Source: Methylosinus trichosporium OB3b
GTDB lineage: Bacteria; Pseudomonadota; Alphaproteobacteria; Rhizobiales; Beijerinckiaceae
Direction of reading: 5' to 3'
Assembly (NCBI RefSeq): GCF_002752655.1
Contig: NZ_CP023737.1
Span: forward strand, 3,620,001 to 3,684,000
DNA: 64,000 bases
A program made the translations under genes and the position numbers. A model generated the notes under the pieces. It searched no databases, had not been told where the DNA came from, and was given only the letters and a program-made list of their open reading frames with translations. Positions 1-64,000 of the stretch are shown here, piece by piece. Each line of letters begins with the position of its first letter. Position 1 is the stretch's first letter.

Positions 1-1616
1 ATGCGCTCCATGAGGCGATCGAGATCGGCCTGTGTGATCCGGGGCCAGGGTGGAAGCTCGACGGTTTCCTTCGCCGAGCCATAGAGCGGAACGAGGCAAT
101 AGGACGCCGAGCCTGCCGGATCGCTCTCTTCCGGCAGTGCTTCGAGCGCCTGTTTGTCGACCTGCGGCGGCCAGCTCGTCACGATCGGATGATCGGCCGG
201 AACAGCGAAGGCGGTCAGCAGAAACTTCTGACAATTGCGTCGTCCGAGCTGATAATCATGATCGCGAAACGCGCGCGCGACGAAGCCGCCGAATCCGCCG
301 AGCAGGCCGCTGGCGATGCCATAGCGTTGCGGCTTGCCGTCGACGACGCGGCGCGGGCCGATCAGATAGCGGCTGCCATGATCGGGATCGACGGCGAGCG
401 CGAGCTCGCCGGGCTTGAAGCGCGCCTGATCGATCAGCGAGGGCATCAGCGAGCGGAACAGGCTGACGATATCCATCGCCGGTTCGCCTTCGTTGCGGAT
501 CGGCTTGGGCTCGGGAAAGGGCGAGATCATCACCACGGCGCGGTCGGCCTCGTGGAGATCGAACAGAATGCGTTCGTCGGTCGCCTTCTTCTTCAGCGTG
601 AAGCGCGCATATTCGAACGGGTCGTTGTCGATGATGCCGCCGTCGGCGCAGGTGAACCAGAACGGACTCTCGCTCTCCACCGCCGGCGGCCATTGCGGCG
701 CCAGATTTTCAAGGCCGGCGATGTCGTTGTTGGGATAGCGGCGCCCCTCGTAATCCTGCGGCAGCGGCGCGTCGATGAGACGCGGCGCGAGGCCGACCGG
801 AAAGGCCGAGGAGCCGAGCGCGCAGACAGCGTAATCTTTCCAGGAGTCGCGCGTCGCGGGATTGGGAATGGTCGCGAGATCGAGCTCGGCGCGCCGCGTG
901 TCGCTGTCGGCGAAATCGCTGCTCGTTCGCCAACCGCCGGCGCCGGTCAGCACGAAATGCGCGCGGTCGCCATGCGAGATCATATGGTAATCGCCGCCGT
1001 CGAAGCGCAGTCTCCAGGGGACGCCGCGAAGATTGGACAATGTGAGATAGATGTGCAGCGTCGCGGAGACATAGGGCCGCGGCGCGCGAACGTCGCCGAC
1101 GCTGATCGCATCCGCGGCAATCTCGTCGAGCAGGCGGGCGTTGAGCAGCGACACGACGGGGAGCGGATCGTTCTTCGCCGGAAAGGGCGTGCGGCTGGTG
1201 CGCGAGAAATCTTGCGCCTCGGGCGGACGGATGTCGAGATCCTCGAGCGACAGGAAATCCTGAATCTTCGGATCCGCGGCGTCGAGCGTCGGCTTGACGA
1301 CCCATGCGTCATAGAGCTTGGGGAGAGTGTAGCGATAGCTGAAGCCGCCCTGCGTGAAGACGCCGGGCTTCGCGTTGTCGACGAGCGCGATGGCGCCGAT
1401 CGCCGCGGTGATGGCGCCGGCGGAGGCGCCGGACATCACCTTTATGCCGACGCGATGGTTCGGGACCGCTCCGCTCTGGTCCCCTTCGCGTGCTTTTTCC
1501 CAAGCCTCCAGCGCCTCGATCAGAAAATCGAGGACGCCGGCCGTATAGGCGCCGGCGGAAATCGCGCCGGACATTGTGAGGCCGATCTGAAATTCCTGTT
1601 TCGACAATTCATCCAT
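1..1616 (-). CDS. Patatin-like phospholipase family protein (C-terminus outside window)
   Basis: Putative lipid acyl hydrolase. From the ATG at 1616, preceded by an AGGAAG ribosome site, 538 codons can be read before the window edge, so the C-terminus is missing. Residues 12-27 carry the patatin entry GLTMSGAISAGAYTAG, which resembles the glycine-rich oxyanion loop. GASAG at residues 63-67 is the nucleophile elbow (Ser65), and the DGG near residue 325 supplies the catalytic Asp. No signal peptide is visible, so it probably acts in the cytoplasm or at the inner membrane face. The length (over 538 aa) exceeds simple patatins and suggests the larger bacterial patatin-like type. It lies upstream, on the same strand, of the HupE/GMC/cytochrome group. 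Substrate unknown. Confidence 0.85.
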   Translation of the reverse strand, partial: MDELSKQEFQIGLTMSGAISAGAYTAGVLDFLIEALEAWEKAREGDQSGAVPNHRVGIKVMSGASAGAITAAIGAIALVDNAKPGVFTQGGFSYRYTLPKLYDAWVVKPTLDAADPKIQDFLSLEDLDIRPPEAQDFSRTSRTPFPAKNDPLPVVSLLNARLLDEIAADAISVGDVRAPRPYVSATLHIYLTLSNLRGVPWRLRFDGGDYHMISHGDRAHFVLTGAGGWRTSSDFADSDTRRAELDLATIPNPATRDSWKDYAVCALGSSAFPVGLAPRLIDAPLPQDYEGRRYPNNDIAGLENLAPQWPPAVESESPFWFTCADGGIIDNDPFEYARFTLKKKATDERILFDLHEADRAVVMISPFPEPKPIRNEGEPAMDIVSLFRSLMPSLIDQARFKPGELALAVDPDHGSRYLIGPRRVVDGKPQRYGIASGLLGGFGGFVARAFRDHDYQLGRRNCQKFLLTAFAVPADHPIVTSWPPQVDKQALEALPEESDPAGSASYCLVPLYGSAKETVELPPWPRITQADLDRLMER

Positions 1617-1791
1617 GTCGGTCTTCCTTTCGGCTCACGCTTTCGCGCGGCGCATGATCGCCTTTGCTGCTTCATCCGATCATGTCTCGATGGTCTCGTC
1701 GCCTCGGTCGCCGGCAACGTATAGGCCGCCAGATGCGTCGGCTCTGTCGAATGTCTTGTAAGCTCTATCACTACGTCTGATCTCGCGAAGA

Positions 1792-2910
1792 TTATCGCAG
1801 CGCGCCGACACGGTCAACGAACCATGCGAGCGCGATCGTGAATGCGACGAGGCTGAGCGCCGGCGCTATGGCGCGCGCATAGACGAGGCTGCGTCGCATC
1901 GAGAACATGATCGGCATGAGCAGCGACGCGACGGCGATCTGTCCGAGCTCGACGCCGCCATTGAAGCCGGCGAGCGCCAGCAGCAGCTTGGAGGGGGCGA
2001 GTCCCATGGGCCCGAGCGCGGTCGCGAAGGCGAGCCCGTGCACGAGGCCGAAGCCGAATGCGACCATCCAGCGCGCGCGCGGCAGGATAGCGCGAAGATT
2101 GTCGATCGCCGCCGCCATGATCGTCGCCGCGATGGCCGGCTCGACGAAACGCGAGGGCGCGTCCACGAGACGGAAAGCGCCGAGCGATAAGGTGATAGCG
2201 TGCGCGGCCGTGAAGGCGGTCAGCATCGTCAAGGTGTGGAGCGCGCATTCGCCGAAGCCGTCGAGCGGCTTCCAGCGCCCGTTCTCGCCGCGCCGGAAGG
2301 CTGCGAAGATCATCAGCACGGCGACGAAGAGGAGATGATCATGGCCGAAGAGAATATGATCGACGCCGAAGCGCACGAAACGAAGAAAGGACCCGGACTC
2401 CTCCGCTGCGGACGGATCGAGCGCGACATCGCCGCGCTCCGGTGAAAGCAGCTCGGATCGCTCGCCGGACGGCGTGACGAGAGTGAGAAGACCGCGATGC
2501 GTCGGGTCGATGTCGAACAGAAGACGGTAATGAAGCTGTCGCTCGTTCGGCGTCGGTCGGCATTCCGCCTCGAAGCGCAGGACGGCGTAGGCGGCGCCGG
2601 CGTGACGATCGACCAGCAGATCCCGCCCCTGCAGCGCGCATCCGTCGATCGCGAGGCGCTCCGAAGCATAGGCCTCGATCGCAATGCGACGCGCCTTCAG
2701 CAATCCCCACGTCACGAGGCCGTCATCGGACGTGTCGAGCCCGACGGCGGCGTCGAGATCGCGCAGCGCAATATCCCATTGTCCTCTGATGCGTCCCTGC
2801 GCATCGATGTCGATATGCAGATAGCTATCCGACGAGAGATGCGCGCATGCGGTCTGCGGAGGCGTCGCCGTCGTGATGGCGAGCAGCGCCAAGATGAGGC
2901 GAAGCGTCAA
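1792..2910 (-). CDS. HupE/UreJ family membrane protein, long form with exported N-terminal domain
   Basis: Predicted 372 aa. A start at the TTG at 2910 is chosen because it overlaps the TGA of the upstream gene (TTGA), giving translational coupling and a clean signal peptide (MTLRLILALLAITTA...ACA). An ATG at 3144 would lie inside the upstream gene. Residues about 25-190 form a soluble, probably periplasmic domain. The second half has six or so hydrophobic segments with the His-rich motifs FGVDHILFGHDHLLF and FGFGLVHGLAFA, typical of HupE/UreJ_2 proteins. Some members of this family are linked to metal (nickel or similar) handling, but most of the long type have no known function. Its neighbours suggest a role with the GMC and cytochrome c genes. 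Confidence 0.82.
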   Translation of the reverse strand: MTLRLILALLAITTATPPQTACAHLSSDSYLHIDIDAQGRIRGQWDIALRDLDAAVGLDTSDDGLVTWGLLKARRIAIEAYASERLAIDGCALQGRDLLVDRHAGAAYAVLRFEAECRPTPNERQLHYRLLFDIDPTHRGLLTLVTPSGERSELLSPERGDVALDPSAAEESGSFLRFVRFGVDHILFGHDHLLFVAVLMIFAAFRRGENGRWKPLDGFGECALHTLTMLTAFTAAHAITLSLGAFRLVDAPSRFVEPAIAATIMAAAIDNLRAILPRARWMVAFGFGLVHGLAFATALGPMGLAPSKLLLALAGFNGGVELGQIAVASLLMPIMFSMRRSLVYARAIAPALSLVAFTIALAWFVDRVGALR

Positions 2911-3518
2911 TGTGGCGCGCAAAGGATCGACTGTCCCGAGGCGCAGACAGCGGCGGCAAGCCCCGCGACGCCGGCGCAGAGTCGCAAGCCGAGACGCGCG
3001 GCGCGCCAGGGTGTGACGAAGGATGCGGCGACGAGGCCATAGGATGCGGCCGCCGCCGCGGCGATCGATAGGCCCGCCGCGGCGGCCATGCGGTCGGCGA
3101 GAGTCGCGCTCGTGACGCCGATCGAGCCTGCGGTCGCGCCGCATAGGGCGGCCGTGAGCAGCAATCGGCGTAGGTCGATTTGCACGCCCGCGGCGCCGGC
3201 GGCGCCCACAGGCGCCAGCGCGACGAGCGCCGCCGCAGATGCAACGCGATTGTCGTCGCCGAGATCGCCGATGGCGAGCGCAGCGGCGAAGGCGGCGAAG
3301 GCAAAGCAGCTCACGACGGCCTGATCGGCGCGGCGCTGCTGCAATCCGGCCCAGATGGCGAGCGCGACCGCCAGGGCCGGTCGTTCGCAGCCGATGAAGA
3401 AATGCGCGACGCCGGACCAGAAGCCGCCGAGCGCCGCGAGCTCGCTATGCGCTTGCGCCGACGCCGGGAAGACGCCGGCGCCGGCGACGAGGAGCAGGAG
3501 CCGTACGCCTTTGCGCAA
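2907..3518 (-). CDS. HupE/UreJ-like polytopic membrane protein
   Basis: 203 aa, hydrophobic throughout. A signal-like N-terminus (MRKGVRLLLLVAGAGVFPASAQAH) is followed by HSELAALGGFWSGVAHFFIG, which has the His/Gly pattern of HupE/UreJ proteins, and by about five further membrane segments. The start is a TTG at 3518, five bases after the GMC stop codon. No better start gives an intact signal peptide. It overlaps the next HupE-like gene by four bases, so both are likely made from one mRNA. Metal transport is a family-level guess; the substrate is not shown by the sequence. Confidence 0.7.
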   Translation of the reverse strand: MRKGVRLLLLVAGAGVFPASAQAHSELAALGGFWSGVAHFFIGCERPALAVALAIWAGLQQRRADQAVVSCFAFAAFAAALAIGDLGDDNRVASAAALVALAPVGAAGAAGVQIDLRRLLLTAALCGATAGSIGVTSATLADRMAAAAGLSIAAAAAASYGLVAASFVTPWRAARLGLRLCAGVAGLAAAVCASGQSILCAPH

Positions 3519-3522
3519 GTCG

Positions 3523-5451
3523 CTATTCCGCGGCCTGCGCCATTGCGGGCGCGACTTTGCGATCAGCGAGAATGACGTCGGCCGCCTTCTCGCCGATCAT
3601 ATAGACGGCGCTCACGATGAAGAATCCGGGAATGCGCGGGAACGCTGAAGCGTCGACGACGCGCAACCCTTTCGCGCCGCGCACGCGGAATTGCGAATCG
3701 AGAACGGCGTCGCGCGCGCCGTCGGGGCCGATCGCGCAAGTGCAGGACGCGTGATGGCCCCAGGATTGATAGCGAACGAAGTCACGAATCTGCGCGTCGC
3801 TCGTCACGTCCATGCCGGGAGCCTCCTCCTCCTCGACGATGCCGGTCTCGATCAGGGGGCGGGTGAGATCGCGCACGAACTTCACGCCCTCGACCACCGA
3901 TTCGAGATCCTCGTCGTGATCGGGCGTGCCTTCGACGAAGTAGCGGAAATTGATGTCCGGGCGCTCGAGCGGGTTGGTGGATTTCAGCTTCACATAGCCC
4001 GCGCGATTATTGGTGTGCGCCTTGAGCACGGCCCAGGTCAGATAATTGAGCTTCTCGACGATCCGCTTGGAATAGTCGGGCTCATAGCCGCGGAAATCGG
4101 CGAGCACGGCGAAGCAGAAGAGATCCGGCAAAGGCCGCTCGCGCGCAGAGCGGCGGATGACGGCGAGCACGGCGCCATTGGTGCCATAGACGGAGCCGGT
4201 GTAGTCGTTCTTCGTCCGCAGCCAATCGGCATATTGAGGGTCGGTGTTCTTATATTTCGCGCCCTTCAATATGCTCCAATCCTGCTTGACGCGATTGACG
4301 ACGCCGACCTCGTAGCGATCCTGTAGATTCTTGCCCACTCCCGGCAGGTCGATGCGCGTCGCAATGCCGAGCGGCTCCAGCTCCTCCCTCGCGCCGACGC
4401 CGGACAGCATCAGCAGCTGCGGCGTGTTGAAGGCGCCGCCGGCGAGAATGACCTCACGCGTCGCAAACACTGTTCGCGTCTCGCCCGGTTCGCCGCTCGG
4501 ATCGAAATGCGCCTGATAGAGCTTCGCGCCCTTGCGATATTCGACGCCGATCGCGCGATTGTCGTCGTCGAACAGGATGCGCGTCGCCAGAGCGTCGAGC
4601 TCGATGGTCAGATTGTCGGGATATTTGTCACGCGTCTCGATCAGCCGCTCGCGCGTGCCGATGCGCTCGTGCTTGCGCGTGTTGAGCGGCGGGTAATGCA
4701 GGCCGAAGGCGTTGTCGCGCACGAGCCGCCAATCATTGGGGTCGCCCTTGCCGAACGCCCACCAGGCGAGACGCTTGATGAGGGAGGGGGACTCGCCGAT
4801 GGCCTTGAGGATCGATCCGGTCAGCGCGGTGACGAGGTCGAAATCGTCCAGCGCCGCGGCCGGGACATTCTTCTCCGTATGCAGCCAGCCTCGCCAGCCG
4901 TGCCGTGTCGGATTGACGCCGAGCTTGGCCAGCAGGCGGAAGAAGAAGCGATGATTGCAATTCTCCAGTTTCTCGAAATAAAGGCGCATATTGTCCGCGC
5001 GCCAGGAGACGTCGCCGGTGAGCTCGGCGATATGGTCCCAATCGGCGTTGTGCGGATAGACCATGATCATCGCATTATGCGCCGTGCAGCCGCCCAGGCA
5101 GCCGGCGCGCGGATAGAGCACGCCGTCGACGCGCTCGCCGCGATAGGTCTCGCGATATTTGAGATCGCGCTTCTGCAGCGCGTCCTCGCCGTAATGGCGG
5201 ACGAAGAAGTCCCATTGCATCGCTCGATTTTCGGTCGAGCAGGCATGGAACACCGGCACGCGATAATCGTCGGGGAGGCGCTCCTCGTTCGGATAGGCGG
5301 CGTCGCCTCCCGACATCGTCTTCGGATCGCCGCCCGCTTCGAGCACGAGCACCTTGCAGCCGGCTTCCGCGAGGCGCGCGGCCACCGTGCCGCCGCCGGC
5401 GCCCGAGCCGACCACCACATATTCGAAGCTCGCCTTGTCGCTGAGGTTCAT
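3523..5451 (-). CDS. GMC-type FAD-dependent oxidoreductase
   Basis: 642 aa from the ATG at 5451, which has AAGGGA eight bases upstream; an upstream ATG at 5517 adds a non-conserved tail. GSGAGGG at residues 13-19 is the Rossmann FAD-binding motif, and the N-terminal sheet ends in LVLEAGG. The C-terminal GMC domain carries WGHHASCTCAIG with the expected catalytic His region and the final FAD-contact stretch ending in a VSAVYMIGEKAADVI motif. The family oxidises alcohol groups (choline, glucose, sterols, long-chain alcohols). There is no Tat or Sec signal. An insert with NHRFFFRLLAKLG near residue 165 makes it longer than choline dehydrogenases (about 550 aa). The next gene upstream encodes an exported di-heme cytochrome c, a possible electron acceptor only if this protein is exported by a partner. 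Substrate unknown. Confidence 0.85.
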   Translation of the reverse strand: MNLSDKASFEYVVVGSGAGGGTVAARLAEAGCKVLVLEAGGDPKTMSGGDAAYPNEERLPDDYRVPVFHACSTENRAMQWDFFVRHYGEDALQKRDLKYRETYRGERVDGVLYPRAGCLGGCTAHNAMIMVYPHNADWDHIAELTGDVSWRADNMRLYFEKLENCNHRFFFRLLAKLGVNPTRHGWRGWLHTEKNVPAAALDDFDLVTALTGSILKAIGESPSLIKRLAWWAFGKGDPNDWRLVRDNAFGLHYPPLNTRKHERIGTRERLIETRDKYPDNLTIELDALATRILFDDDNRAIGVEYRKGAKLYQAHFDPSGEPGETRTVFATREVILAGGAFNTPQLLMLSGVGAREELEPLGIATRIDLPGVGKNLQDRYEVGVVNRVKQDWSILKGAKYKNTDPQYADWLRTKNDYTGSVYGTNGAVLAVIRRSARERPLPDLFCFAVLADFRGYEPDYSKRIVEKLNYLTWAVLKAHTNNRAGYVKLKSTNPLERPDINFRYFVEGTPDHDEDLESVVEGVKFVRDLTRPLIETGIVEEEEAPGMDVTSDAQIRDFVRYQSWGHHASCTCAIGPDGARDAVLDSQFRVRGAKGLRVVDASAFPRIPGFFIVSAVYMIGEKAADVILADRKVAPAMAQAAE

Positions 5452-5503
5452 GGTCGTTTCCCTTGTCCAACGCGCGGCCCGGGCCCCACAGGGGCGCGGG
5501 GCG

Positions 5504-5604
5504 AGAGCGTTATTCAATCCGGACGGATCGGATAACGCTCTGCATTCTTTCGCTCGAGCGAATTCTGATCGATGGAATAATTCCGTTCGATCGGAAAGCG
5601 CTCT
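5504..5604. repeat. Composite palindromic intergenic repeat (family A, full copy)
   Basis: Three hairpins in a row lie between the cytochrome gene and the GMC gene. Arms at 5504-5513 and 5532-5541 match; a perfect 14-bp palindrome sits at 5549-5562; imperfect arms lie at 5567-5577 and 5582-5593. A 21-base stretch (TCTTTCGCTCGAGCGAATTCT) is shared exactly with the copy at 31885-31974. Partial copies occur elsewhere in the window. It may act as an mRNA 3' stabiliser or terminator. Confidence 0.85.
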
Positions 5605-5610
5605 GAGGCG

Positions 5611-8202
5611 TCACATGGTTTTCAAGAAAGCGATCAGCGCCTTTTTGTCGGCGTCGCTCAGGCCCGGCTCCTCGGCGAAATAATCGGTGCCGAAATAATG
5701 TCCGCGATTGGCGATGAAATCGGGACATTTGTTGAGCTCGAGCAGATCGCCGTAGGAGCTCGCGAAGGCGCGGCGCGCGTCGTCGTCGCTGGCGTTCGGC
5801 GGCAGCGACTTCAGCGCGATCTTGAGCTTGGCGAGAAGCTTGAGCACTTTCGCCTTGTGCAGCAGATCCTCGAGCGGATTGTCGCGCTTGTCGAGATCGA
5901 GATTGCCGATCAGCGCCACCGGCGTGCCTTTCGGAATGGGGCCGATGGCGACGCCGTTCTCATCGAAGAAATTGCCGAGGCGCAGCGCGTCGACGAGCCA
6001 TTTCACATCCTCGCCGACATCGATGCCCGCTTGCAGCAGATTGGGCAGAAAACCCTTGGGCACGCGCAGATAGCTCGTCTCGGTGGTCACATCGACGGCG
6101 CCGCGCAATTTCTTGCCCGAGGCGGTCACATAGTCGATGTCGTGCTGGCCGTAGGTTTCATATTTGGTGATGCGCTTTTCCGGCCACAGCAGCTGCTCGA
6201 TGGAGCTGTCGAAGGATTTCAGCCGCGCGTCCACGGAGGGACTCTCCTGAAAAGCGCCGAGGCTGTTGTTGACGAGGAATGGCGCGGTCGACCACAGGCT
6301 GACGAGCGATGGAGGACGCGTGTAGCCGCGCCCGCCCGCGGGCATCGCATAGGAGCGCGGCGCGCCGGTGTAGGGATCATGCACGGTGATCGTTCCGACC
6401 GACGGCAGCTCCTTGTAGGAGCTCGAGGAGAAATCGTTCCAGATGTTGTTCTTGATCGCATTGGTGGCGAGCGGGCTGCAGGCGTTGGTCTCGAGCAGGC
6501 TCACGGGAACGCGAAGATCGGTCGACAGGAAGTTGTCGGTGAGAAAATCGCCGCTCTTGGCGATCGCCTTGGCCTCCTGCTTGAACGCATCGGTTTTCGT
6601 ATAAGCCCAATATTTGTTCCAGCAGGAGAGATAATCCTTGCCGACGCAGCCCTCCTTCGGGAAGAGTTCGAAGGTCTTTTCCGGCAGCTTGCTCGAATGG
6701 CAGCGCAGGCAGCGTTCGCCGAAAACTTCCTTGCCGCGATCGAGCGTCGCCGCATCCCAAGTGAGATGATTGGCGCCGGCGGGCGCGTTCTTCAGATAGT
6801 CCGGCTTTGCCGTCGCAAGGAAGAACAGCGCCGTATTGGGCGTCTGCGCCTCATTGGCCTGCCAATAGGTCGAGTTGGCGCGGCCAGTTGCGATCGGAAT
6901 GGCGCTGATCGGTTTGCCGCCGACGATCGCGTTGAAATGCTCGAGCCATTCCTCGCTGAACAGGCCGATATTGACATAGACGCGGTTGAACGAGCCGAGC
7001 GCGCCGGCGGAATCCGAGCCGTCCTTCAGGACATGGGGGGTGAACGCCTGATCGGGGGCCTTGAAGAATTGCGTCAGCGGCGATTGCGCTGGAACATATT
7101 CGGTGAATTGCTTGTTGAGCTGCTCGCCGCCGGTGAGCTTCTCGCGGCCGAGCTTCAGCCCGAGCGCGAGACGGGGGCCGAGCTGATAGATCGCGTTCAT
7201 CGTGCGCGGATTCATGATGTAGTCGGTCGACAGCAGCGAGGTGTCGAGCGCGCCCGGTCGCGACACATGAAAATATTGCCAGGCGAAATCCTTCGGATCG
7301 GCGGCATAGGTGAAGATGCGATCCCACCAGAAATATTGCGCGCCGGGATTGGAGTTGAGATTCTCCCATTTGGGATGCTCGGGATCGGCCGGCGGATTGG
7401 TCGGATTTGGGCCGACATGGCAGAAGCCGCAGGACATTCCGACGCGATAGGGACGAATGAGATCTTTGTCGTTGTAATAGGACGGGTCGGTGTAGAAGCG
7501 GACCGGGTCCCATTTTCTCTCGGCCTCGTCGTCGAAATCGGGATTGGGAAACAATCGCAATCCGACGATGCCGGTCGCATAGCCGTAATAGGAGCCGACC
7601 GGAAAGGCCTCGCTGCGGCCGCGCGCGCCGAATTTGACGCCCGGATATTTCGTCTCGTCTTCATAAGGGTCGGCAGGACAGCTCGGGTCGCGCGTGTCGA
7701 GCCAGAGTCCGAAGCGGTCGGCGCGCGGTCCGGTCGCCTTCTCGAAGCAGGGCTCGTTGACGAGACCCAGATAGGACCAGCGATTGTCGCGGCTGAATTT
7801 GGTGAGGCTCGGATGGCTCGACAAGGTCTTGAGGAAGTCGAGCTGACCGAATGACTTCTGATTCATGATGTTCCACAGACGGTCGTTGCCGGCCGTCCAG
7901 ACCACCCAATTGTTGCGCCCCACGACCGCCGCTTTGCGCGCGTCCTCGGGCGTTATTCCGGGAAGATAGGGGTCGAGCGCTTTCGCGAGCTCCTCGGGGC
8001 GCTTGGTGGCGCCGTAATCCATATTGACGAAATAATCGTCGTCGGCGCCGGGAAGCGACTCGGCCGTGCGTCCGACGCACATGGCTTCGTCCTTTATTTT
8101 TCCGGCGCCCGATCCGCAATCCTCGGCCGCTCTCGCGGCGCTCGCTCCCAAGGCGCCGATCATGGCGGCGCCGAGCAAGCTCCTCAGCAATTTCTCGAGC
8201 AT
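5611..8202 (-). CDS. Exported di-heme cytochrome c, RoxA/RoxB-like or MauG/peroxidase-related
   Basis: 863 aa from the ATG at 8202, with GGGAGGAA upstream. Residues 1-26 form a Sec signal peptide ending ASAARA. Two covalent heme c motifs are present: CGFCH (Cys258, Cys261, His262) and CLRCH (Cys498, Cys501, His502). The large soluble regions around them and the wide spacing of the hemes recall RoxA/RoxB rubber oxygenases and the cytochrome c peroxidase/MauG superfamily. This protein is longer than RoxA (about 680 aa), and oxygenase activity cannot be read from the sequence. It should be periplasmic. The flanking GMC oxidoreductase and DUF4331-like gene on the same strand suggest an electron-transfer or oxidative role in one pathway. 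Confidence 0.8.
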   Translation of the reverse strand: MLEKLLRSLLGAAMIGALGASAARAAEDCGSGAGKIKDEAMCVGRTAESLPGADDDYFVNMDYGATKRPEELAKALDPYLPGITPEDARKAAVVGRNNWVVWTAGNDRLWNIMNQKSFGQLDFLKTLSSHPSLTKFSRDNRWSYLGLVNEPCFEKATGPRADRFGLWLDTRDPSCPADPYEDETKYPGVKFGARGRSEAFPVGSYYGYATGIVGLRLFPNPDFDDEAERKWDPVRFYTDPSYYNDKDLIRPYRVGMSCGFCHVGPNPTNPPADPEHPKWENLNSNPGAQYFWWDRIFTYAADPKDFAWQYFHVSRPGALDTSLLSTDYIMNPRTMNAIYQLGPRLALGLKLGREKLTGGEQLNKQFTEYVPAQSPLTQFFKAPDQAFTPHVLKDGSDSAGALGSFNRVYVNIGLFSEEWLEHFNAIVGGKPISAIPIATGRANSTYWQANEAQTPNTALFFLATAKPDYLKNAPAGANHLTWDAATLDRGKEVFGERCLRCHSSKLPEKTFELFPKEGCVGKDYLSCWNKYWAYTKTDAFKQEAKAIAKSGDFLTDNFLSTDLRVPVSLLETNACSPLATNAIKNNIWNDFSSSSYKELPSVGTITVHDPYTGAPRSYAMPAGGRGYTRPPSLVSLWSTAPFLVNNSLGAFQESPSVDARLKSFDSSIEQLLWPEKRITKYETYGQHDIDYVTASGKKLRGAVDVTTETSYLRVPKGFLPNLLQAGIDVGEDVKWLVDALRLGNFFDENGVAIGPIPKGTPVALIGNLDLDKRDNPLEDLLHKAKVLKLLAKLKIALKSLPPNASDDDARRAFASSYGDLLELNKCPDFIANRGHYFGTDYFAEEPGLSDADKKALIAFLKTM

Positions 8203-8289
8203 CGGTTCCTCCCGATTGATGAATGCTCAGATTCGCGCGGATCCACCGCTCGGATCGCGCGCGGCAATCGATTGTTCGCGTCTCTCGCG

Positions 8290-9441
8290 TCAGGCTTTCA
8301 GCGCGGATCGCCGTCCGAACCAATGGATCAGGGCGCGGATGATGAAGAGTAGCAGGAGCGCGCCGATCGCGATCTGCACCAGAGGGCGCATGAAGAAACG
8401 GACGACGTAAGGTCCAGTGGCGCCGGCGGGCTGCGGCTTGGGAGGCCAGGCCTCGGCGAGATAGGGAAATTCCGTCGTCAACGGCTTGTCGTTCACGGTC
8501 GAGCGTGGCCATTGCATCGTGTCGATGAAGGCGTTTTCCTGCAGCGGACAATCACCCTGCGCGCAGGTCAGCCGCGCCACATCATCCTCGAGACGGCGGC
8601 CATTGGGAAAGCCCGGCGGACGCGTGCGCGTGAAGATCATCACATCCGGCACGGCGTCGTAATGGCGAATGAGAAAGCCGCTCAGCTGATTGAGATTGGC
8701 GAGCGGCGGCAGCCACTGGGCGAGAAAGGCTTGAACCTTGCCCCGCGGCTCGGCCTTCTCCTTGATCTCGGCGACATGCTGGCTCGGCGGAATTTTATTC
8801 AATATCTCGAAACGGCCGAGCTGCGTGCGATTGGAGCGGCCGACATGATCGATTTGCTCGCCACCGTCGACGCGATTGCTCGTCGCCCAGAGGACAAAGC
8901 TCTCCGCATGCTCGGGAAAAGAGGCTTGCGGAATGCTGAACGCCATGGTGATGACATTCACGCCGAAAAATTTGGGAAAAATGAAGGGATCGTCGCGCAC
9001 GCCGGAAAACACTCGGATGCTCTGCGCATCGCCCAATCCTTTGAAGGATGTCTCCTTCACCTTGGCGTCATTGTCGAGACGGATGCGGATGGTCGCGTCC
9101 GGCGCTATGCCTTCCGGCGCGTCGATGGTTCCGCCGTAGCGGGCGAGGTCCTCCGCCCTGTCGAAGCGCAGCTTCGTGTGAAAATCCATATGGATGTTAT
9201 ATTCGAAGGGCTCGAGATTATAGGGCGGCGGACCGACGAGCGAGCGACGCACGTCCAGGATCGCCACATACTGATCGCCTTCGGGAAAGAAGAAGAGGCC
9301 GGTGATATTGGCTTCCTGCTCGTCTTCCGCGAGCCACATCGGATCGGCATGATCGGAAGCCCGGCCGGCAGACGGGAGTAGAAGCGCGGTGATCAGCGCC
9401 AACGCATTGAGCAACGATCGAGCCGAAGGACGCGACGTCAT
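8290..9441 (-). CDS. DUF4331-like exported protein with C-terminal membrane anchor
   Basis: 383 aa from the ATG at 9441, with a GAGG site upstream. The N-terminus is a signal peptide (LLNALALITALLLPSAGRAS) followed directly by SDHADPM, the type of mature start seen in DUF4331 proteins. The core is rich in beta-strand-like segments, and one membrane helix near the C-terminus (VQIAIGALLLLFIIRALIHWF) should anchor it with the bulk outside the cytoplasm. Function unknown. In other bacteria DUF4331 genes often occur beside TPR and HupE/UreJ genes (from memory), and the same trio is present here. It lies 87 bases upstream of the cytochrome gene and probably shares its transcript. Confidence 0.7.
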   Translation of the reverse strand: MTSRPSARSLLNALALITALLLPSAGRASDHADPMWLAEDEQEANITGLFFFPEGDQYVAILDVRRSLVGPPPYNLEPFEYNIHMDFHTKLRFDRAEDLARYGGTIDAPEGIAPDATIRIRLDNDAKVKETSFKGLGDAQSIRVFSGVRDDPFIFPKFFGVNVITMAFSIPQASFPEHAESFVLWATSNRVDGGEQIDHVGRSNRTQLGRFEILNKIPPSQHVAEIKEKAEPRGKVQAFLAQWLPPLANLNQLSGFLIRHYDAVPDVMIFTRTRPPGFPNGRRLEDDVARLTCAQGDCPLQENAFIDTMQWPRSTVNDKPLTTEFPYLAEAWPPKPQPAGATGPYVVRFFMRPLVQIAIGALLLLFIIRALIHWFGRRSALKA

Positions 9442-9645
9442 CGGAACCTCACATTCTGAAACAAAATATCGCCCGCGCGGCGGAAGGACGAAACCAATGT
9501 CCGATGCGCTGCGAAGGCGTCCGCGAGACAAAAGCAACCAATTGCGCGAAGGATAAGGTCGTCTCATATTTTTGGCAAGACAGCGCCCCAAAAAAAGCGG
9601 CGCGCGACGACGCGCGGGACGATCACAATTGAAGGAATTGGCGAT

Positions 9646-10821
9646 ATGCGACGCATGACGGCGCTTCTCTTCCTCGTCGTTTCGAGCCTGGCCGCCATCA
9701 CGGCGGCGGGGGAGCCGTCGACGCCGGCCAATGACGAAGAGCCGCTCGAGCGTCTGCCGCGCGGCGCCGCGCGGGTCGGCGACGCGCTGCGCGCGCGGTC
9801 GATGGATTCGTCGAGCGCGCTGCGGCTCGCGCGCAAATATGTGCGGCTAGGCGCGGAGGAAGCCGATCCGCGCTATTTTGGTTATGCCGCGGCCGCGCTC
9901 GCGCCCATATGGCGCCTCGCCGCGCCGCCGGCGGAAGCGCGCCTGCTGCGCGCCATGATCTTGCAGAACCGGCATGATTTCGATGGCGCGCGCGCTGATC
10001 TCGACGCGGTCTTCGCGGTCGATCCCGGCAATCTGCAGGCATGGCTCATGCGCGCGTCGATCTCCAAGCTGCAGGGACGGTTCGACGACGCACGGGCGAG
10101 CTGCGCGCCGCTGGTCGCGGCGAAAGATCCTCTGCTCGCCGTCGGTTGCGTGAGCGATGTGGCGAGCGTCGACGGCGCGGTGGACGAAGCGGCGGACGCG
10201 CTCGAGCGTGTGCTCGAAGAGCGGGCGTCGGCGCCGGCGGAACGGAGACGATGGGCGCTCACTCTGCTTGCCGAGATCGCGGCGCGGCGTGGTCGATCGG
10301 ACCACGCCGAGCGCCGCTTCACCGAGGCTCTGCAGATCGCGAAGCCTTCGGCCTATCTGCTCGCGGCCTATGCGGATTTCCTGTTGGATGAAGCGCGTTT
10401 CGCCGATGCCTCGGCGCTGCTCGCCGAGGCGACCCGCATGGATGCGGCGCTGCTGCGTCTCGCGCTCGCCGAGCGGCGCCTCGGCTCGCCGCGTCTGCGC
10501 GAGCATATCGTCGAGCTCTCCGAGCGCTTCGCCGCAGGACGGCGCCGCGGGGAGGCGCTGCATCTCGGGGACGAAGCGCGCTTCGCTTTGTATCTGGCGG
10601 GCGATCGCGCCGAGGCGCTGCGTCTCGCGCAAACCAATTGGCGGGTTCAGCGCGCGCCGTCGGACGCACGCATATTGCTCGAAGCGGCGAGCGCGAGCGA
10701 TGCGGACGAGAGCGCGCGCGAGGCGCGCGCATTTCTTCTGCGCGCAGGATGGGACGAGTCCCGTCTCGCGCGAGTCGTCGAGGCTGCGCGCGCCGCCGCC
10801 GCGCCAATCGCCGGTCGATGA
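9646..10821 (+). CDS. Exported tetratricopeptide-repeat protein
   Basis: 391 aa. The ATG at 9646 has GAAGGA nine bases upstream. Residues 1-21 are a signal peptide (MRRMTALLFLVVSSLAAITAA). The rest is alpha-helical and Ala/Leu/Arg-rich with degenerate TPR units, for example RAMILQNRHDFDGARADLDAVFAVDPGNLQAWLMRA around residues 100-135. It is transcribed divergently from the DUF4331-like gene across a 204-base gap that must hold both promoters. A scaffold role for the neighbouring envelope proteins is an inference from the TPR fold and the recurring DUF4331-TPR-HupE association. Confidence 0.7.
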   Translation: MRRMTALLFLVVSSLAAITAAGEPSTPANDEEPLERLPRGAARVGDALRARSMDSSSALRLARKYVRLGAEEADPRYFGYAAAALAPIWRLAAPPAEARLLRAMILQNRHDFDGARADLDAVFAVDPGNLQAWLMRASISKLQGRFDDARASCAPLVAAKDPLLAVGCVSDVASVDGAVDEAADALERVLEERASAPAERRRWALTLLAEIAARRGRSDHAERRFTEALQIAKPSAYLLAAYADFLLDEARFADASALLAEATRMDAALLRLALAERRLGSPRLREHIVELSERFAAGRRRGEALHLGDEARFALYLAGDRAEALRLAQTNWRVQRAPSDARILLEAASASDADESAREARAFLLRAGWDESRLARVVEAARAAAAPIAGR

Positions 10822-10946
10822 TCCGCGCGCCGAATGTTCGTGCTTGCCAAAGCGCGTGCGCGGGTAGAGGATGAGCCTTCCATGCCGCCTCGCTTCGCGG
10901 CAACGGGAATTGTTCGAGCGCGAGTTTTTTTGAGCGGGCGTCGCCG

Positions 10947-13565
10947 ATGACACGCACAGCCATTCGCGAGAAGAAGATATTATTGTTCGCCGACGGCACC
11001 GGCAACGCCGTCACGACGCAGGAGTCCAATGTCTGGCGCATCTATCGCGCGCTCGACACCTCGGCGCGAAATCAGATCGCTTATTATATTCCCGGCGTCG
11101 GCACTTCCGAGTTCAAGCCATGGGCGATGCTCGACGGCGCGACGGGCATAGGCGTGCCGGCCAATGTGTTGAAGCTCTATCGCTTCCTCAGCTGGAATTA
11201 TGCGCCGGGCGACGAGATCTATATGTTCGGCTTCAGCCGCGGCGCCTTCACGATCCGCGTGCTGATCGACCTTATCTATCGCGAGGGGCTGCAGCCGAAC
11301 GAGACCGAGAACGGCGCCGTGTCCTCGGCGGTGATGCGTCGCAATGCGAAGGCGGCGTGGCGCTCCTATCAGCGAAACGACGACAGCCGTTTGAAGAATG
11401 TGTGGGTGTGGTTGCGCCGGCTCGGGCGCCGGAGCAATGCGGCGCCGAAGGGCGAGGCGATAAGAATCGCCTTCGTCGGCCTGTTCGACACGGTCGAGGC
11501 CTATGGCGTGCCGATCGAGGAGCTGCGCGAGGCGATCAACACATTCGTCGTTCCGATCTCCTTCGGCATGGATCGCGCGATCGCGCCGAGCGCGACCTAT
11601 GTGCGTCATGCGCTCGCGCTCGACGACGAGCGCACTTCGTTCCATCCGATCCGGATCGACCAGCGCGGACGACAAAGGGACGGACGCGACCCCGAGATCG
11701 ACGAGGTGTGGTTCGCCGGCGTGCATTCGAACATCGGCGGCGGCTATGCCGATGATTCCGTAGCGCATACGCCGCTCGTCTGGATGCTCGAGGAGGCGGA
11801 GCGTCTCGCGCCGGACGATCCGGTGGCGAGAGGTCCGGCGTTGCGGACGGGCGCGCTCGAGGCGTTTCGCGAAACCGCGTCGTCGTTCGCGCCGCTCGCC
11901 GATTCACGCGCGGGGCTCGCCTCCCTCTATCGCTATGATCCGCGCTCATTGGCGCCGACGCCGATGTGGGATTTCGGCCCGACGATCGTTCATCACTCGG
12001 TCGCCGAGCGCATGGCGGAACGATCGTGCAATTATGCTCCGGTCGTCCTGCCGGCGGACGCGGTGTTTCTGACGCCGGACCGCGCTCTGCTGGCGCGGGG
12101 GGAGAGGCGCTGGGCGGCGCTCGACGCCACGCGGCCGTCGCCGCCGCCGATCGAAGCGGGCGCGCTCGCGCAGATGCAGCGGCGCGCCGAGGCCGCGGTC
12201 GCCGCTCTGCTCGGTCCCGCCGACGCCACGCTCGAGCTCGCGCGCGATCACATCTGGCGGCGGCGCGTCAATTATTTCGCGCTGGTCGGCGCATTGGCGG
12301 CGCTGTTGCTGCTGCCGGCGACCGGCGACCTCCTGGATAATCTGATCGCCTTCGGCGAGGGCGGAGCTTCGTCGAGCGCGGTCGCGCCGGCGAGCGTCCT
12401 CGAGATCGCGGGGCGGGTCGGCGACGGCCTCGTCAGCGCGTTGAAGGGCGTCGCCGAGCTGCTGCTCTCGGTGACGCCCTCTTATCTCGCGCCCTTCCTG
12501 CGCGCGATCTTCGCGCATCCTTGGATCGGCGGGGCGCTCATCGTCCTGCTGCTGTGGCTGTGGCGGCGAGCCGGCGCTCTGGCGGAGAGCATTCACGATC
12601 TGGCGCAGCGCGGCTGGGTCGAGGGCGCGCCGCCGCCGCCCGAGGCGCGGACCAATTCTCTCGTGCGCATGCTGCGCAAGAGTCCTGTGTCGGCGTTTTT
12701 GCATCGGCAGTCGCGCGCTTGGGGCGCGCCGGCGCTGTTCTCCGTCGCGATCTTCGGCGTGGCGCTCGCCGGCGCGAGCCGGCTCTGGTTCAACGCGCTG
12801 GTCGGCGCGGGTCTCGTCTGCTGGTCGACGCCGCCCGAGCGGCTGCAATGGATCGGAGCGGGGGCGGCTGTGGCCAAGCCCGGCTATTCGAAAGCGCATC
12901 CGGACGGCTTCGCCACCAATAATCCCTGCTGGGCGAGCGGGCTCGCGGTGGAGCGCGGCGCCGCCTATCGGCTGACGCTCGAGGTGGGGCCGCTGGACGA
13001 TCCCTGGCTCGATCGAACGATTCTGACCGATGTCCAGGGCTTCGACAGTCCGAGCGCCTCGTTTCTTCTGGCCACGGCGTTTCGGCGCTGGCCGGACGCC
13101 GCCTGGCACCGGCCCATTGCGCGCATCGGCGCGCGGGGCGCCGAGGAGTGGCCGCTGGCGCCGGCGACGCGCGACCTGCCGCTGTCGCCGCATGAGGGCA
13201 AATGCACCGGCCTGCCGCGCGATTTCGCCGCGACGCCCGAGCACGCGGCCTATTGCGCGAGCGACGCCGAGCCGGCGGGCTGCCGCGCTCTGGGCGAGCG
13301 GCTGAAGCCCGGCGAGGCGTTGCCGCGCGCAGAGATCGGCGCGGCGCAGGCGGCCTGGGAGGCGCGCGACTTCACCTTCGCCGGCGGCGCCTGCCGCTCG
13401 GTCTATCCGAGGCGCGCGCTCGTTTCCGATTTCGTCGCCGAGCAGACCGGCGAGCTGTTTCTCTTCGTCAATGACGTGGCGTTCTTTCCCTGGGGGCAGA
13501 CGCCGCAGAGCTTCTACACCGACAATACCGGAACGGCGACGGTCACGCTCGAGCGGCGGTCCTGA
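10947..13565 (+). CDS. DUF2235 (Tle1-like alpha/beta hydrolase) protein with C-terminal membrane segments
   Basis: 872 aa. Residues 8-40 (KKILLFADGTGNAV) and GFSRGA near residue 97 are the DUF2235 signature, where the GxSxG serine is the predicted nucleophile; VWFAGVHSNIGGGY near residue 255 is the usual Asp/His-bearing motif. Some family members are type VI secretion phospholipase effectors (Tle1). This one has at least three hydrophobic helices between about residues 440 and 620 and a soluble C-terminal domain, and no secretion genes are nearby, so an inner-membrane enzyme is more likely. It lies immediately upstream of the rplJ leader but is probably transcribed separately. Substrate unknown. 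Confidence 0.8.
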   Translation: MTRTAIREKKILLFADGTGNAVTTQESNVWRIYRALDTSARNQIAYYIPGVGTSEFKPWAMLDGATGIGVPANVLKLYRFLSWNYAPGDEIYMFGFSRGAFTIRVLIDLIYREGLQPNETENGAVSSAVMRRNAKAAWRSYQRNDDSRLKNVWVWLRRLGRRSNAAPKGEAIRIAFVGLFDTVEAYGVPIEELREAINTFVVPISFGMDRAIAPSATYVRHALALDDERTSFHPIRIDQRGRQRDGRDPEIDEVWFAGVHSNIGGGYADDSVAHTPLVWMLEEAERLAPDDPVARGPALRTGALEAFRETASSFAPLADSRAGLASLYRYDPRSLAPTPMWDFGPTIVHHSVAERMAERSCNYAPVVLPADAVFLTPDRALLARGERRWAALDATRPSPPPIEAGALAQMQRRAEAAVAALLGPADATLELARDHIWRRRVNYFALVGALAALLLLPATGDLLDNLIAFGEGGASSSAVAPASVLEIAGRVGDGLVSALKGVAELLLSVTPSYLAPFLRAIFAHPWIGGALIVLLLWLWRRAGALAESIHDLAQRGWVEGAPPPPEARTNSLVRMLRKSPVSAFLHRQSRAWGAPALFSVAIFGVALAGASRLWFNALVGAGLVCWSTPPERLQWIGAGAAVAKPGYSKAHPDGFATNNPCWASGLAVERGAAYRLTLEVGPLDDPWLDRTILTDVQGFDSPSASFLLATAFRRWPDAAWHRPIARIGARGAEEWPLAPATRDLPLSPHEGKCTGLPRDFAATPEHAAYCASDAEPAGCRALGERLKPGEALPRAEIGAAQAAWEARDFTFAGGACRSVYPRRALVSDFVAEQTGELFLFVNDVAFFPWGQTPQSFYTDNTGTATVTLERRS

Positions 13566-13657
13566 CGCGTGGGCGGAGCGTGGCCCGGAAATTTTCGTCC
13601 CGGAGGGGATTTTTCGCTTGCACTTTGCGCTTGCGAGAGAATCTTTGGAAAAACTCC

Positions 13658-13686
13658 TTGGCAAAGCTGGCCAGGGTCGTTAAATA
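13658..13686 (+). promoter_or_regulatory. Candidate sigma-70-type promoter for rplJL-rpoBC
   Basis: TTGGCA at 13658-13663 and TAAATA at 13681-13686 are separated by 17 bases, a good match to housekeeping promoters. They lie about 470 bases upstream of the rplJ start and downstream of the DUF2235 gene. No start site is proven. Confidence 0.5.
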
Positions 13687-13689
13687 GCC

Positions 13690-14154
13690 CATTCAGGGGT
13701 CGGCCTGCGTTCGCGACCCCGCTTTCAAAAAGAGCTTCCGCCGAGCCGAGCTTCCTGATCGAGAGAGCATGGCGAGGCGGTGGATAGGCCGGCGGGCCCG
13801 GGGAAATTTCCTCGCGTCCCGTCCGGCCATGTCCTGTCCGAGACTGCCGGCGCTCACTTTCGGGGCTCGTCCCCGGAGAGCTCAATCGGCTCGGGCGAGA
13901 GGGGCCTCCCTTCCTCGCGCGAGCGGCCTGCATAGACGGGGAAGACCGGAATTGTAGGGCCGGCGGGCCGCTTTGCAAAGCGGCCTCTGCGCGGTCTTTC
14001 GAATTTGGTTGGCGCCCCTCTGATCCGAAGCGCGGCCTAGAGACCGCGCCCAGGGGACAGGATCTACGGGGTCGTTGCTCCGCCGCGCCCGCGGAGGAGC
14101 GCGGCTTTTCGCAACCGGCGGGGCCCTGCGGCCCCGCTCGAGGAGAGAGCAACC
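13690..14154 (+). promoter_or_regulatory. Long structured 5' leader of rplJ (L10-leader-type region)
   Basis: This 465-base non-coding stretch contains a perfect 20-bp palindrome at 13966-13985, a CTCCGC...GCGGAG hairpin, and CGGGGCC...GGCCCCG just before the AGGAGAG ribosome site of rplJ. In many bacteria L10 or the L10-L7/L12 complex binds this leader to repress its own operon. The location and the stacked hairpins fit, but I could not confirm the specific kink-turn element. Reading frames across it on both strands look non-coding. Confidence 0.55.
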
Positions 14155-14676
14155 GTGGACAGAGCGGAGAAGAAGCAAGCCGTTGCGGCGCTGAACGAGG
14201 TCTTCTCGAAGACCCCGGTCGTCGTCGTGGCGCATTACTCCGGCCTGACCGTCGCCCAGATGCAGAAGCTGCGCAAGCAGGCTCGCGAATCTGGCGCCAG
14301 CGTTCAGGTCGCCAAGAACCGCCTCGCCAAAATCGCTCTCGACGGCACGAGCGTCGCCTCCATCGGCTCCCTCATGAAGGGACCGACCCTGATCGCCTAT
14401 TCGGACGATCCGGTGGCGGCGCCCAAGGTCGCCGCGGCCTTCGCCAAGGATCACGACAAATTCGTCATCCTCGGCGGCGCGCTCGGCGCCACCGCGCTCG
14501 ACGTGGACGGTGTGAAGTCGCTCGCGACTCTGCCGTCGCTCGACGAGCTGCGCGGCAAGCTCGTGGGCCTCATCCAGGCGCCCGCGACCAAGCTGGCCCA
14601 GCTCACGACGGCTCCGGCCGGCAAGCTGGCGCGCGTGGTTCAAGCCTATGCCGACAGAGACGCGAATGCGGCCTGA
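14155..14676 (+). CDS. rplJ: 50S ribosomal protein L10
   Basis: 173 aa, the usual length. The GTG start at 14155 has AGGAGAG upstream. The N-terminus [18 protein letters not shown] and the block around [16 protein letters not shown]...[11 protein letters not shown] are characteristic of L10. It anchors the L7/L12 stalk on the large ribosomal subunit. It is first in the rplJ-rplL-rpoB-rpoC set, and its leader may be the target of autogenous control. The usual upstream partners rplK and rplA are not in front of it. Confidence 0.97.
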
Positions 14677-14724
14677 TAGGCGGCTCGCACAACCAACCAA
14701 CTAAATTCGAAGGACTGAACACCC

Positions 14725-15105
<381 letters not shown>

Positions 15106-15116
15106 GAACGACACCG

Positions 15117-15147
15117 CCCTCTCCCGCCTCGAGCGGGAGAGGGTTTT
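15117..15147 (+). terminator. Terminator/attenuator-like hairpin between rplL and rpoB
   Basis: Perfect 10-bp arms (15117-15126 and 15134-15143) with a 7-base loop are followed by TTTT. It sits 11 bases after the rplL stop. Its position suggests partial attenuation rather than full termination, because rpoB needs readthrough or its own promoter. Its stem resembles the CTCCCGC-type repeats at 19428 and 56022. Confidence 0.65.
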
Positions 15148-15182
15148 CGACACGAGGATGATCAGGAGCGGATGGCGAATGG

Positions 15183-15220
15183 CGAATAGCGAATAGGGCG
15201 GTCCCACTATTCGCTATTCG
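15183..15220. repeat. 14-bp perfect inverted repeat upstream of rpoB
   Basis: CGAATAGCGAATAG at 15183-15196 is the exact reverse complement of CTATTCGCTATTCG at 15207-15220, with a 10-base loop. Additional CGAAT/ATTCG units flank it up to 15237. It lies 44 bases before the rpoB start, in AT-richer sequence than its surroundings. Confidence 0.8.
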
Positions 15221-15263
15221 CAACTCGCTATTCGCTGTCACCTAAGAGGAATCGAGAGGCGAC

Positions 15264-19415
<4,152 letters not shown>

Positions 19416-19427
19416 TTCCACGGACCG

Positions 19428-19476
19428 CCTTCTCCCGCTGTGCGGGAGAAGGCCGCCCTCGCCGAGCGTGAGGGCG
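19428..19476. repeat. Paired hairpins (CTCCCGC family B) between rpoB and rpoC
   Basis: The first hairpin has perfect 11-bp arms at 19428-19438 and 19442-19452 with a 3-base loop. The second has arms at 19454-19460 and 19470-19476. A further half-copy ending GCGGGAGAGGGGA lies near 19546-19560. There is no T-run, so it is more likely an mRNA structural or processing element than a terminator. The stem sequence recurs at 56022 and 15117. Confidence 0.75.
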
Positions 19477-19640
19477 GCGCCCTGCGCGAGAGGCCCGAAG
19501 GCCTCACCCGACCCGGCTGTCGCCGGGCCATCCTCTCACCTGCAATGCGGGAGAGGGGATGCGCATCAAGATCGTGGACGCAACGGACAGACAGAGCGAA
19601 GCCAGCACGCTGCTTTGTCCCGCGTCTCTAGGAGAAGACC

Positions 19641-23828
<4,188 letters not shown>

Positions 23829-23840
23829 TTGCCGCAATCA

Positions 23841-23873
23841 AAGAGCCGCCCAGCGATGGGCGGCTCTTTATTA
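23841..23873 (+). terminator. Rho-independent terminator after rpoC
   Basis: Perfect 11-bp arms (23841-23851 and 23858-23868) around a 6-base loop, followed by a T-rich tail (TATTA). It lies 12 bases after the rpoC stop and faces the convergent acyltransferase gene, so it may serve both directions. Confidence 0.85.
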
Positions 23874-23913
23874 CGCCCGAGCCGCCATGCGATCGTCTCC
23901 AGGAGGCCCTCGA

Positions 23914-25872
23914 TCATTGAAGGCCAGCCTGCCGCTCGAAGAAGCCTTGGTTCTCGAGAGCGCGACGCAACAAAGGCGCTAGCTCCAGCGACGCCTCTTC
24001 GGTGATGTGCCCAGTGTCATGCCAGATCGGCGCGCCGCCCGTTGTCGTCTGGCCGCACCGATCGTCACGACATAGGCCCGTGCGCAGAGGCGCGTAATAG
24101 AAGTTCGGGACCTCCCGCGCGGCGTCGAGCGCCAATCGGTCGAACTCTTTGTATGCGGCGACGACTGCCGATCGGGTCAGCGCGCAGGTTCTCGGTTCGA
24201 CGGGACGCCAGGGGGTGATGAGACATTTTTCAGGCCGCTTGGCCGGCGAAACCGTGCTGTCGAGCAGAACCACCGACGCCCTTTTCTCGTTGATTGCCGT
24301 GGCGAACGACTTGATGAATTCGAAATACTGCGGCGTTTGGCGTTTATGGTCCCACAACGACTGTCCGATGAATACGATGTCGTTGGCCCGGACCTGCTCG
24401 GTCAGGTAACGGTAGCTCGCCTCCACATAATTTGGACAATTCACGAAAGAGCGCTCATCGGCCAATTTCGGCGGCACGAACGCGCAACCATATCCCATTG
24501 TCAGGTAGTGGATCTCATGATCGACGAAGGCGCCCCGCAGCGCTGACAGGTAGTTTCGGGCGAAGCTGTCGCCGACCAGGAACGCGTGCTTGCGCTCGCC
24601 GTCCCGGATCGCCAGACACTCACCGACATATTCGGCGCGAAAGATGTTTTCGACATGGCATTTTTCAATATACTTACCAGTCTCCCAATCCCTCCACCAA
24701 GTCTTCTGGAGGTGCTCGGGCGCAGGAAGCCCCAGTATTCTCCCGAGATACAGATCGCGGCCGAAAGGCCCCGCCAGCACGACCAGCAGCGCGCAGGCCG
24801 CTATCGACGCGACAACCCCGTAGCCGATCGACGCCGAGCGCCAGCGCGACCATTCCGACCTGCGAAGGGGACGTTCGATATAATGATGGGACATCCCGGC
24901 GATGAGAAAGATCAGGGCGAACTGGACGGCTGCGGCCCATCCATCGGCGCCGATCGTCTCGCGAGCGAGCCAGAACACTCCCCAGTGCCAAAGGTACAGC
25001 GAGTAGGAGATGAGACCGACGTAAACGATCTCCCGACGTGAGAAGATCGCGTAAGTGAATGTCCCGGGACAAAATCCTCTGATGAGCCCGGCCGTCGACA
25101 GGACCACCGCGATCGTCGCCGGGATGGCGGCGCGCGGCGGCGCGAGCAGCGCCAACAGCATCGCCGCCGCCATCATACCGGTCGGAATTCGCTGGATGAA
25201 ACGTTCGAGGCGCGCGGAGTCGCGAAAAAAGAACATCAGCGCACCGGCGGAAAACTCCCAGAAGCGCGTCGGCGCCAGGAAATACGCCACTGGCCGATCG
25301 ATACGATAGAGCACGACGAAGGCGATCAGAGACACGATGGCGAGTCCCAGGATCGCCTTCGGCGCGATGCGGGCGCCTCTCCCCCTGCCCGAGAACCAGA
25401 CACAGAATGGATAGATCAGATAAATCTGCTCCTCCACGCCGAGCGACCATGTGTGAACGAAGCTGTTTTCCTCGATCGCTGAGCCGAAATAATCCGTCGC
25501 TTGCTGCAGCAGATAGAGGTTCGAGACGCCGAACAGCGCGGCTATTCCCGTGTTCAGCGACTCCCTCGGGGCCGGCTCCAGCGCGACCGTCGCAAGGCTC
25601 ATCGCCAGGACGAACAGGATCAGGGCGGGCGCAAGGCGCTTGATCCGTCTCGTGTAGAAGCTCGAGAGAAAATCGCCGAGTCCGCTCTTGCTCTGCAAGG
25701 CAATCGACATTGTTATGACGTAACCAGATATTACAAAGAAGATATCGACGCCGAGATAGCCGCTGGGCAGCATGCTGTGATCAAAGTGGTTAATTATTAC
25801 GGCAATAACGGCTGCGGCTCGCAGGCCGTCGATTTCTGGCCGGTGATTCATATCGAGCCTATCATGATCCAT
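23914..25872 (-). CDS. Acyltransferase 3 family protein with C-terminal SGNH domain (OafA-like)
   Basis: 652 aa. Residues 12-350 are a polytopic acyltransferase-3 domain starting RPEIDGLRAAAVIAVIINHF, which has the family's conserved His, then YLGVDIFFVISGYVIT. From about residue 400 there is a periplasmic SGNH domain with VGDSFARN (nucleophile Ser) and, near the end, WHDTGHIT (Asp-x-x-His). Such fusions O-acetylate surface sugars such as O-antigen or peptidoglycan. ATGs at 25872 and 25851 are both possible starts. The flanking gap is locally AT-rich, and no sugar-synthesis gene is adjacent, which may mean the gene is a separately acquired surface-modification unit. Confidence 0.88.
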   Translation of the reverse strand: MDHDRLDMNHRPEIDGLRAAAVIAVIINHFDHSMLPSGYLGVDIFFVISGYVITMSIALQSKSGLGDFLSSFYTRRIKRLAPALILFVLAMSLATVALEPAPRESLNTGIAALFGVSNLYLLQQATDYFGSAIEENSFVHTWSLGVEEQIYLIYPFCVWFSGRGRGARIAPKAILGLAIVSLIAFVVLYRIDRPVAYFLAPTRFWEFSAGALMFFFRDSARLERFIQRIPTGMMAAAMLLALLAPPRAAIPATIAVVLSTAGLIRGFCPGTFTYAIFSRREIVYVGLISYSLYLWHWGVFWLARETIGADGWAAAVQFALIFLIAGMSHHYIERPLRRSEWSRWRSASIGYGVVASIAACALLVVLAGPFGRDLYLGRILGLPAPEHLQKTWWRDWETGKYIEKCHVENIFRAEYVGECLAIRDGERKHAFLVGDSFARNYLSALRGAFVDHEIHYLTMGYGCAFVPPKLADERSFVNCPNYVEASYRYLTEQVRANDIVFIGQSLWDHKRQTPQYFEFIKSFATAINEKRASVVLLDSTVSPAKRPEKCLITPWRPVEPRTCALTRSAVVAAYKEFDRLALDAAREVPNFYYAPLRTGLCRDDRCGQTTTGGAPIWHDTGHITEEASLELAPLLRRALENQGFFERQAGLQ

Positions 25873-26257
25873 TTCTCAAATCCCTCAAAAAATTCAATTA
25901 ATACGGTATAACTACTATGAAAGATAGCGGCTGCTAGAGAGAGTGTCAACCAGCGCATCCGTATGAGACTCGTGGCGACGGCGAGACCAGAGCGTTCGAT
26001 GTCGTCGCCCTTCGGCTCGCGGACCGTCATCAAGACGAGAGCGCTATCCGATCCAATCGGATAGCGCTCTGGATCATGCGTCCCGCATGGGAGGAGCGGC
26101 CTCCCGCTGCGCGTGATCGGAGCGACCGGCTGGTCTATATTCGCGACGACGAACGAGGCTGGAACCGGCGGCGCGGTGGGCCGCGCGCCGGCTCATCCGG
26201 CGCGCCTCGTCGAGCGACCGGCGTCGGGGATGAAGGCGCGGCATGAGGAAAGACGCA
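25873..26257. other. 385-base non-coding stretch with AT-rich segment and a perfect hairpin
   Basis: About 90 bases next to the acyltransferase start are markedly AT-richer than the surroundings (AATTAATACGGTATAACTAC region) and probably hold its promoter. A family A hairpin follows at 26038-26070. The short frames crossing the rest are Arg/Ala-rich with no recognisable protein and look non-coding. Confidence 0.5.
26038..26070. repeat. Perfect palindromic repeat, family A hairpin 1
   Basis: 15-bp perfect arms at 26038-26052 and 26056-26070 with a 3-base loop (CCA). The same AGAGCGCTATCCGAT arm is present in the copy at 31885. It lies in the gap before yidD. Confidence 0.9.
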
Positions 26258-26659
26258 ATGCTCCGATCATTGCCCGCGCGCTGCGCCCGCGTGCTCATTT
26301 TCGCCTACCGCCTCACCTTGTCGGCCTTCATCGGCCGGGAGTGCCGCTATCTGCCGACTTGCTCGGATTATGCGGACGAGGCGATCCGCCGGCATGGCCT
26401 GTGGGCGGGCGGCTGGATGGGCTTCGCGCGCATCTGCCGCTGCCGGCCGGGAGGCGGCGACGGCTATGATCCCGTTCCGGATCGCGCGCCCGAAGCCGCC
26501 CACCCCGCCGCGCCGTGGCGCTACGGCTCCTGGCGGAGGCCGTCCGTTTGCGAGGCGGTCCAGGAGGTCCAGGATCAGGACCGCGCCATCAGCTCCACGG
26601 CGAGGCCCCAGATGCGCAGCCGGACCGGCTCGGGCAGGCCGCGCAGCGCCTCGAGATAG
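26258..26659 (+). CDS. yidD: Membrane protein insertion efficiency factor YidD
   Basis: The YidD core is unmistakable: FAYRLTLSAFIGRECRYLP followed by TCSDYADEAIRRHG and GGDGYDPVPD, including the conserved Cys pair. It is a small inner-membrane-associated protein thought to assist YidC-dependent insertion. The ATG at 26258 is preferred for its GAGGAAAG site; an in-frame ATG at 26243 is the alternative. The frame runs about 50 residues beyond the usual end (PVPD) with Arg/Ser-rich, unconserved sequence and overlaps the convergent gene by 85 bases. rnpA, rpmH and yidC, common partners elsewhere, are not adjacent. Confidence 0.88.
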   Translation: MLRSLPARCARVLIFAYRLTLSAFIGRECRYLPTCSDYADEAIRRHGLWAGGWMGFARICRCRPGGGDGYDPVPDRAPEAAHPAAPWRYGSWRRPSVCEAVQEVQDQDRAISSTARPQMRSRTGSGRPRSASR

Positions 26660-27417
26660 GTCTGGCCGATCGCGCAGGTCTTCGCGTCGTCGAAGGGCGG
26701 ATCGGGGCTCTTGCCGTCGAGCAGCGAATCGACTTCCGCTTTGCCGAGCCCGCGCTCGGTCAGCGCCTTCTCGAGCGCGCGAAAATCCTCGTCGCTCGGC
26801 GCCGCGCGCTCCTCGTTGCGGGTGCGGCCGCTCGATATGGCCTCGAGGCCGACGATCGCCATCTCGCCGACGAGCGCGCGCCGGCGGGCGGCGAAATTGT
26901 GAAAATCCTGATCGACCCCGCCATAGAGGAATGTGGCGCAGAGCCTCTTGTCCTCGCCGGCGAGAGCGCGCAGCACGGAGAGATTGAGATCGAACACGCG
27001 CGTGAGCGCGGCCGGCTCGGCGCGCGCCGCGAGAACGCCGCGCGCCTGCCGCAGCCGCCGCACCGCCTCGGCGAGGTAGTAGTCGACGGTGTCGGCGCCG
27101 GCGCCGGCGGTCGCGAAAGCGTCGAGCGCCGCCTCGTAATCGCTCGGAAAGGCGAGCCGCAGACGATCGAAGAACGGCCGATATTCCGGGGCGGCGGCGA
27201 TCGTCAGCTCGATTTGCGCGCGCGCCGCGGCGCGGTCGACCACAGGCGGGAGCTGCGCCGCCAGCGCGCTCGTCGGCGCTTCGGCGTCCTTCCTGCCGGG
27301 CCCGAGCGCCATCATCACGAGGCCGACGCCGAGGCAGATCGCGACGATCACGCCGGTCATCAGAGCGAGCAATCGTTCCATCAGCATCATTGGACTTCGC
27401 AACGCCTCGGCGACCAA
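26575..27417 (-). CDS. Unknown protein with one N-terminal membrane helix
   Basis: 280 aa. Residues 14-38 (LLALMTGVIVAICLGVGLVMMAL) form one membrane helix, so the remaining 240 residues are probably periplasmic. That part is helical and acidic/basic mixed, with a repeated Cys (RLCATFLYGG and DAKTCAIGQTYLEAL) that could form a disulfide. I do not recognise the family. Start ATGs at 27417, 27390 and 27387 are possible. It converges on yidD and is not obviously in an operon. Confidence 0.65.
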   Translation of the reverse strand: MVAEALRSPMMLMERLLALMTGVIVAICLGVGLVMMALGPGRKDAEAPTSALAAQLPPVVDRAAARAQIELTIAAAPEYRPFFDRLRLAFPSDYEAALDAFATAGAGADTVDYYLAEAVRRLRQARGVLAARAEPAALTRVFDLNLSVLRALAGEDKRLCATFLYGGVDQDFHNFAARRRALVGEMAIVGLEAISSGRTRNEERAAPSDEDFRALEKALTERGLGKAEVDSLLDGKSPDPPFDDAKTCAIGQTYLEALRGLPEPVRLRIWGLAVELMARS

Positions 27418-27488
27418 CGAACAGGCGGGCCGCGCGCAGGGCCCGCCGCTATGTAGACCATATCCGAGGCGTCACAAAGTGCGGCGCG

Positions 27489-27872
27489 CTACGCGCTCGC
27501 GCGGCCTCGTCGCGTCGCGCGTCGTGAAATGCGCTCGGCGCGGGCCTGCTCGGCGCGATAGGCGACGACGAGCCCGATGTGGCGGTCGAGATCATAGGTC
27601 CAATGTCCGGCGCGGGCGCGCTCGCCGCGCAGCGCCCGCTCGATCTCGCGCAGCACGGCGCGCGCCGCCTGCGGTGTTTCGGCCGCGATCGTCTCGCTGG
27701 ACAAGCGATGGAAGCAGCGAAGGAACTCGTTGCGGCGATAGGCGGCGAGCGCGGCGTCGAACGTCACGCTCAGCGCGTCGCGCGCGCGTTGGCGCAGATG
27801 GTCTTCACGCGTGTGAGGCGAGGGGGAGGCTTCGGGTGCATGCGGCATGTGGGACTCCATCTGCGCCAGCAT
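27489..27872 (-). CDS. Small unknown protein
   Basis: Up to 127 aa, or 119 if the third ATG (MPHAPEA, 27848) is used. It is helical, His/Arg-rich and contains FDAALAAYRRNEFLRCFHRL. No signal peptide, membrane helix or known motif was seen. It is transcribed away from the DnaA-like gene, 107 bases apart from it. The composition and the codon pattern of the frame favour a real gene, but the product is unassigned. Confidence 0.5.
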   Translation of the reverse strand: MLAQMESHMPHAPEASPSPHTREDHLRQRARDALSVTFDAALAAYRRNEFLRCFHRLSSETIAAETPQAARAVLREIERALRGERARAGHWTYDLDRHIGLVVAYRAEQARAERISRRATRRGRASA

Positions 27873-27979
27873 GGCCGAGGCGGAGCGCCTGAGGATAAGT
27901 TTTTTGTCCCTTGAATAGGATTTTAGTCTGATCTATCGTCGGCGTCCCTCGGCCGAGCGCCGCTTTTCCGACGAACCCC

Positions 27980-28351
27980 ATGGCCGAGAAGAAAAAATTT
28001 CCCGACGCGGCTTCCCGCCTCTGCATCGCCGCCACGGCGGCCGCGCGGGGCGTCGAGCCCGCCGCGATCGCATCGCGCAGGCGCGGGCGAGCGCCGATCG
28101 CCGAGGCGCGGCAGCTCGCTGTCTATCTCCATCATGTCGTCTATGGCGCCAGTCTTTCGGCCTGCGCGCGCGCGCTGCGCCGTGATCGCGCCAGCGTGCG
28201 CCATGCCTGCGCCGTGATCGAGGATCGGCGCGACGATCCGCGTTTCGACCGCGCCGTCGCCGCCCTCGAGGCCGGCCTGCTCGCGCAGCGCGGCCTGCTC
28301 CTGCTCTACCGTTCTTTCCTGGCCACTCCAACGATCGGAGACGATAGATGA
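27980..28351 (+). CDS. Helix-turn-helix protein resembling DnaA domain IV
   Basis: 123 aa. Residues about 40-95 (ARQLAVYLHHVVYGASLSAC...RDRASVRHACAVIEDRRDD) match the DNA-binding domain IV of DnaA, in which the RDHSTV-like helix contacts the DnaA box. There is no AAA+ ATPase domain, so it cannot initiate replication by itself. Stand-alone domains of this kind are common in Rhizobiales next to DUF6456 genes. It overlaps the next gene by four bases (ATGA), showing translational coupling. A DNA-binding regulatory role is inferred. Confidence 0.75.
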   Translation: MAEKKKFPDAASRLCIAATAAARGVEPAAIASRRRGRAPIAEARQLAVYLHHVVYGASLSACARALRRDRASVRHACAVIEDRRDDPRFDRAVAALEAGLLAQRGLLLLYRSFLATPTIGDDR

Positions 28352-29195
28352 CCAAGCGACCACGCCTTTCGTCGGCGGCGCTCGACCGCGCCGCGCGCCG
28401 CCTGCTCGAAGCTCTGGACGAGGCCGGCGCGCGCGCGCTGCGCGGCCAGATCGACGAGAGCGCGATCATCGTCGTCGCGCCGCGCAAGAATGTGACCGTC
28501 GTGCGCGCCAGCCTGCCGATGGCGGTCGCCGAGAGCGTCGCGGCGCAGGGGCTCGCGCGATGGGAGGGAGAAGGAGAGACGCGCCGGCTGCTGCTGACGC
28601 CGGAGGGCCGCGCGGCGCTGCGCCGGGGCGCTGCGCCGGCAAACGTCGATCCGTTCCGCGCTCAGCATTCGCCGCTCGCGCGTCTACGGATCGAGGAGGG
28701 CGCGGCGCCGGCGCGCTGGTCAATGAGGGCGAGAGCCCGCTCGCCTGGCTGGCGCGGCGCAAGGATCGTGACGGCCGGCCATTTCTGGCCCCCGAGCAGG
28801 TCGAGGCGGGCGAGCGCTTTCGCCGCGACATGACGCAGGCGCAGCTGCTGCAGCGCGTGACTGCCGATTGGGAGGCCTCCGCGGGCCGCGCGGGAGGCGT
28901 TGGCGGCGCGCCGGTCGCGGAGGTCGCCATCGACGCTCGCCGCCGCGTCTCGCGCGCCTTCGACGCCGTCGGTCCCGATCTCGCCGGCCTCGTCGCCGAT
29001 GTCTGCGGCTATCTCAAGGGCCTCGAGCTGGTCGAGAGCGAGCGCGGCTGGCCGCATCGCTCGGCCAAAGTGGTCCTCAAAATCGCGCTGGAACGGCTGG
29101 CGCTGCATTACGGGTTGGGCGGCGAGGCGCGCGGCCCGGAGCGGGCGCGGCGCCTGCTGCATTGGGGCGCCGAGGATTATCGTCCGCAGCTCTAG
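28348..29195 (+). pseudogene. DUF6456 gene split by an apparent -1 frameshift
   Basis: The first frame runs from the ATG at 28348 and encodes a winged-helix-like N-terminus to FRAQHSPLARLRIEEG. The natural continuation, LVNEGESPLAWLARRKDRDG through HYGLGGEARGPERARRLLHW, is in another frame that ends at 29195. The switch falls between 28699 and 28716, inside GGCGCGGCGCCGGCGCG. Restoring one frame needs one extra base or two fewer. It may be a true mutation, a sequencing or assembly error in a GC run, or frameshifting. The intact protein would be about 281 aa. It is coupled to the DnaA-like gene, which suggests joint regulatory work. Confidence 0.75.
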
Positions 29196-29231
29196 AGCGT
29201 CCGATCCAATCGGATCGGGATAGCGCTCTCA
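29192..29231. repeat. Degenerate family A hairpin
   Basis: AGAGCGTCCGATCC followed by GGATCGGGATAGCGCTCT is an imperfect version of the 26038 and 31885 hairpins. It lies directly at the 3' end of the DUF6456 gene and convergent to the TadG-like gene. Confidence 0.65.
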
Positions 29232-29253
29232 ACGCTCGCTCGGCGCGTCTCGA

Positions 29254-29997
29254 TCAGGGCGACGCCGAGCAGTTCGTCCCCGTGGTCATGTAATATTGTA
29301 TATGGTTGGGGCTGTAGGTGTTGCGGACGGGCGAATAGCTCGTGCGCGCCAAGGTGACTGTGGCCGGCAGCCAGCTGAAGCGCGCGAAGCCGCGCGCCGC
29401 CTGATAGGGATAGATCACATCGGCGACGATGATCGAGCCGACTGTCGGAGCGACCGTCACGCTGGTCGTGGAGCCGTCGGCGTTGGTAAGAGAGACCGTC
29501 TTGGCGGCCGTGTAGCTCGTCGGCATCGAGTTCGGATCGACGGGCCTCACATCGGCGGCGTTGAGCATCGCGGCGCCGCCGATCGTGCATGGCCGCAGCT
29601 CGCCGGAGTTCTGCGCAATGCTCCAATTCACGCTGGCCTTATAGCCGCTCGCTTGCGTCGAGTCGGCGGAGATGGTCACCTCGGAGATGGTCATCTTCAG
29701 GCCGGTCGCGGAATAGGGCGCGAGCAGCGTCGCGGCCGCGGAGAAGATGCTCTGAATCGTCGTCTCGGTCATTCCGGCTTGGCCGCTCGCCGCGCCGCCG
29801 TCCAATTGCTGGGCCGCGAGATCCGACAGGCTGTGCGCTACGAGATCGAGCTTTTGCGACGCGCGCTGACCGAGCGCCAGCACCACGAGACCAAGATAGA
29901 GCATCAGCGCGATCGGCAGGATGAGAGCGAACTCGACCGCCGAGATCGCGCGCTCGTCTTCGAGAAAGGAGGCGCGCGCCATGCGGCGTCCACTCAT
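29254..29997 (-). CDS. TadE/TadG-like pilus assembly protein
   Basis: 247 aa from the ATG at 29997, whose ATGA overlaps the stop of the preceding gene. Residues 15-45 (AISAVEFALILPIALMLYLG) are a TadE-like pseudopilin helix with the Glu five to six residues after the presumed prepilin peptidase site. The remaining part is a beta-rich exported domain with a Cys pair (RPCTIG, TNCSAS). Minor pseudopilins of this type help Flp fibre assembly. It is last in a three-gene minus-strand set divergent from the pilins. Confidence 0.8.
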   Translation of the reverse strand: MSGRRMARASFLEDERAISAVEFALILPIALMLYLGLVVLALGQRASQKLDLVAHSLSDLAAQQLDGGAASGQAGMTETTIQSIFSAAATLLAPYSATGLKMTISEVTISADSTQASGYKASVNWSIAQNSGELRPCTIGGAAMLNAADVRPVDPNSMPTSYTAAKTVSLTNADGSTTSVTVAPTVGSIIVADVIYPYQAARGFARFSWLPATVTLARTSYSPVRNTYSPNHIQYYMTTGTNCSASP

Positions 29998-30617
29998 GAC
30001 GAAGGCTCCACGCGGAAGGAGGCGATGCCGAGCAGCATGTGATTCCATTCGCCCTTGTAGGAGGTGAGCCAGCCTCCGGCGGTCTTTCCATTGCCGAGCG
30101 TCATACCCGTCAGAACGCCACCCGTCAGAATCGCCGTCATCATCGGCATCGGATAGACGATGCGCACCACGGCGATGCTGCCCGCCGCCGGCATTGTGAT
30201 CGTCGAGCCGAGCGCGTTGGGCGCCGTGTAGAAACTGTTCGAGGTCGCGGCGCCCGTCCAGCTCGACGGGCTGCTGACATCGACGAGGAGACGTGAGCAG
30301 TCGAAGCTTCTGTCGAGCGTCCCCGGCGCCACGGTTCCGGTGGTCTGCCAGGAGCAGACATAATTATTGATGAAGTTCTGATAGGTCATATTGCCGATGC
30401 TGTTCGTGAGCATGGCCCGGCTGGCGTTCTGCGTGGCGATTTGCAGCTGCTCGCCCCTCATATAGACGAGGCCGACCTCGAAGATCGCGCCGATGAGGCC
30501 GAGCAGCGGCACGGACACGATGGCGAACTCGACCGACATCGTCGCGCGTCGATCCGCCGCGAAGCGACGCGCTCCGCTTCGGCGGCCGAAGGAAAAGGTG
30601 AGGCCTGGCCTCTTCAT
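29994..30617 (-). CDS. TadE-like minor pseudopilin
   Basis: 207 aa from the ATG at 30617, 10 bases after the upstream gene; an ATG at 30755 would lie inside that gene. After a basic N-terminus, TMSVEFAIVSVPLLGLIGAI (from about residue 26) is the TadE helix with the invariant Glu. The exported part includes two Cys (YVCSWQ, SFDCSRL) that may pair. It is probably processed by the prepilin peptidase encoded at 32114 and incorporated in, or helping to assemble, the Flp pilus. Confidence 0.82.
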   Translation of the reverse strand: MKRPGLTFSFGRRSGARRFAADRRATMSVEFAIVSVPLLGLIGAIFEVGLVYMRGEQLQIATQNASRAMLTNSIGNMTYQNFINNYVCSWQTTGTVAPGTLDRSFDCSRLLVDVSSPSSWTGAATSNSFYTAPNALGSTITMPAAGSIAVVRIVYPMPMMTAILTGGVLTGMTLGNGKTAGGWLTSYKGEWNHMLLGIASFRVEPSS

Positions 30618-30627
30618 CGCGTCTCGC

Positions 30628-31095
30628 TCAGCGCTTGCCGGGCGCCGCGGAGCTCTCGTGCAGCTTGATCGCTTCGACGATCTGAGACGTATAGTCCTTG
30701 TCGTCGGCGAGATCCACCGCGGGAGAGCAATCGGGCGAGCAGGCGTAGGATTCACGTCGCGATCCGCGCAGGACCACCAGCTTGTCGGAGGCCGGCGTGA
30801 CGGTGATCGTCTGCTCGACCACTTCTCCGCCGCTCTCGTCGAGCAGGATGAGATTGGTGGTGCCGAAGCTCTTTCCGGTCACGACCAGCAGCCGGTTGGC
30901 TTTGAGCATGGTCACATCGGCGACGAGCGGATTGCCGATGATGATCGTCTGCGCGCCGTCCGGCATGCGCACGACGCGGGCGCGGTCTATGTCCACATAG
31001 AGCGCGCGCTGCTCGGCGAAGCTTCGCGAGGTCGCGCCCATGACGGCGACGATCACGAAAGGAAAGAAGAGTCGAAAGACCCGCCGGCAGCTCAT
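30628..31095 (-). CDS. Pilus assembly protein N-terminal (secretin-N/CpaC-N-like) domain protein
   Basis: 155 aa from the ATG at 31095, with GAGGTG upstream. A signal peptide (LFFPFVIVAVMGATSRSFA) precedes a domain that strongly resembles the N-terminus of CpaC: RMPDGAQTIIIGNPLVADVT and TGKSFGTTNLILLDESGGEV. It lacks the secretin barrel, so it is a stand-alone copy of the first periplasmic domain. The C-terminal part contains a Cys pair (YACSPDCSP). It may bind the secretin or minor pseudopilins. Together with two TadE-like genes it forms a divergent wing of the tad locus. Confidence 0.8.
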   Translation of the reverse strand: MSCRRVFRLFFPFVIVAVMGATSRSFAEQRALYVDIDRARVVRMPDGAQTIIIGNPLVADVTMLKANRLLVVTGKSFGTTNLILLDESGGEVVEQTITVTPASDKLVVLRGSRRESYACSPDCSPAVDLADDKDYTSQIVEAIKLHESSAAPGKR

Positions 31096-31322
31096 CACGC
31101 ACCTCGCAACCCAGGGAACCCGCGCCCCGATTCGATGTCGGTTCGCGCGACCCATCGCAACACGCAATCGTGAATTCTTGCTGAAGAGCAAAGGACGCAG
31201 CCGACGATTCGCTGCACAACCCGATTAACTCGATCGCAAGAAGTTCTACCTAATGTCATCACCGATCCGGCGAGCGGGGCTCGACAAGCGGATCACGTAT
31301 TGTGGTGTCAGGAGCAAGTGCC

Positions 31323-31487
31323 ATGAAATCCATGATCGCCCGCTTCGTCGGGAACGAGTCCGGCGCGACGGCCATCGAATATGGCCTGATCGGCGCGCTG
31401 ATCTCGGTCGTCATCATCGTCGCCGTGAAGATGGTCGGCACGAATCTGTCGAACACCTTCGACAAGATCGCGCAGAACCTCACCTGA
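31323..31487 (+). CDS. Flp family type IVb pilin (copy 1)
   Basis: 54 aa. The ATG at 31323 has AGGAG ten bases upstream. The sequence MKSMIARFVGNESGATAIEY shows the Flp signature: cleavage after Gly, then ATAIEY with Glu5 and Tyr6 of the mature pilin, then a hydrophobic helix. After processing by the TadV/CpaA peptidase it is polymerised into the Flp pilus. From residue 19 on it is identical to copy 2 at 31654. Confidence 0.92.
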   Translation: MKSMIARFVGNESGATAIEYGLIGALISVVIIVAVKMVGTNLSNTFDKIAQNLT

Positions 31488-31653
31488 TGGTCGTGGCGGC
31501 GCGGCCGGCCCGCGCCGACGCCGCCGCAACCCGAATCGCGACGCCTAAAGAGAGCATCCGGCCGCGGTCGAAAATATTTAGGTCGGTCATCAACCTGGGC
31601 GCGGATCGTCTCTCTCGGCTCTGCTCCCACATCGAACCAGGAGAATACACGTC

Positions 31654-31818
31654 ATGAAGAACCTTTTCGCCTCCTTCGTCGAGAACGAGTCCGGCGCCAC
31701 CGCCATCGAGTATGGCCTGATCGGCGCGCTGATCTCGGTCGTCATCATCGTCGCCGTGAAGATGGTCGGCACGAATCTGTCGAACACCTTCGACAAGATC
31801 GCGCAGAATCTGACCTGA
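31654..31818 (+). CDS. Flp family type IVb pilin (copy 2)
   Basis: 54 aa, starting at the ATG at 31654 behind CCAGGAGAA. It begins MKNLFASFVENESGATAIEY and shares the whole mature sequence with copy 1; differences are limited to the leader peptide. At the DNA level more than 100 bases are almost unchanged, so the duplication is recent or kept alike by gene conversion. A hairpin terminator follows, so the two pilins may form a high-expression unit. Confidence 0.92.
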   Translation: MKNLFASFVENESGATAIEYGLIGALISVVIIVAVKMVGTNLSNTFDKIAQNLT

Positions 31819-31850
31819 TCGCCGGCCACGGGCGTCGTGTTCGGCTGTCG

Positions 31851-31882
31851 AAGGAGCGGCTTTCGGGCCGCTCCTTTCGTTT
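31851..31882 (+). terminator. Hairpin terminator after the pilin genes
   Basis: Perfect 10-bp arms AAGGAGCGGC (31851-31860) and GCCGCTCCTT (31867-31876) with a 6-base loop, then TCGTTT. Located 32 bases after the second pilin stop, it would separate abundant pilin mRNA from the assembly genes. Confidence 0.75.
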
Positions 31883-31884
31883 GG

Positions 31885-31974
31885 CTAGAGCGCTATCCGA
31901 TCCAGGATCGGATAGCGCTCTAGCGCTCTTTCGCTCGAGCGAATTCTCGTCGATCGAACGGTTCCGTTCGATCG
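31885..31974. repeat. Composite palindromic intergenic repeat (family A, full copy)
   Basis: Hairpin 1 has perfect 19-bp arms (31885-31903 and 31905-31923). A perfect 14-bp palindrome is at 31930-31943. Hairpin 3 has perfect 11-bp arms (31951-31961 and 31964-31974). The order and sequence match the copy at 5504-5604. Confidence 0.9.
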
Positions 31975-32113
31975 GAGAGCTCTCCAGGCCGGCGCTCGCC
32001 GCACCGTTAACGCTCCGTCAACCTTCTTGCTCGCAGTCTTCTCGCTCGAGCTTCAGCTTCTCCATCGGGCTCGCCGCTCCGCCGGAGCGAGGCGCAGCGA
32101 AGAGGAACGACAC

Positions 32114-32617
32114 ATGATCGAAGCCGTCGCGCTGGTCCTGTTCCCGACTCTCATGGTGTTCGCCGCCTTCACCGATCTCCTCACCATGACGATTCCCAAT
32201 CGCGTGTCGATCGCGCTCGTCGTCATCTTCGCCGCGCTCGCCGCCTACACGCAGATGCCGCTTGCGATCGCGCTGTCGCATGCGAGCTGCGGAATGGTCA
32301 TGCTGATCGTCACTTTCGCGATGTTCCAGCTCGGCTGGATCGGCGGCGGCGACGCCAAGCTCGCCTCGGCGACGGCTCTCTGGCTCGGCTGGGATCATCT
32401 GCTCGATTATGGATTGGCCGCCTCGCTCATCGGCGGCGCGCTCACTCTCGTCATTCTGGAGCTGCGTCGGCGCGAGCCGCGCGCGGTCGCCGATTCTCCG
32501 CGATTTGCGCATTTGTGCGATAGCATGGCCGGCGTTCCCTATGGGATCGCGCTCGCCATCGGCGGGCTGTTGATCTATCCGCAGTCCCGCGTCTGGACCT
32601 TGCTCGTCGGCGCGTGA
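32114..32617 (+). CDS. cpaA: Prepilin peptidase (CpaA/TadV)
   Basis: 167 aa from the ATG at 32114 (GAAGAGGAA upstream); an earlier ATG at 32027 gives an unlikely soluble leader. It is an integral membrane aspartic protease of the A24 type. The two catalytic Asp regions are FAAFTDLLTMTIPNR (near residue 18) and GGGDAKLASATALWLG (near residue 78). It removes the leader of Flp pilins and the TadE-like proteins. Its stop overlaps the start of the next gene (GTGA). Confidence 0.93.
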   Translation: MIEAVALVLFPTLMVFAAFTDLLTMTIPNRVSIALVVIFAALAAYTQMPLAIALSHASCGMVMLIVTFAMFQLGWIGGGDAKLASATALWLGWDHLLDYGLAASLIGGALTLVILELRRREPRAVADSPRFAHLCDSMAGVPYGIALAIGGLLIYPQSRVWTLLVGA

Positions 32618-34566
32618 GCGACCCCTTGCTCGCGCCGGCGCAGGCCGCTCCTTCTGGCGCGCAGGACGCGTGCGCCGGCTGGCGCGCGACGGCGGTGTTC
32701 GCGGCGCTCGTCGCCAGCGTCGCGCTGCTGCGGCCCTATACGGGAATCGTCGGCGACTCGGCAGTGTATATGGGCGGCGCGCTGGCTGCGCTCGATCCGC
32801 AGGGGGTCGGACAGGATCCCATGTGGCGGCTCGACGGCCAGATGCGATTCAGCCTGTTCCCGATGCTGCTGCGTCCGCTCGTCGCCGCGCTCGGCGCGCA
32901 GAGCGCCGCGCTCCTCGTCGCGGCCTGCGGCCTCCTGCTCTGGTCCATCGCGCTCGTCGTTCTGGCGCGCGTCCTCGCGGGGCGCGCCAACGCCGTCGCC
33001 GTGGCGCTCGCCTGCGCGAGCTTTTCCGCCGCTTATAGTTCTTACGCCACCGTCTATTACGGCGAGCCGATCGCCACGCCGCGCGTCTTCGCCGAGGCCG
33101 CCGTGCTCGCCGCTCTCGCTGCGACGCTCGCCGCGCGTTCCGCGCTCGCGGCGTTGTTCGCATGTCTCGCCATAATGCTGCATCCGGTGATGGCGGCCGC
33201 CGGCGTCGGCGTGATTTTTGTCTTTCATGCCTTGTCGGACCGGCGCTGGCTCGTCGTCGGCTTCGCGGCTGCAGTCCTTCTCGTCGGCGCGGCGGCGCTC
33301 GGCGCGCCTTTCCTCGATCGCCTGACGACGCCGATCGATCCGCAATGGCTCGCCATGCTGCGCGGTCCGGATGATTATTTGTTCCCGACCACCTGGCCGG
33401 AGCGCGCTTGGGCGCTTCTGGCGCAGCGCGGCGCGACCGTCGCTCTCGCGGCCGTCGTCACGCAGGGCGCGACGCGGCGTCTCTTCATCTCGATTCTCGT
33501 CATCGGGTCCGCGGCGATGACGCTCGCGCTCGTCTTCGGCGACCTCTATCCGCTGCTGCTCGTCGCGCAGGCTCAGCCCTGGCGGGCGGGATGGCTTCTG
33601 GCGCTCGCGGCCGCGGCCGGCTTCGGGCTCTGCGGCGTCACGCTGTGGCGCGAAGGGCCGGTCGCGCGAATCATTCTCGCATTGCTCGCGCTGTCCTGGC
33701 TCATCGAGTCGAGCGCCGCCGGCGCGCTCGTCGCCGGACTCGCCCTCGCGCTGCGCATCGCGCACGTCGATCTCTCTCGCTATGCCGATCGAGGGGCCGG
33801 GCGCTGGCTCTGGATCGGCGTCGGCCTGCTCTCGCTGTTCGAGATCGTCGTGTATTATCGGCTCGCCGCCGCTTCCACGGCCGCCGCGCCGGTGGGCGCG
33901 CGGCCGCCGCCCTATTGGCTGTTGCTCGACGGGCATGCGTTCGCCGTGCCGATCGCTCTGCTCGGCGTCTGTCTCGCCATGCGTCCGCCGTTGCGAATCG
34001 CTCCGCGTCTTCTCGCCGCTCTGAGCGCCGCCTTCTGTCTCGTCGTCGCGGCGAGCTGGCGGCAGGAGTGGGACGCTTATCGCATGACCATGGCGCGCTC
34101 CGGCCGCCAGAGCGAGCTCATCGAGCTCCTGTCCGCTCGCCCGGGCCCGATCCTGTGGCTCGGCGGCAATCAGGAGGCCTGGTATTGGGCGGGCCGTCCC
34201 AATTGGGCGGCGGGCGTGCAGGGAAACGCCATCATCTATTCACGCGAATTGACGTTCATCTGGTTCGAGCGCATGCGCGCGCTGATCGACGAGGGATGGC
34301 TCGCCGACGGCGGCACGATTTCACGCAAGCTGTCGAAGCCGGATCCGCTCTATCCGGACATGTCGCCGCAAAAGCTCGCGCATTTTTGCGCGCGCGGGGA
34401 TGCGCCAGCGTGGATTCTCGCGCCGATTCCCACGGAGAGCGCGGCGGCGGGCGCGACGGTCTGGCGCGCGCCCGTTCGGCGTTTCGCTTTTGATCCCAGT
34501 CGAGGGGAGTTGATCGGCGTGGATCTCTTCGCCGTTCATCCCTGCGCGGACGTAACGCGCCATTAA
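32614..34566 (+). CDS. Large polytopic membrane protein, possible GT-C glycosyltransferase
   Basis: 650 aa with about twelve membrane segments and a soluble C-terminal domain of roughly 150 residues (RQSELIELLSARPGPILWLG to the end). The first loop carries RPYTGIVGDSAVYMGGALAA, in the position where GT-C enzymes have an acidic catalytic residue; the next loop has a YGEPIATPRVF stretch. GTG at 32614 overlaps the prepilin peptidase stop, so both are co-translated, and cpaB follows 71 bases later. It is not a standard tad component. Pilin or lipid-linked sugar transfer is an inference only; another transporter-like role is possible. Confidence 0.6.
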   Translation: MSDPLLAPAQAAPSGAQDACAGWRATAVFAALVASVALLRPYTGIVGDSAVYMGGALAALDPQGVGQDPMWRLDGQMRFSLFPMLLRPLVAALGAQSAALLVAACGLLLWSIALVVLARVLAGRANAVAVALACASFSAAYSSYATVYYGEPIATPRVFAEAAVLAALAATLAARSALAALFACLAIMLHPVMAAAGVGVIFVFHALSDRRWLVVGFAAAVLLVGAAALGAPFLDRLTTPIDPQWLAMLRGPDDYLFPTTWPERAWALLAQRGATVALAAVVTQGATRRLFISILVIGSAAMTLALVFGDLYPLLLVAQAQPWRAGWLLALAAAAGFGLCGVTLWREGPVARIILALLALSWLIESSAAGALVAGLALALRIAHVDLSRYADRGAGRWLWIGVGLLSLFEIVVYYRLAAASTAAAPVGARPPPYWLLLDGHAFAVPIALLGVCLAMRPPLRIAPRLLAALSAAFCLVVAASWRQEWDAYRMTMARSGRQSELIELLSARPGPILWLGGNQEAWYWAGRPNWAAGVQGNAIIYSRELTFIWFERMRALIDEGWLADGGTISRKLSKPDPLYPDMSPQKLAHFCARGDAPAWILAPIPTESAAAGATVWRAPVRRFAFDPSRGELIGVDLFAVHPCADVTRH

Positions 34567-34637
34567 CTATAATTTGACGTTTGTCGGCTTCAATCTGCAA
34601 CGCTCCGCTCGAGCCGGAGTCGATTGGAAGTCGAGAG

Positions 34638-35432
34638 ATGAACAAAGCCCAGATCGCGGTCCTCGGCGTCGCCATTGTTGCGGGCGGCGGAGCTTTCATG
34701 ATGCTGAGCACCGAGCCGACGCCGCCGCAGCCGATGCATCTGGTCGCGCCGCCGCCCCCGCGCACGACGGATCAGGTGCTGGTCGCGGCCCGCGACCTTC
34801 CCTTCGGCGCGGCGCTCGCCGAGGCGGACACCAGCTGGATCGAATGGCCGATCTCCGCCGTGCCGCCGGGCGTGCTGCGCAAGAGCGAAGCGCCGGAGAT
34901 CAAGAAAGACATAGAGGGCGCCTTCGTGCGCACGCCGCTCGCCAATGGCGAGCCGATCCGCCGCGAGCGGCTGATCAAGGGCCAGACGCCCGGGCTGATG
35001 TCCACGATGATCTCCGCCGGCCGGCGCGCGGTGGCCATCGACGTCTCGCCCAACACGACGGCTGGCGGCTTCATCCTGCCCAATGATCACGTCGACGTGA
35101 TCCGCCTCTATCGCGATCCCGATCAGGGCGGGCAGATCGGCTCCGACATGAATTCGGAGGTCATTCTGCGCAATGTGCGCGTGCTCGCCATGGGACCTGT
35201 GTTCCAGACCAAGAATGGCGAGAGCAGCGTCACCGGCGCGACCGCCACCCTCGATCTCGAGCCGCGTCAGGCCGAGCTCGTCATTCTCGCGCAGCGCTCC
35301 GGGCAGCTCGCGCTGATGCTGCGTCCGATCGCCGACGCGCTCGCCGACGAGAAGCCGGAATCGGCGGCGCCCGGCCAGGACCCGCTCACCATCGTGCGCT
35401 TCGGCGTGACCTCCACCATGCGCGCGCGGTGA
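34638..35432 (+). CDS. cpaB: Flp pilus assembly protein CpaB/RcpC
   Basis: 264 aa from the ATG at 34638. The N-terminus MNKAQIAVLGVAIVAGGGAF is a membrane anchor. A SAF-type domain begins VLVAARDLPFGAALAEADTSW (near residue 47), and the RcpC core follows (AGRRAVAIDVSPNTTAGGFI, LPNDHVDVI). It is periplasmic and works with the secretin in pilus export. Its stop is close to the secretin start. Confidence 0.93.
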   Translation: MNKAQIAVLGVAIVAGGGAFMMLSTEPTPPQPMHLVAPPPPRTTDQVLVAARDLPFGAALAEADTSWIEWPISAVPPGVLRKSEAPEIKKDIEGAFVRTPLANGEPIRRERLIKGQTPGLMSTMISAGRRAVAIDVSPNTTAGGFILPNDHVDVIRLYRDPDQGGQIGSDMNSEVILRNVRVLAMGPVFQTKNGESSVTGATATLDLEPRQAELVILAQRSGQLALMLRPIADALADEKPESAAPGQDPLTIVRFGVTSTMRAR

Positions 35433-35461
35433 CGCGCCGCACCGAAGAAAGAGACGATGCA

Positions 35462-36946
35462 ATGGACATTCGGCGAGGAGCGGCGCGCATGAGCGGCTCG
35501 AGACGTCATCTCATTCCGACCCTCGCCACGGCGCTGGCGCTCGTCGGCGCGGGGTCGCTTCCCGCCGTGGCGGCGCCGCAGAGCTGGGGCGTCGAATCGG
35601 ACAGCGACGCGATCATGTCGCGAAGGGTCGCCATGGGCGTCGGCAAGTCGATCATCGTCGACCTGCCGGCCGACGCGGCGGAGATCGTCGTCGGCAATCC
35701 CAAGGTCGCCAACGCCGTCGTGCGTTCGACCCGCAAGCTCTACATCATGGGCGTCGAGACCGGCCAGACGACGATCTTCGCGCTCGACCGCAGCGGCCGC
35801 CAGATCGCCAATCTCGAGATCAGCATCGGCCGCGACGTCGGCGAGCTCGGCCCGTTGCTGCACGCCGCCCTGCCGAACTCGAATATTTCCGCGCGCACCG
35901 TCAATGACGCGATCATTCTCACGGGAACGGTCGACTCCGCCTCCGAGGCGCAGCGCGCCGTCGACATCGCCAAGGGCTTCGCCGCGCGCTCGGCCTCGGC
36001 CTCGGCCCAGAGCGCCGGCGGCTCGCCGGCCGACGGCCTCGTCGTCAACGCGCTCGTCATCCGCACGCAGGACCAGGTGATGTTGAAGGTCACTGTGGCC
36101 GAGGTGGAGCGGCGCGTGCTCAAGCAGCTCGGCATTTCCGCGCAGAGCGGCGGCGAGACGCTGCTGAAGGGCGGCTGGGGCCAGCTCGTGCAGCAGAACC
36201 CTTTCGCCGTCAACTCGGCATTGACCGCGAGCTCGCTGACGATCAACGGCAACAATGGCTCCACGGCGACCTTGCAGGCCTATGAGCGTTACGGCGTGTC
36301 GCGCGTGCTCGCCGAGCCGACCGTCACCGCTATCTCGGGCGAGAGCGCGAAATTCACCGTCGGCGGCGAGATCGCGGTGCCTGGCAACAGCAGCTGCATC
36401 GCCGGCTCGACCCTCTGCTCTTCCGTCGGCATCGTGTTCAAGCCCTATGGCGTATCGCTGAACTTCACGCCCGTCGTGCTCGCGCAAGGGCGCATTCTGC
36501 TGCATCTCGCCACCGAGGTGACGGAGATCGACTATCAGGCGGCCCAAGCCTACAACGGCGTCACCGTTCCGGGCTTCAAGACGCGCAAGAACGAGACCAG
36601 CGTCGAGCTTCCCTCCGGCGGTTCGATCGCCACGGCCGGCCTTTTGACGCAAAAATCCGATCAGGCGATCAACGGTCTTCCCGGCCTCATCAATCTTCCC
36701 GTTCTCGGCGCGCTGTTCCGCTCGCGCGATTATCAGCGCAACGAGACCGAGTTGCTCATCGTCGTGACGCCCTACATCGCCCGCGCGTTGTCGGCGCGCG
36801 ACGTCACCCGTCCCGACGACGGCTTCGCCGACGCCAGCGATCCGCAAGCGTGGCTGCTCGGACGCGTCAACCGGCTCTACGCCAATCCCCAGCATCCGCA
36901 GGCGGCCCCTCAGCTCAAGGGTCGCATCGGCTTCATTCAGGACTGA
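35462..36946 (+). CDS. cpaC: Flp pilus secretin CpaC/RcpA
   Basis: 494 aa from the ATG at 35462; a GTG at 35429 overlapping the cpaB stop is a second choice. A signal peptide precedes an N-terminal domain with VDLPADAAEIVVGNPKVANA, a BON-like middle part, and the secretin barrel with ALLQAYERYGVSR-type start, VPGFKTRKNETSVELPSGGS and LPVLGALFRSRDYQRNETEL. It forms the outer-membrane channel for the Flp pilus. The N-terminal domain resembles the stand-alone protein at 30628. Confidence 0.93.
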   Translation: MDIRRGAARMSGSRRHLIPTLATALALVGAGSLPAVAAPQSWGVESDSDAIMSRRVAMGVGKSIIVDLPADAAEIVVGNPKVANAVVRSTRKLYIMGVETGQTTIFALDRSGRQIANLEISIGRDVGELGPLLHAALPNSNISARTVNDAIILTGTVDSASEAQRAVDIAKGFAARSASASAQSAGGSPADGLVVNALVIRTQDQVMLKVTVAEVERRVLKQLGISAQSGGETLLKGGWGQLVQQNPFAVNSALTASSLTINGNNGSTATLQAYERYGVSRVLAEPTVTAISGESAKFTVGGEIAVPGNSSCIAGSTLCSSVGIVFKPYGVSLNFTPVVLAQGRILLHLATEVTEIDYQAAQAYNGVTVPGFKTRKNETSVELPSGGSIATAGLLTQKSDQAINGLPGLINLPVLGALFRSRDYQRNETELLIVVTPYIARALSARDVTRPDDGFADASDPQAWLLGRVNRLYANPQHPQAAPQLKGRIGFIQD

Positions 36947-36969
36947 GCGCTATGCGAGGAGCGGCTCCC

Positions 36970-37707
36970 ATGTCTATGCGATCCACGAGAGCGACGATCG
37001 CGGCGCGCCTTCCCGCGCTCTGCGCCCGCGCGGCCTTGGCCGCGGCGATGGCGGCGCCGCTCGCAGGCTGCGGCGTCAACAAGGTGATGCCGCCGCCCGC
37101 CGTCGTGCATGATTATCGCGATCGTCACCCGGTCGTGCTCGCCGATGCGACAACCGCCATCGACGTCTTTCCCGAGCAGAGGCTCGATCAGGCGACGGTC
37201 GATCGCATCCAGTCTTTCGTGCAACGCTATCGGCGCCTCGGCCATGGACAGATCACGCTGCTGGCGCCGACCGGCTCGCGCAATACGGCGACGCGGGCGG
37301 GCGTCGACGCTGTGCGGAGGCAGCTCGCCGACTCCGGCGTCGCGGGAGCGGTCTATGTCGGCACCTATCCAGTGAGCGACGCCGATCTCGCCGCGCCGGT
37401 GCGGCTGTCGTTCCAGGGCATCAAGGCCAAGGTCGCGGATCGGTGCGGCCAATGGCCGGAAGATCTCGCCTCGGCGAGCTCTCTGAAGGGCTGGAACAAC
37501 GACACGCATTGGAATTTCGGCTGCGCCAATCAAGCGACGCTGGCGGCGCAGATCGATGATCCGCGCGATCTCGCCTCGCCGCGCGGAGAGACTCCGGCGG
37601 ATATCGAATCGCGCATGCGCGCCTTGAACAAGGTGCGTACGGGCGTCGATCCGTCGACGAAATGGATGGTCAAGGGAAGCAACATCAGCTCAGTGGGAGG
37701 CGATTGA
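36970..37707 (+). CDS. cpaD: Pilus assembly lipoprotein CpaD
   Basis: 245 aa from the ATG at 36970, chosen because GAGGAG precedes it; an in-frame ATG at 36952 is possible. AAPLAGCGVNKVMPP near residue 30 is a lipobox, so it should be an outer-membrane lipoprotein. The CpaD core shows RHPVVLADATTAIDVFP and WNFGCANQATLAAQIDDPRD. It probably assists secretin placement. The stop overlaps the cpaE start by one base. Confidence 0.92.
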   Translation: MSMRSTRATIAARLPALCARAALAAAMAAPLAGCGVNKVMPPPAVVHDYRDRHPVVLADATTAIDVFPEQRLDQATVDRIQSFVQRYRRLGHGQITLLAPTGSRNTATRAGVDAVRRQLADSGVAGAVYVGTYPVSDADLAAPVRLSFQGIKAKVADRCGQWPEDLASASSLKGWNNDTHWNFGCANQATLAAQIDDPRDLASPRGETPADIESRMRALNKVRTGVDPSTKWMVKGSNISSVGGD

Positions 37708-38960
37708 TGACCAGTGACGCCGGCGCGGCGAGCGGCGGATCGGCGCCGCAGATCGCGCCTTTGCCGCGCATTTCCGTGCAGGCATTCTGCGAGACGCAGG
37801 ACTTCGTGGCGCTGATGAACACAGCCGCCGTCGATCGTCGCATGGACAAGACTCATGTGAAGGTTCACATGGGCGGCGTCGCCGCGGCCATCGAGGCGTT
37901 TCGCGGCGCGCCGACGCCCAATCTGATCATTCTCGAGACGTTCGGCGATCGTCGCCAGCTGATCGGGCAGCTCGATACGCTCGCCGAATCCTGCGATCCG
38001 GGCACCAAGGTCGTCGTGCTCGGCCACGAGAACGACATCGCGCTCTATCGTGAGCTCATCTCTCGCGGCGTCAGCGATTATATCGTTGCGCCGCTCGACA
38101 CTCTGAGCTTCATCGCGCGACTCTCCGAGCTCTACACGGCGGCGGCCGAATCGCTCGGGCGCATCATCGCGGTCGTCGGCGCCAAGGGCGGCGTCGGCGC
38201 GTCCAGCATCGCGCATAATCTCGCCTGGTCGATCGCGCGCGCTCTGCAGATGCAGACGGTGATCGCGGATCTCGATCTCCCGTTCGGCACCGCGGGCCTC
38301 GATTTCAATCAGGACCCGCCGCAGGGCGTCGCCGAGGCCGTGTTCGCGCCCGACCGCGTCGATTCCAATCTCGTCGATCGCCTGCTGTCGAAATGCAGCG
38401 ATCAGCTCAGCCTGCTCGCCGCGCCCGCGACCATCGACCGGCTCTATGATCTGCCCGAATCGGCCTTCGACGCGATCATCGACGTGCTGCGCGCCACTTC
38501 GCCTAGCACGGTGCTCGACGTTCCGCATCAATGGTCGGCGTGGACGAAGCGCGTGCTGGTCGGCGCCGATCAGCTGGCGATCGTCGCCGCGCCCGATCTC
38601 GCGAGCCTGCGCAACACCAAGACGCTGCTCGACACGCTGCGCCTGTCGCGGCGCAACGACCAGGCGCCGAAGGTCCTGCTCAACATGGTCGGAGTTCCGC
38701 GCCGACCCGAGATCACGCCCGCCGACTTCGCCAAGGCGATCGAGATCGAGCTCGCGGCGGTGATTCCGTTCGAGGCCAAGCTGTTCGGCTCCGCGGCCAA
38801 TAATGGGCAGATGCTCGCCGAGGTCGAGCCGGGCTCGAAGATCGTCGAATCTTTCGACGCTCTCGGACGCGAGCTGATGGGACGCACGGGGCTGCGCAAG
38901 GCCAAGTCGGGCTTGTTCGCGCCGCTCATCGAGCGCTTTTCGCGCCGGCGCGCCGGCTGA
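37707..38960 (+). CDS. cpaE: Pilus assembly ATPase-like protein CpaE/TadZ
   Basis: 417 aa from the ATG at 37707. Residues 24-140 are a receiver-like domain lacking an obvious phospho-Asp, and residues about 150-390 form a MinD/ParA-type domain with AVVGAKGGVGASSIAHNLAW as deviant Walker A. TadZ proteins direct pilus placement at the cell pole. The context between cpaD and cpaF is standard. Confidence 0.92.
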   Translation: MTSDAGAASGGSAPQIAPLPRISVQAFCETQDFVALMNTAAVDRRMDKTHVKVHMGGVAAAIEAFRGAPTPNLIILETFGDRRQLIGQLDTLAESCDPGTKVVVLGHENDIALYRELISRGVSDYIVAPLDTLSFIARLSELYTAAAESLGRIIAVVGAKGGVGASSIAHNLAWSIARALQMQTVIADLDLPFGTAGLDFNQDPPQGVAEAVFAPDRVDSNLVDRLLSKCSDQLSLLAAPATIDRLYDLPESAFDAIIDVLRATSPSTVLDVPHQWSAWTKRVLVGADQLAIVAAPDLASLRNTKTLLDTLRLSRRNDQAPKVLLNMVGVPRRPEITPADFAKAIEIELAAVIPFEAKLFGSAANNGQMLAEVEPGSKIVESFDALGRELMGRTGLRKAKSGLFAPLIERFSRRRAG

Positions 38961-38989
38961 CGCGCGGCGATAGGAGACGAGGAACAGGT

Positions 38990-40417
38990 ATGTTCGGAAA
39001 GCGCACCAATGTCGGCGCCGAGACGCGCGCACGAACTCCCGAACCGGCGGTAGCCGCTGCGCCCAAGTCCGCCGCAGCAGCCCCTGCAGCCGCGGCGACG
39101 GCGCCGCAGCCGGTCGAGCAGCGCAAGTCCGAGCAATATTACGCGACGAAGAGCATGATCTTCGCGGCGCTCATCGAGGCGATCGATCTCGCTCAGCTCT
39201 CCAAGCTCGATCCCGACAATGCGCGCGAGGAGATTCGCGACATCGTCCACGAGATCGTCGCCATCAAGAATGTGGTGATGTCGATCTCCGAGCAGGAGGA
39301 TTTGCTCGAGGACATCTGCAACGACGTGCTCGGCTATGGTCCGCTCGAGCCGCTGCTGATGCGCGACGACATCGCCGACATCATGGTGAACGGCGCCACC
39401 AAGACCTATATCGAGGTCGGCGGCAAGATTCAGCTGACCGGCATAAGATTTCGCGACAATGCGCAATTGATGAACATCTGCCAGCGCATCGTCAGCCAGG
39501 TCGGCCGCCGCGTCGACGAATCCTCGCCGATCTGCGACGCGCGCCTGCTCGACGGCTCGCGCGTGAACGTCATCGGTCCGCCGCTCGCTATCGACGGACC
39601 CGCGCTGACGATCCGCAAATTCCGCAGGGACAAGCTCACTCTCGATCAGCTCGTCCGCTACGCCAGCATCTCGCCCGAAGGCGGCGAGGTGCTGAAGATC
39701 ATCGGCCGCGTGCGCTGCAATGTGCTGATCTCCGGCGGCACGGGCTCGGGCAAGACGACGCTGCTCAACTGCCTCACCAATTACATCGATGCGGACGAGC
39801 GCGTCATCACCTGCGAGGACGCGGCCGAGCTGCAATTGCAGCAACCGCATGTGGTGCGTCTCGAGACGCGCCCGCCCAATCTCGAGGGCCAGGGCTCGGT
39901 GACGATGCGCGATCTCGTCAAGAATTGTCTGCGCATGCGCCCCGAGCGCATCATCGTCGGCGAGGTGCGCGGACCGGAGGCCTTCGATCTGCTGCAGGCG
40001 ATGAACACCGGCCATGACGGCTCGATGGGCACTCTGCACGCGAACTCGCCGCGCGAGGCGTTGTCGCGTCTCGAATCCATGATCACCATGGGCGGATTCT
40101 CTCTGCCGGCCAAGACGATCCGCGACATGATCGTCTCGTCGATCGACATCATCGTGCAGGCGGCGCGCCTGCGCGACGGGTCGCGCCGCATCACTCACAT
40201 CACCGAGGTGCTGGGGCAGGAGGGCGATGTGGTCACGCTGCAGGATCTGTTCATCTACGAGATTCTCGGCGAAGACGCCAATGGCCGCATCATCGGGCGG
40301 CACCGCTCCACCGGCATCGGCCGTCCGCGCTTCTGGGAGCGCGCTCGATATTACGGCGAGGAGAATCGTCTCGGCGCGGCGCTCGACGCGGCGGTGGTCG
40401 AGGGACCGGTCGACTAG
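38990..40417 (+). CDS. cpaF: Flp pilus assembly motor ATPase CpaF/TadA
   Basis: 475 aa. A low-complexity Ala/Pro N-terminus (about 45 residues) is followed by the VirB11-type ATPase: PLLMRDDIADIMVNG, Walker A GGTGSGKTTLLN near residue 250, the Asp box ITCEDAAELQLQQPHV, Walker B with MRPERIIVGEVRGPEA, and the His box NTGHDGSMGTLHANSP. It powers Flp pilus assembly from the cytoplasm. Confidence 0.96.
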   Translation: MFGKRTNVGAETRARTPEPAVAAAPKSAAAAPAAAATAPQPVEQRKSEQYYATKSMIFAALIEAIDLAQLSKLDPDNAREEIRDIVHEIVAIKNVVMSISEQEDLLEDICNDVLGYGPLEPLLMRDDIADIMVNGATKTYIEVGGKIQLTGIRFRDNAQLMNICQRIVSQVGRRVDESSPICDARLLDGSRVNVIGPPLAIDGPALTIRKFRRDKLTLDQLVRYASISPEGGEVLKIIGRVRCNVLISGGTGSGKTTLLNCLTNYIDADERVITCEDAAELQLQQPHVVRLETRPPNLEGQGSVTMRDLVKNCLRMRPERIIVGEVRGPEAFDLLQAMNTGHDGSMGTLHANSPREALSRLESMITMGGFSLPAKTIRDMIVSSIDIIVQAARLRDGSRRITHITEVLGQEGDVVTLQDLFIYEILGEDANGRIIGRHRSTGIGRPRFWERARYYGEENRLGAALDAAVVEGPVD

Positions 40418-40428
40418 AATGTTTCTTG

Positions 40429-40450
40429 ATCGAACGGATCGTTCGAGCGG
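40429..40450. repeat. Short family A fragment between cpaF and tadB
   Basis: ATCGAACGGATCGTTCGAG contains CGAAC and GTTCG arms and resembles hairpin 3 of family A. It lies in the 63-base cpaF-tadB gap, inside the operon, so it does not stop transcription there. Confidence 0.45.
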
Positions 40451-40480
40451 CCGAGGCCGGCTTCAGAGAAAGGCATTCGC

Positions 40481-41455
40481 GTGGATCGACAGAGTCTCAT
40501 CGGCGCTACGCTCGCCGCGCTCGCGGTCGGCGGCGTCATGTATGCGGTCGTCTATCCTTATCTCTCGGGCGACTTCAAAGCGCAGAAGCGCACGGCGGCG
40601 CTGATGGCTTCGGGCGACCGGCGCCGCGAAGGCCGCAGCGCCGATCCGGCCAAGCGCCGGAAAATGATTCAGGACAGCCTCAAGGACATCGAGACCAAGG
40701 CGAAGCAGATCACGCTCGAGCAGCGCATCGCGCAGGCGGGCCTCGCCGTGTCGCGTTCCTTGTTCATGATCGGCGCTGGCGTCGCCGGCCTCTTCGCCGC
40801 GCTCTTCTCCTTCATTCTCAATCAAGATCCTCTGCTCGCCATCGGCGTCGGCGTCGGCGTCGCCGTCGGCGTCGGTCTGCCGCATTGGGGGCTCGGCTTT
40901 CTGGCGCGTCGACGCGTCGCCAAGTTCATCGAGGCCTTTCCCGGCTCGGTGGACATCATCATTCGCGGCATCAAGGCGGGCCTGCCGGTCGGCGACTGCT
41001 TCCGCATGATTGCTTCCGAAGCCGATGAGCCGGTGCGCAGCGAATTTCGCCAGATCGTCGAATCGCAGACGATCGGCCTCTCGATCGGCGAGGCGACCGA
41101 GCGCTTCGCCGAGCGCATGCCGGTCGCCGAAGCTTCTTTCTTCTCGATCGTCATCAGCCTGCAGGAGAAGTCGGGCGGCAATCTCTCCGAGGCGTTGAGC
41201 AATCTCGCCGGCGTGCTGCGCGAACGTAAGAAGATGAAAGCCAAGGTCAGAGCCATGTCGGCGGAGGCGAAAGCCTCGGCGGGCATCATCGGCAGCCTGC
41301 CGTTTCTGGTCGGCCTCGCGGTGTGGTTCACCAACAAGCCCTATATGGCGGTGCTGTTCGACACGACGGTCGGCAATATGATCATCGCCGGCAGCCTGCT
41401 GTGGATGGCCGTCGGCGTCTTCATCATGAAGAACATGATCGATTTCGAGATCTAG
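40481..41455 (+). CDS. tadB: Pilus assembly membrane protein TadB
   Basis: 324 aa from the GTG at 40481. It has an N-terminal membrane helix, a cytoplasmic stretch, two more helices and the T2SSF domain (FIEAFPGSVDIIIRGIKAGL, then KSGGNLSEALSNLAGVLRER) followed by two C-terminal helices. It forms the inner-membrane platform with TadC and is driven by CpaF. Confidence 0.93.
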   Translation: MDRQSLIGATLAALAVGGVMYAVVYPYLSGDFKAQKRTAALMASGDRRREGRSADPAKRRKMIQDSLKDIETKAKQITLEQRIAQAGLAVSRSLFMIGAGVAGLFAALFSFILNQDPLLAIGVGVGVAVGVGLPHWGLGFLARRRVAKFIEAFPGSVDIIIRGIKAGLPVGDCFRMIASEADEPVRSEFRQIVESQTIGLSIGEATERFAERMPVAEASFFSIVISLQEKSGGNLSEALSNLAGVLRERKKMKAKVRAMSAEAKASAGIIGSLPFLVGLAVWFTNKPYMAVLFDTTVGNMIIAGSLLWMAVGVFIMKNMIDFEI

Positions 41456-41490
41456 CGCGTCGTCGGCCGCAGCGTGAAAAGAGCGAGGAC

Positions 41491-42480
41491 ATGTTCGACA
41501 CTTTCGTCCAATATGCGTCCAACGGGCGGTTGATGTTCAGCCTGATGATCGCCGTGGCTGTCGTCGCCACGGTGATCTCCATCGGCCTCACCTTCTCGGG
41601 CGGCGATCGTCTCGCCAAGCGCATGAAGAGCGTCGCCAGCGAGCGCGAGCGCATCCGCGCGCGCGAGCGCGCCGCCGCCAACGCCAAAGCCAAGGAGAGC
41701 GGCCCCAAGGGCCTGCGGCAGCAGCCCAAGGTCTATATGAAGAACATCGTCGACCGGTTCTCGCTCGACACCTGGCTCAACACTGGCGACGCCAAGATGC
41801 GCCTCGCCTCGGCGGGCTATCGCGGCCCGCAGGCGGAGATCGCCTTTCTGTTCTTTCGGCTGGTCACGCCGATCGCCTTCGTTCTGTTCGGGATTTTCTA
41901 CTTCACCGTCGTCGACGATTCGGACTGGTCGCTCCTCGTCAAGATCGGCGTCGTCATCTTCGCCGCTTATGTCGGCGTCAAATCGCCGGAGCTGTTCCTC
42001 ACCAATGCGATCACCAAGCGCCAACAGAGCATGCGCATCGCCTTCCCCGATGCGCTTGATCTGATGTTGATCTGCGTCGAATCGGGATTGTCGATCGAGC
42101 ACGCTTTCCGCAAGGTGGGCAAGGAGATCGGCGTGCGCTCCGTGCCGCTCGCCGAAGAATTCGCGCTGGCGACGGCCGAGCTCTCTTATCTGCCCGATCG
42201 TCGCCAGGCCTTTCACAATCTCGCGGCGCGCACGGGCCTCGATTGCGTCAAGCAGATTTGCACCGTGCTCATTCAGGCGGAGAAATATGGAACGCCGCTG
42301 GGGCGTGCGCTGCGCGTGACGGCGCAGGAGAGCCGCGACATGCGTATGGCCGAGGCCGAGCGTCAGGCGGCGGCGCTGCCGCCCAAGCTCACTGTGCCGA
42401 TGATCGTGTTCTTCCTGCCGGTGCTGATGGTGGTGGTGATGGCGCCGGCGATCATTCAGGTGATGTCGCAGAGCTGGTGA
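41491..42480 (+). CDS. tadC: Pilus assembly membrane protein TadC
   Basis: 329 aa from the ATG at 41491 (GAGCGAGGAC upstream). Membrane helices lie at residues 12-32, 118-160 and the C-terminus. The T2SSF domain has FPDALDLMLICVESGLSIEH and VKQICTVLIQAEKYGTPLGR. It is the partner of TadB and ends the plus-strand assembly operon. Confidence 0.93.
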   Translation: MFDTFVQYASNGRLMFSLMIAVAVVATVISIGLTFSGGDRLAKRMKSVASERERIRARERAAANAKAKESGPKGLRQQPKVYMKNIVDRFSLDTWLNTGDAKMRLASAGYRGPQAEIAFLFFRLVTPIAFVLFGIFYFTVVDDSDWSLLVKIGVVIFAAYVGVKSPELFLTNAITKRQQSMRIAFPDALDLMLICVESGLSIEHAFRKVGKEIGVRSVPLAEEFALATAELSYLPDRRQAFHNLAARTGLDCVKQICTVLIQAEKYGTPLGRALRVTAQESRDMRMAEAERQAAALPPKLTVPMIVFFLPVLMVVVMAPAIIQVMSQSW

Positions 42481-42498
42481 CGGTGCTCCGAGTTCGGC

Positions 42499-42522
42499 GC
42501 GCTTTCCGATCGAATGGAACTC
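42499..42522. repeat. Family A fragment between tadC and tadD
   Basis: GCGCTTTCCGATCGAATGGA matches the reverse complement of family A hairpin 3 with one change. It sits in the 61-base convergent gap, where it could mark the 3' ends of both transcripts. Confidence 0.55.
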
Positions 42523-42541
42523 GCACAAGCGATAAACGCCG

Positions 42542-43366
42542 TCAGCGCGTCGCGCTCGCGGCCGACTTGCGCGTGCGCGCGCCATAGTTCTGGATCTCGC
42601 GCCAGCTGTTGGACTGCGCGATCATTTCACGGATCGACGCGACATTGGCGGCGGCGTCGATCGGCGAGAGATCGTGGCGCGACCAGCTCTCGGCTTCGGC
42701 GAATTTGCCTTGCAGAGCCAGCACCAGCGCGAGATTCTGACGCACGCGCATGTCGGCCGTCGGCTGTGCGGCGGCGGTCAGCAGCGTCTCTTCGGCGAGC
42801 GAGAGCTGCTTGGAGAGCGCGTAGGAGAGGCCGAGGTTGGAGAGCACGCCGGGGTCGTTCGTCCGGATTTTCAGCGCCGCTCGATAATATTCGCGCGCTT
42901 CATCGTGCTGACCGAGCTGATCGGCGATCGAGCCTTGCGCGGACAGCACCGACCAGTCGGGTCGCTCTGGCGTATGGGCGCGGCCCAGCACCTCGGCGGC
43001 TTCCTGTAGGCGACCTGCATCGGCCAGCGCCTTGCCATAGGCGGCGAGCACGTCGAGCTGCTCCGGATAGCGGATGGCGAGCCCCTGCAGCACGGCGACC
43101 GCCTGCGCATGGCGACCGAGCTTGGACAATGCGCGCGCATAGGTGAGGGCGACAGCCTTGTTTTTCGGCGAGGCGTCGTAGCGGCGCCCCCATTCTTCGG
43201 CAAAGCTCCGCAGCTCGCTTTCATCGCGCGGCGGCTCGACGCGCCGTTGCGGGCCGATCGAGCCGGTGACGTCGGAGAGCTTGCCGCACCCTCCGAGGGC
43301 GAGCAGCGCGCAGAGGGCGAGAGCCGTGGCCGCCGGTCGCGCTGCGTCGAAGTTCAAAGGGGACAT
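42542..43366 (-). CDS. tadD: TPR lipoprotein TadD
   Basis: 274 aa from the ATG at 43366 (GGAGCAGCGG upstream). ALLALGGCGKLSD near residue 22 is a lipobox. TPR units follow, including YARALSKLGRHAQAVAVLQG and YYRAALKIRTNDPGVLSNLG. TadD is a pilotin-like lipoprotein that aids secretin stability in tad systems. It is convergent to tadC and so must be transcribed separately from the main operon. Confidence 0.88.
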   Translation of the reverse strand: MSPLNFDAARPAATALALCALLALGGCGKLSDVTGSIGPQRRVEPPRDESELRSFAEEWGRRYDASPKNKAVALTYARALSKLGRHAQAVAVLQGLAIRYPEQLDVLAAYGKALADAGRLQEAAEVLGRAHTPERPDWSVLSAQGSIADQLGQHDEAREYYRAALKIRTNDPGVLSNLGLSYALSKQLSLAEETLLTAAAQPTADMRVRQNLALVLALQGKFAEAESWSRHDLSPIDAAANVASIREMIAQSNSWREIQNYGARTRKSAASATR

Positions 43367-43436
43367 GGGGCCGCTGCTCCTCTTTGCCGCGAATACGGTC
43401 GAGGCCGAGCAATAATTCGTTAACCTTAATGCTTTC

Positions 43437-44510
43437 TTAACGCGCGCCTTCGCCGATGCGGCGGGCGAGCTCGGCGAAATCCTCGCGCCATTGCTCGCAG
43501 GCGAAAGCGAGCGCGAAGAGATGCTCGAGCTCGTCGACCGTGAGGCTGCGCAGCCGGCCGTCGTCGCGCAGCCGCGCGATCTCTTGCGCGAAAGCCTCGA
43601 ATGCGTCGTCGAGCGGCGCCGACGCGTCGATCGCACGGCTCTCGCGCAGCGCGCGGGCGAGACCGCGCGCCCGTTCTCCCGCCTGTGTTGCGATCGCGTC
43701 GAGCGCGGGTCCTAGCGATTCGGCGAGCGCAAGCGGCAGAGGCGTGAGCGCGGCGCGTCCGATCATCACGAGATCATGGCGCATGCGCAGCAGCGCCTGC
43801 AGCAGCGGCGCGAGATCGGGCTCGGCGCCGGAGACGGCGGCGATGCGCTCATGCCGCGCCTCCTGCTCCATGCGGTCGAGCCGGGCGAACGCGGTCCCTA
43901 TGCTCCGCTGCAGGGCGCGGATGGTCTCTGCGTCCTGTCCGTCGGCGAAGCCGGCGAACAGCAGCGGCAGCGCTTCGGCGATCGTCTCGAGCATGTCGGC
44001 GGCAGCTTGTCGCGCCAGCACGCGCGCCCGCGCCGGAAAGACGATGTGCGAGACGACGAGCGCGACGGCGCCGCCGAGCGCCACCTCGAGCACGCGGTCA
44101 GAGGCGGAGTGAAAGGGCGTCGCATGGGTGAGGGTCGGCGCCAGCACGACGATGACGCCGGTCGAAGGCGCGACGGAGAAGCGCGGGCTGAAAGCGGCGA
44201 GCGTCGCCAGCGGCGCGATGGCGAGCGCGAGGGCGCCGACGAGCGAGGCTTCGCTCGTCGGCGGCAGCAGCGCGGAGACGAGCCCCGCATAGATGGCGCC
44301 GCCGACCGTGCCGAGCGCATAATCGATGGTCGCCTTGACCGAGCGGCCGACGCTCATCTGCGTCAGAATAACCGCGGTCAGCACCGCCCACAGCACCATG
44401 GGCGTGTCGGTGAGATGGCCGATGACCAGCGTCGCCACGGCGGCGATGGTGATGCGCGATCCGAGCGCCAGCTGCACGCGGCGACGGCGAATGGCGGCAA
44501 TGAGACCCAT
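43437..44510 (-). CDS. FUSC family inner-membrane protein
   Basis: 357 aa from the ATG at 44510 (GGAGTGACG upstream). Six membrane segments in the first 160 residues, with VLWAVLTAVILTQMSVGRSV and DYALGTVGGAIYAGL, match the fusaric-acid-resistance/aromatic efflux FUSC module. A helical cytoplasmic half follows. It has only one such module, so it is smaller than YccS/AaeB (about 650-720 aa). No HlyD-type partner is adjacent. Efflux of aromatic acids is a family-level suggestion. Confidence 0.78.
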   Translation of the reverse strand: MGLIAAIRRRRVQLALGSRITIAAVATLVIGHLTDTPMVLWAVLTAVILTQMSVGRSVKATIDYALGTVGGAIYAGLVSALLPPTSEASLVGALALAIAPLATLAAFSPRFSVAPSTGVIVVLAPTLTHATPFHSASDRVLEVALGGAVALVVSHIVFPARARVLARQAAADMLETIAEALPLLFAGFADGQDAETIRALQRSIGTAFARLDRMEQEARHERIAAVSGAEPDLAPLLQALLRMRHDLVMIGRAALTPLPLALAESLGPALDAIATQAGERARGLARALRESRAIDASAPLDDAFEAFAQEIARLRDDGRLRSLTVDELEHLFALAFACEQWREDFAELARRIGEGAR

Positions 44511-44543
44511 GACGTCACTCCGTCGTCGCGACGCAGCCGGTTA

Positions 44544-44570
44544 GCGCTTTCCGATCGAACGGAATCGTTC
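44544..44570. repeat. Family A fragment between FUSC and mgtA genes
   Basis: GCGCTTTCCGATCGAACGG is an exact 19-base reverse complement of part of the copy at 5504-5604, followed by AATCGTTC, giving a short hairpin. It lies in the 88-base gap. Confidence 0.7.
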
Positions 44571-44598
44571 ACGGCGGAAGCGATTCGATTCGCCCATT

Positions 44599-47193
44599 CT
44601 ACATCCCCCATCGGCGCGCGAACCAGCTCTTGGCGATCTGCGCGAGCGCGGCGTAGCAGAGCAGGAAGCCGAGGAGCGCCGGCCAATAGAGAAGCGGCAG
44701 CGGCGTGAGGCCGAACACGTCGGCGAGCGGCGAGAATGGCAGCGCCGCGCCGACGAGGCAGACGGCGATCGTCGTCAGCATCAAGGCGTCGCTGGCGCGG
44801 CTCTGCAGAAACGGAATGCGCGCGGTGCGGATGACATGGATGACGAGCGTCTGCGTCAGCAGCGATTCGACGAACCAGCCGGTCTGGAACAAGGTCGGAT
44901 CGGCGAGGGCGCCGAAGACGAAGATCATCAGCACGAAGGTCGCATAATCGAAGATCGAGCTGATCGGACCGATGCAGAGCACGAATTTGGCGATATTGTC
45001 GATGTCCCACCGACGCGGCGCCGCGAGATATTCCTCGTCGACCGTGTCGGTCGGGATCGCCGATTGGGAGATGTCATAGAGCATGTTGTTGGTGATCACC
45101 TGTAGCGGCGTCATCGGCAGGAATGGCAGGAAGGCGCTGGCGCCGAGCACGCTGAACATGTTGCCGAAGTTGGAGCTCGCGCCCATTTTTATATATTTGA
45201 CGATGTTGGCGAACACGCGGCGTCCCTCGAGCACGCCGTCGCCGAGCACGGCGAGGCTCTTCTCGAGCAGGATGATGTCGGCCAATTCCTTGGCGATGTC
45301 GACCGCCGTGTCGACCGAGACGCCGACATCGGCGGCCTTCAGCGCCGGCCCGTCGTTGATGCCGTCGCCGAGATAGCCGACGACATGGCCGCCGCGATGC
45401 AGCGCGTCGATCACCCGCGCCTTCTGCGGCGGCGACAGCTTGGCGAACACCGCCGTCCGTTCGGCGAGCGCCGTCAGCTCGTCGTCGCTCGCTCGCTCGA
45501 CATCGGCGCCGAGCGCGACGCGCTCGACCGCGAGCCCGACGTCCTTGCACACTTTGCGCGTGACGACGTCATTGTCGCCGGTCAGGATCTTCACCGCGAC
45601 GCCGGCCTTCGCGAGCGCCGCCAGGGCGCCGGCGGCGCTGTCCTTGGGCGGATCGAGAAAAGCGATGTAGCCGACGAGAATGAGATCACATTCGTCCGTC
45701 GGCGCGAATATGGTCTGCTGCTGCGGCAGTTCTCGATAGGCGACGGCGACGACGCGGAAGCCGTCGCCGTTCAGCTCCTCCATCTCGCGTCGCGCGGCGT
45801 CGAGATGCGACGGATCGAGCACGCCGCAGCCGCTCTCGGTTTCATACCGGCTCGACGCCGCGAACAGCTCCTCGACGGCGCCCTTGCAGATGAGGAGATG
45901 CGGACCGTCGTCCCGGCGCACGACGACGGAGAGGCGGCGGCGCTCGAAATCGAACGGGATCTCGTCGATCTTCTCATAGGCGTGATCGGGCCTCAGCGCG
46001 TGAGCGAGCTCGTGATGCTCGAGCACGGCGCGGTCGAGCAGGTTCTTCAGCCCCGATTGGAAATGGCTGTTGAGATAGGCGAGCTCGAGCACGCGGGCGG
46101 ACTCCTCGCCGAAGATGTCGAGGCAGCGCTTCAAGATGATGCGGTCCTGCGTCAGCGTGCCGGTCTTGTCGGTGCAGAGCACATCCATCGCGCCGAAATT
46201 CTGGATCGAGTTGAGGCGTTTCACGATCGCCTTCTTGCGCGCCATGGCGATCGCGCCCTTGGCGAGATTGACGGTGACGATCATCGGCAGCATTTCCGGC
46301 GTCAGGCCGACGGCGACCGAGACGGCGAACAGCATGGCCTGTAGCCAATCGCCCTTGGTGACGCCATTGATGACGAACACAGCCGGCGCCATCACCGACA
46401 TGAAGACCATCATCAGCAGGGTGAAGCGCGTGACGCCTTTGTCGAAGCTCGTCTCCTCGCGCGGACCGGCGATCTCGTCGGCCATGGCGCCGAGCACGGT
46501 GCGTCGGCCGGTCTCGACGACGACCGCGGTCGCGTAGCCGCTCACCACATTGGCGCCCATCAGCGCCAGACTTTGCGCCTCGAACGGATCGCTCGCCGAT
46601 GACGATTGCGCAATCTTTTCCACCGGCATGGATTCGCCGGTCAGCGTCGATTGATTGACGAACAGATCTCGGGCCTCGATGAGCCGCAGATCGGCGGGAA
46701 TCATGTCGCCGGCGGAGAGCCGCAGAATATCGCCGGGCGCGAGCCGCTCCACCGGCTCCTCGACATATCGATCCGCCGTATGCGCTCCCGGACGCCGCAC
46801 CGAGGCGTGTGTGCGCACCATCGCTTGCAGCCGCGCCGCGGCCTCGTTGGAGCGATGCTCCTGGACGAAGGCGAGGCCGACGCTGAGCACGACCATGGCG
46901 GCGATGACGATCGCCGCGCGCAATTCGCCGAGCGCATAGGAGGCGAGGGCCAGCGAGAGCAGCAGAGCATTGAGTGGATTTCTCGCCCGGCCGGCGAGCT
47001 CTCGCAGCATGCTCGGTCGCCGCTCGCGGGCGATGCGGTTGAGGCCGATTTGGCGCAGCCGCCGCGCCGCCTCGCGGGCGGAGAGGCCGTCGCGCGTTGT
47101 TCCGAGCCGCGCCAGCAGCTCCTCGCTCGACGCCTGCGCGGCGCGAAGCAGCGCGTCGTGCGGGGGATGCTTCGGGGACGATGGCCGATGCAT
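44599..47193 (-). CDS. mgtA: Magnesium-translocating P-type ATPase (MgtA/MgtB)
   Basis: 864 aa from the ATG at 47193, chosen for the GGAG upstream; an ATG at 47238 would add 15 residues. It is a P3B ATPase: LTGESMPVEK in the actuator region, DKTGTLT phosphorylation site near residue 370, ILTGDNDVV and YLGDGINDGPALKAADVGVS in the P domain, and ten membrane helices including the MLPMIVTVNLAKGAIAM segment. It imports Mg2+ when the ion is scarce. No mgtA-type leader structure was recognised in the 130-base divergent gap. Confidence 0.93.
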   Translation of the reverse strand: MHRPSSPKHPPHDALLRAAQASSEELLARLGTTRDGLSAREAARRLRQIGLNRIARERRPSMLRELAGRARNPLNALLLSLALASYALGELRAAIVIAAMVVLSVGLAFVQEHRSNEAAARLQAMVRTHASVRRPGAHTADRYVEEPVERLAPGDILRLSAGDMIPADLRLIEARDLFVNQSTLTGESMPVEKIAQSSSASDPFEAQSLALMGANVVSGYATAVVVETGRRTVLGAMADEIAGPREETSFDKGVTRFTLLMMVFMSVMAPAVFVINGVTKGDWLQAMLFAVSVAVGLTPEMLPMIVTVNLAKGAIAMARKKAIVKRLNSIQNFGAMDVLCTDKTGTLTQDRIILKRCLDIFGEESARVLELAYLNSHFQSGLKNLLDRAVLEHHELAHALRPDHAYEKIDEIPFDFERRRLSVVVRRDDGPHLLICKGAVEELFAASSRYETESGCGVLDPSHLDAARREMEELNGDGFRVVAVAYRELPQQQTIFAPTDECDLILVGYIAFLDPPKDSAAGALAALAKAGVAVKILTGDNDVVTRKVCKDVGLAVERVALGADVERASDDELTALAERTAVFAKLSPPQKARVIDALHRGGHVVGYLGDGINDGPALKAADVGVSVDTAVDIAKELADIILLEKSLAVLGDGVLEGRRVFANIVKYIKMGASSNFGNMFSVLGASAFLPFLPMTPLQVITNNMLYDISQSAIPTDTVDEEYLAAPRRWDIDNIAKFVLCIGPISSIFDYATFVLMIFVFGALADPTLFQTGWFVESLLTQTLVIHVIRTARIPFLQSRASDALMLTTIAVCLVGAALPFSPLADVFGLTPLPLLYWPALLGFLLCYAALAQIAKSWFARRWGM

Positions 47194-47323
47194 GGGAGGC
47201 TCCAGACGTAGGGGCAGAGCATGACAAGCGAAGATCACGCTTTCTTAACTCTAGCGAGGCTAGCAAATCTCACAGAGGCCGTCTCTCTCGTCCATCCCGC
47301 GCGGCTGCGCGACGGAACACGCC

Positions 47324-48640
47324 TTGGTGGATATGATGATGGCGCATATTGTGACAGACGCCGCGGCGCCGCCATCCGGCCCAATATTGAACTACCGGCG
47401 GCTGCTCGATGCGCTGCTCTGGATCACCTCCTTCTCCGGCTCGGTGGTGTTCATCGAGCCCTCGCCATACGACTTCCTCATTCTGCTGACCATGGTCGTG
47501 TGGTTCCTCGGCGGCTTCACGCTGCATCGCGGCGTGCTGCCCGGCGCCGCGCTGATGATCCTGTGGACGCTCGGCGGCTATATCTCGCTCATCCCCTATT
47601 GGAACGAGCCCGACCCCGTCGAGTTCATGACTCACACGCTGTTCATCTCGATGACCGGCGTCTTCTATATGCTGTTCTTCTCGCAGGACGCCGAGCGACG
47701 TTTCGAATTGTGCATGAGCGGCTATGCGGCGAGCTGCATGCTGGCGGCCATCATAGCGGTCGGTTCCTGGGCGCAGCTCTTCGGCAATCCGCAGACGATG
47801 ACTCTCGACGGCCGCGCCATGGCGCCGTTCAAAGACCCGAACGTGCTCGGCTCCTATATGGTGCCCGGCCTGTTGTTCTTTGTGCAGCGGCTGCTGCTCG
47901 GCCGCATGCGCTACTGGCCGGTCACGCTGCTCGGCCTCGCTCTGTCTGGCGCGGCGCTGTTCGCCTCCTTCTCGCGCGGCTCCTGGGGCGCCGGGATCGT
48001 CTCGGTCTTCGTGCTCACGCTGCTGTCGATGATCACCGCGGATTCGCGGCGCATGCGGCTGCGCATCGGCGCGGCGGCCGCGACGGCGACGCTGATCGTC
48101 TCGCTCGGCGTCGCCGGCGTGCTCGCCACCGACGCCTCTGTGCGCGAGTTCTTCTTCAAGCGCGCGTCGGCGACGCAGGAATATGACGAGGGCCCGACGG
48201 GCCGATTCGGCAATCAGCTGCGCTCGCTGCCCATGCTGGTCGAGCGGCCGAATGGCATGGGGCCTCTGCGCTTTCGCCTCACTTTCGGCATCGAGCCGCA
48301 CAACAGCTATGTGAACGCCTTCGCCTCCAATGGCTGGCTCGGCGGCTTCGCCTTCCTCGGCCTCGCGACGCTCAGTCTCGGCGTGCTGCTGCGCGCCAGC
48401 CTGCAGCGCACGCCGTTTCAGAGGTCGGCGCAGCTCGTCGCCGCGGCGGCTCTCGTGTTCTTCTTGCAGGGTCTGCAGATCGACATCGACCATTGGCGCT
48501 TCTTCTGGATCTTCGTCGGCGCCGCCTGGGGGCTCGAGGCCGCGCGCATGCGCTGGGTCGTCCGAACCGAGCATTCGGGCTCGTCATTGCGAGCGCAGCG
48601 AAGCAATCCAGAGCCGCGGGGCGAGTCCTTTGTCGCTTAG
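47324..48640 (+). CDS. O-antigen ligase/polymerase-like membrane protein
   Basis: 438 aa with about eleven membrane helices and a large periplasmic loop containing PTGRFGNQLRSLPML and EPHNSYVNAFASNGWLGGFA, the PHN...W pattern of the Wzy/WaaL (O-antigen ligase) superfamily. It may ligate or polymerise surface glycans. The last 20 or so residues (SLRAQRSNPEPRGES) are encoded by a dispersed repeat (48581-48614), so the natural C-terminus has been replaced or extended. An acyltransferase and an outer-membrane barrel follow, consistent with a surface polysaccharide unit. Confidence 0.82.
   Translation: MVDMMMAHIVTDAAAPPSGPILNYRRLLDALLWITSFSGSVVFIEPSPYDFLILLTMVVWFLGGFTLHRGVLPGAALMILWTLGGYISLIPYWNEPDPVEFMTHTLFISMTGVFYMLFFSQDAERRFELCMSGYAASCMLAAIIAVGSWAQLFGNPQTMTLDGRAMAPFKDPNVLGSYMVPGLLFFVQRLLLGRMRYWPVTLLGLALSGAALFASFSRGSWGAGIVSVFVLTLLSMITADSRRMRLRIGAAAATATLIVSLGVAGVLATDASVREFFFKRASATQEYDEGPTGRFGNQLRSLPMLVERPNGMGPLRFRLTFGIEPHNSYVNAFASNGWLGGFAFLGLATLSLGVLLRASLQRTPFQRSAQLVAAAALVFFLQGLQIDIDHWRFFWIFVGAAWGLEAARMRWVVRTEHSGSSLRAQRSNPEPRGESFVA
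48581..48614. repeat. Dispersed repeat family C, half copy inside a coding end
   Basis: TCGTCATTGCGAGCGCAGCG followed by AAGCAATCCAGAGC is the left half of an inverted-repeat element whose complete copy is at 49981-50064. It supplies the last codons of the O-antigen-ligase-like gene. A family A fragment (AGAGCGTTTTCTGATCGAGC) follows at 48639-48658. Confidence 0.8.
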
Positions 48641-48756
48641 AGCGTTTTCTGATCGAGCAGTCGAATTTAAGCCCTTCTTTATGAGTGGCGAAGAAGATCG
48701 CCCGGCTGCCGCCGCGGCCCCTTTGGCCGGCGCGTGCGCAGCGGAGAGGACTGACG

Positions 48757-49941
48757 ATGAATCTCGACGCCGCGCTGCGGGAGAATGACGGCAAGGGGCC
48801 CGGCTTCCATTTCGTCCGCCATGCTCTGTCCATCGTCATTCTGCTGCATCACGCCTCGGTGCTCGCCGTCGGCGGCGAGCGCGCGCCCGCGGCGACCAAG
48901 GGCGATGCGGTCGCCAGCCTCTCTATGCTGCTGCAGGGCGGCGACGCGGTATTTCTGCGCCAGTCGATCATCGAGCTGCTGCGGCCGTTCCTGTTCTCGC
49001 TGGTCGGCGCCTTCTTCGTGCTGAGCGGCTTTCTCGTCGCCGGCAGCGCGTTCCGCACTCGCGACACGCGCCAGTTCCTGACCTTCCGCGCCTTGCGCAT
49101 CGCGCCGGCGCTCGCTTCGGAAGTGCTGCTGTCGGCGCTCGTGCTCGGCCCGCTCGTCACCAGCGTCGCGCTCGGCGCCTATTTCGGAGATGCGCAATTC
49201 TATCGCTATTTCGGCAATATTTTCGGTTTCGTCACTTATGAGCTTCCGGGCGTCTTCACCGACAATCCCGTTCCTGCTCTCGTCAACGGCAATTTGTGGA
49301 CGCTGCCCGCGGAGTTCTATTGCTATCTCGTGCTCAGCGCGCTGATGGCGAGCGGGTTGTTGTTCACGCGCAGAGGCTTTCTCGCAGTGTTCCTCGTCGT
49401 CTCGGTCGGCGTCGCGCTGACGGCGAGCTTCGGCTTTCTCGCGCCGACGCGGCTCGACACGACGCGCTTTGCCGGCTGGTTCCTCGTCTATCTCTTTCTC
49501 GTCGGCGTGGCGCTGTGGGTCTATGCCGAGCATGTGCGGCTCGACTTGCGCCTGTTCGTTCTCTTCGGCGGGCTCTATGTGCTGCTGATGGCGACGAAGA
49601 CGAGCGATTTTCTCGCCGGCCTCTGCCTCGCTTATTGCGTCGTCTATGTGGGAATGATGCGCTTTTCCCGGTTCGACCGGCTGCTGAAGGCCGATTTCTC
49701 CTATGGGCTCTATCTCTACGGCTATCCCATCACGCAGGCGCTGGCCTTCTTCCTGCTGCCGCATCTCGACGGCGCGTCGAAAGGCGCGAAGCTCGCGATC
49801 ATCATGAGCCTCGCGCTCGTCGGCACGCTCGCCTTCGCGGCCGCGTCGTGGACCTTCATCGAGAAGCCGGCGCTGAAGCTGAAGCGCTTCGTCCTGCCGC
49901 CGCGCCGCGCCGCCGCGCCGGCTCTAGCGCCGGCGGAATAG
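48757..49941 (+). CDS. Acyltransferase 3 family membrane protein
   Basis: 394 aa from the ATG at 48757, with GGAGAGGA upstream. FHFVRHALSIVILLHHASVL (residues 17-36) gives the conserved Arg-x10-His, then FFVLSGFLVAGSAFR and FLTFRALRIAPALASEVLLS. About ten membrane helices, without an SGNH domain. The family transfers acetyl, succinyl or similar groups to surface sugars or lipids. The upstream polymer ligase suggests an exopolysaccharide substituent. The last 15 residues are Ala/Pro-rich. Confidence 0.87.
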   Translation: MNLDAALRENDGKGPGFHFVRHALSIVILLHHASVLAVGGERAPAATKGDAVASLSMLLQGGDAVFLRQSIIELLRPFLFSLVGAFFVLSGFLVAGSAFRTRDTRQFLTFRALRIAPALASEVLLSALVLGPLVTSVALGAYFGDAQFYRYFGNIFGFVTYELPGVFTDNPVPALVNGNLWTLPAEFYCYLVLSALMASGLLFTRRGFLAVFLVVSVGVALTASFGFLAPTRLDTTRFAGWFLVYLFLVGVALWVYAEHVRLDLRLFVLFGGLYVLLMATKTSDFLAGLCLAYCVVYVGMMRFSRFDRLLKADFSYGLYLYGYPITQALAFFLLPHLDGASKGAKLAIIMSLALVGTLAFAAASWTFIEKPALKLKRFVLPPRRAAAPALAPAE

Positions 49942-49980
49942 GGGCGGGACGGGCCGATTTCTGCGACATGAAAAGTGGGG

Positions 49981-50064
49981 CCGTCATTGCGAGGAGCGCA
50001 GCGACGAAACAATCCAGGAACCGCCCCATAGTTCTAGATTGCTTCGCTGCGCTCGCAATGACCG
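49981..50064. repeat. Dispersed repeat family C, complete inverted-repeat copy
   Basis: CCGTCATTGCGAGGAGCGCA at the left end pairs with TGCGCTCGCAATGACC at the right; the inner segments (ACAATCCAG and CTAGATTGC) partly pair too. It fills most of the 161-base convergent gap between the acyltransferase and barrel genes. Similar elements are common between genes in Rhizobiales. Confidence 0.85.
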
Positions 50065-50102
50065 TGGCGGTTTTCAAGTGACTAAAAGGGCGGCGACGCG
50101 CC

Positions 50103-51791
50103 TCACGGCTCGAAGCGCACTCCCGCCATGATCACATTGGCGGTGAAGCTCGAGGTCGCTCCGGCCGAGCTCGCGAGGTGCTGATAGAAATAGCTCGCCT
50201 TGATGGCGATCGAGCGCGTGATCTTATATTCGAGCTTCACGCCCGCGGTGACCACGCGCTCCAGCCTGTCGCCGCCCTGATAATTATTGGTCTGGAAGCT
50301 GCCCGTTCCGGTGACGATGAAATTGCGTCGAAACGCGTGCACGACATCGAGAGTCACATTGCGCGAGAGAATGCCGGCGGCGCCGGCGAGCGAGGTCTCG
50401 GAGAGGGTCGTGCCGGTGCGCAGGGTGAAGGTGGTCAGAGGCGTCGCCGAATAGATGAGCGCGGCGTCGATGATCGGGCCGCGCAGCAGCGGCAGCCGCA
50501 CATCGGCGTAATCGCGCTGAGCATAGCCGCCCGAGGCTTCTCCGCGCAGGAGATCGGTGATCTTGAAGGTCGTGCCGACGCGCGCCTGGGCGCCGGTGCT
50601 GTCGCGCGCATAGCCATAGGGGTCGAGCCAGGAGTCATGCACGCGGCGGTCGAGGATCGCCTCGGCATAGGGCCGCACGCTCGGCGTCAGCTCGTAGGCG
50701 ATGCGCGGATTGACGCCATAGGCGTTGTAGCTGGTCGCGGCGAGGTCGAGCACCGAGCCGTCGTTGTAATAGGCGTTCTGATAGATCCAGCGATCGAAGG
50801 AGCCGCGCAACGTCGCATCGAGGCGGCCGAAGCTCTGCGTGACGCCGACGGCGGTTCCGAGCGAGACGATCAGCGGACGATTGATGACGACGACATTGGC
50901 CGAGTTGGTCGCGAGGCCCGGCGCGCCGGGCCGCTGTGTGTCCAGCGTGAAGCGTCCTTCGAATTTGACCTTGGTGTCGCGGGCGACGTCGTAGCGGTAG
51001 AGGAAATCGCCGACGCCGTCCGGCCGGTCGGCGTTCTCGACGCTGAAATAATCGACATAGCCGAGGCGCAGATTGGCCTGCACGTCGTCGCGCGTCCATT
51101 CCGAGCGCAGCCGCAGCCCGACGTCGACGCGCGCGAAACGGGATCCCTGCACGTCTTGCGCGAGCCGATTGGGATTCGTGTCATAGCCATAGCTCGGCTC
51201 GGCATAGGCGTAGAGCCGCAGCGAGCCGATGCCGAAGCCGAGCGGGCCGTAGGGGTCGGGCTCGAGCAGCGGCTTGGCGCGTGGCGGCAGGAAATCCGGG
51301 ACCGCCACGGTCGACGGCGGCGGCCGCTCGGGCAATTCGAGCGCCCCGCGCAGGCCGAGGCGCAGGACGCGATAGCGGCGCCGCGACGCCTCCTTGGCCT
51401 CGGCCGAGGTGCGATAGGGCTTCAGCCGGGGCAGGGGATGGGTCGGCGAGAAGGGCGGCGGCTTCAGCGCCTGCGGCGGCGGATAGGGCTTTGGCAGCAC
51501 GACGCGCGGACGGGGCAGGCCGTAATTGGGGGCGCCGGACGGCGGCGCCTCCTGCGCGCCGCGCCGCTGAGCGGGCGCGAGCGCGCGCTGCGCCTCGCCG
51601 GGCGTCGGCGCGTCGGCGCCGGGAATCGGCGGCACCGCCGGGAGATCGCGCAGCGGCGCGAGATCGAGCGAGAAGGGCGATAGCGACTGGCCGAGCGCGA
51701 CGCGCGAAGGCCCGACCGCCGCGGGCGCCGCCAGCGACAGGACGATCAGCGTCGTTGCCGCGGCGCGGCTGTCGAACCTTGCGGATGGCAC
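50103..51791 (-). CDS. Outer-membrane beta-barrel protein
   Basis: 562 aa with a signal peptide (ATTLIVLSLAAPAAVG). Residues 40-170 are Pro-rich and probably disordered. From about residue 190 the sequence alternates as beta strands (YAYAEPSYGYDTNPNRLAQD, then VDVGLRLRSEWTRDDVQANL) and ends VIMAGVRFEP, an aromatic-terminated barrel strand. It resembles the BBP2-type putative porins often found with exopolysaccharide genes. The gene is convergent to the acyltransferase, so co-expression is not assured. A glycan exit channel is a guess. Confidence 0.8.
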   Translation of the reverse strand: MPSARFDSRAAATTLIVLSLAAPAAVGPSRVALGQSLSPFSLDLAPLRDLPAVPPIPGADAPTPGEAQRALAPAQRRGAQEAPPSGAPNYGLPRPRVVLPKPYPPPQALKPPPFSPTHPLPRLKPYRTSAEAKEASRRRYRVLRLGLRGALELPERPPPSTVAVPDFLPPRAKPLLEPDPYGPLGFGIGSLRLYAYAEPSYGYDTNPNRLAQDVQGSRFARVDVGLRLRSEWTRDDVQANLRLGYVDYFSVENADRPDGVGDFLYRYDVARDTKVKFEGRFTLDTQRPGAPGLATNSANVVVINRPLIVSLGTAVGVTQSFGRLDATLRGSFDRWIYQNAYYNDGSVLDLAATSYNAYGVNPRIAYELTPSVRPYAEAILDRRVHDSWLDPYGYARDSTGAQARVGTTFKITDLLRGEASGGYAQRDYADVRLPLLRGPIIDAALIYSATPLTTFTLRTGTTLSETSLAGAAGILSRNVTLDVVHAFRRNFIVTGTGSFQTNNYQGGDRLERVVTAGVKLEYKITRSIAIKASYFYQHLASSAGATSSFTANVIMAGVRFEP

Positions 51792-51876
51792 TCGAATCCT
51801 CGCGGACGCCCGGCGGGGCGCGCGAGATCGAGCGTTAAGGAGTTATGGTTAACGGAGGCTTACCGGCGCCGCCGGA

Positions 51877-52137
51877 TCACTCGCCGAGCGCGGCCAGATA
51901 GAGGTCGAGAATCTCCTCCTCCTCCTGGCGCTTGTGCTTGTCCTGGCGACGCAGAGAGATGATCTTGCGCATGATCTTGGGGTCGAAGCCGGTGCCCTTG
52001 GCCTCGCCATAGACGTCCTTGATGTCGTCGGCGATGGCGCGTTTTTCCTCTTCCAGCTTCTCGATTCGCTCGATGAAGGCGCGCAGATGGCCGCCGTTCA
52101 CCGTATTGCTGGACATGTCGATCGTATCGCTGGACAT
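51877..52137 (-). CDS. gapR: GapR-like nucleoid protein (UPF0335/DUF2312)
   Basis: 86 aa. [20 protein letters not shown] followed by [20 protein letters not shown] is the DUF2312 signature, and the length is typical. In Caulobacter this protein (GapR) encircles overtwisted DNA ahead of replication and transcription. Starts at 52137 and 52116 are both possible. It is a helical coiled-coil protein; the Alphaproteobacteria restriction of the family supports the taxonomic placement. Confidence 0.93.
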
Positions 52138-52340
52138 GGGGCCTCGTCTTCCCGTTCGATCGCCTTCGTCTCGCGGCGACGGCTGCGGGGCTCGAGGAGC
52201 GAGCCTTCGAAGGCGGCGCTCTTCTCCCCTGTTCCGGCGCGAGCCATGCTACGCAGGCGCGGCGCCGTCAAGCGCGGGGCCGATTAATCCCCGCTTTCCC
52301 CGCGCGGCCGCTTGAAGTTTCGCTCCGGCGCGCCGACATT

Positions 52341-52381
52341 CCGGCTCGACCGCGGCGCTCGCCGGCTCGACCGCGGCGCTC
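52341..52381. repeat. Two-unit direct repeat, 21-bp period
   Basis: CCGGCTCGACCGCGGCGCTC occurs at 52341-52360 and again at 52362-52381, one base apart. It lies just before the ribosome site of the RDD gene, in the 5' untranslated region. Confidence 0.85.
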
Positions 52382-52398
52382 ACGAGGAGAAAATGCCC

Positions 52399-52869
52399 AT
52401 GTTCGACGCCGGCGGCGACGACCGCCGCTTCTATTCCCAGGCCGAGCCGCGTCCGCTCGTTCCGCGCGCGGCGCTGGTCGGCGTGCGTATTCGCCGAATC
52501 GCGGCGCTCTGCCTCGATCTCGTGCTGGTGAGCGTCCTGTCGGTCGGCCTCTGGGTCGGGCTGCTGGTGCTCAGCTTTGGCCTGTCGGCGCTTCTGCTGC
52601 CGCCGCTGTTCCCGCTCGTCGCCTTTTTCTACAATGGGTTGACGGTCTCGGGTTGGCGCATGGCGACGCTCGGCCAGCGCGCCATGGATCTCGAGGTGCG
52701 GCTCGCGAGCGGCGAGCCCGCGCCTTTTCTGAACGCCGCGGTTCACGGCGTGCTGTTCTATGTGAGCTGGCTGTTTCCGCCGCTTCTGCTCGTTACCTTC
52801 GTCACCTCGGACAAGCGCTGCCTTCACGATATTCTGGCCGATGTGATCGTGCTGCGACGATCGGCGTGA
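52399..52869 (+). CDS. RDD family membrane protein
   Basis: 156 aa from the ATG at 52399, spaced nine bases after GAGGAG; the ATG at 52393 is a close alternative. VGVRIRRIAALCLDLVLVSV has the Arg and Asp of the RDD family, then two hydrophobic segments, and the C-terminal FVTSDKRCLHDILADVIVLR (second Asp-x-x-Ala motif). Three to four membrane helices. Function unknown; some members are proposed to be transporters. The gene is probably monocistronic. Confidence 0.85.
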   Translation: MFDAGGDDRRFYSQAEPRPLVPRAALVGVRIRRIAALCLDLVLVSVLSVGLWVGLLVLSFGLSALLLPPLFPLVAFFYNGLTVSGWRMATLGQRAMDLEVRLASGEPAPFLNAAVHGVLFYVSWLFPPLLLVTFVTSDKRCLHDILADVIVLRRSA

Positions 52870-52942
52870 GCGGCGAGCGTCGCTCTCTCAGCGTCGCCAA
52901 ATCGGCGAAAACGCGCCGTCTGACGCTTTTCGCTCAAAAAGC

Positions 52943-52972
52943 TTGGCGCGGGGCGGCGCTCGATTCTAGTAT
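52943..52972 (+). promoter_or_regulatory. Candidate promoter for bpt
   Basis: TTGGCG at 52943-52948 and TAGTAT at 52967-52972 with an 18-base spacer, 83 bases upstream of the bpt start and 73 after the RDD stop. Two plausible boxes only. Confidence 0.4.
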
Positions 52973-53055
52973 GTCGCGAACGCGTCCGGCGGCCCCAGCG
53001 CTGGCCGGCGGCGGAGGAAGCGGTATATCGATTTCCGCCACGAGGACGAACGAGC

Positions 53056-53787
53056 GTGACGAGAGAGCCCCGCGACGCGCCGCAATTCTACCTGACCTCC
53101 CCCGCTCCCTGTCCCTATCTGCCGGGGCGAGAGGAACGGAAGGTCTTCACCCATCTGATCGGCCGGCGCGCGCCGGCGCTCAACGACACGCTCACCCAAT
53201 CGGGTTTCCGCCGCTCGCAGACGATCGCCTATCGTCCCGCCTGTGAGACCTGCCGGGCCTGCGTCTCGGTGCGCGTGCGCGTCGACGAGTTCGAGCTGTC
53301 GCGCAATCTGAAGCGGGTGAGGAAGCGCAACGCCGAGGTGGCGAGCGAGGCGCGGCGGCCCCATGCCGGCGCCGAGCAATATTCGCTGTTCCGCGCCTAT
53401 GTGAGCGCCCGGCACAATGACGGCGGCATGGCCGACATGAGCATGGTCGATTATCAGATGATGGTCGAGGACAGCCATGTCGAGACGCGGCTCATCGAAT
53501 ATCGCCTGGCGAGGCCGGACGGCGGGCCCGGCCAGCTCGTTGCCTGCTGCCTCACCGATTATCTCGCCGACGGCTTGTCGATGGTCTATTCCTTCTACGA
53601 TCCGCATCGCGAGGAGCGCTCGCTCGGCGCCTTCATGATTCTCGACCATGTGGAGCGCGTCCGCCGCGCCGGCCTGCCGCATCTCTATCTCGGCTACTGG
53701 GTCGAAGGTTCGCGCAAGATGGATTACAAGGCGCGCTTCCTGCCGCAGGAGCGGCTCGGTATGGACGGCTGGAAGCGGGTGGAGTGA
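53056..53787 (+). CDS. bpt: Aspartate/glutamate leucyltransferase (arginyl-tRNA-protein transferase family)
   Basis: 243 aa from the GTG at 53056. The N-terminal half has [20 protein letters not shown] with paired Cys, and the C-terminal half has [20 protein letters not shown] and [18 protein letters not shown], standard for Bpt/Ate1. The enzyme adds Leu from Leu-tRNA to N-terminal Asp or Glu, marking proteins for ClpAP/ClpS. Length is normal. Confidence 0.93.
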
Positions 53788-53808
53788 CGAGGTCGCGCCG
53801 CGCGCGCC

Positions 53809-54198
53809 TCAGTCACGCGGCAGGGAAAGGGGATGGGCCAGGAGCGCCCGATCGAGCGTGGCGAGTCGGAGATTCTCGATGCTGCATTGAGCGAGCAGCA
53901 TTCGATCGAACGGGTCGCGCGTCGCTGGATCGGGCTCGACGCCAACGACGGCGTGTCGACGGTCGATCGGCAGAATGGACAGCCCGATAGCTTCCATGTA
54001 ATCGGCGATGTCGTCCAGAGCCATGCCGGGGTCGAGCTTGCCGAGCCGGGTCTTGATCGCGACTTCCCATAGGCTCGCGACGCTCGCATGAGACTGCGTG
54101 CTCGGAGACGCCAGGCGCGCTGAGAGACGTGGATCGCGCAGATGCAGCGTGTCGCGCATCAGATGGAGCAGGACGTGGGTGTCGAGGAGGAGCCTCAT
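53809..54198 (-). CDS. PIN-domain toxin of a type II toxin-antitoxin pair
   Basis: 129 aa. MRLLLDTHVLLHLMRD carries the first PIN Asp (D6), WEVAIKTRLGKL a conserved Glu, and DPFDRMLLAQC the Asp pair. PIN toxins cut RNA, often tRNA. It lies 18 bases after the antitoxin gene at 54217-54480. The GEVAIK/DPFDR pattern is the usual one for PIN partners of Phd-type antitoxins. Confidence 0.9.
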   Translation of the reverse strand: MRLLLDTHVLLHLMRDTLHLRDPRLSARLASPSTQSHASVASLWEVAIKTRLGKLDPGMALDDIADYMEAIGLSILPIDRRHAVVGVEPDPATRDPFDRMLLAQCSIENLRLATLDRALLAHPLSLPRD

Positions 54199-54216
54199 CC
54201 GAGACCGAGCCTCATG

Positions 54217-54480
54217 TCACGAGAGCGGCCGCAGCAAAATATCTTCCGGAAGCGGCTCGTCGAAATCATCGGCGATGAACGGCGCTGGCGCGGCTATGCC
54301 TCGAGCCTTCAGCAGGCTCCGTCCGGCGTCGAGGTTCAGCCCGTGCGTCTCGCGGTGAGGGACGAGATCGACAACGGGCCGGCCGTCGCGCGTAACGACG
54401 ACCTTTTCTCCCGCTTCCTCCACCCGTCGGGTGAGCTCGGCGAGCCGCTCCTGCGCGTCCTGGATCGTAACGGTCGTCAT
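54217..54480 (-). CDS. Phd/YefM-family antitoxin
   Basis: 87 aa. TVTIQDAQERLAELTRRVEE and VVVTRDGRPVVDLVP are the DNA-binding fold of Phd/YefM antitoxins; the acidic C-terminal tail (FIADDFDEPLPEDILL) should bind the toxin. It is upstream of the PIN gene, the usual order, and is expected to repress its own promoter. Confidence 0.9.
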   Translation of the reverse strand: MTTVTIQDAQERLAELTRRVEEAGEKVVVTRDGRPVVDLVPHRETHGLNLDAGRSLLKARGIAAPAPFIADDFDEPLPEDILLRPLS

Positions 54481-54659
54481 GATTCCAATCTTAGGGCCAA
54501 GAGTCGAAGACGCAAGCTCGTTTCCGTCGACGTGTCACAAAAACGCCGGACTATTCGGCCCTTCTTAACCAGCTCGCCGTAAATCGAAGGTCGCGCGTCG
54601 CGTCGCCAAGCGCGGACGTCGACTCGTCTCCGCGGCCGTATCGGGAATTGGAGCTTCTG

Positions 54660-55991
54660 GTGCGTAGATTTTCATCCTCCGCCTTCGCGCCCCTTCGCGC
54701 CTCGATCCTCGCCGCATCGCTCGTCTCGCCCGCCGCGCTCGCCGCCGGGGACGGCTATGGCGGTCAGGCCGAATGGGCGCAGCGCTATGACGCCGACCCG
54801 CGGCTCACCGTGTCGCGCTCGACGACGCCGATCTTGTCGACGCAGACCGTCGCCGCGACCGAGGCGGCGATACAGCAGATGCAGGACATCGTCGCGCGCG
54901 GCGGCTGGCCCATGGTGCCGGCCGGCCAGCAGCTGAAGCTCGGCTCGAACAGCCCGGCCGTCTCCATCCTGCGTCGCCGTCTCATGATCTCCGGCGACAT
55001 TGGCCAGGACGCCGGCGCGAGTCCCATCTTCGATTCTTACGTCGAGGCCGCCGTGCGCCGCTTCCAGGCCCGGCACGGCGTCAACGCCACCGGCGTCGTC
55101 GCGCAGCAGACTTTCGTCGCCATGAATGTGCCGGCGGAGGCGCGCATGCGCCAGCTCGAGACCAATCTCATCCGGCTGCGCAGCTTCTCGCGCGATCTCG
55201 GCAATCGCTATGTGACGGCCAATATTCCCGCCGCCTCGGTGGAGACGGTGGAGAACGGCTATGTCGTCACCCATCACATCGCCGGCGTCGGCAAGATCGA
55301 CCGCCAGTCGCCGGTGATGCAGACCAAGGCGATTCAGATCAACTTCAACCCGTTCTGGACCGTGCCCGCCTCGGTGATCCGCAAGGATCTCATCCCCAAG
55401 ATGCAGGCCGATCCCAACTATCTCACCGCCAATCACATTCGCGTCTACAACAAGGACGGGATGGAGCTCGCGCCCGAGCAGATCAACTGGAACTCGCTCG
55501 ATGCGATGAATTATAAGTTCCGCCAGGATATCGGCGGCGATTTCAACTCGCTCGGCGTCGTGCGCATCGACATCGCCAATCCGTACGGCGTCTATATGCA
55601 CGACACGCCGGCCAAGGGCATTTTCGGCGACGACTTCCGTTTCGTCTCCTCCGGCTGCATCCGCCTGCAGAATGTGCGCGATTATGTCGCCTGGCTCTTG
55701 AAGGAGACGCCCGGCTGGGACCGCGACCACATCGACGAGGTGATCCGCTCGGGCGAGCGCGTCGATGTGCGGATCACGCCGGCGGTGCCGGTCTATTGGG
55801 TCTATGTCACCGCCTGGGCGGCGCCCGACGGGCTGATCCAGTTCCGCGACGATATTTATCAGCGCGACGGCCTCGGCCTCGCCTCGGCCGTCTCCGCGCC
55901 GCAGCCGACGGCCGCCGCGACTCCGATCCCGCAACGCCAGACGGCGCGCTCCGCGCAGCCCTATCCGGTGTTCGGCGAAGAGGAGAATTGA
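54660..55991 (+). CDS. L,D-transpeptidase with peptidoglycan-binding domain (YcbB-like)
   Basis: 443 aa from the GTG at 54660, with GGAG six bases upstream. A signal peptide (ILAASLVSPAALAAG) is followed by a peptidoglycan_binding_1 domain (SNSPAVSILRRRLMISGDIG, then VEAAVRRFQARHGVNATGVV) and the YkuD catalytic domain with HDTPAKGIFG and the nucleophile SSGCIRLQN (Cys near residue 333). It forms 3-3 cross-links in peptidoglycan or attaches outer-membrane proteins. The C-terminus is Ala/Pro/Gln-rich and not conserved. Confidence 0.92.
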   Translation: MRRFSSSAFAPLRASILAASLVSPAALAAGDGYGGQAEWAQRYDADPRLTVSRSTTPILSTQTVAATEAAIQQMQDIVARGGWPMVPAGQQLKLGSNSPAVSILRRRLMISGDIGQDAGASPIFDSYVEAAVRRFQARHGVNATGVVAQQTFVAMNVPAEARMRQLETNLIRLRSFSRDLGNRYVTANIPAASVETVENGYVVTHHIAGVGKIDRQSPVMQTKAIQINFNPFWTVPASVIRKDLIPKMQADPNYLTANHIRVYNKDGMELAPEQINWNSLDAMNYKFRQDIGGDFNSLGVVRIDIANPYGVYMHDTPAKGIFGDDFRFVSSGCIRLQNVRDYVAWLLKETPGWDRDHIDEVIRSGERVDVRITPAVPVYWVYVTAWAAPDGLIQFRDDIYQRDGLGLASAVSAPQPTAAATPIPQRQTARSAQPYPVFGEEEN

Positions 55992-56021
55992 GCGAAAGGC
56001 TCGCGGAAAGGCCGAGCCGCG

Positions 56022-56176
56022 CCCCTTCTCCCGCCCTGCGGGAGAAGGTGGCCAGACGAAGTCGGGTCGGATGAGGGCGCTTGCAGAAAAGGCTGTGTAA
56101 AGATTACCCGCCGAAGCGACGAGGACCCTCATCCGACCCCGCTTCGCGGGGCCACCTCCCGCAAGCGGGAGAAGGG
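56022..56176. repeat. Two inverted copies of CTCCCGC-type repeat (family B)
   Basis: CCCCTTCTCCCGCCCTGCGG...GGCC...GGGTCGGATGAGGG at 56022-56076 recurs in reverse complement at 56126-56176 (CCCTCATCCGACCC...GGCCACC...GCGGGAGAAGGG). Each copy has its own short hairpin, and the two can form one long stem around a 49-base loop. They fill the convergent gap between the transpeptidase and the small exported protein. Confidence 0.88.
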
Positions 56177-56205
56177 AACGCGAGCCTTCGAAATCAGGCA
56201 GTCGA

Positions 56206-56631
56206 TCACCGCCCCGCGCGTTGCGCTCCGCCGCGCTGGGCGCGCCAGGTGCCGCCGCATTTGTCAGTCGAGGACGACCACGCGCCCGAGCCCGAATTGC
56301 CGCGCAGCTGGCCATGTGCGCGCGCCACATGACCGTCCTGCGAGGTGAAGCGCGTCATGATCGCGCCGTCGCTCTCCACATAGCCCCAATGCGCCATGCG
56401 TCCAGCGGCGAACGCCGCCGCCGCGGCCTGCGTGCCGACCAGAAGGTCGCCGCGAATCTCGATCGAGCCGGGCAGCAGCCCGGGGCAGGAGCCCACCGTC
56501 ACGCGCGCCTCGAACACCCAGGCGCCGTCATAACGGCCGGCCTCGGGCGTTCCCGCGCTCTCACGCGGAGCGGCCTGCACGCTGCTCGCGAGCATCACAG
56601 AACCCAGAACAGAAAGAACGATTCCCCGCAT
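56206..56631 (-). CDS. Small exported protein of unknown function
   Basis: 141 aa from the ATG at 56631, which overlaps the mutA stop (TGATG). Signal peptide MRGIVLSVLGSVMLASSVQA. The mature part has YDGAWVFEARVTVGSCPGLL and SGSGAWSSSTDKCGGTWRAQ, a beta-rich pattern with two Cys likely to form a disulfide, repeated in many small secreted Rhizobiales proteins of unknown role. Its coupling to a cytoplasmic mutase gene is odd. Confidence 0.78.
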   Translation of the reverse strand: MRGIVLSVLGSVMLASSVQAAPRESAGTPEAGRYDGAWVFEARVTVGSCPGLLPGSIEIRGDLLVGTQAAAAAFAAGRMAHWGYVESDGAIMTRFTSQDGHVARAHGQLRGNSGSGAWSSSTDKCGGTWRAQRGGAQRAGR

Positions 56632-58487
56632 CAGCCGGCCTCCTCGAACGCACGCTGCAGCGTCGCGAACATATCGCCGCCAGCGTAAATAAAGTCTGCG
56701 ACTCCCGCCGATCGCAGCGCTTTTTCCAGCTCGCCGGGCCGCCCGGCGAGATAGACGCGCGCCCCTGCCGCGGCGAGCGCGCGGGCCGCTTCCTCCGCCC
56801 GCTCCGCATAGATCGCATCGGAGGAGCAGATGCAGGCGAGCTTCGCGCCGCTGGCGCGCCAACCCGCTGCAAGATCCCCGCCGTCCTCGCCGAACACCGC
56901 CTCCATGCCGCCGGCCTCGAAGAAGTTCTTGGCGAAATGCGCCCGCGCCGTATAGGCGGCGACCGAGCCGAGATTGGCCAGAAACACGCGCGGACGCGCG
57001 CCGGTCGCGGCCAGCGCGGCGTCGGAGCGGTCGCGCAGCGCCTCGAAAGGCTCGGCGAGACGGCGCGGCGGCAGCGGCGACGAGCGGAGCGCGCCCGCCG
57101 GCGCCTCGGCCTCGGAACGCGAGGCGTCGAACGGCGCCAGCGCCGCCACCGGCGCCTCGCCGATATCGGGGAACTCGTTGGAGCCGGTGATCTTGTCGCG
57201 CGCGCGCGCGACGTTCTGCGCCCTTTTGTCCGCCGTTTCGGCGACGCGGGCCTGCAGCGCGCCTTTTTCCAACGACGCGGCCAGCCCGCCCTCGGCCTCG
57301 ATCTTCTGGAACTCGCTCCAGCCGCGCTCGGCGAGCGCCTCGGTCAGCGCCTCCATGCCGCCGGCGCCGGCGGCCGGATCGTCGACCACATGCACATGCG
57401 ATTCGTCCTGCAGCACCAGCTGCGTGTCGCGCGCGAGGCGCCGGGCGAAGGCGTCCGGCGTTCCGAGCGCCTGGGTGAAGGGCAGCACGGTCACGGCGTC
57501 CGCCCCGCCGATCGCCGCGCCGAAAGTGGCGAGCGTCGCGCGAAGCAGATTGGTCCAGGGATCGCGCCGCGTCGCCATGCGCCAGGCGGTTTCCGCGTGA
57601 ACGTAAATGGGCTCCGGCGCGAGGCCGCAGGCCGATTCGACGCGCGCGAACAGGCGGCGCAGAGCGCGGAATTTGGCGATGGTGACGAATTGGTCGGCGT
57701 CGGCGGAAAGGCGGAAGGCCAGAAGCGCGCGCGCCGTCTCCAGCGGCAGCCCATTGGCCTCGAGCGCGCGCAGATAGGCGAGGGCTGCGGAAAGCGCGAA
57801 GCCGAGCTCCTGCGCCTCCGAGCCGCCGGCGGCGTGGATCACACGGGCGTCGGCGAAAGCCGCGCCGAAGCGGAAGCCGGCCTCCGCGACGCTTTTGACC
57901 TCGGCGGCGAAGACGGCCGAATGCTCGGTCCAGGGGGCCGGCAGGAAGCCGTGCAGCGCCTGCGCGCCGAGCGGATCGAAGCCGAAGGCGACGCGCGTGA
58001 TCGAGGGCTCGATATGGGCGCGGTCGAGCAGGCGCCGAATGGCGCTCACGGCGTTCGGCGCGCGCGGCGAGAATTCGATCAGCGCCGGAACGCCATATTC
58101 GAAGTGGAAGCTCTGGAAGAGCTGCGCGATGCTCTCGTCGCCGTCGTCGGCGACGCCGCTTCCATAGGCGCCCTGCGCGCCGGCGAGCACGATGTGCAAT
58201 CCGTCGGCGCCGCCTTCGAGGTCGTCGAGCGCCAGACGATTGGCCGTCGCGGGATCGCCATGATCGACGCGGGCGAGAACGGACCAGCGGCCGGGCGCGG
58301 CGCGCAGCGCCCGCGGGCCCGGAGCGGTCGCGCGCGCATAGAGCGGTGCGATCTCGACGCCGTCATAAGTCTTGGAAATCAGCTTCTCGAACGGCGCTCC
58401 CTTGAGCGCGCGATCGACGATTTTGCGCCAGTCCTCCTCTTTTCCCTGTGGAAAGACGCCGGCCAGCGGCGCGTCGTGCAAAGTCAT
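56631..58487 (-). CDS. mutA: Methylmalonyl-CoA mutase small (beta) subunit
   Basis: 618 aa, normal for the non-catalytic small subunit. It starts MTLHDAPLAGVFPQGKEEDW, and KLISKTYDGVEIAPLYARAT is the mutase N-terminal motif. The C-terminal half resembles the B12-binding fold but without the DxHxxG cobalamin ligand: RPRVFLANLGSVAAYTARAH stands in its place, as expected for this subunit. It pairs with MutB to interconvert methylmalonyl-CoA and succinyl-CoA. No mutB is nearby. It is divergent from the lipid operon at 58679. Confidence 0.9.
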   Translation of the reverse strand: MTLHDAPLAGVFPQGKEEDWRKIVDRALKGAPFEKLISKTYDGVEIAPLYARATAPGPRALRAAPGRWSVLARVDHGDPATANRLALDDLEGGADGLHIVLAGAQGAYGSGVADDGDESIAQLFQSFHFEYGVPALIEFSPRAPNAVSAIRRLLDRAHIEPSITRVAFGFDPLGAQALHGFLPAPWTEHSAVFAAEVKSVAEAGFRFGAAFADARVIHAAGGSEAQELGFALSAALAYLRALEANGLPLETARALLAFRLSADADQFVTIAKFRALRRLFARVESACGLAPEPIYVHAETAWRMATRRDPWTNLLRATLATFGAAIGGADAVTVLPFTQALGTPDAFARRLARDTQLVLQDESHVHVVDDPAAGAGGMEALTEALAERGWSEFQKIEAEGGLAASLEKGALQARVAETADKRAQNVARARDKITGSNEFPDIGEAPVAALAPFDASRSEAEAPAGALRSSPLPPRRLAEPFEALRDRSDAALAATGARPRVFLANLGSVAAYTARAHFAKNFFEAGGMEAVFGEDGGDLAAGWRASGAKLACICSSDAIYAERAEEAARALAAAGARVYLAGRPGELEKALRSAGVADFIYAGGDMFATLQRAFEEAG

Positions 58488-58678
58488 GAGCGAGCCTCGA
58501 AGGATAGTCGGTTCGAGCCGTCTTCTGGCATGAAGCGGGCCCTGCCGCGAGTCCTATCCGCGCCGCTTCGCCCGGGCCGGGCTTTATTTTCCCGGCCGGG
58601 CGCGTTAACGAGGGTTAAAGCGCCGTCTCCGCGTTCGGAGGCGGCCGACGCGCCTGAACGACCTGAACGGAGGTGGAC

Positions 58679-58954
58679 GTGGCAGATGATCCGCAGGAGA
58701 AGGCCAAGCTCGTCGAGGAGATTATCGAGGTCATCGCGGCCGAGGGAATGGTGGACCGCACCAAGGTGACGCCGGACGCGACGATCGAGAGCCTCGATCT
58801 CAAATCGGTGGACATCGTCATGATTCTCACCGCCCTCGAGGAAAAGTTCAACGTCTACATCCCGATGGATGGTTCGCTGCAGGACGCCAAGACGGTCGAG
58901 GCGCTGATCGGCGCCATCGCCGAATATGTGATGAAAGAGCGAGAGAAGCAGTAA
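58679..58954 (+). CDS. Acyl carrier protein, specialised
   Basis: 91 aa from the GTG at 58679, five bases after GGAGG. ATIESLDLKSVDIVMILTAL contains the serine (LKS) for the phosphopantetheine arm; the usual DSL motif is changed to DLKS. The divergence from AcpP suggests a dedicated carrier rather than the housekeeping one. Its stop abuts the ketoacyl synthase start. It carries the chain built by the following enzymes. Confidence 0.85.
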   Translation: MADDPQEKAKLVEEIIEVIAAEGMVDRTKVTPDATIESLDLKSVDIVMILTALEEKFNVYIPMDGSLQDAKTVEALIGAIAEYVMKEREKQ

Positions 58955-60208
58955 ATGGCCGCTTCCGGGGGCGCCGGCGGGCGTCGCGTGGTGATCTCCG
59001 GCATGGGGGCGGTCTCGGCGGCCGGCGTCGGCGCAGGAGCCTTGTGGGCGGCGGCGCGGGACGGCGTGTCGCAAATCCGTCCGCTGGTGACGCCGCATCC
59101 CTATGACGGGCGGGTGAAGCAGGCTGCGCAAGTGCCCGATTTCGATCCGGCCGCGCATATCGACGCGAAATTCCTGCCCTTCTGCGATCCGTTCACGCAA
59201 TTCGCCCTGGTCTCGGCCGACGAGGCGGTCGCGCAGGCGGGGCTCGGCCGCGACGATCTCGCCGGCCCGCGCACGGCCGTCATCATCGGCTCCGGCATCG
59301 GCGGCATGACGACGATCGACAACGGCCTCTATCGTTATTACACGCAGTCGATCCGGCCGGACATGCTGAGCGTGCCGCGCCTCATTCCGAGCGCCGCGCC
59401 GACGACGCTCGGCATGCGCTATTCCTGCAATGGGCCCACCTTCTCGATGGGCAGCGCCTGCTCCTCGGCGAGCCAGGCGGTCGGGCTCGGCGCGCAGATG
59501 ATCCGCTTCGGCATCGTCGACCGCGCCATCGTCGGCGGCGCCGAGGCCTGCGTCATCAACGGCACCATCCGCGCCTGGGAAGGGCTGCGCGTGTTGACGC
59601 CCGATCTCTGCCGGCCGTTCTCGAAGGGGCGCAACGGCATGCATCTCGGCGAGGGCGCCGCGGTGTTCCTGCTGGAGACGTTGGAGGCGGCCGAGCGGCG
59701 CGGCCATGCGCCGCTCTGCGAGCTCGCGGGCTATGGCACCACCAGCGACGCCAAGGATTTCGTGCGTCCCGATCTCGACGGCGTCGCCAATTCGATCGTC
59801 GCGGCGCTCGACGACGCCGGCCTCGCGCCGGACGATATCGACTATGTGAACGCCCATGGCACGGCGACCCACGCCAATGACATCACCGAGGCGGGGGCGA
59901 TCGCCCGCGTCTTCGGCGAGCGCGCGGCGCGGCTGCCGGTCTCCTCGACCAAGCCCATTCACGGACATGCGCTCGGCGCGGGCAGCGGGCTCGAGCTCGT
60001 CGTGACCATCGCGGCGCTCGAGGAGCAGATCGCGCCGCCGACGATCAATTTCCTCGAATATGATCCGCGCTGCCCGATAGACGCCGTGCCCAATGAGGCG
60101 CGGCGAACGCCGATGCGTCACGCCATGACCAATTCCTTCGCGTTCGGCGGCATCAATGTGGTGCTGATCCTGCGCGCGCTCGACGGCGGAGGCGCCCGTG
60201 CTCACTGA
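58955..60208 (+). CDS. Beta-ketoacyl-ACP synthase (FabF-like)
   Basis: 417 aa, starting at the ATG at 58955 directly after the ACP stop. It is a KAS I/II condensing enzyme with the full Cys-His-His triad: GSACSSASQAVGLG (near residue 167), NAHGTATHANDITE and SSTKPIHGHALGAGSGLELV. It elongates acyl-ACP, presumably on the upstream carrier. The N-terminus is a normal thiolase fold (RRVVISGMGAVSAAGVG). It overlaps the next gene by 11 bases. Confidence 0.93.
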   Translation: MAASGGAGGRRVVISGMGAVSAAGVGAGALWAAARDGVSQIRPLVTPHPYDGRVKQAAQVPDFDPAAHIDAKFLPFCDPFTQFALVSADEAVAQAGLGRDDLAGPRTAVIIGSGIGGMTTIDNGLYRYYTQSIRPDMLSVPRLIPSAAPTTLGMRYSCNGPTFSMGSACSSASQAVGLGAQMIRFGIVDRAIVGGAEACVINGTIRAWEGLRVLTPDLCRPFSKGRNGMHLGEGAAVFLLETLEAAERRGHAPLCELAGYGTTSDAKDFVRPDLDGVANSIVAALDDAGLAPDDIDYVNAHGTATHANDITEAGAIARVFGERAARLPVSSTKPIHGHALGAGSGLELVVTIAALEEQIAPPTINFLEYDPRCPIDAVPNEARRTPMRHAMTNSFAFGGINVVLILRALDGGGARAH

Positions 60209-60614
60209 GCCCGCCGGCGGGGAACTCCGCCTCGGCCCCTTTCGCGTCGTCGCCGACGAGGAGCGGGTCGCGCGCTACCGGCGCGAGACCGGCTTCGCGG
60301 AGACTCTCGAGAAGATCGTGCCGGCGGCTTTTCCGGCGGTGTGGATGATGACGCCGGGAATTTCCGCGGCGATCCGCGCCGCGCTCGACGGCGAGAACGC
60401 GCTGCCCGTCCACGAGTCGCAGAATTTTCGCTATTTCGCGCCGCTGCGCGTCGGCGAGAGCTATGATCTCACCGTCTCCCTGCGCCGCGAGGCGAGCCCG
60501 CCGCGGCTCGCTGTGAACGCCTCGGTCACGACGCCCGGGGGCGAGGCGCGGCTCCATGTCGAGACGCTGCTGCGCATCGTGCCGCGTCCGCTGGGGCTGG
60601 AGGGCGCGCCGTGA
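60198..60614 (+). CDS. Hot-dog-fold protein (dehydratase/thioesterase-like)
   Basis: 138 aa from the GTG at 60198. QNFRYFAPLRVGESYDLTVS and the following strands (ASVTTPGGEARLHVETLLRI) fit a hot-dog domain. The N-terminal half lacks the His/Asp pair of active MaoC enzymes, so it may be a non-catalytic partner of the next protein. Start and stop overlap both neighbours, showing tight coupling. Confidence 0.7.
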   Translation: MLTEPAGGELRLGPFRVVADEERVARYRRETGFAETLEKIVPAAFPAVWMMTPGISAAIRAALDGENALPVHESQNFRYFAPLRVGESYDLTVSLRREASPPRLAVNASVTTPGGEARLHVETLLRIVPRPLGLEGAP

Positions 60615-61033
60615 GCGGCCTGCGCCTGCCCGCCATCGGCGAGCGCCTGCCCGACTGGCGCATCGGCCCGTTCGACGCCGCCGCGCTCGCCGCCTATGCG
60701 GAGGTTTCCGGCGACGATAATCCGATCCATCTCGACGAGGGGCTGGCGCTGGCGATCGGCTTTCGCGCGCCGCCGGTTCATGGCATGAAGCTGCTGGCGG
60801 CCTTCGAGCCTATGCTGCTCGCATGGCGGCGCGATCTTTTTCTCGCCCGATTGTCCGGTAAGTTCGTGCAGCCGGTGACGCGCGGCGAGGCGGTGACGCT
60901 CACCGGCCGCGTGCTGAGGGCGTCCGAGCAGGAGGGGGTCTTCTTGCGGCTTCTGGCCACCGGCGAGACACGCGCGCCGGCGATCGTCGGCGAGGCGCTG
61001 ATGATCGCGCCGCAGCGCGTGGGCGGACGATGA
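60611..61033 (+). CDS. MaoC-like 3-hydroxyacyl dehydratase
   Basis: 140 aa from the GTG at 60611 (GTGA overlap with the previous stop). AYAEVSGDDNPIHLDEGLAL has the catalytic Asp and His of the hydratase-2 motif, and APPVHGMKLLAAFEP follows. It probably dehydrates 3-hydroxyacyl-ACP, alone or as a pair with the preceding hot-dog protein. It overlaps the reductase gene by four bases. Confidence 0.85.
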   Translation: MSGLRLPAIGERLPDWRIGPFDAAALAAYAEVSGDDNPIHLDEGLALAIGFRAPPVHGMKLLAAFEPMLLAWRRDLFLARLSGKFVQPVTRGEAVTLTGRVLRASEQEGVFLRLLATGETRAPAIVGEALMIAPQRVGGR

Positions 61034-61821
61034 AGACGCGGCGCATCCTCATCACCGGCGCGTCGAGCGGCATCGGCCGCGCGCTGGCGCAGGCCTATGC
61101 GCGGGAGGGGCGCAGCCTCGCGCTCTATGGGCGCGACGCGGAAAGGCTCGAGGAGACGGCCGTGGCCTGCCGCGCCGCCGGCGCCGAGGTCGACACGACC
61201 ATCGCCGATGTGCGCGACCGCCGCGGCATGGCCGCGCGCATCGCCGAATCGGACGCGCGCGCGCCGCTCGATCTCGTCATCGCCAACGCCGGCGTCTCCA
61301 CCGGCCTCGCCTCGGGCCAGATCGCCGAGGACCCCGAGGCGGTGCGCGGCCTGTTGGCGATCAACGTCCATGGCGTGTTCAACACGGTGGAGCCGGCCAT
61401 AGCGGCGATGACGGCGCGGCGGCGGGGCCAGATCGCCGTCGTCGGCTCCATGGCCGGCCTGCGCGGCCTTCCGTATTCTCCGGCCTATTGCGCCAGCAAG
61501 GCGGCGGTGCATCTTTATGCCGATTCGCTTCGCGGCGCGCTCGCGCCGCATGGCGTCGGCGTCAGTCTCATTGTTCCGGGTTTCGTGACGACGCCGATGA
61601 CCGCCAAGCTCGACGCCTGGCAGCCGGGCCGCGTCAGCGACGCGAAGGCCGCGGAGATCATCATCCGTGGACTGGAGCGCCGCGCGGCGGTGATCGCCTT
61701 TCCGCTGTTTATTTATTATGCGATGAAACTATTTGCGTGGCTGCCGCCCGGCGTGGTCGATTCGGTGATGCGCCGATTCGACGTGACCGTGCCGCAAACC
61801 CTCGAGCGGGAGGAGCCGTGA
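61030..61821 (+). CDS. Short-chain dehydrogenase/reductase
   Basis: 263 aa from the ATG at 61030. TGASSGIGRALAQAYAREGR (residues 9-28) is the cofactor site, NAGV the structural motif, Ser in VVGSMAGLRG, and YCASKAAVHLY the catalytic Tyr-x-x-x-Lys. The C-terminus has a hydrophobic segment (FPLFIYYAMKLFAWLPPGVV), so it may sit at the membrane. In this context it may reduce 3-ketoacyl-ACP, though a sugar or lipid ketone is also possible. Confidence 0.88.
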   Translation: MKTRRILITGASSGIGRALAQAYAREGRSLALYGRDAERLEETAVACRAAGAEVDTTIADVRDRRGMAARIAESDARAPLDLVIANAGVSTGLASGQIAEDPEAVRGLLAINVHGVFNTVEPAIAAMTARRRGQIAVVGSMAGLRGLPYSPAYCASKAAVHLYADSLRGALAPHGVGVSLIVPGFVTTPMTAKLDAWQPGRVSDAKAAEIIIRGLERRAAVIAFPLFIYYAMKLFAWLPPGVVDSVMRRFDVTVPQTLEREEP

Positions 61822-63002
61822 TCGACCAATTCGCATTGCCGCTCGTCATATTCTGCGCGGTCTTCTGGGCGAGTTCCGTCGGTCTGCTGATTCTTTCCGT
61901 CTTCGCGGCCATCATCCATCCGAGGGTGGTCGTGCGGCGGGGAACGCGGAAGGACCAGCCGCCCGTCTCCATCGTCCTGCCGGTGAAGACGCTCGACCGC
62001 GGTTTCGCCCGGGCGCAGGAATCGGCGCTCGCACAGCTCTATCCGCAATTCGAGGCGATCGCCTCGGCGGCGGAGGCCGCGTCCCCGGCGGTCTCGACCA
62101 TGCGCGAGATTTTCGCGCGCCATCCGCAGATCGAGACGCGCATTCTGCATTCGACGGCGCGCTTCGCGGCGAGCCCCAAGGTCGATAATCTGTTCCGGCC
62201 GTTCAACGACGCCGCGAACGATGTGATCTTGATGAAGGATTCCAACATCGTCCTCGAGCCGGACGATCTCGCCGAGACGATGCGCCATTTGAAAGACGGG
62301 ATCGGCATGGTCTGTGGGATTCCCTATGCCTCCGCGCCGACCAATTTCGCCGCCCATGTCGAGGCGGCGATCATGAACGGCCCGCATCAGCGTATGCTGT
62401 TCGCGGCCTCGGCGGCCGGCCATGGCTTCGGCGTCGGCAAGATCATGCTGTTCCGCCGCAGCGATTTCCTGCGCGCCGGCGGCTTCGCGGCGATCGCCCA
62501 TACGGTCGGCGAGGACAACGCCACCGCCAAGGCGCTGAGCCGGATCGGCCTCAAGACCGTGTTCTCGCACCGGCTGGTGCGGCAGGAGCTGGGTCTGCGT
62601 ACTTTCCGCGATCTCTATGAGCGCCAGCTGCGATGGAGCGTCGTGCGCCGCGACGACGAAATATTGTCCTTCCTCGCGGAGCCGTTCTGTCAGGCGCTGC
62701 CGTCCTTCGCCGCCTCGCTCGTCGTCGCGCCGCTCGCCGGCCTCTCTCCCCTGTGCGGCCTCTCCGTGACCTTCGGTCTGTGGCTCACGCTCGAGATGCT
62801 GCTCTCCATCGTCAAGGGCTGGCCGCTATCCTGGTATGCGCCGGCTGTATTTCTCACTCGCGAGGCGACGATGCTCGCGGTGTGGCTGCACGCCTGGACC
62901 GCCACGCGGGTGGTGTGGGCGCAGGCGACGATCGACACGCGCGCCGCGGCCGGCGACACGGTCGCGCCGGCCCCGCTTCCCGTCGCGAAAGAAGAAGGAT
63001 AG
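61818..63002 (+). CDS. Ceramide-glucosyltransferase-like (GT21-type) membrane glycosyltransferase
   Basis: 394 aa from the GTG at 61818, overlapping the reductase stop (GTGA) behind GGGAGGAG. It has an N-terminal membrane helix, then a GT-A fold with VSIVLPVKTLDRGF, LMKDSNIVLEPDDLA (DxN metal site), HTVGEDNATAKALSRIG and QLRWSVVRRDD (RxxRW-type), and two or three C-terminal helices. This matches GT21 enzymes and the hopanoid-linked HpnI group, which add a sugar to a lipid. The acceptor here is probably the product of the operon's acyl genes. Confidence 0.82.
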   Translation: MIDQFALPLVIFCAVFWASSVGLLILSVFAAIIHPRVVVRRGTRKDQPPVSIVLPVKTLDRGFARAQESALAQLYPQFEAIASAAEAASPAVSTMREIFARHPQIETRILHSTARFAASPKVDNLFRPFNDAANDVILMKDSNIVLEPDDLAETMRHLKDGIGMVCGIPYASAPTNFAAHVEAAIMNGPHQRMLFAASAAGHGFGVGKIMLFRRSDFLRAGGFAAIAHTVGEDNATAKALSRIGLKTVFSHRLVRQELGLRTFRDLYERQLRWSVVRRDDEILSFLAEPFCQALPSFAASLVVAPLAGLSPLCGLSVTFGLWLTLEMLLSIVKGWPLSWYAPAVFLTREATMLAVWLHAWTATRVVWAQATIDTRAAAGDTVAPAPLPVAKEEG

Positions 63003-63007
63003 AGCGC

Positions 63008-64000
63008 TTGATCATCGCACTTCTGCAGTTGCTCGCCGATGGCGTCTGCCTCGCGGCGGCGCTCATTCTGATCCTGATCGGCGCGGGCTTCATCGCGATC
63101 ATCGCCCGCTTTCTCTTCGATCAGTTGCGCGGCGTGAAGGATCCTGTGGCCGCCGCGCTTCCCGAGGACGAGCTGCCGCATGTGCTGCTGCAGATCCCGG
63201 TGTTCAACGAGCCGGCGGTGACCGAGCAGGCGCTGCGCTGCGTCGCTCTGCTCGATTGGCCGCGCGATCGGCTGCACATTCAGCTGCTCGACGATTCGAC
63301 CGACGAGACGCCGGAGCGCGCCGAGGCGGCAGCGCGCGAATTGCGCGCGCAGGGCGCCGATATTCTGCATGTGCGCCGCGAGGATCGCTCCGGCTTCAAG
63401 GCCGGCGCCTGCGCGGCCGGCCTCGCTCTCTATGACGCGCCCTATGTCGCCATGCTCGACGCCGATTTCCGGCCGCCGGCGGACTGGCTGAAGCGCACCG
63501 TGCCGCTGCTGGTGAAGGACGACCGCGCCGGCTTCGTCCAGTCGCGCTGCGAATTCTCCAATTTCCGCAAGAATTGGCTGACGCGCGCGCAAGGCCTGGT
63601 GCAGGACGGCCACTTCCTGATCGAGCAACGCACGCGCGCGCGCGCCGGCTGGCTGTTTCAGTTCAACGGCACCGGCGGAATCTGGCGCCGCGAGACGATC
63701 GAGAAATCGGGCGGCTGGTCCGATTACTCGCTCTGCGAGGATCTCGACCTCACCGTGCGCGCCGCGCTCGGCGGCTGGCATGGCATTTTCGTCACCGAAC
63801 CGCCGATCCCGGGGCAGGTGCCGGAAGAGCTGCGCGACTTCCGCCGCCAGCAGCGGCGCTGGTCCAACGGCTTCGTGCAGGTGGCGAAGAAGACCGTGCT
63901 GCCGCTCTGGCGCGCGCCCTGGACGCTGACGCAGCGCGTCGCGGCGATCGTGCTGATCGTGCATCAGATTTTCTTCCCGACGGCGGCGCTCGGCCTCATC
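63008..64000 (+). CDS. Cellulose-synthase-like family 2 glycosyltransferase (C-terminus outside window)
   Basis: 331 codons visible, open at the right edge. The start is taken as the TTG at 63008, 5 bases after the previous stop, with AAGGA upstream. A membrane helix (ALILILIGAGFIAIIARFLF) is followed by HVLLQIPVFNEPAVTEQALR, LLDDSTDET, VAMLDADFRPPADWLKR (DxD), SLCEDLDLTVRAALGG and RRQQRRWSNG (Q-x-x-RW). These are the processive GT2 motifs of CESA/hyaluronan-type synthases, also found in mono-glycosyl lipid synthases. It continues the operon beyond the window. Confidence 0.88.
   Translation, partial: MIIALLQLLADGVCLAAALILILIGAGFIAIIARFLFDQLRGVKDPVAAALPEDELPHVLLQIPVFNEPAVTEQALRCVALLDWPRDRLHIQLLDDSTDETPERAEAAARELRAQGADILHVRREDRSGFKAGACAAGLALYDAPYVAMLDADFRPPADWLKRTVPLLVKDDRAGFVQSRCEFSNFRKNWLTRAQGLVQDGHFLIEQRTRARAGWLFQFNGTGGIWRRETIEKSGGWSDYSLCEDLDLTVRAALGGWHGIFVTEPPIPGQVPEELRDFRRQQRRWSNGFVQVAKKTVLPLWRAPWTLTQRVAAIVLIVHQIFFPTAALGLI

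Follow-up and report, generated by a model that had tools for sequence, protein, structure and literature searches.

Sphingolipids are best known from animals and plants, and the eukaryotic route to glucosylceramide proceeds through SPT, KDSR, CerS, DES1 and UGCG, of which CerS is not known to have a GNAT fold. Bacterial ceramide synthesis is also known. The rhodobacterial pathway is encoded by aasR-cerR-acpR-spt plus cerS (CC_1162-1165 and CC_1154 in Caulobacter crescentus; ECD_02850-02854 in E. coli BL21(DE3)), and the five ceramide genes given in the part of PMC9386255 drawn on here do not include a KAS, a GT21 or a desaturase. In that same part, YghO of E. coli BL21 is given as required for dihydroceramide synthesis, SPTs of other proteobacteria are said to favor a dedicated acyl-ACP, and proteobacterial SPT is described as always occurring with a gene for an ACP and one that resembles an acyl-CoA synthetase. 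A different arrangement is the SgaAB PKS-AOS pair of Pseudomonas fluorescens MYb115, which, in the portion of PMC12134224 used here, ties a dedicated acyl-building enzyme to sphingolipid synthesis by means of a type I PKS in a two-gene cluster without glycosyltransferases.

The seven-gene operon of Methylosinus trichosporium OB3b described here looks, from its genes and their neighbors, like a variant of bacterial ceramide synthesis with its own fatty-chain line in place of the usual acyl loader AasR. In common with the rhodobacterial pathway, this genome has a CerS homolog (37.5% identity to YghO), an alpha-oxoamine synthase, a dedicated ACP and a reductase. It differs in having no strong stand-alone AasR or CerR, in an ACP that belongs to another group, and in the addition of a KAS and a HadAB-like dehydratase, which, unlike the type I PKS of SgaAB, are discrete proteins. 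The eukaryotic pathway is likewise mirrored on paper by an SPT-like enzyme, an SDR, an N-acyltransferase, a PF08557 desaturase homolog and a GT21, but here a dedicated type II line would build the chain, and CerS has a GNAT fold in its predicted model.

A conserved seven-gene operon

The genes lie at the end of the window, by which we mean the whole 64-kb stretch of DNA that was analyzed.

58679..58954, + strand: specialized ACP, 91 aa, GTG start (PF00550 28.1 bits, cut-off 20.8)
58955..60208, + strand: KAS II-like ketosynthase (KAS), 417 aa, ketoacyl-synt N and C domains
60198..60614, + strand: hot-dog protein HD1, HadA/HadC-like (FAS1_DH_region 18.1 bits, under the cut-off of 22)
60611..61033, + strand: MaoC-type hot-dog protein HD2, HadB-like, putative catalytic dehydratase subunit (MaoC 45.8 bits, cut-off 27)
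61030..61821, + strand: SDR reductase, 263 aa, hydrophobic C-terminal stretch (adh_short 153.5 bits)
61818..63002, + strand: GT21 membrane glycosyltransferase, ceramide-glucosyltransferase-like, 394 aa (Glyco_transf_21, PF13506, 155.4 bits, cut-off 21.7)
63008..64000 and on to 64309, + strand: CESA-like GT2 membrane glycosyltransferase, 433 aa, TTG start (GT2 Pfam models)

A first-pass annotation of this DNA had proposed these seven genes as a compact operon whose ends all abut or overlap. The genes are all present, head to tail on one strand, and most of the junctions are as it described: ACP ends on TAA directly before the ATG of KAS, and four-base overlaps join HD1 to HD2 (GTGA), HD2 to SDR (ATGA) and SDR to GT21 (GTGA). 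The other two junctions differ, in that KAS and HD1 overlap by 11 bases (GTGCTCACTGA) where a GTGA had been given, and a gap of 5 bases separates GT21 from the most likely GT2 start, the TTG at 63008. The GT2 gene crosses the window edge by 309 bases (L009:4509-5810), and ACP has an in-frame alternative GTG start at 58673.

Among relatives, ACP is followed by KAS within 150 bases in 101 of 101 loci (our own, a set of 20 and a set of 80, with some places counted twice), and the exact seven-gene order recurs in 34 of the 80, with three more carrying additional genes around it. The operon is therefore genuine and its arrangement goes beyond chance; the core neighbors do not vary freely when gene order is compared across relatives, the check that the first-pass annotation had put forward. 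The SDR and glycosyltransferase part is more variable (SDR in 57, GT2 in 53 and GT21 in 38 of the 80 loci), and Rhodoblastus loci consist of ACP-KAS-HD1-HD2 with no SDR or glycosyltransferase genes close by. Several loci were poorly covered by the gene caller (nothing for L042, L244 and L247; little for L078, L136 and L153) and were interpreted by tblastn, L042 also from a plain list of open reading frames.

The attachment motif of the ACP is indeed altered, to K-S-V in place of D-S-L, and all 11 module ACPs that were aligned retain its serine. A tree joins this ACP to 16 others from modules and separates it from three AcpRs and from the AcpP of its own genome; the split from AcpR has SH-aLRT values of 86 and 96, for a short protein with long branches and with two of the AcpRs being fragments. 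The suspicion that the ACP is just a housekeeping paralog thus finds no support in its grouping, and a canonical AcpR role is unsupported as well. The KAS scores 370 bits against the fabF model, under the cut-off of 493.75, and both KAS and SDR are members of large families.

The residues inspected in KAS, HD2, SDR and the two glycosyltransferases are those that we take to be catalytic, and all are present: Cys-His-His in KAS, D-x-N-P-x-H in HD2 (as GDDNPIH), S and YxxxK in SDR, and the catalytic aspartates, ED and QxxRW in GT21 and GT2. The closest PDB matches of HD2 are the R-hydratase 1iq6 and then the HadB chains 5zy8_B and 4rlj_B. An AlphaFold2 model of HD1 (pLDDT 87.8) has HadBC/HadAB dehydratase chains as its ten best Foldseek matches (E 1.6e-6 to 6.0e-6, TM about 0.6-0.67), by a small margin over an R-hydratase and a thioesterase-like protein (about 1e-5), and HD1 is probably a non-catalytic dehydratase subunit. 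The pair resembles both subunit kinds of mycobacterial HadAB/HadBC and may form a dimer. We class it as HadAB-like, and not as HadAB, because HD2 reaches 30.5 bits against an NCBIfam HadB cut-off of 203; the other components of mycobacterial FAS-II compared here also miss their cut-offs (KasA/KasB 202/560, AcpM 25.8/146).

At E <= 0.01, all PDB matches of GT21 are ceramide glucosyltransferase (E 1.4e-30), and we consider it ceramide-glucosyltransferase-like, with glucose transfer to ceramide as its predicted reaction. The GT21 family also includes HpnI, but the score for that model (NCBIfam TIGR03472) is about 150 bits where 310 would be needed, which led us to reject a role in hopanoid synthesis. 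The best PDB matches of GT2 are cellulose synthases, and its CelA score of 109 bits is under the cut-off of 699.

The idea of a separate acyl cycle coupled to sugar addition holds insofar as a dedicated ACP, KAS and dehydratase lie beside two glycosyltransferases. The cycle itself is incomplete: Pfam profiles assign no enoyl reductase among the seven genes, with adh_short the best match of SDR, and SDR probably acts elsewhere. Its relatives (32-50% identity) adjoin SPT or CerS in the genomes G205, G727, G422 and G089, where no module ACP or KAS was seen near them (the G089 contig is 6.5 kb). Given these neighborhoods, SDR more probably reduces ketosphinganine or ketoceramide than serves the acyl cycle as its ketoreductase, a role that is possible but disfavored. 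In G727, the stretch with the SDR relative also contains a small HD2-like match and a weak acyl-AMP-ligase-like match.

Candidate sphingolipid genes in the genome and in relatives

An SPT-like oxoamine synthase, CerS, a delta4-desaturase homolog and a PF04116 fatty-acid hydroxylase stand in a row 1.22 Mb from the operon in the same genome. CerS (C1:2457952-2459094, E 1.4e-140) has a predicted tandem-GNAT fold. The desaturase matches PF08557 (Lipid_DES, 33.6 bits, cut-off 23) and PF00487, and its homology is to sphingolipid delta4-desaturases, making that its putative activity. For the oxoamine synthase, the PDB matches to KBL (217.6 bits) and SPT (216 bits) are on a par; it misses every NCBIfam SPT equivalog cut-off (308/500, 276/640 and 217/670 bits) as well as that of bioF (348 bits, cut-off 426).

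In relatives, such genes approach the module itself. Within about 10 kb of it, CerS is found in 20, an SPT-like gene in 17 and the desaturase in 14 of 80 loci; in the 60 loci where CerS does not lie within this distance, some are ended by contig edges. All 11 genes, the seven and the four partners, are together in a Methylocystis locus (L129), and again in L037 of genome G255 with a second SDR. This neighborhood of SPT-like, CerS and desaturase genes points away from the NodFE-type module to which the operon had been compared. Of the two products suggested in the first-pass annotation, a glycolipid or an acylated glycan, a glycolipid is probable, now revised to a sphingolipid on context beyond the window.

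Co-occurrence with CerS is consistent. Among 25 hand-picked genomes, CerS is present in 12 of 12 with the module and in 0 of 13 others, the 12 being part of the 24 module genomes found in the order by an HD1 search. All 24 of these carry CerS, versus 74 of 332 genomes of the order overall. The module search matched 25 genomes, from which G389 was removed (no ACP or KAS adjoins the match) and the weak G114 was retained. It under-detects, as G067 counts as module-less although it has CerS-ACP-KAS-HD2, and the counts were left as scored. One further genome, G590, has a weak HD1 match (29 bits) and is absent from the list of CerS genomes.

A proposed route to glycosylceramide

We estimate a probability of roughly 0.75, judging from which genes are present, how they are ordered and conserved, what they co-occur with and what they resemble, that this operon and the distant cluster are the two halves of a pathway to glycosphingolipids (glycosylceramide). 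This reading draws on the linkage of the module to SPT-like, CerS and desaturase genes, on their co-occurrence, on the likeness of CerS to YghO and of HD1 and HD2 to Had subunits, and on the fact that the only solved relative of GT21 is a ceramide glucosyltransferase. Against it stand the 1.22 Mb between the halves, an oxoamine synthase under all SPT cut-offs, the 60 of 80 loci with no nearby CerS, the Rhodoblastus loci that lack SDR and glycosyltransferases, G590, the slim fold margin of HD1, and the divergent cassettes of G037 and G114, genomes in which AasR is also present.

In the proposed route, elongation by KAS and processing by the HD1/HD2 dehydratase would take place on a chain held by the dedicated ACP, and housekeeping fatty acid synthesis would lend the enoyl reductase and possibly the ketoreductase. 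The oxoamine synthase, to judge by its gene neighbors, would join serine to an acyl thioester, and SDR, replacing CerR, would reduce the 3-keto group. CerS would then move the chain from the dedicated ACP onto the amine, unless that chain instead feeds the oxoamine synthase. The resulting ceramide may be modified by the desaturase and the hydroxylase, after which GT21 would attach the first sugar, followed by another from GT2.

We favor the N-acyl chain as the product of the dedicated ACP and consider the sphingoid base less likely, on two grounds. Of 101 loci, 11 have CerS immediately upstream of ACP, on the same strand and less than 150 bases away (8 genomes once three repeats are set aside), and none has SPT there; and in G037, the cassette has a PlsC-like acyltransferase upstream of it. 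There, the neighbors are a desaturase, an FGGY kinase, a CDP-alcohol transferase and this acyltransferase, with no sphingolipid genes among them, and we therefore rejected the idea that the four-gene cassette is tied exclusively to sphingolipids. More speculatively, and with the odds somewhat against it, the glycosylated and often delta4-unsaturated ceramides that the Methylocystaceae, Beijerinckiaceae, Labrys and Phreatobacter relatives may make would rely on a third mode of acyl supply. A private type II line of ACP, KAS and HadAB-like dehydratase would make a chain that is unusual and perhaps very long, a GNAT-fold CerS would take this chain straight from the acyl-ACP, AasR and CerR would be dispensable, and the later steps would mirror eukaryotic glucosylceramide synthesis.

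Acyl supply and alternative readings

AasR was searched with cut-offs of 1e-10 and 1e-75, counting matches over 400 bits (open frames of 577-811 aa). It is present in 3 of 24 module genomes, whereas 43 of the 58 CerS genomes tested that lack the module have it (Fisher p 3e-7), these 58 being 29 of 50 from the order and 29 of 50 from the class outside our own order; of the 15 module-less genomes without it, G257, G274, G276 and G328 carry distant CerS relatives only (143-181 bits). No stand-alone AasR was found in the OB3b genome, where full-length hits (272-308 bits) fall within open frames of 1786, 937 and 4419 aa and the remaining two matches reach at most 48 bits. Nor does this genome have a strong CerR, the best match (57.9 bits, 33%) comparing with 175.7 bits in the canonical cluster of G037, the only one of 13 genomes with a strong canonical CerR. 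The SPT region has no PP-binding match that would represent an acpR directly before spt.

The AasR and CerR patterns, together with the preference of other proteobacterial SPTs for a dedicated acyl-ACP (in the part of PMC9386255 cited above), would fit a scheme in which the ACP line replaces AasR and AcpR and feeds the SPT-like enzyme to make the sphingoid base, while CerS uses acyl-CoA or another ACP. We regard this as unlikely, though by some way the strongest competitor. The AasR pattern is essentially that of one CerS clade (24 rows, SH-aLRT 99), and an independent-pairs test against the module has three pairs and no power, so we rejected the view that AasR replacement is a correlation with phylogenetic support. 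AasR is also lacking in G205, G727, G422 and G089, which belong to the same clade and have no cassette found near CerS; furthermore, the ACP adjoins CerS in some and SPT in none of the loci counted above, and module ACPs stand apart from the AcpR group. In G205, the end of a PKS lies directly ahead of the SPT-like gene, a point of likeness to SgaAB.

More improbable still is a product unrelated to ceramide, either a non-sphingoid glycolipid or an acylated glycan, for which GT21 and GT2 would build on the long chain. The G037 cassette, with its neighboring PlsC-like acyltransferase and CDP-alcohol transferase, would suit such a product, as would the distance of the operon from CerS and the HpnI score, HpnI being by name a GT21 of hopanoid synthesis; the fact that several lineages have the module physically linked to SPT-like, CerS and delta4-desaturase genes, and the presence of CerS in all 24 module genomes, argue against it. 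That housekeeping FabF/FabZ-type paralogs and unrelated glycosyltransferases came together by chance or local shuffling is barely credible: the large families of KAS and SDR would allow it, but the conserved gene order, the group-specific ACP and the co-occurrence with CerS led us to reject it.

The glycosylceramide reading, if true, would add a membrane lipid class to the alphaproteobacterial methanotrophs, organisms that oxidize methane in stacked membranes and have lipids used as biomarkers in the environment. Among the matches listed in an open-access literature search, there was no pointer to sphingolipids in these organisms, as would be expected too if they made none, and nothing pairing bacterial sphingolipid with ketoacyl. 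The reading raises the questions of whether an ACP can be the acyl donor of a bacterial ceramide synthase and which reductase stands in for CerR. Should the oxoamine synthase be a true SPT, genomes with no strong AasR and with a private elongation line would be an exception to the rule, as worded in the part of PMC9386255 used here, that SPT always comes with an ACP gene as well as one like that of an acyl-CoA synthetase.

A minor point in common with the rhodobacterial pathway concerns the Phreatobacter loci, which also contain genes that we take to be LptF/LptG-like.

The operon and its surroundings

The seven genes proposed in the first-pass annotation, encoding an acyl carrier protein (ACP), a ketosynthase (KAS), two hot-dog proteins (HD1 and HD2), a short-chain reductase (SDR) and two glycosyltransferases (GT21 and GT2), are all present on the + strand, although the last 309 bases at the GT2 3' end lie beyond the window (G000:C1:3620001-3684000, in a genome of 5.18 Mb and four contigs). 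The genes abut or overlap at every junction except for a 5-base gap ahead of GT2, and the GTGA junction that had been assigned to KAS and HD1 is instead an 11-base overlap.

Operon and flanking genes
56631-58487, divergent, upstream of the operon: methylmalonyl-CoA mutase small subunit-like gene (Pfam 298.8 bits; NCBIfam 388.8 bits, under the cut-off of 617)
58679-64309, + strand: seven-gene operon
~300 bases downstream of the operon: Methyltransf_24 protein

Also downstream, just past the window, is an open frame of 595 aa (L009:7117-8904) that matches neither Pfam nor NCBIfam at E <= 0.01. Further upstream are an L,D-transpeptidase (YkuD) with a peptidoglycan-binding domain (54648-55991) and a PIN-domain protein with a Phd/YefM-type antitoxin (53809-54480), which likely form a toxin-antitoxin pair.

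Conservation of the module

The operon is real and conserved. Among 397 genomes of the order, 25 have an HD1 match, our own included (E <= 1e-4), and ACP and KAS adjoin it in 23 of the 24 other loci. A scan of named genomes with an ACP alignment gave 108 relatives, of which 80 were retained; these belong to Methylosinus, Methylocystis, Beijerinckia, Methylocapsa, Methylocella, Methylovirgula, Rhodoblastus, Labrys, Phreatobacter and less closely named groups; the nearest is Methylosinus sp. Sm6 (ACP 98%, KAS 93%), which suggests that our genome comes from a Methylosinus-like methanotroph. Counted over ~10 kb (less at contig ends), KAS accompanies the ACP in all 80 of these loci, HD1 in 75, HD2 in 73, SDR in 57, GT2 in 53 and GT21 in 38. 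All seven genes stand in exactly this order in 34 of the 80, and 3 Labrys loci have the order embedded in a longer series. KAS follows within 150 bases of the ACP in every one of 101 loci, a count that includes some places fetched twice.

At two loci of family f49 (L039 in G086 and L044 in G049), the HD2-like match coincides with a large open frame of ~800 aa, and thus HD2 may be part of a fusion or an overlap at these loci. Several module loci also carry, divergently and upstream of the ACP, genes for ABC-2 permeases and ATPases of the Wzm/Wzt or polysaccharide-export type (L037:11737-13282; also L116, L118, L122, L139 and L149), which could possibly encode an exporter of the operon's product.

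The operon's proteins and linked putative sphingolipid genes

The ACP has a PP-binding domain and retains the serine in K-S-V, and KAS is FabF-like but under the FabF cut-off. HD2 is a MaoC protein with the D/H motif whose best match is an R-hydratase, followed by HadB. HD1 falls under its Pfam cut-off, and its structural model (pLDDT 87.8) best matches mycobacterial HadBC and HadAB chains, with an R-hydratase and a thioesterase-like protein close after. HD1 and HD2 thus resemble the paired subunits of heterodimeric dehydratases of the HadAB type, and are predicted to form a dimer. The SDR is an active-looking reductase with a hydrophobic C-terminal stretch, GT2 is CESA-like, and no enoyl reductase is encoded among the seven genes. 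GT21 scores above its Pfam cut-off, and its only solved relative at E <= 0.01 is a ceramide glucosyltransferase (E 1.4e-30); it scores under the HpnI cut-off and by that measure is not HpnI.

In 20 wide loci and our own (n=21; L042 gave no called genes), gene calling revealed two further recurrent families, an alpha-oxoamine synthase (SPT-like; 14/21) and a ~380-aa ceramide-synthase homologue (CerS; 16/21). CerS is homologous to E. coli BL21 YghO (37.5%, 251 bits), which is among the proteins listed as needed for dihydroceramide synthesis (PMC9386255), and its AlphaFold2 model adopts a tandem-GNAT fold (pLDDT 79.7).

Putative sphingolipid genes elsewhere in our genome
C1:2456563-2459094: SPT-like enzyme and CerS, side by side
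L076:12134-13129 (C1 ~2.459 Mb), after SPT-like/CerS: delta4-desaturase homologue, then a fatty-acid hydroxylase

This methanotroph carries a bacterial homologue of sphingolipid delta4-desaturases adjoining a fatty-acid hydroxylase, with the characteristic N-terminal domain (PF08557, 33.6 bits versus a cut-off of 23). Two loci, one in G255 and one in a Methylocystis record (L129), have the SPT-like, CerS, desaturase and hydroxylase genes adjoining the whole seven-gene operon; within ~10 kb in the 80 named loci, CerS is found in 20, the SPT-like gene in 17 and the desaturase in 14.

Among 25 hand-picked genomes, CerS is present in 12 of 12 with the module versus 0 of 13 without it; the set comprised 12 of the 24 module genomes known then, G389 (scored as lacking the module) and 12 family members. 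In the order draw, CerS occurs in 74 of 332 genomes, including all 24 module genomes, and in the class draw in 51 of 385, where HD1 is clear in our own genome only; G590, with a weak HD1 match (29 bits), is missing from the CerS list. CerS is therefore more widespread than the module, and clear modules lie inside CerS genomes.

Acyl supply and the user of the chain

Published rhodobacterial SPTs are described as preferring acyl-AcpR, loaded by the acyl-ACP synthetase AasR (PMC9386255). Strong matches to E. coli BL21 AasR (over 400 bits) occur in 3 of 24 module genomes (G037, G050 and G114) versus 43 of 58 module-less CerS genomes (Fisher p 3e-7), a correlation that, given its distribution on the CerS tree, amounts to roughly one clade and for which independent pairs (3 pairs) have no power. 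In that tree of 80 rows, 24 rows form a single clade (SH-aLRT 99). Nineteen of them are module rows, out of 21 in the whole tree, and the other five were scored module-less and have no AasR; the clade's only AasR genome is G050. One of the five (G067) has CerS-ACP-KAS-HD2, and in the other four the SDR adjoins CerS or SPT, in G089 together with GT21, GT2 and a hydroxylase. A strong match to the reductase CerR was found only in G037 among 13 genomes. Grouping our ACP with AcpR was rejected, as a tree (of a short protein, with long branches) sets it apart.

Gene placement bears on whether the chain is used by CerS or by the SPT-like enzyme. The gene immediately before the ACP (<150 bases, same strand) is CerS in 11 of 101 loci, which represent 8 genomes (families f49 and f50, and G067) because three are repeats of the same genome, and SPT in none of the 101. 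In G049, CerS, ACP, KAS and HD1 sit together with an HD2-like match, and SPT, SDR and GT21 lie close to each other on a different contig. In G037, the four-gene cassette (ACP-KAS-HD1-HD2) has a PlsC-like acyltransferase upstream of it. These placements are indirect evidence that the chain goes to an acyltransferase, which here would be CerS.

Most probably the operon is one half of a glycosphingolipid pathway, the half that makes a dedicated chain, carries out the reduction and adds the sugars, and represents a variant that does without the acyl loader known from other bacteria; the product and the order of steps are predictions. Against this reading count several observations: the SPT-like enzyme scores under every curated SPT cut-off and is equally close to KBL in PDB; no CerS is seen within ~10 kb in 60 of the 80 named loci, our genome being such a case; Rhodoblastus loci have the cassette alone near the ACP; and in G037 the cassette belongs to a different lipid locus, with CerS and a canonical AasR-CerR-AcpR-SPT cluster located elsewhere. 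Among the papers listed in a literature search for sphingolipids or ceramides in methanotrophs, Methylocystis and Methylosinus included, nothing pointed to such a lipid.

The G037 locus (L042, G037:C8:60000-78500; 1152-9311) places the cassette beside genes for a fatty acid desaturase, an FGGY kinase, a CDP-alcohol phosphatidyltransferase and the PlsC-like acyltransferase, and perhaps serves another dedicated-chain lipid. In G205, a member of our CerS clade, the final part of a type I PKS of the reducing kind (DH, methyltransferase, ER, KR and ACP domains; L245, G205:C7:126500-145500; 1-6528) terminates 3 bases ahead of an SPT-like open frame, after which come LptF/LptG-like genes, CerS and an SDR. 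This arrangement looks like a PKS-fed sphingolipid locus and resembles SgaAB of Pseudomonas (PMC12134224). Finally, of the 51 PP-binding matches in our genome, 34 fall on two small contigs, C2 (285 kb) and C4 (180 kb), many of them within very large open frames, and these contigs look rich in NRPS/PKS-type genes.
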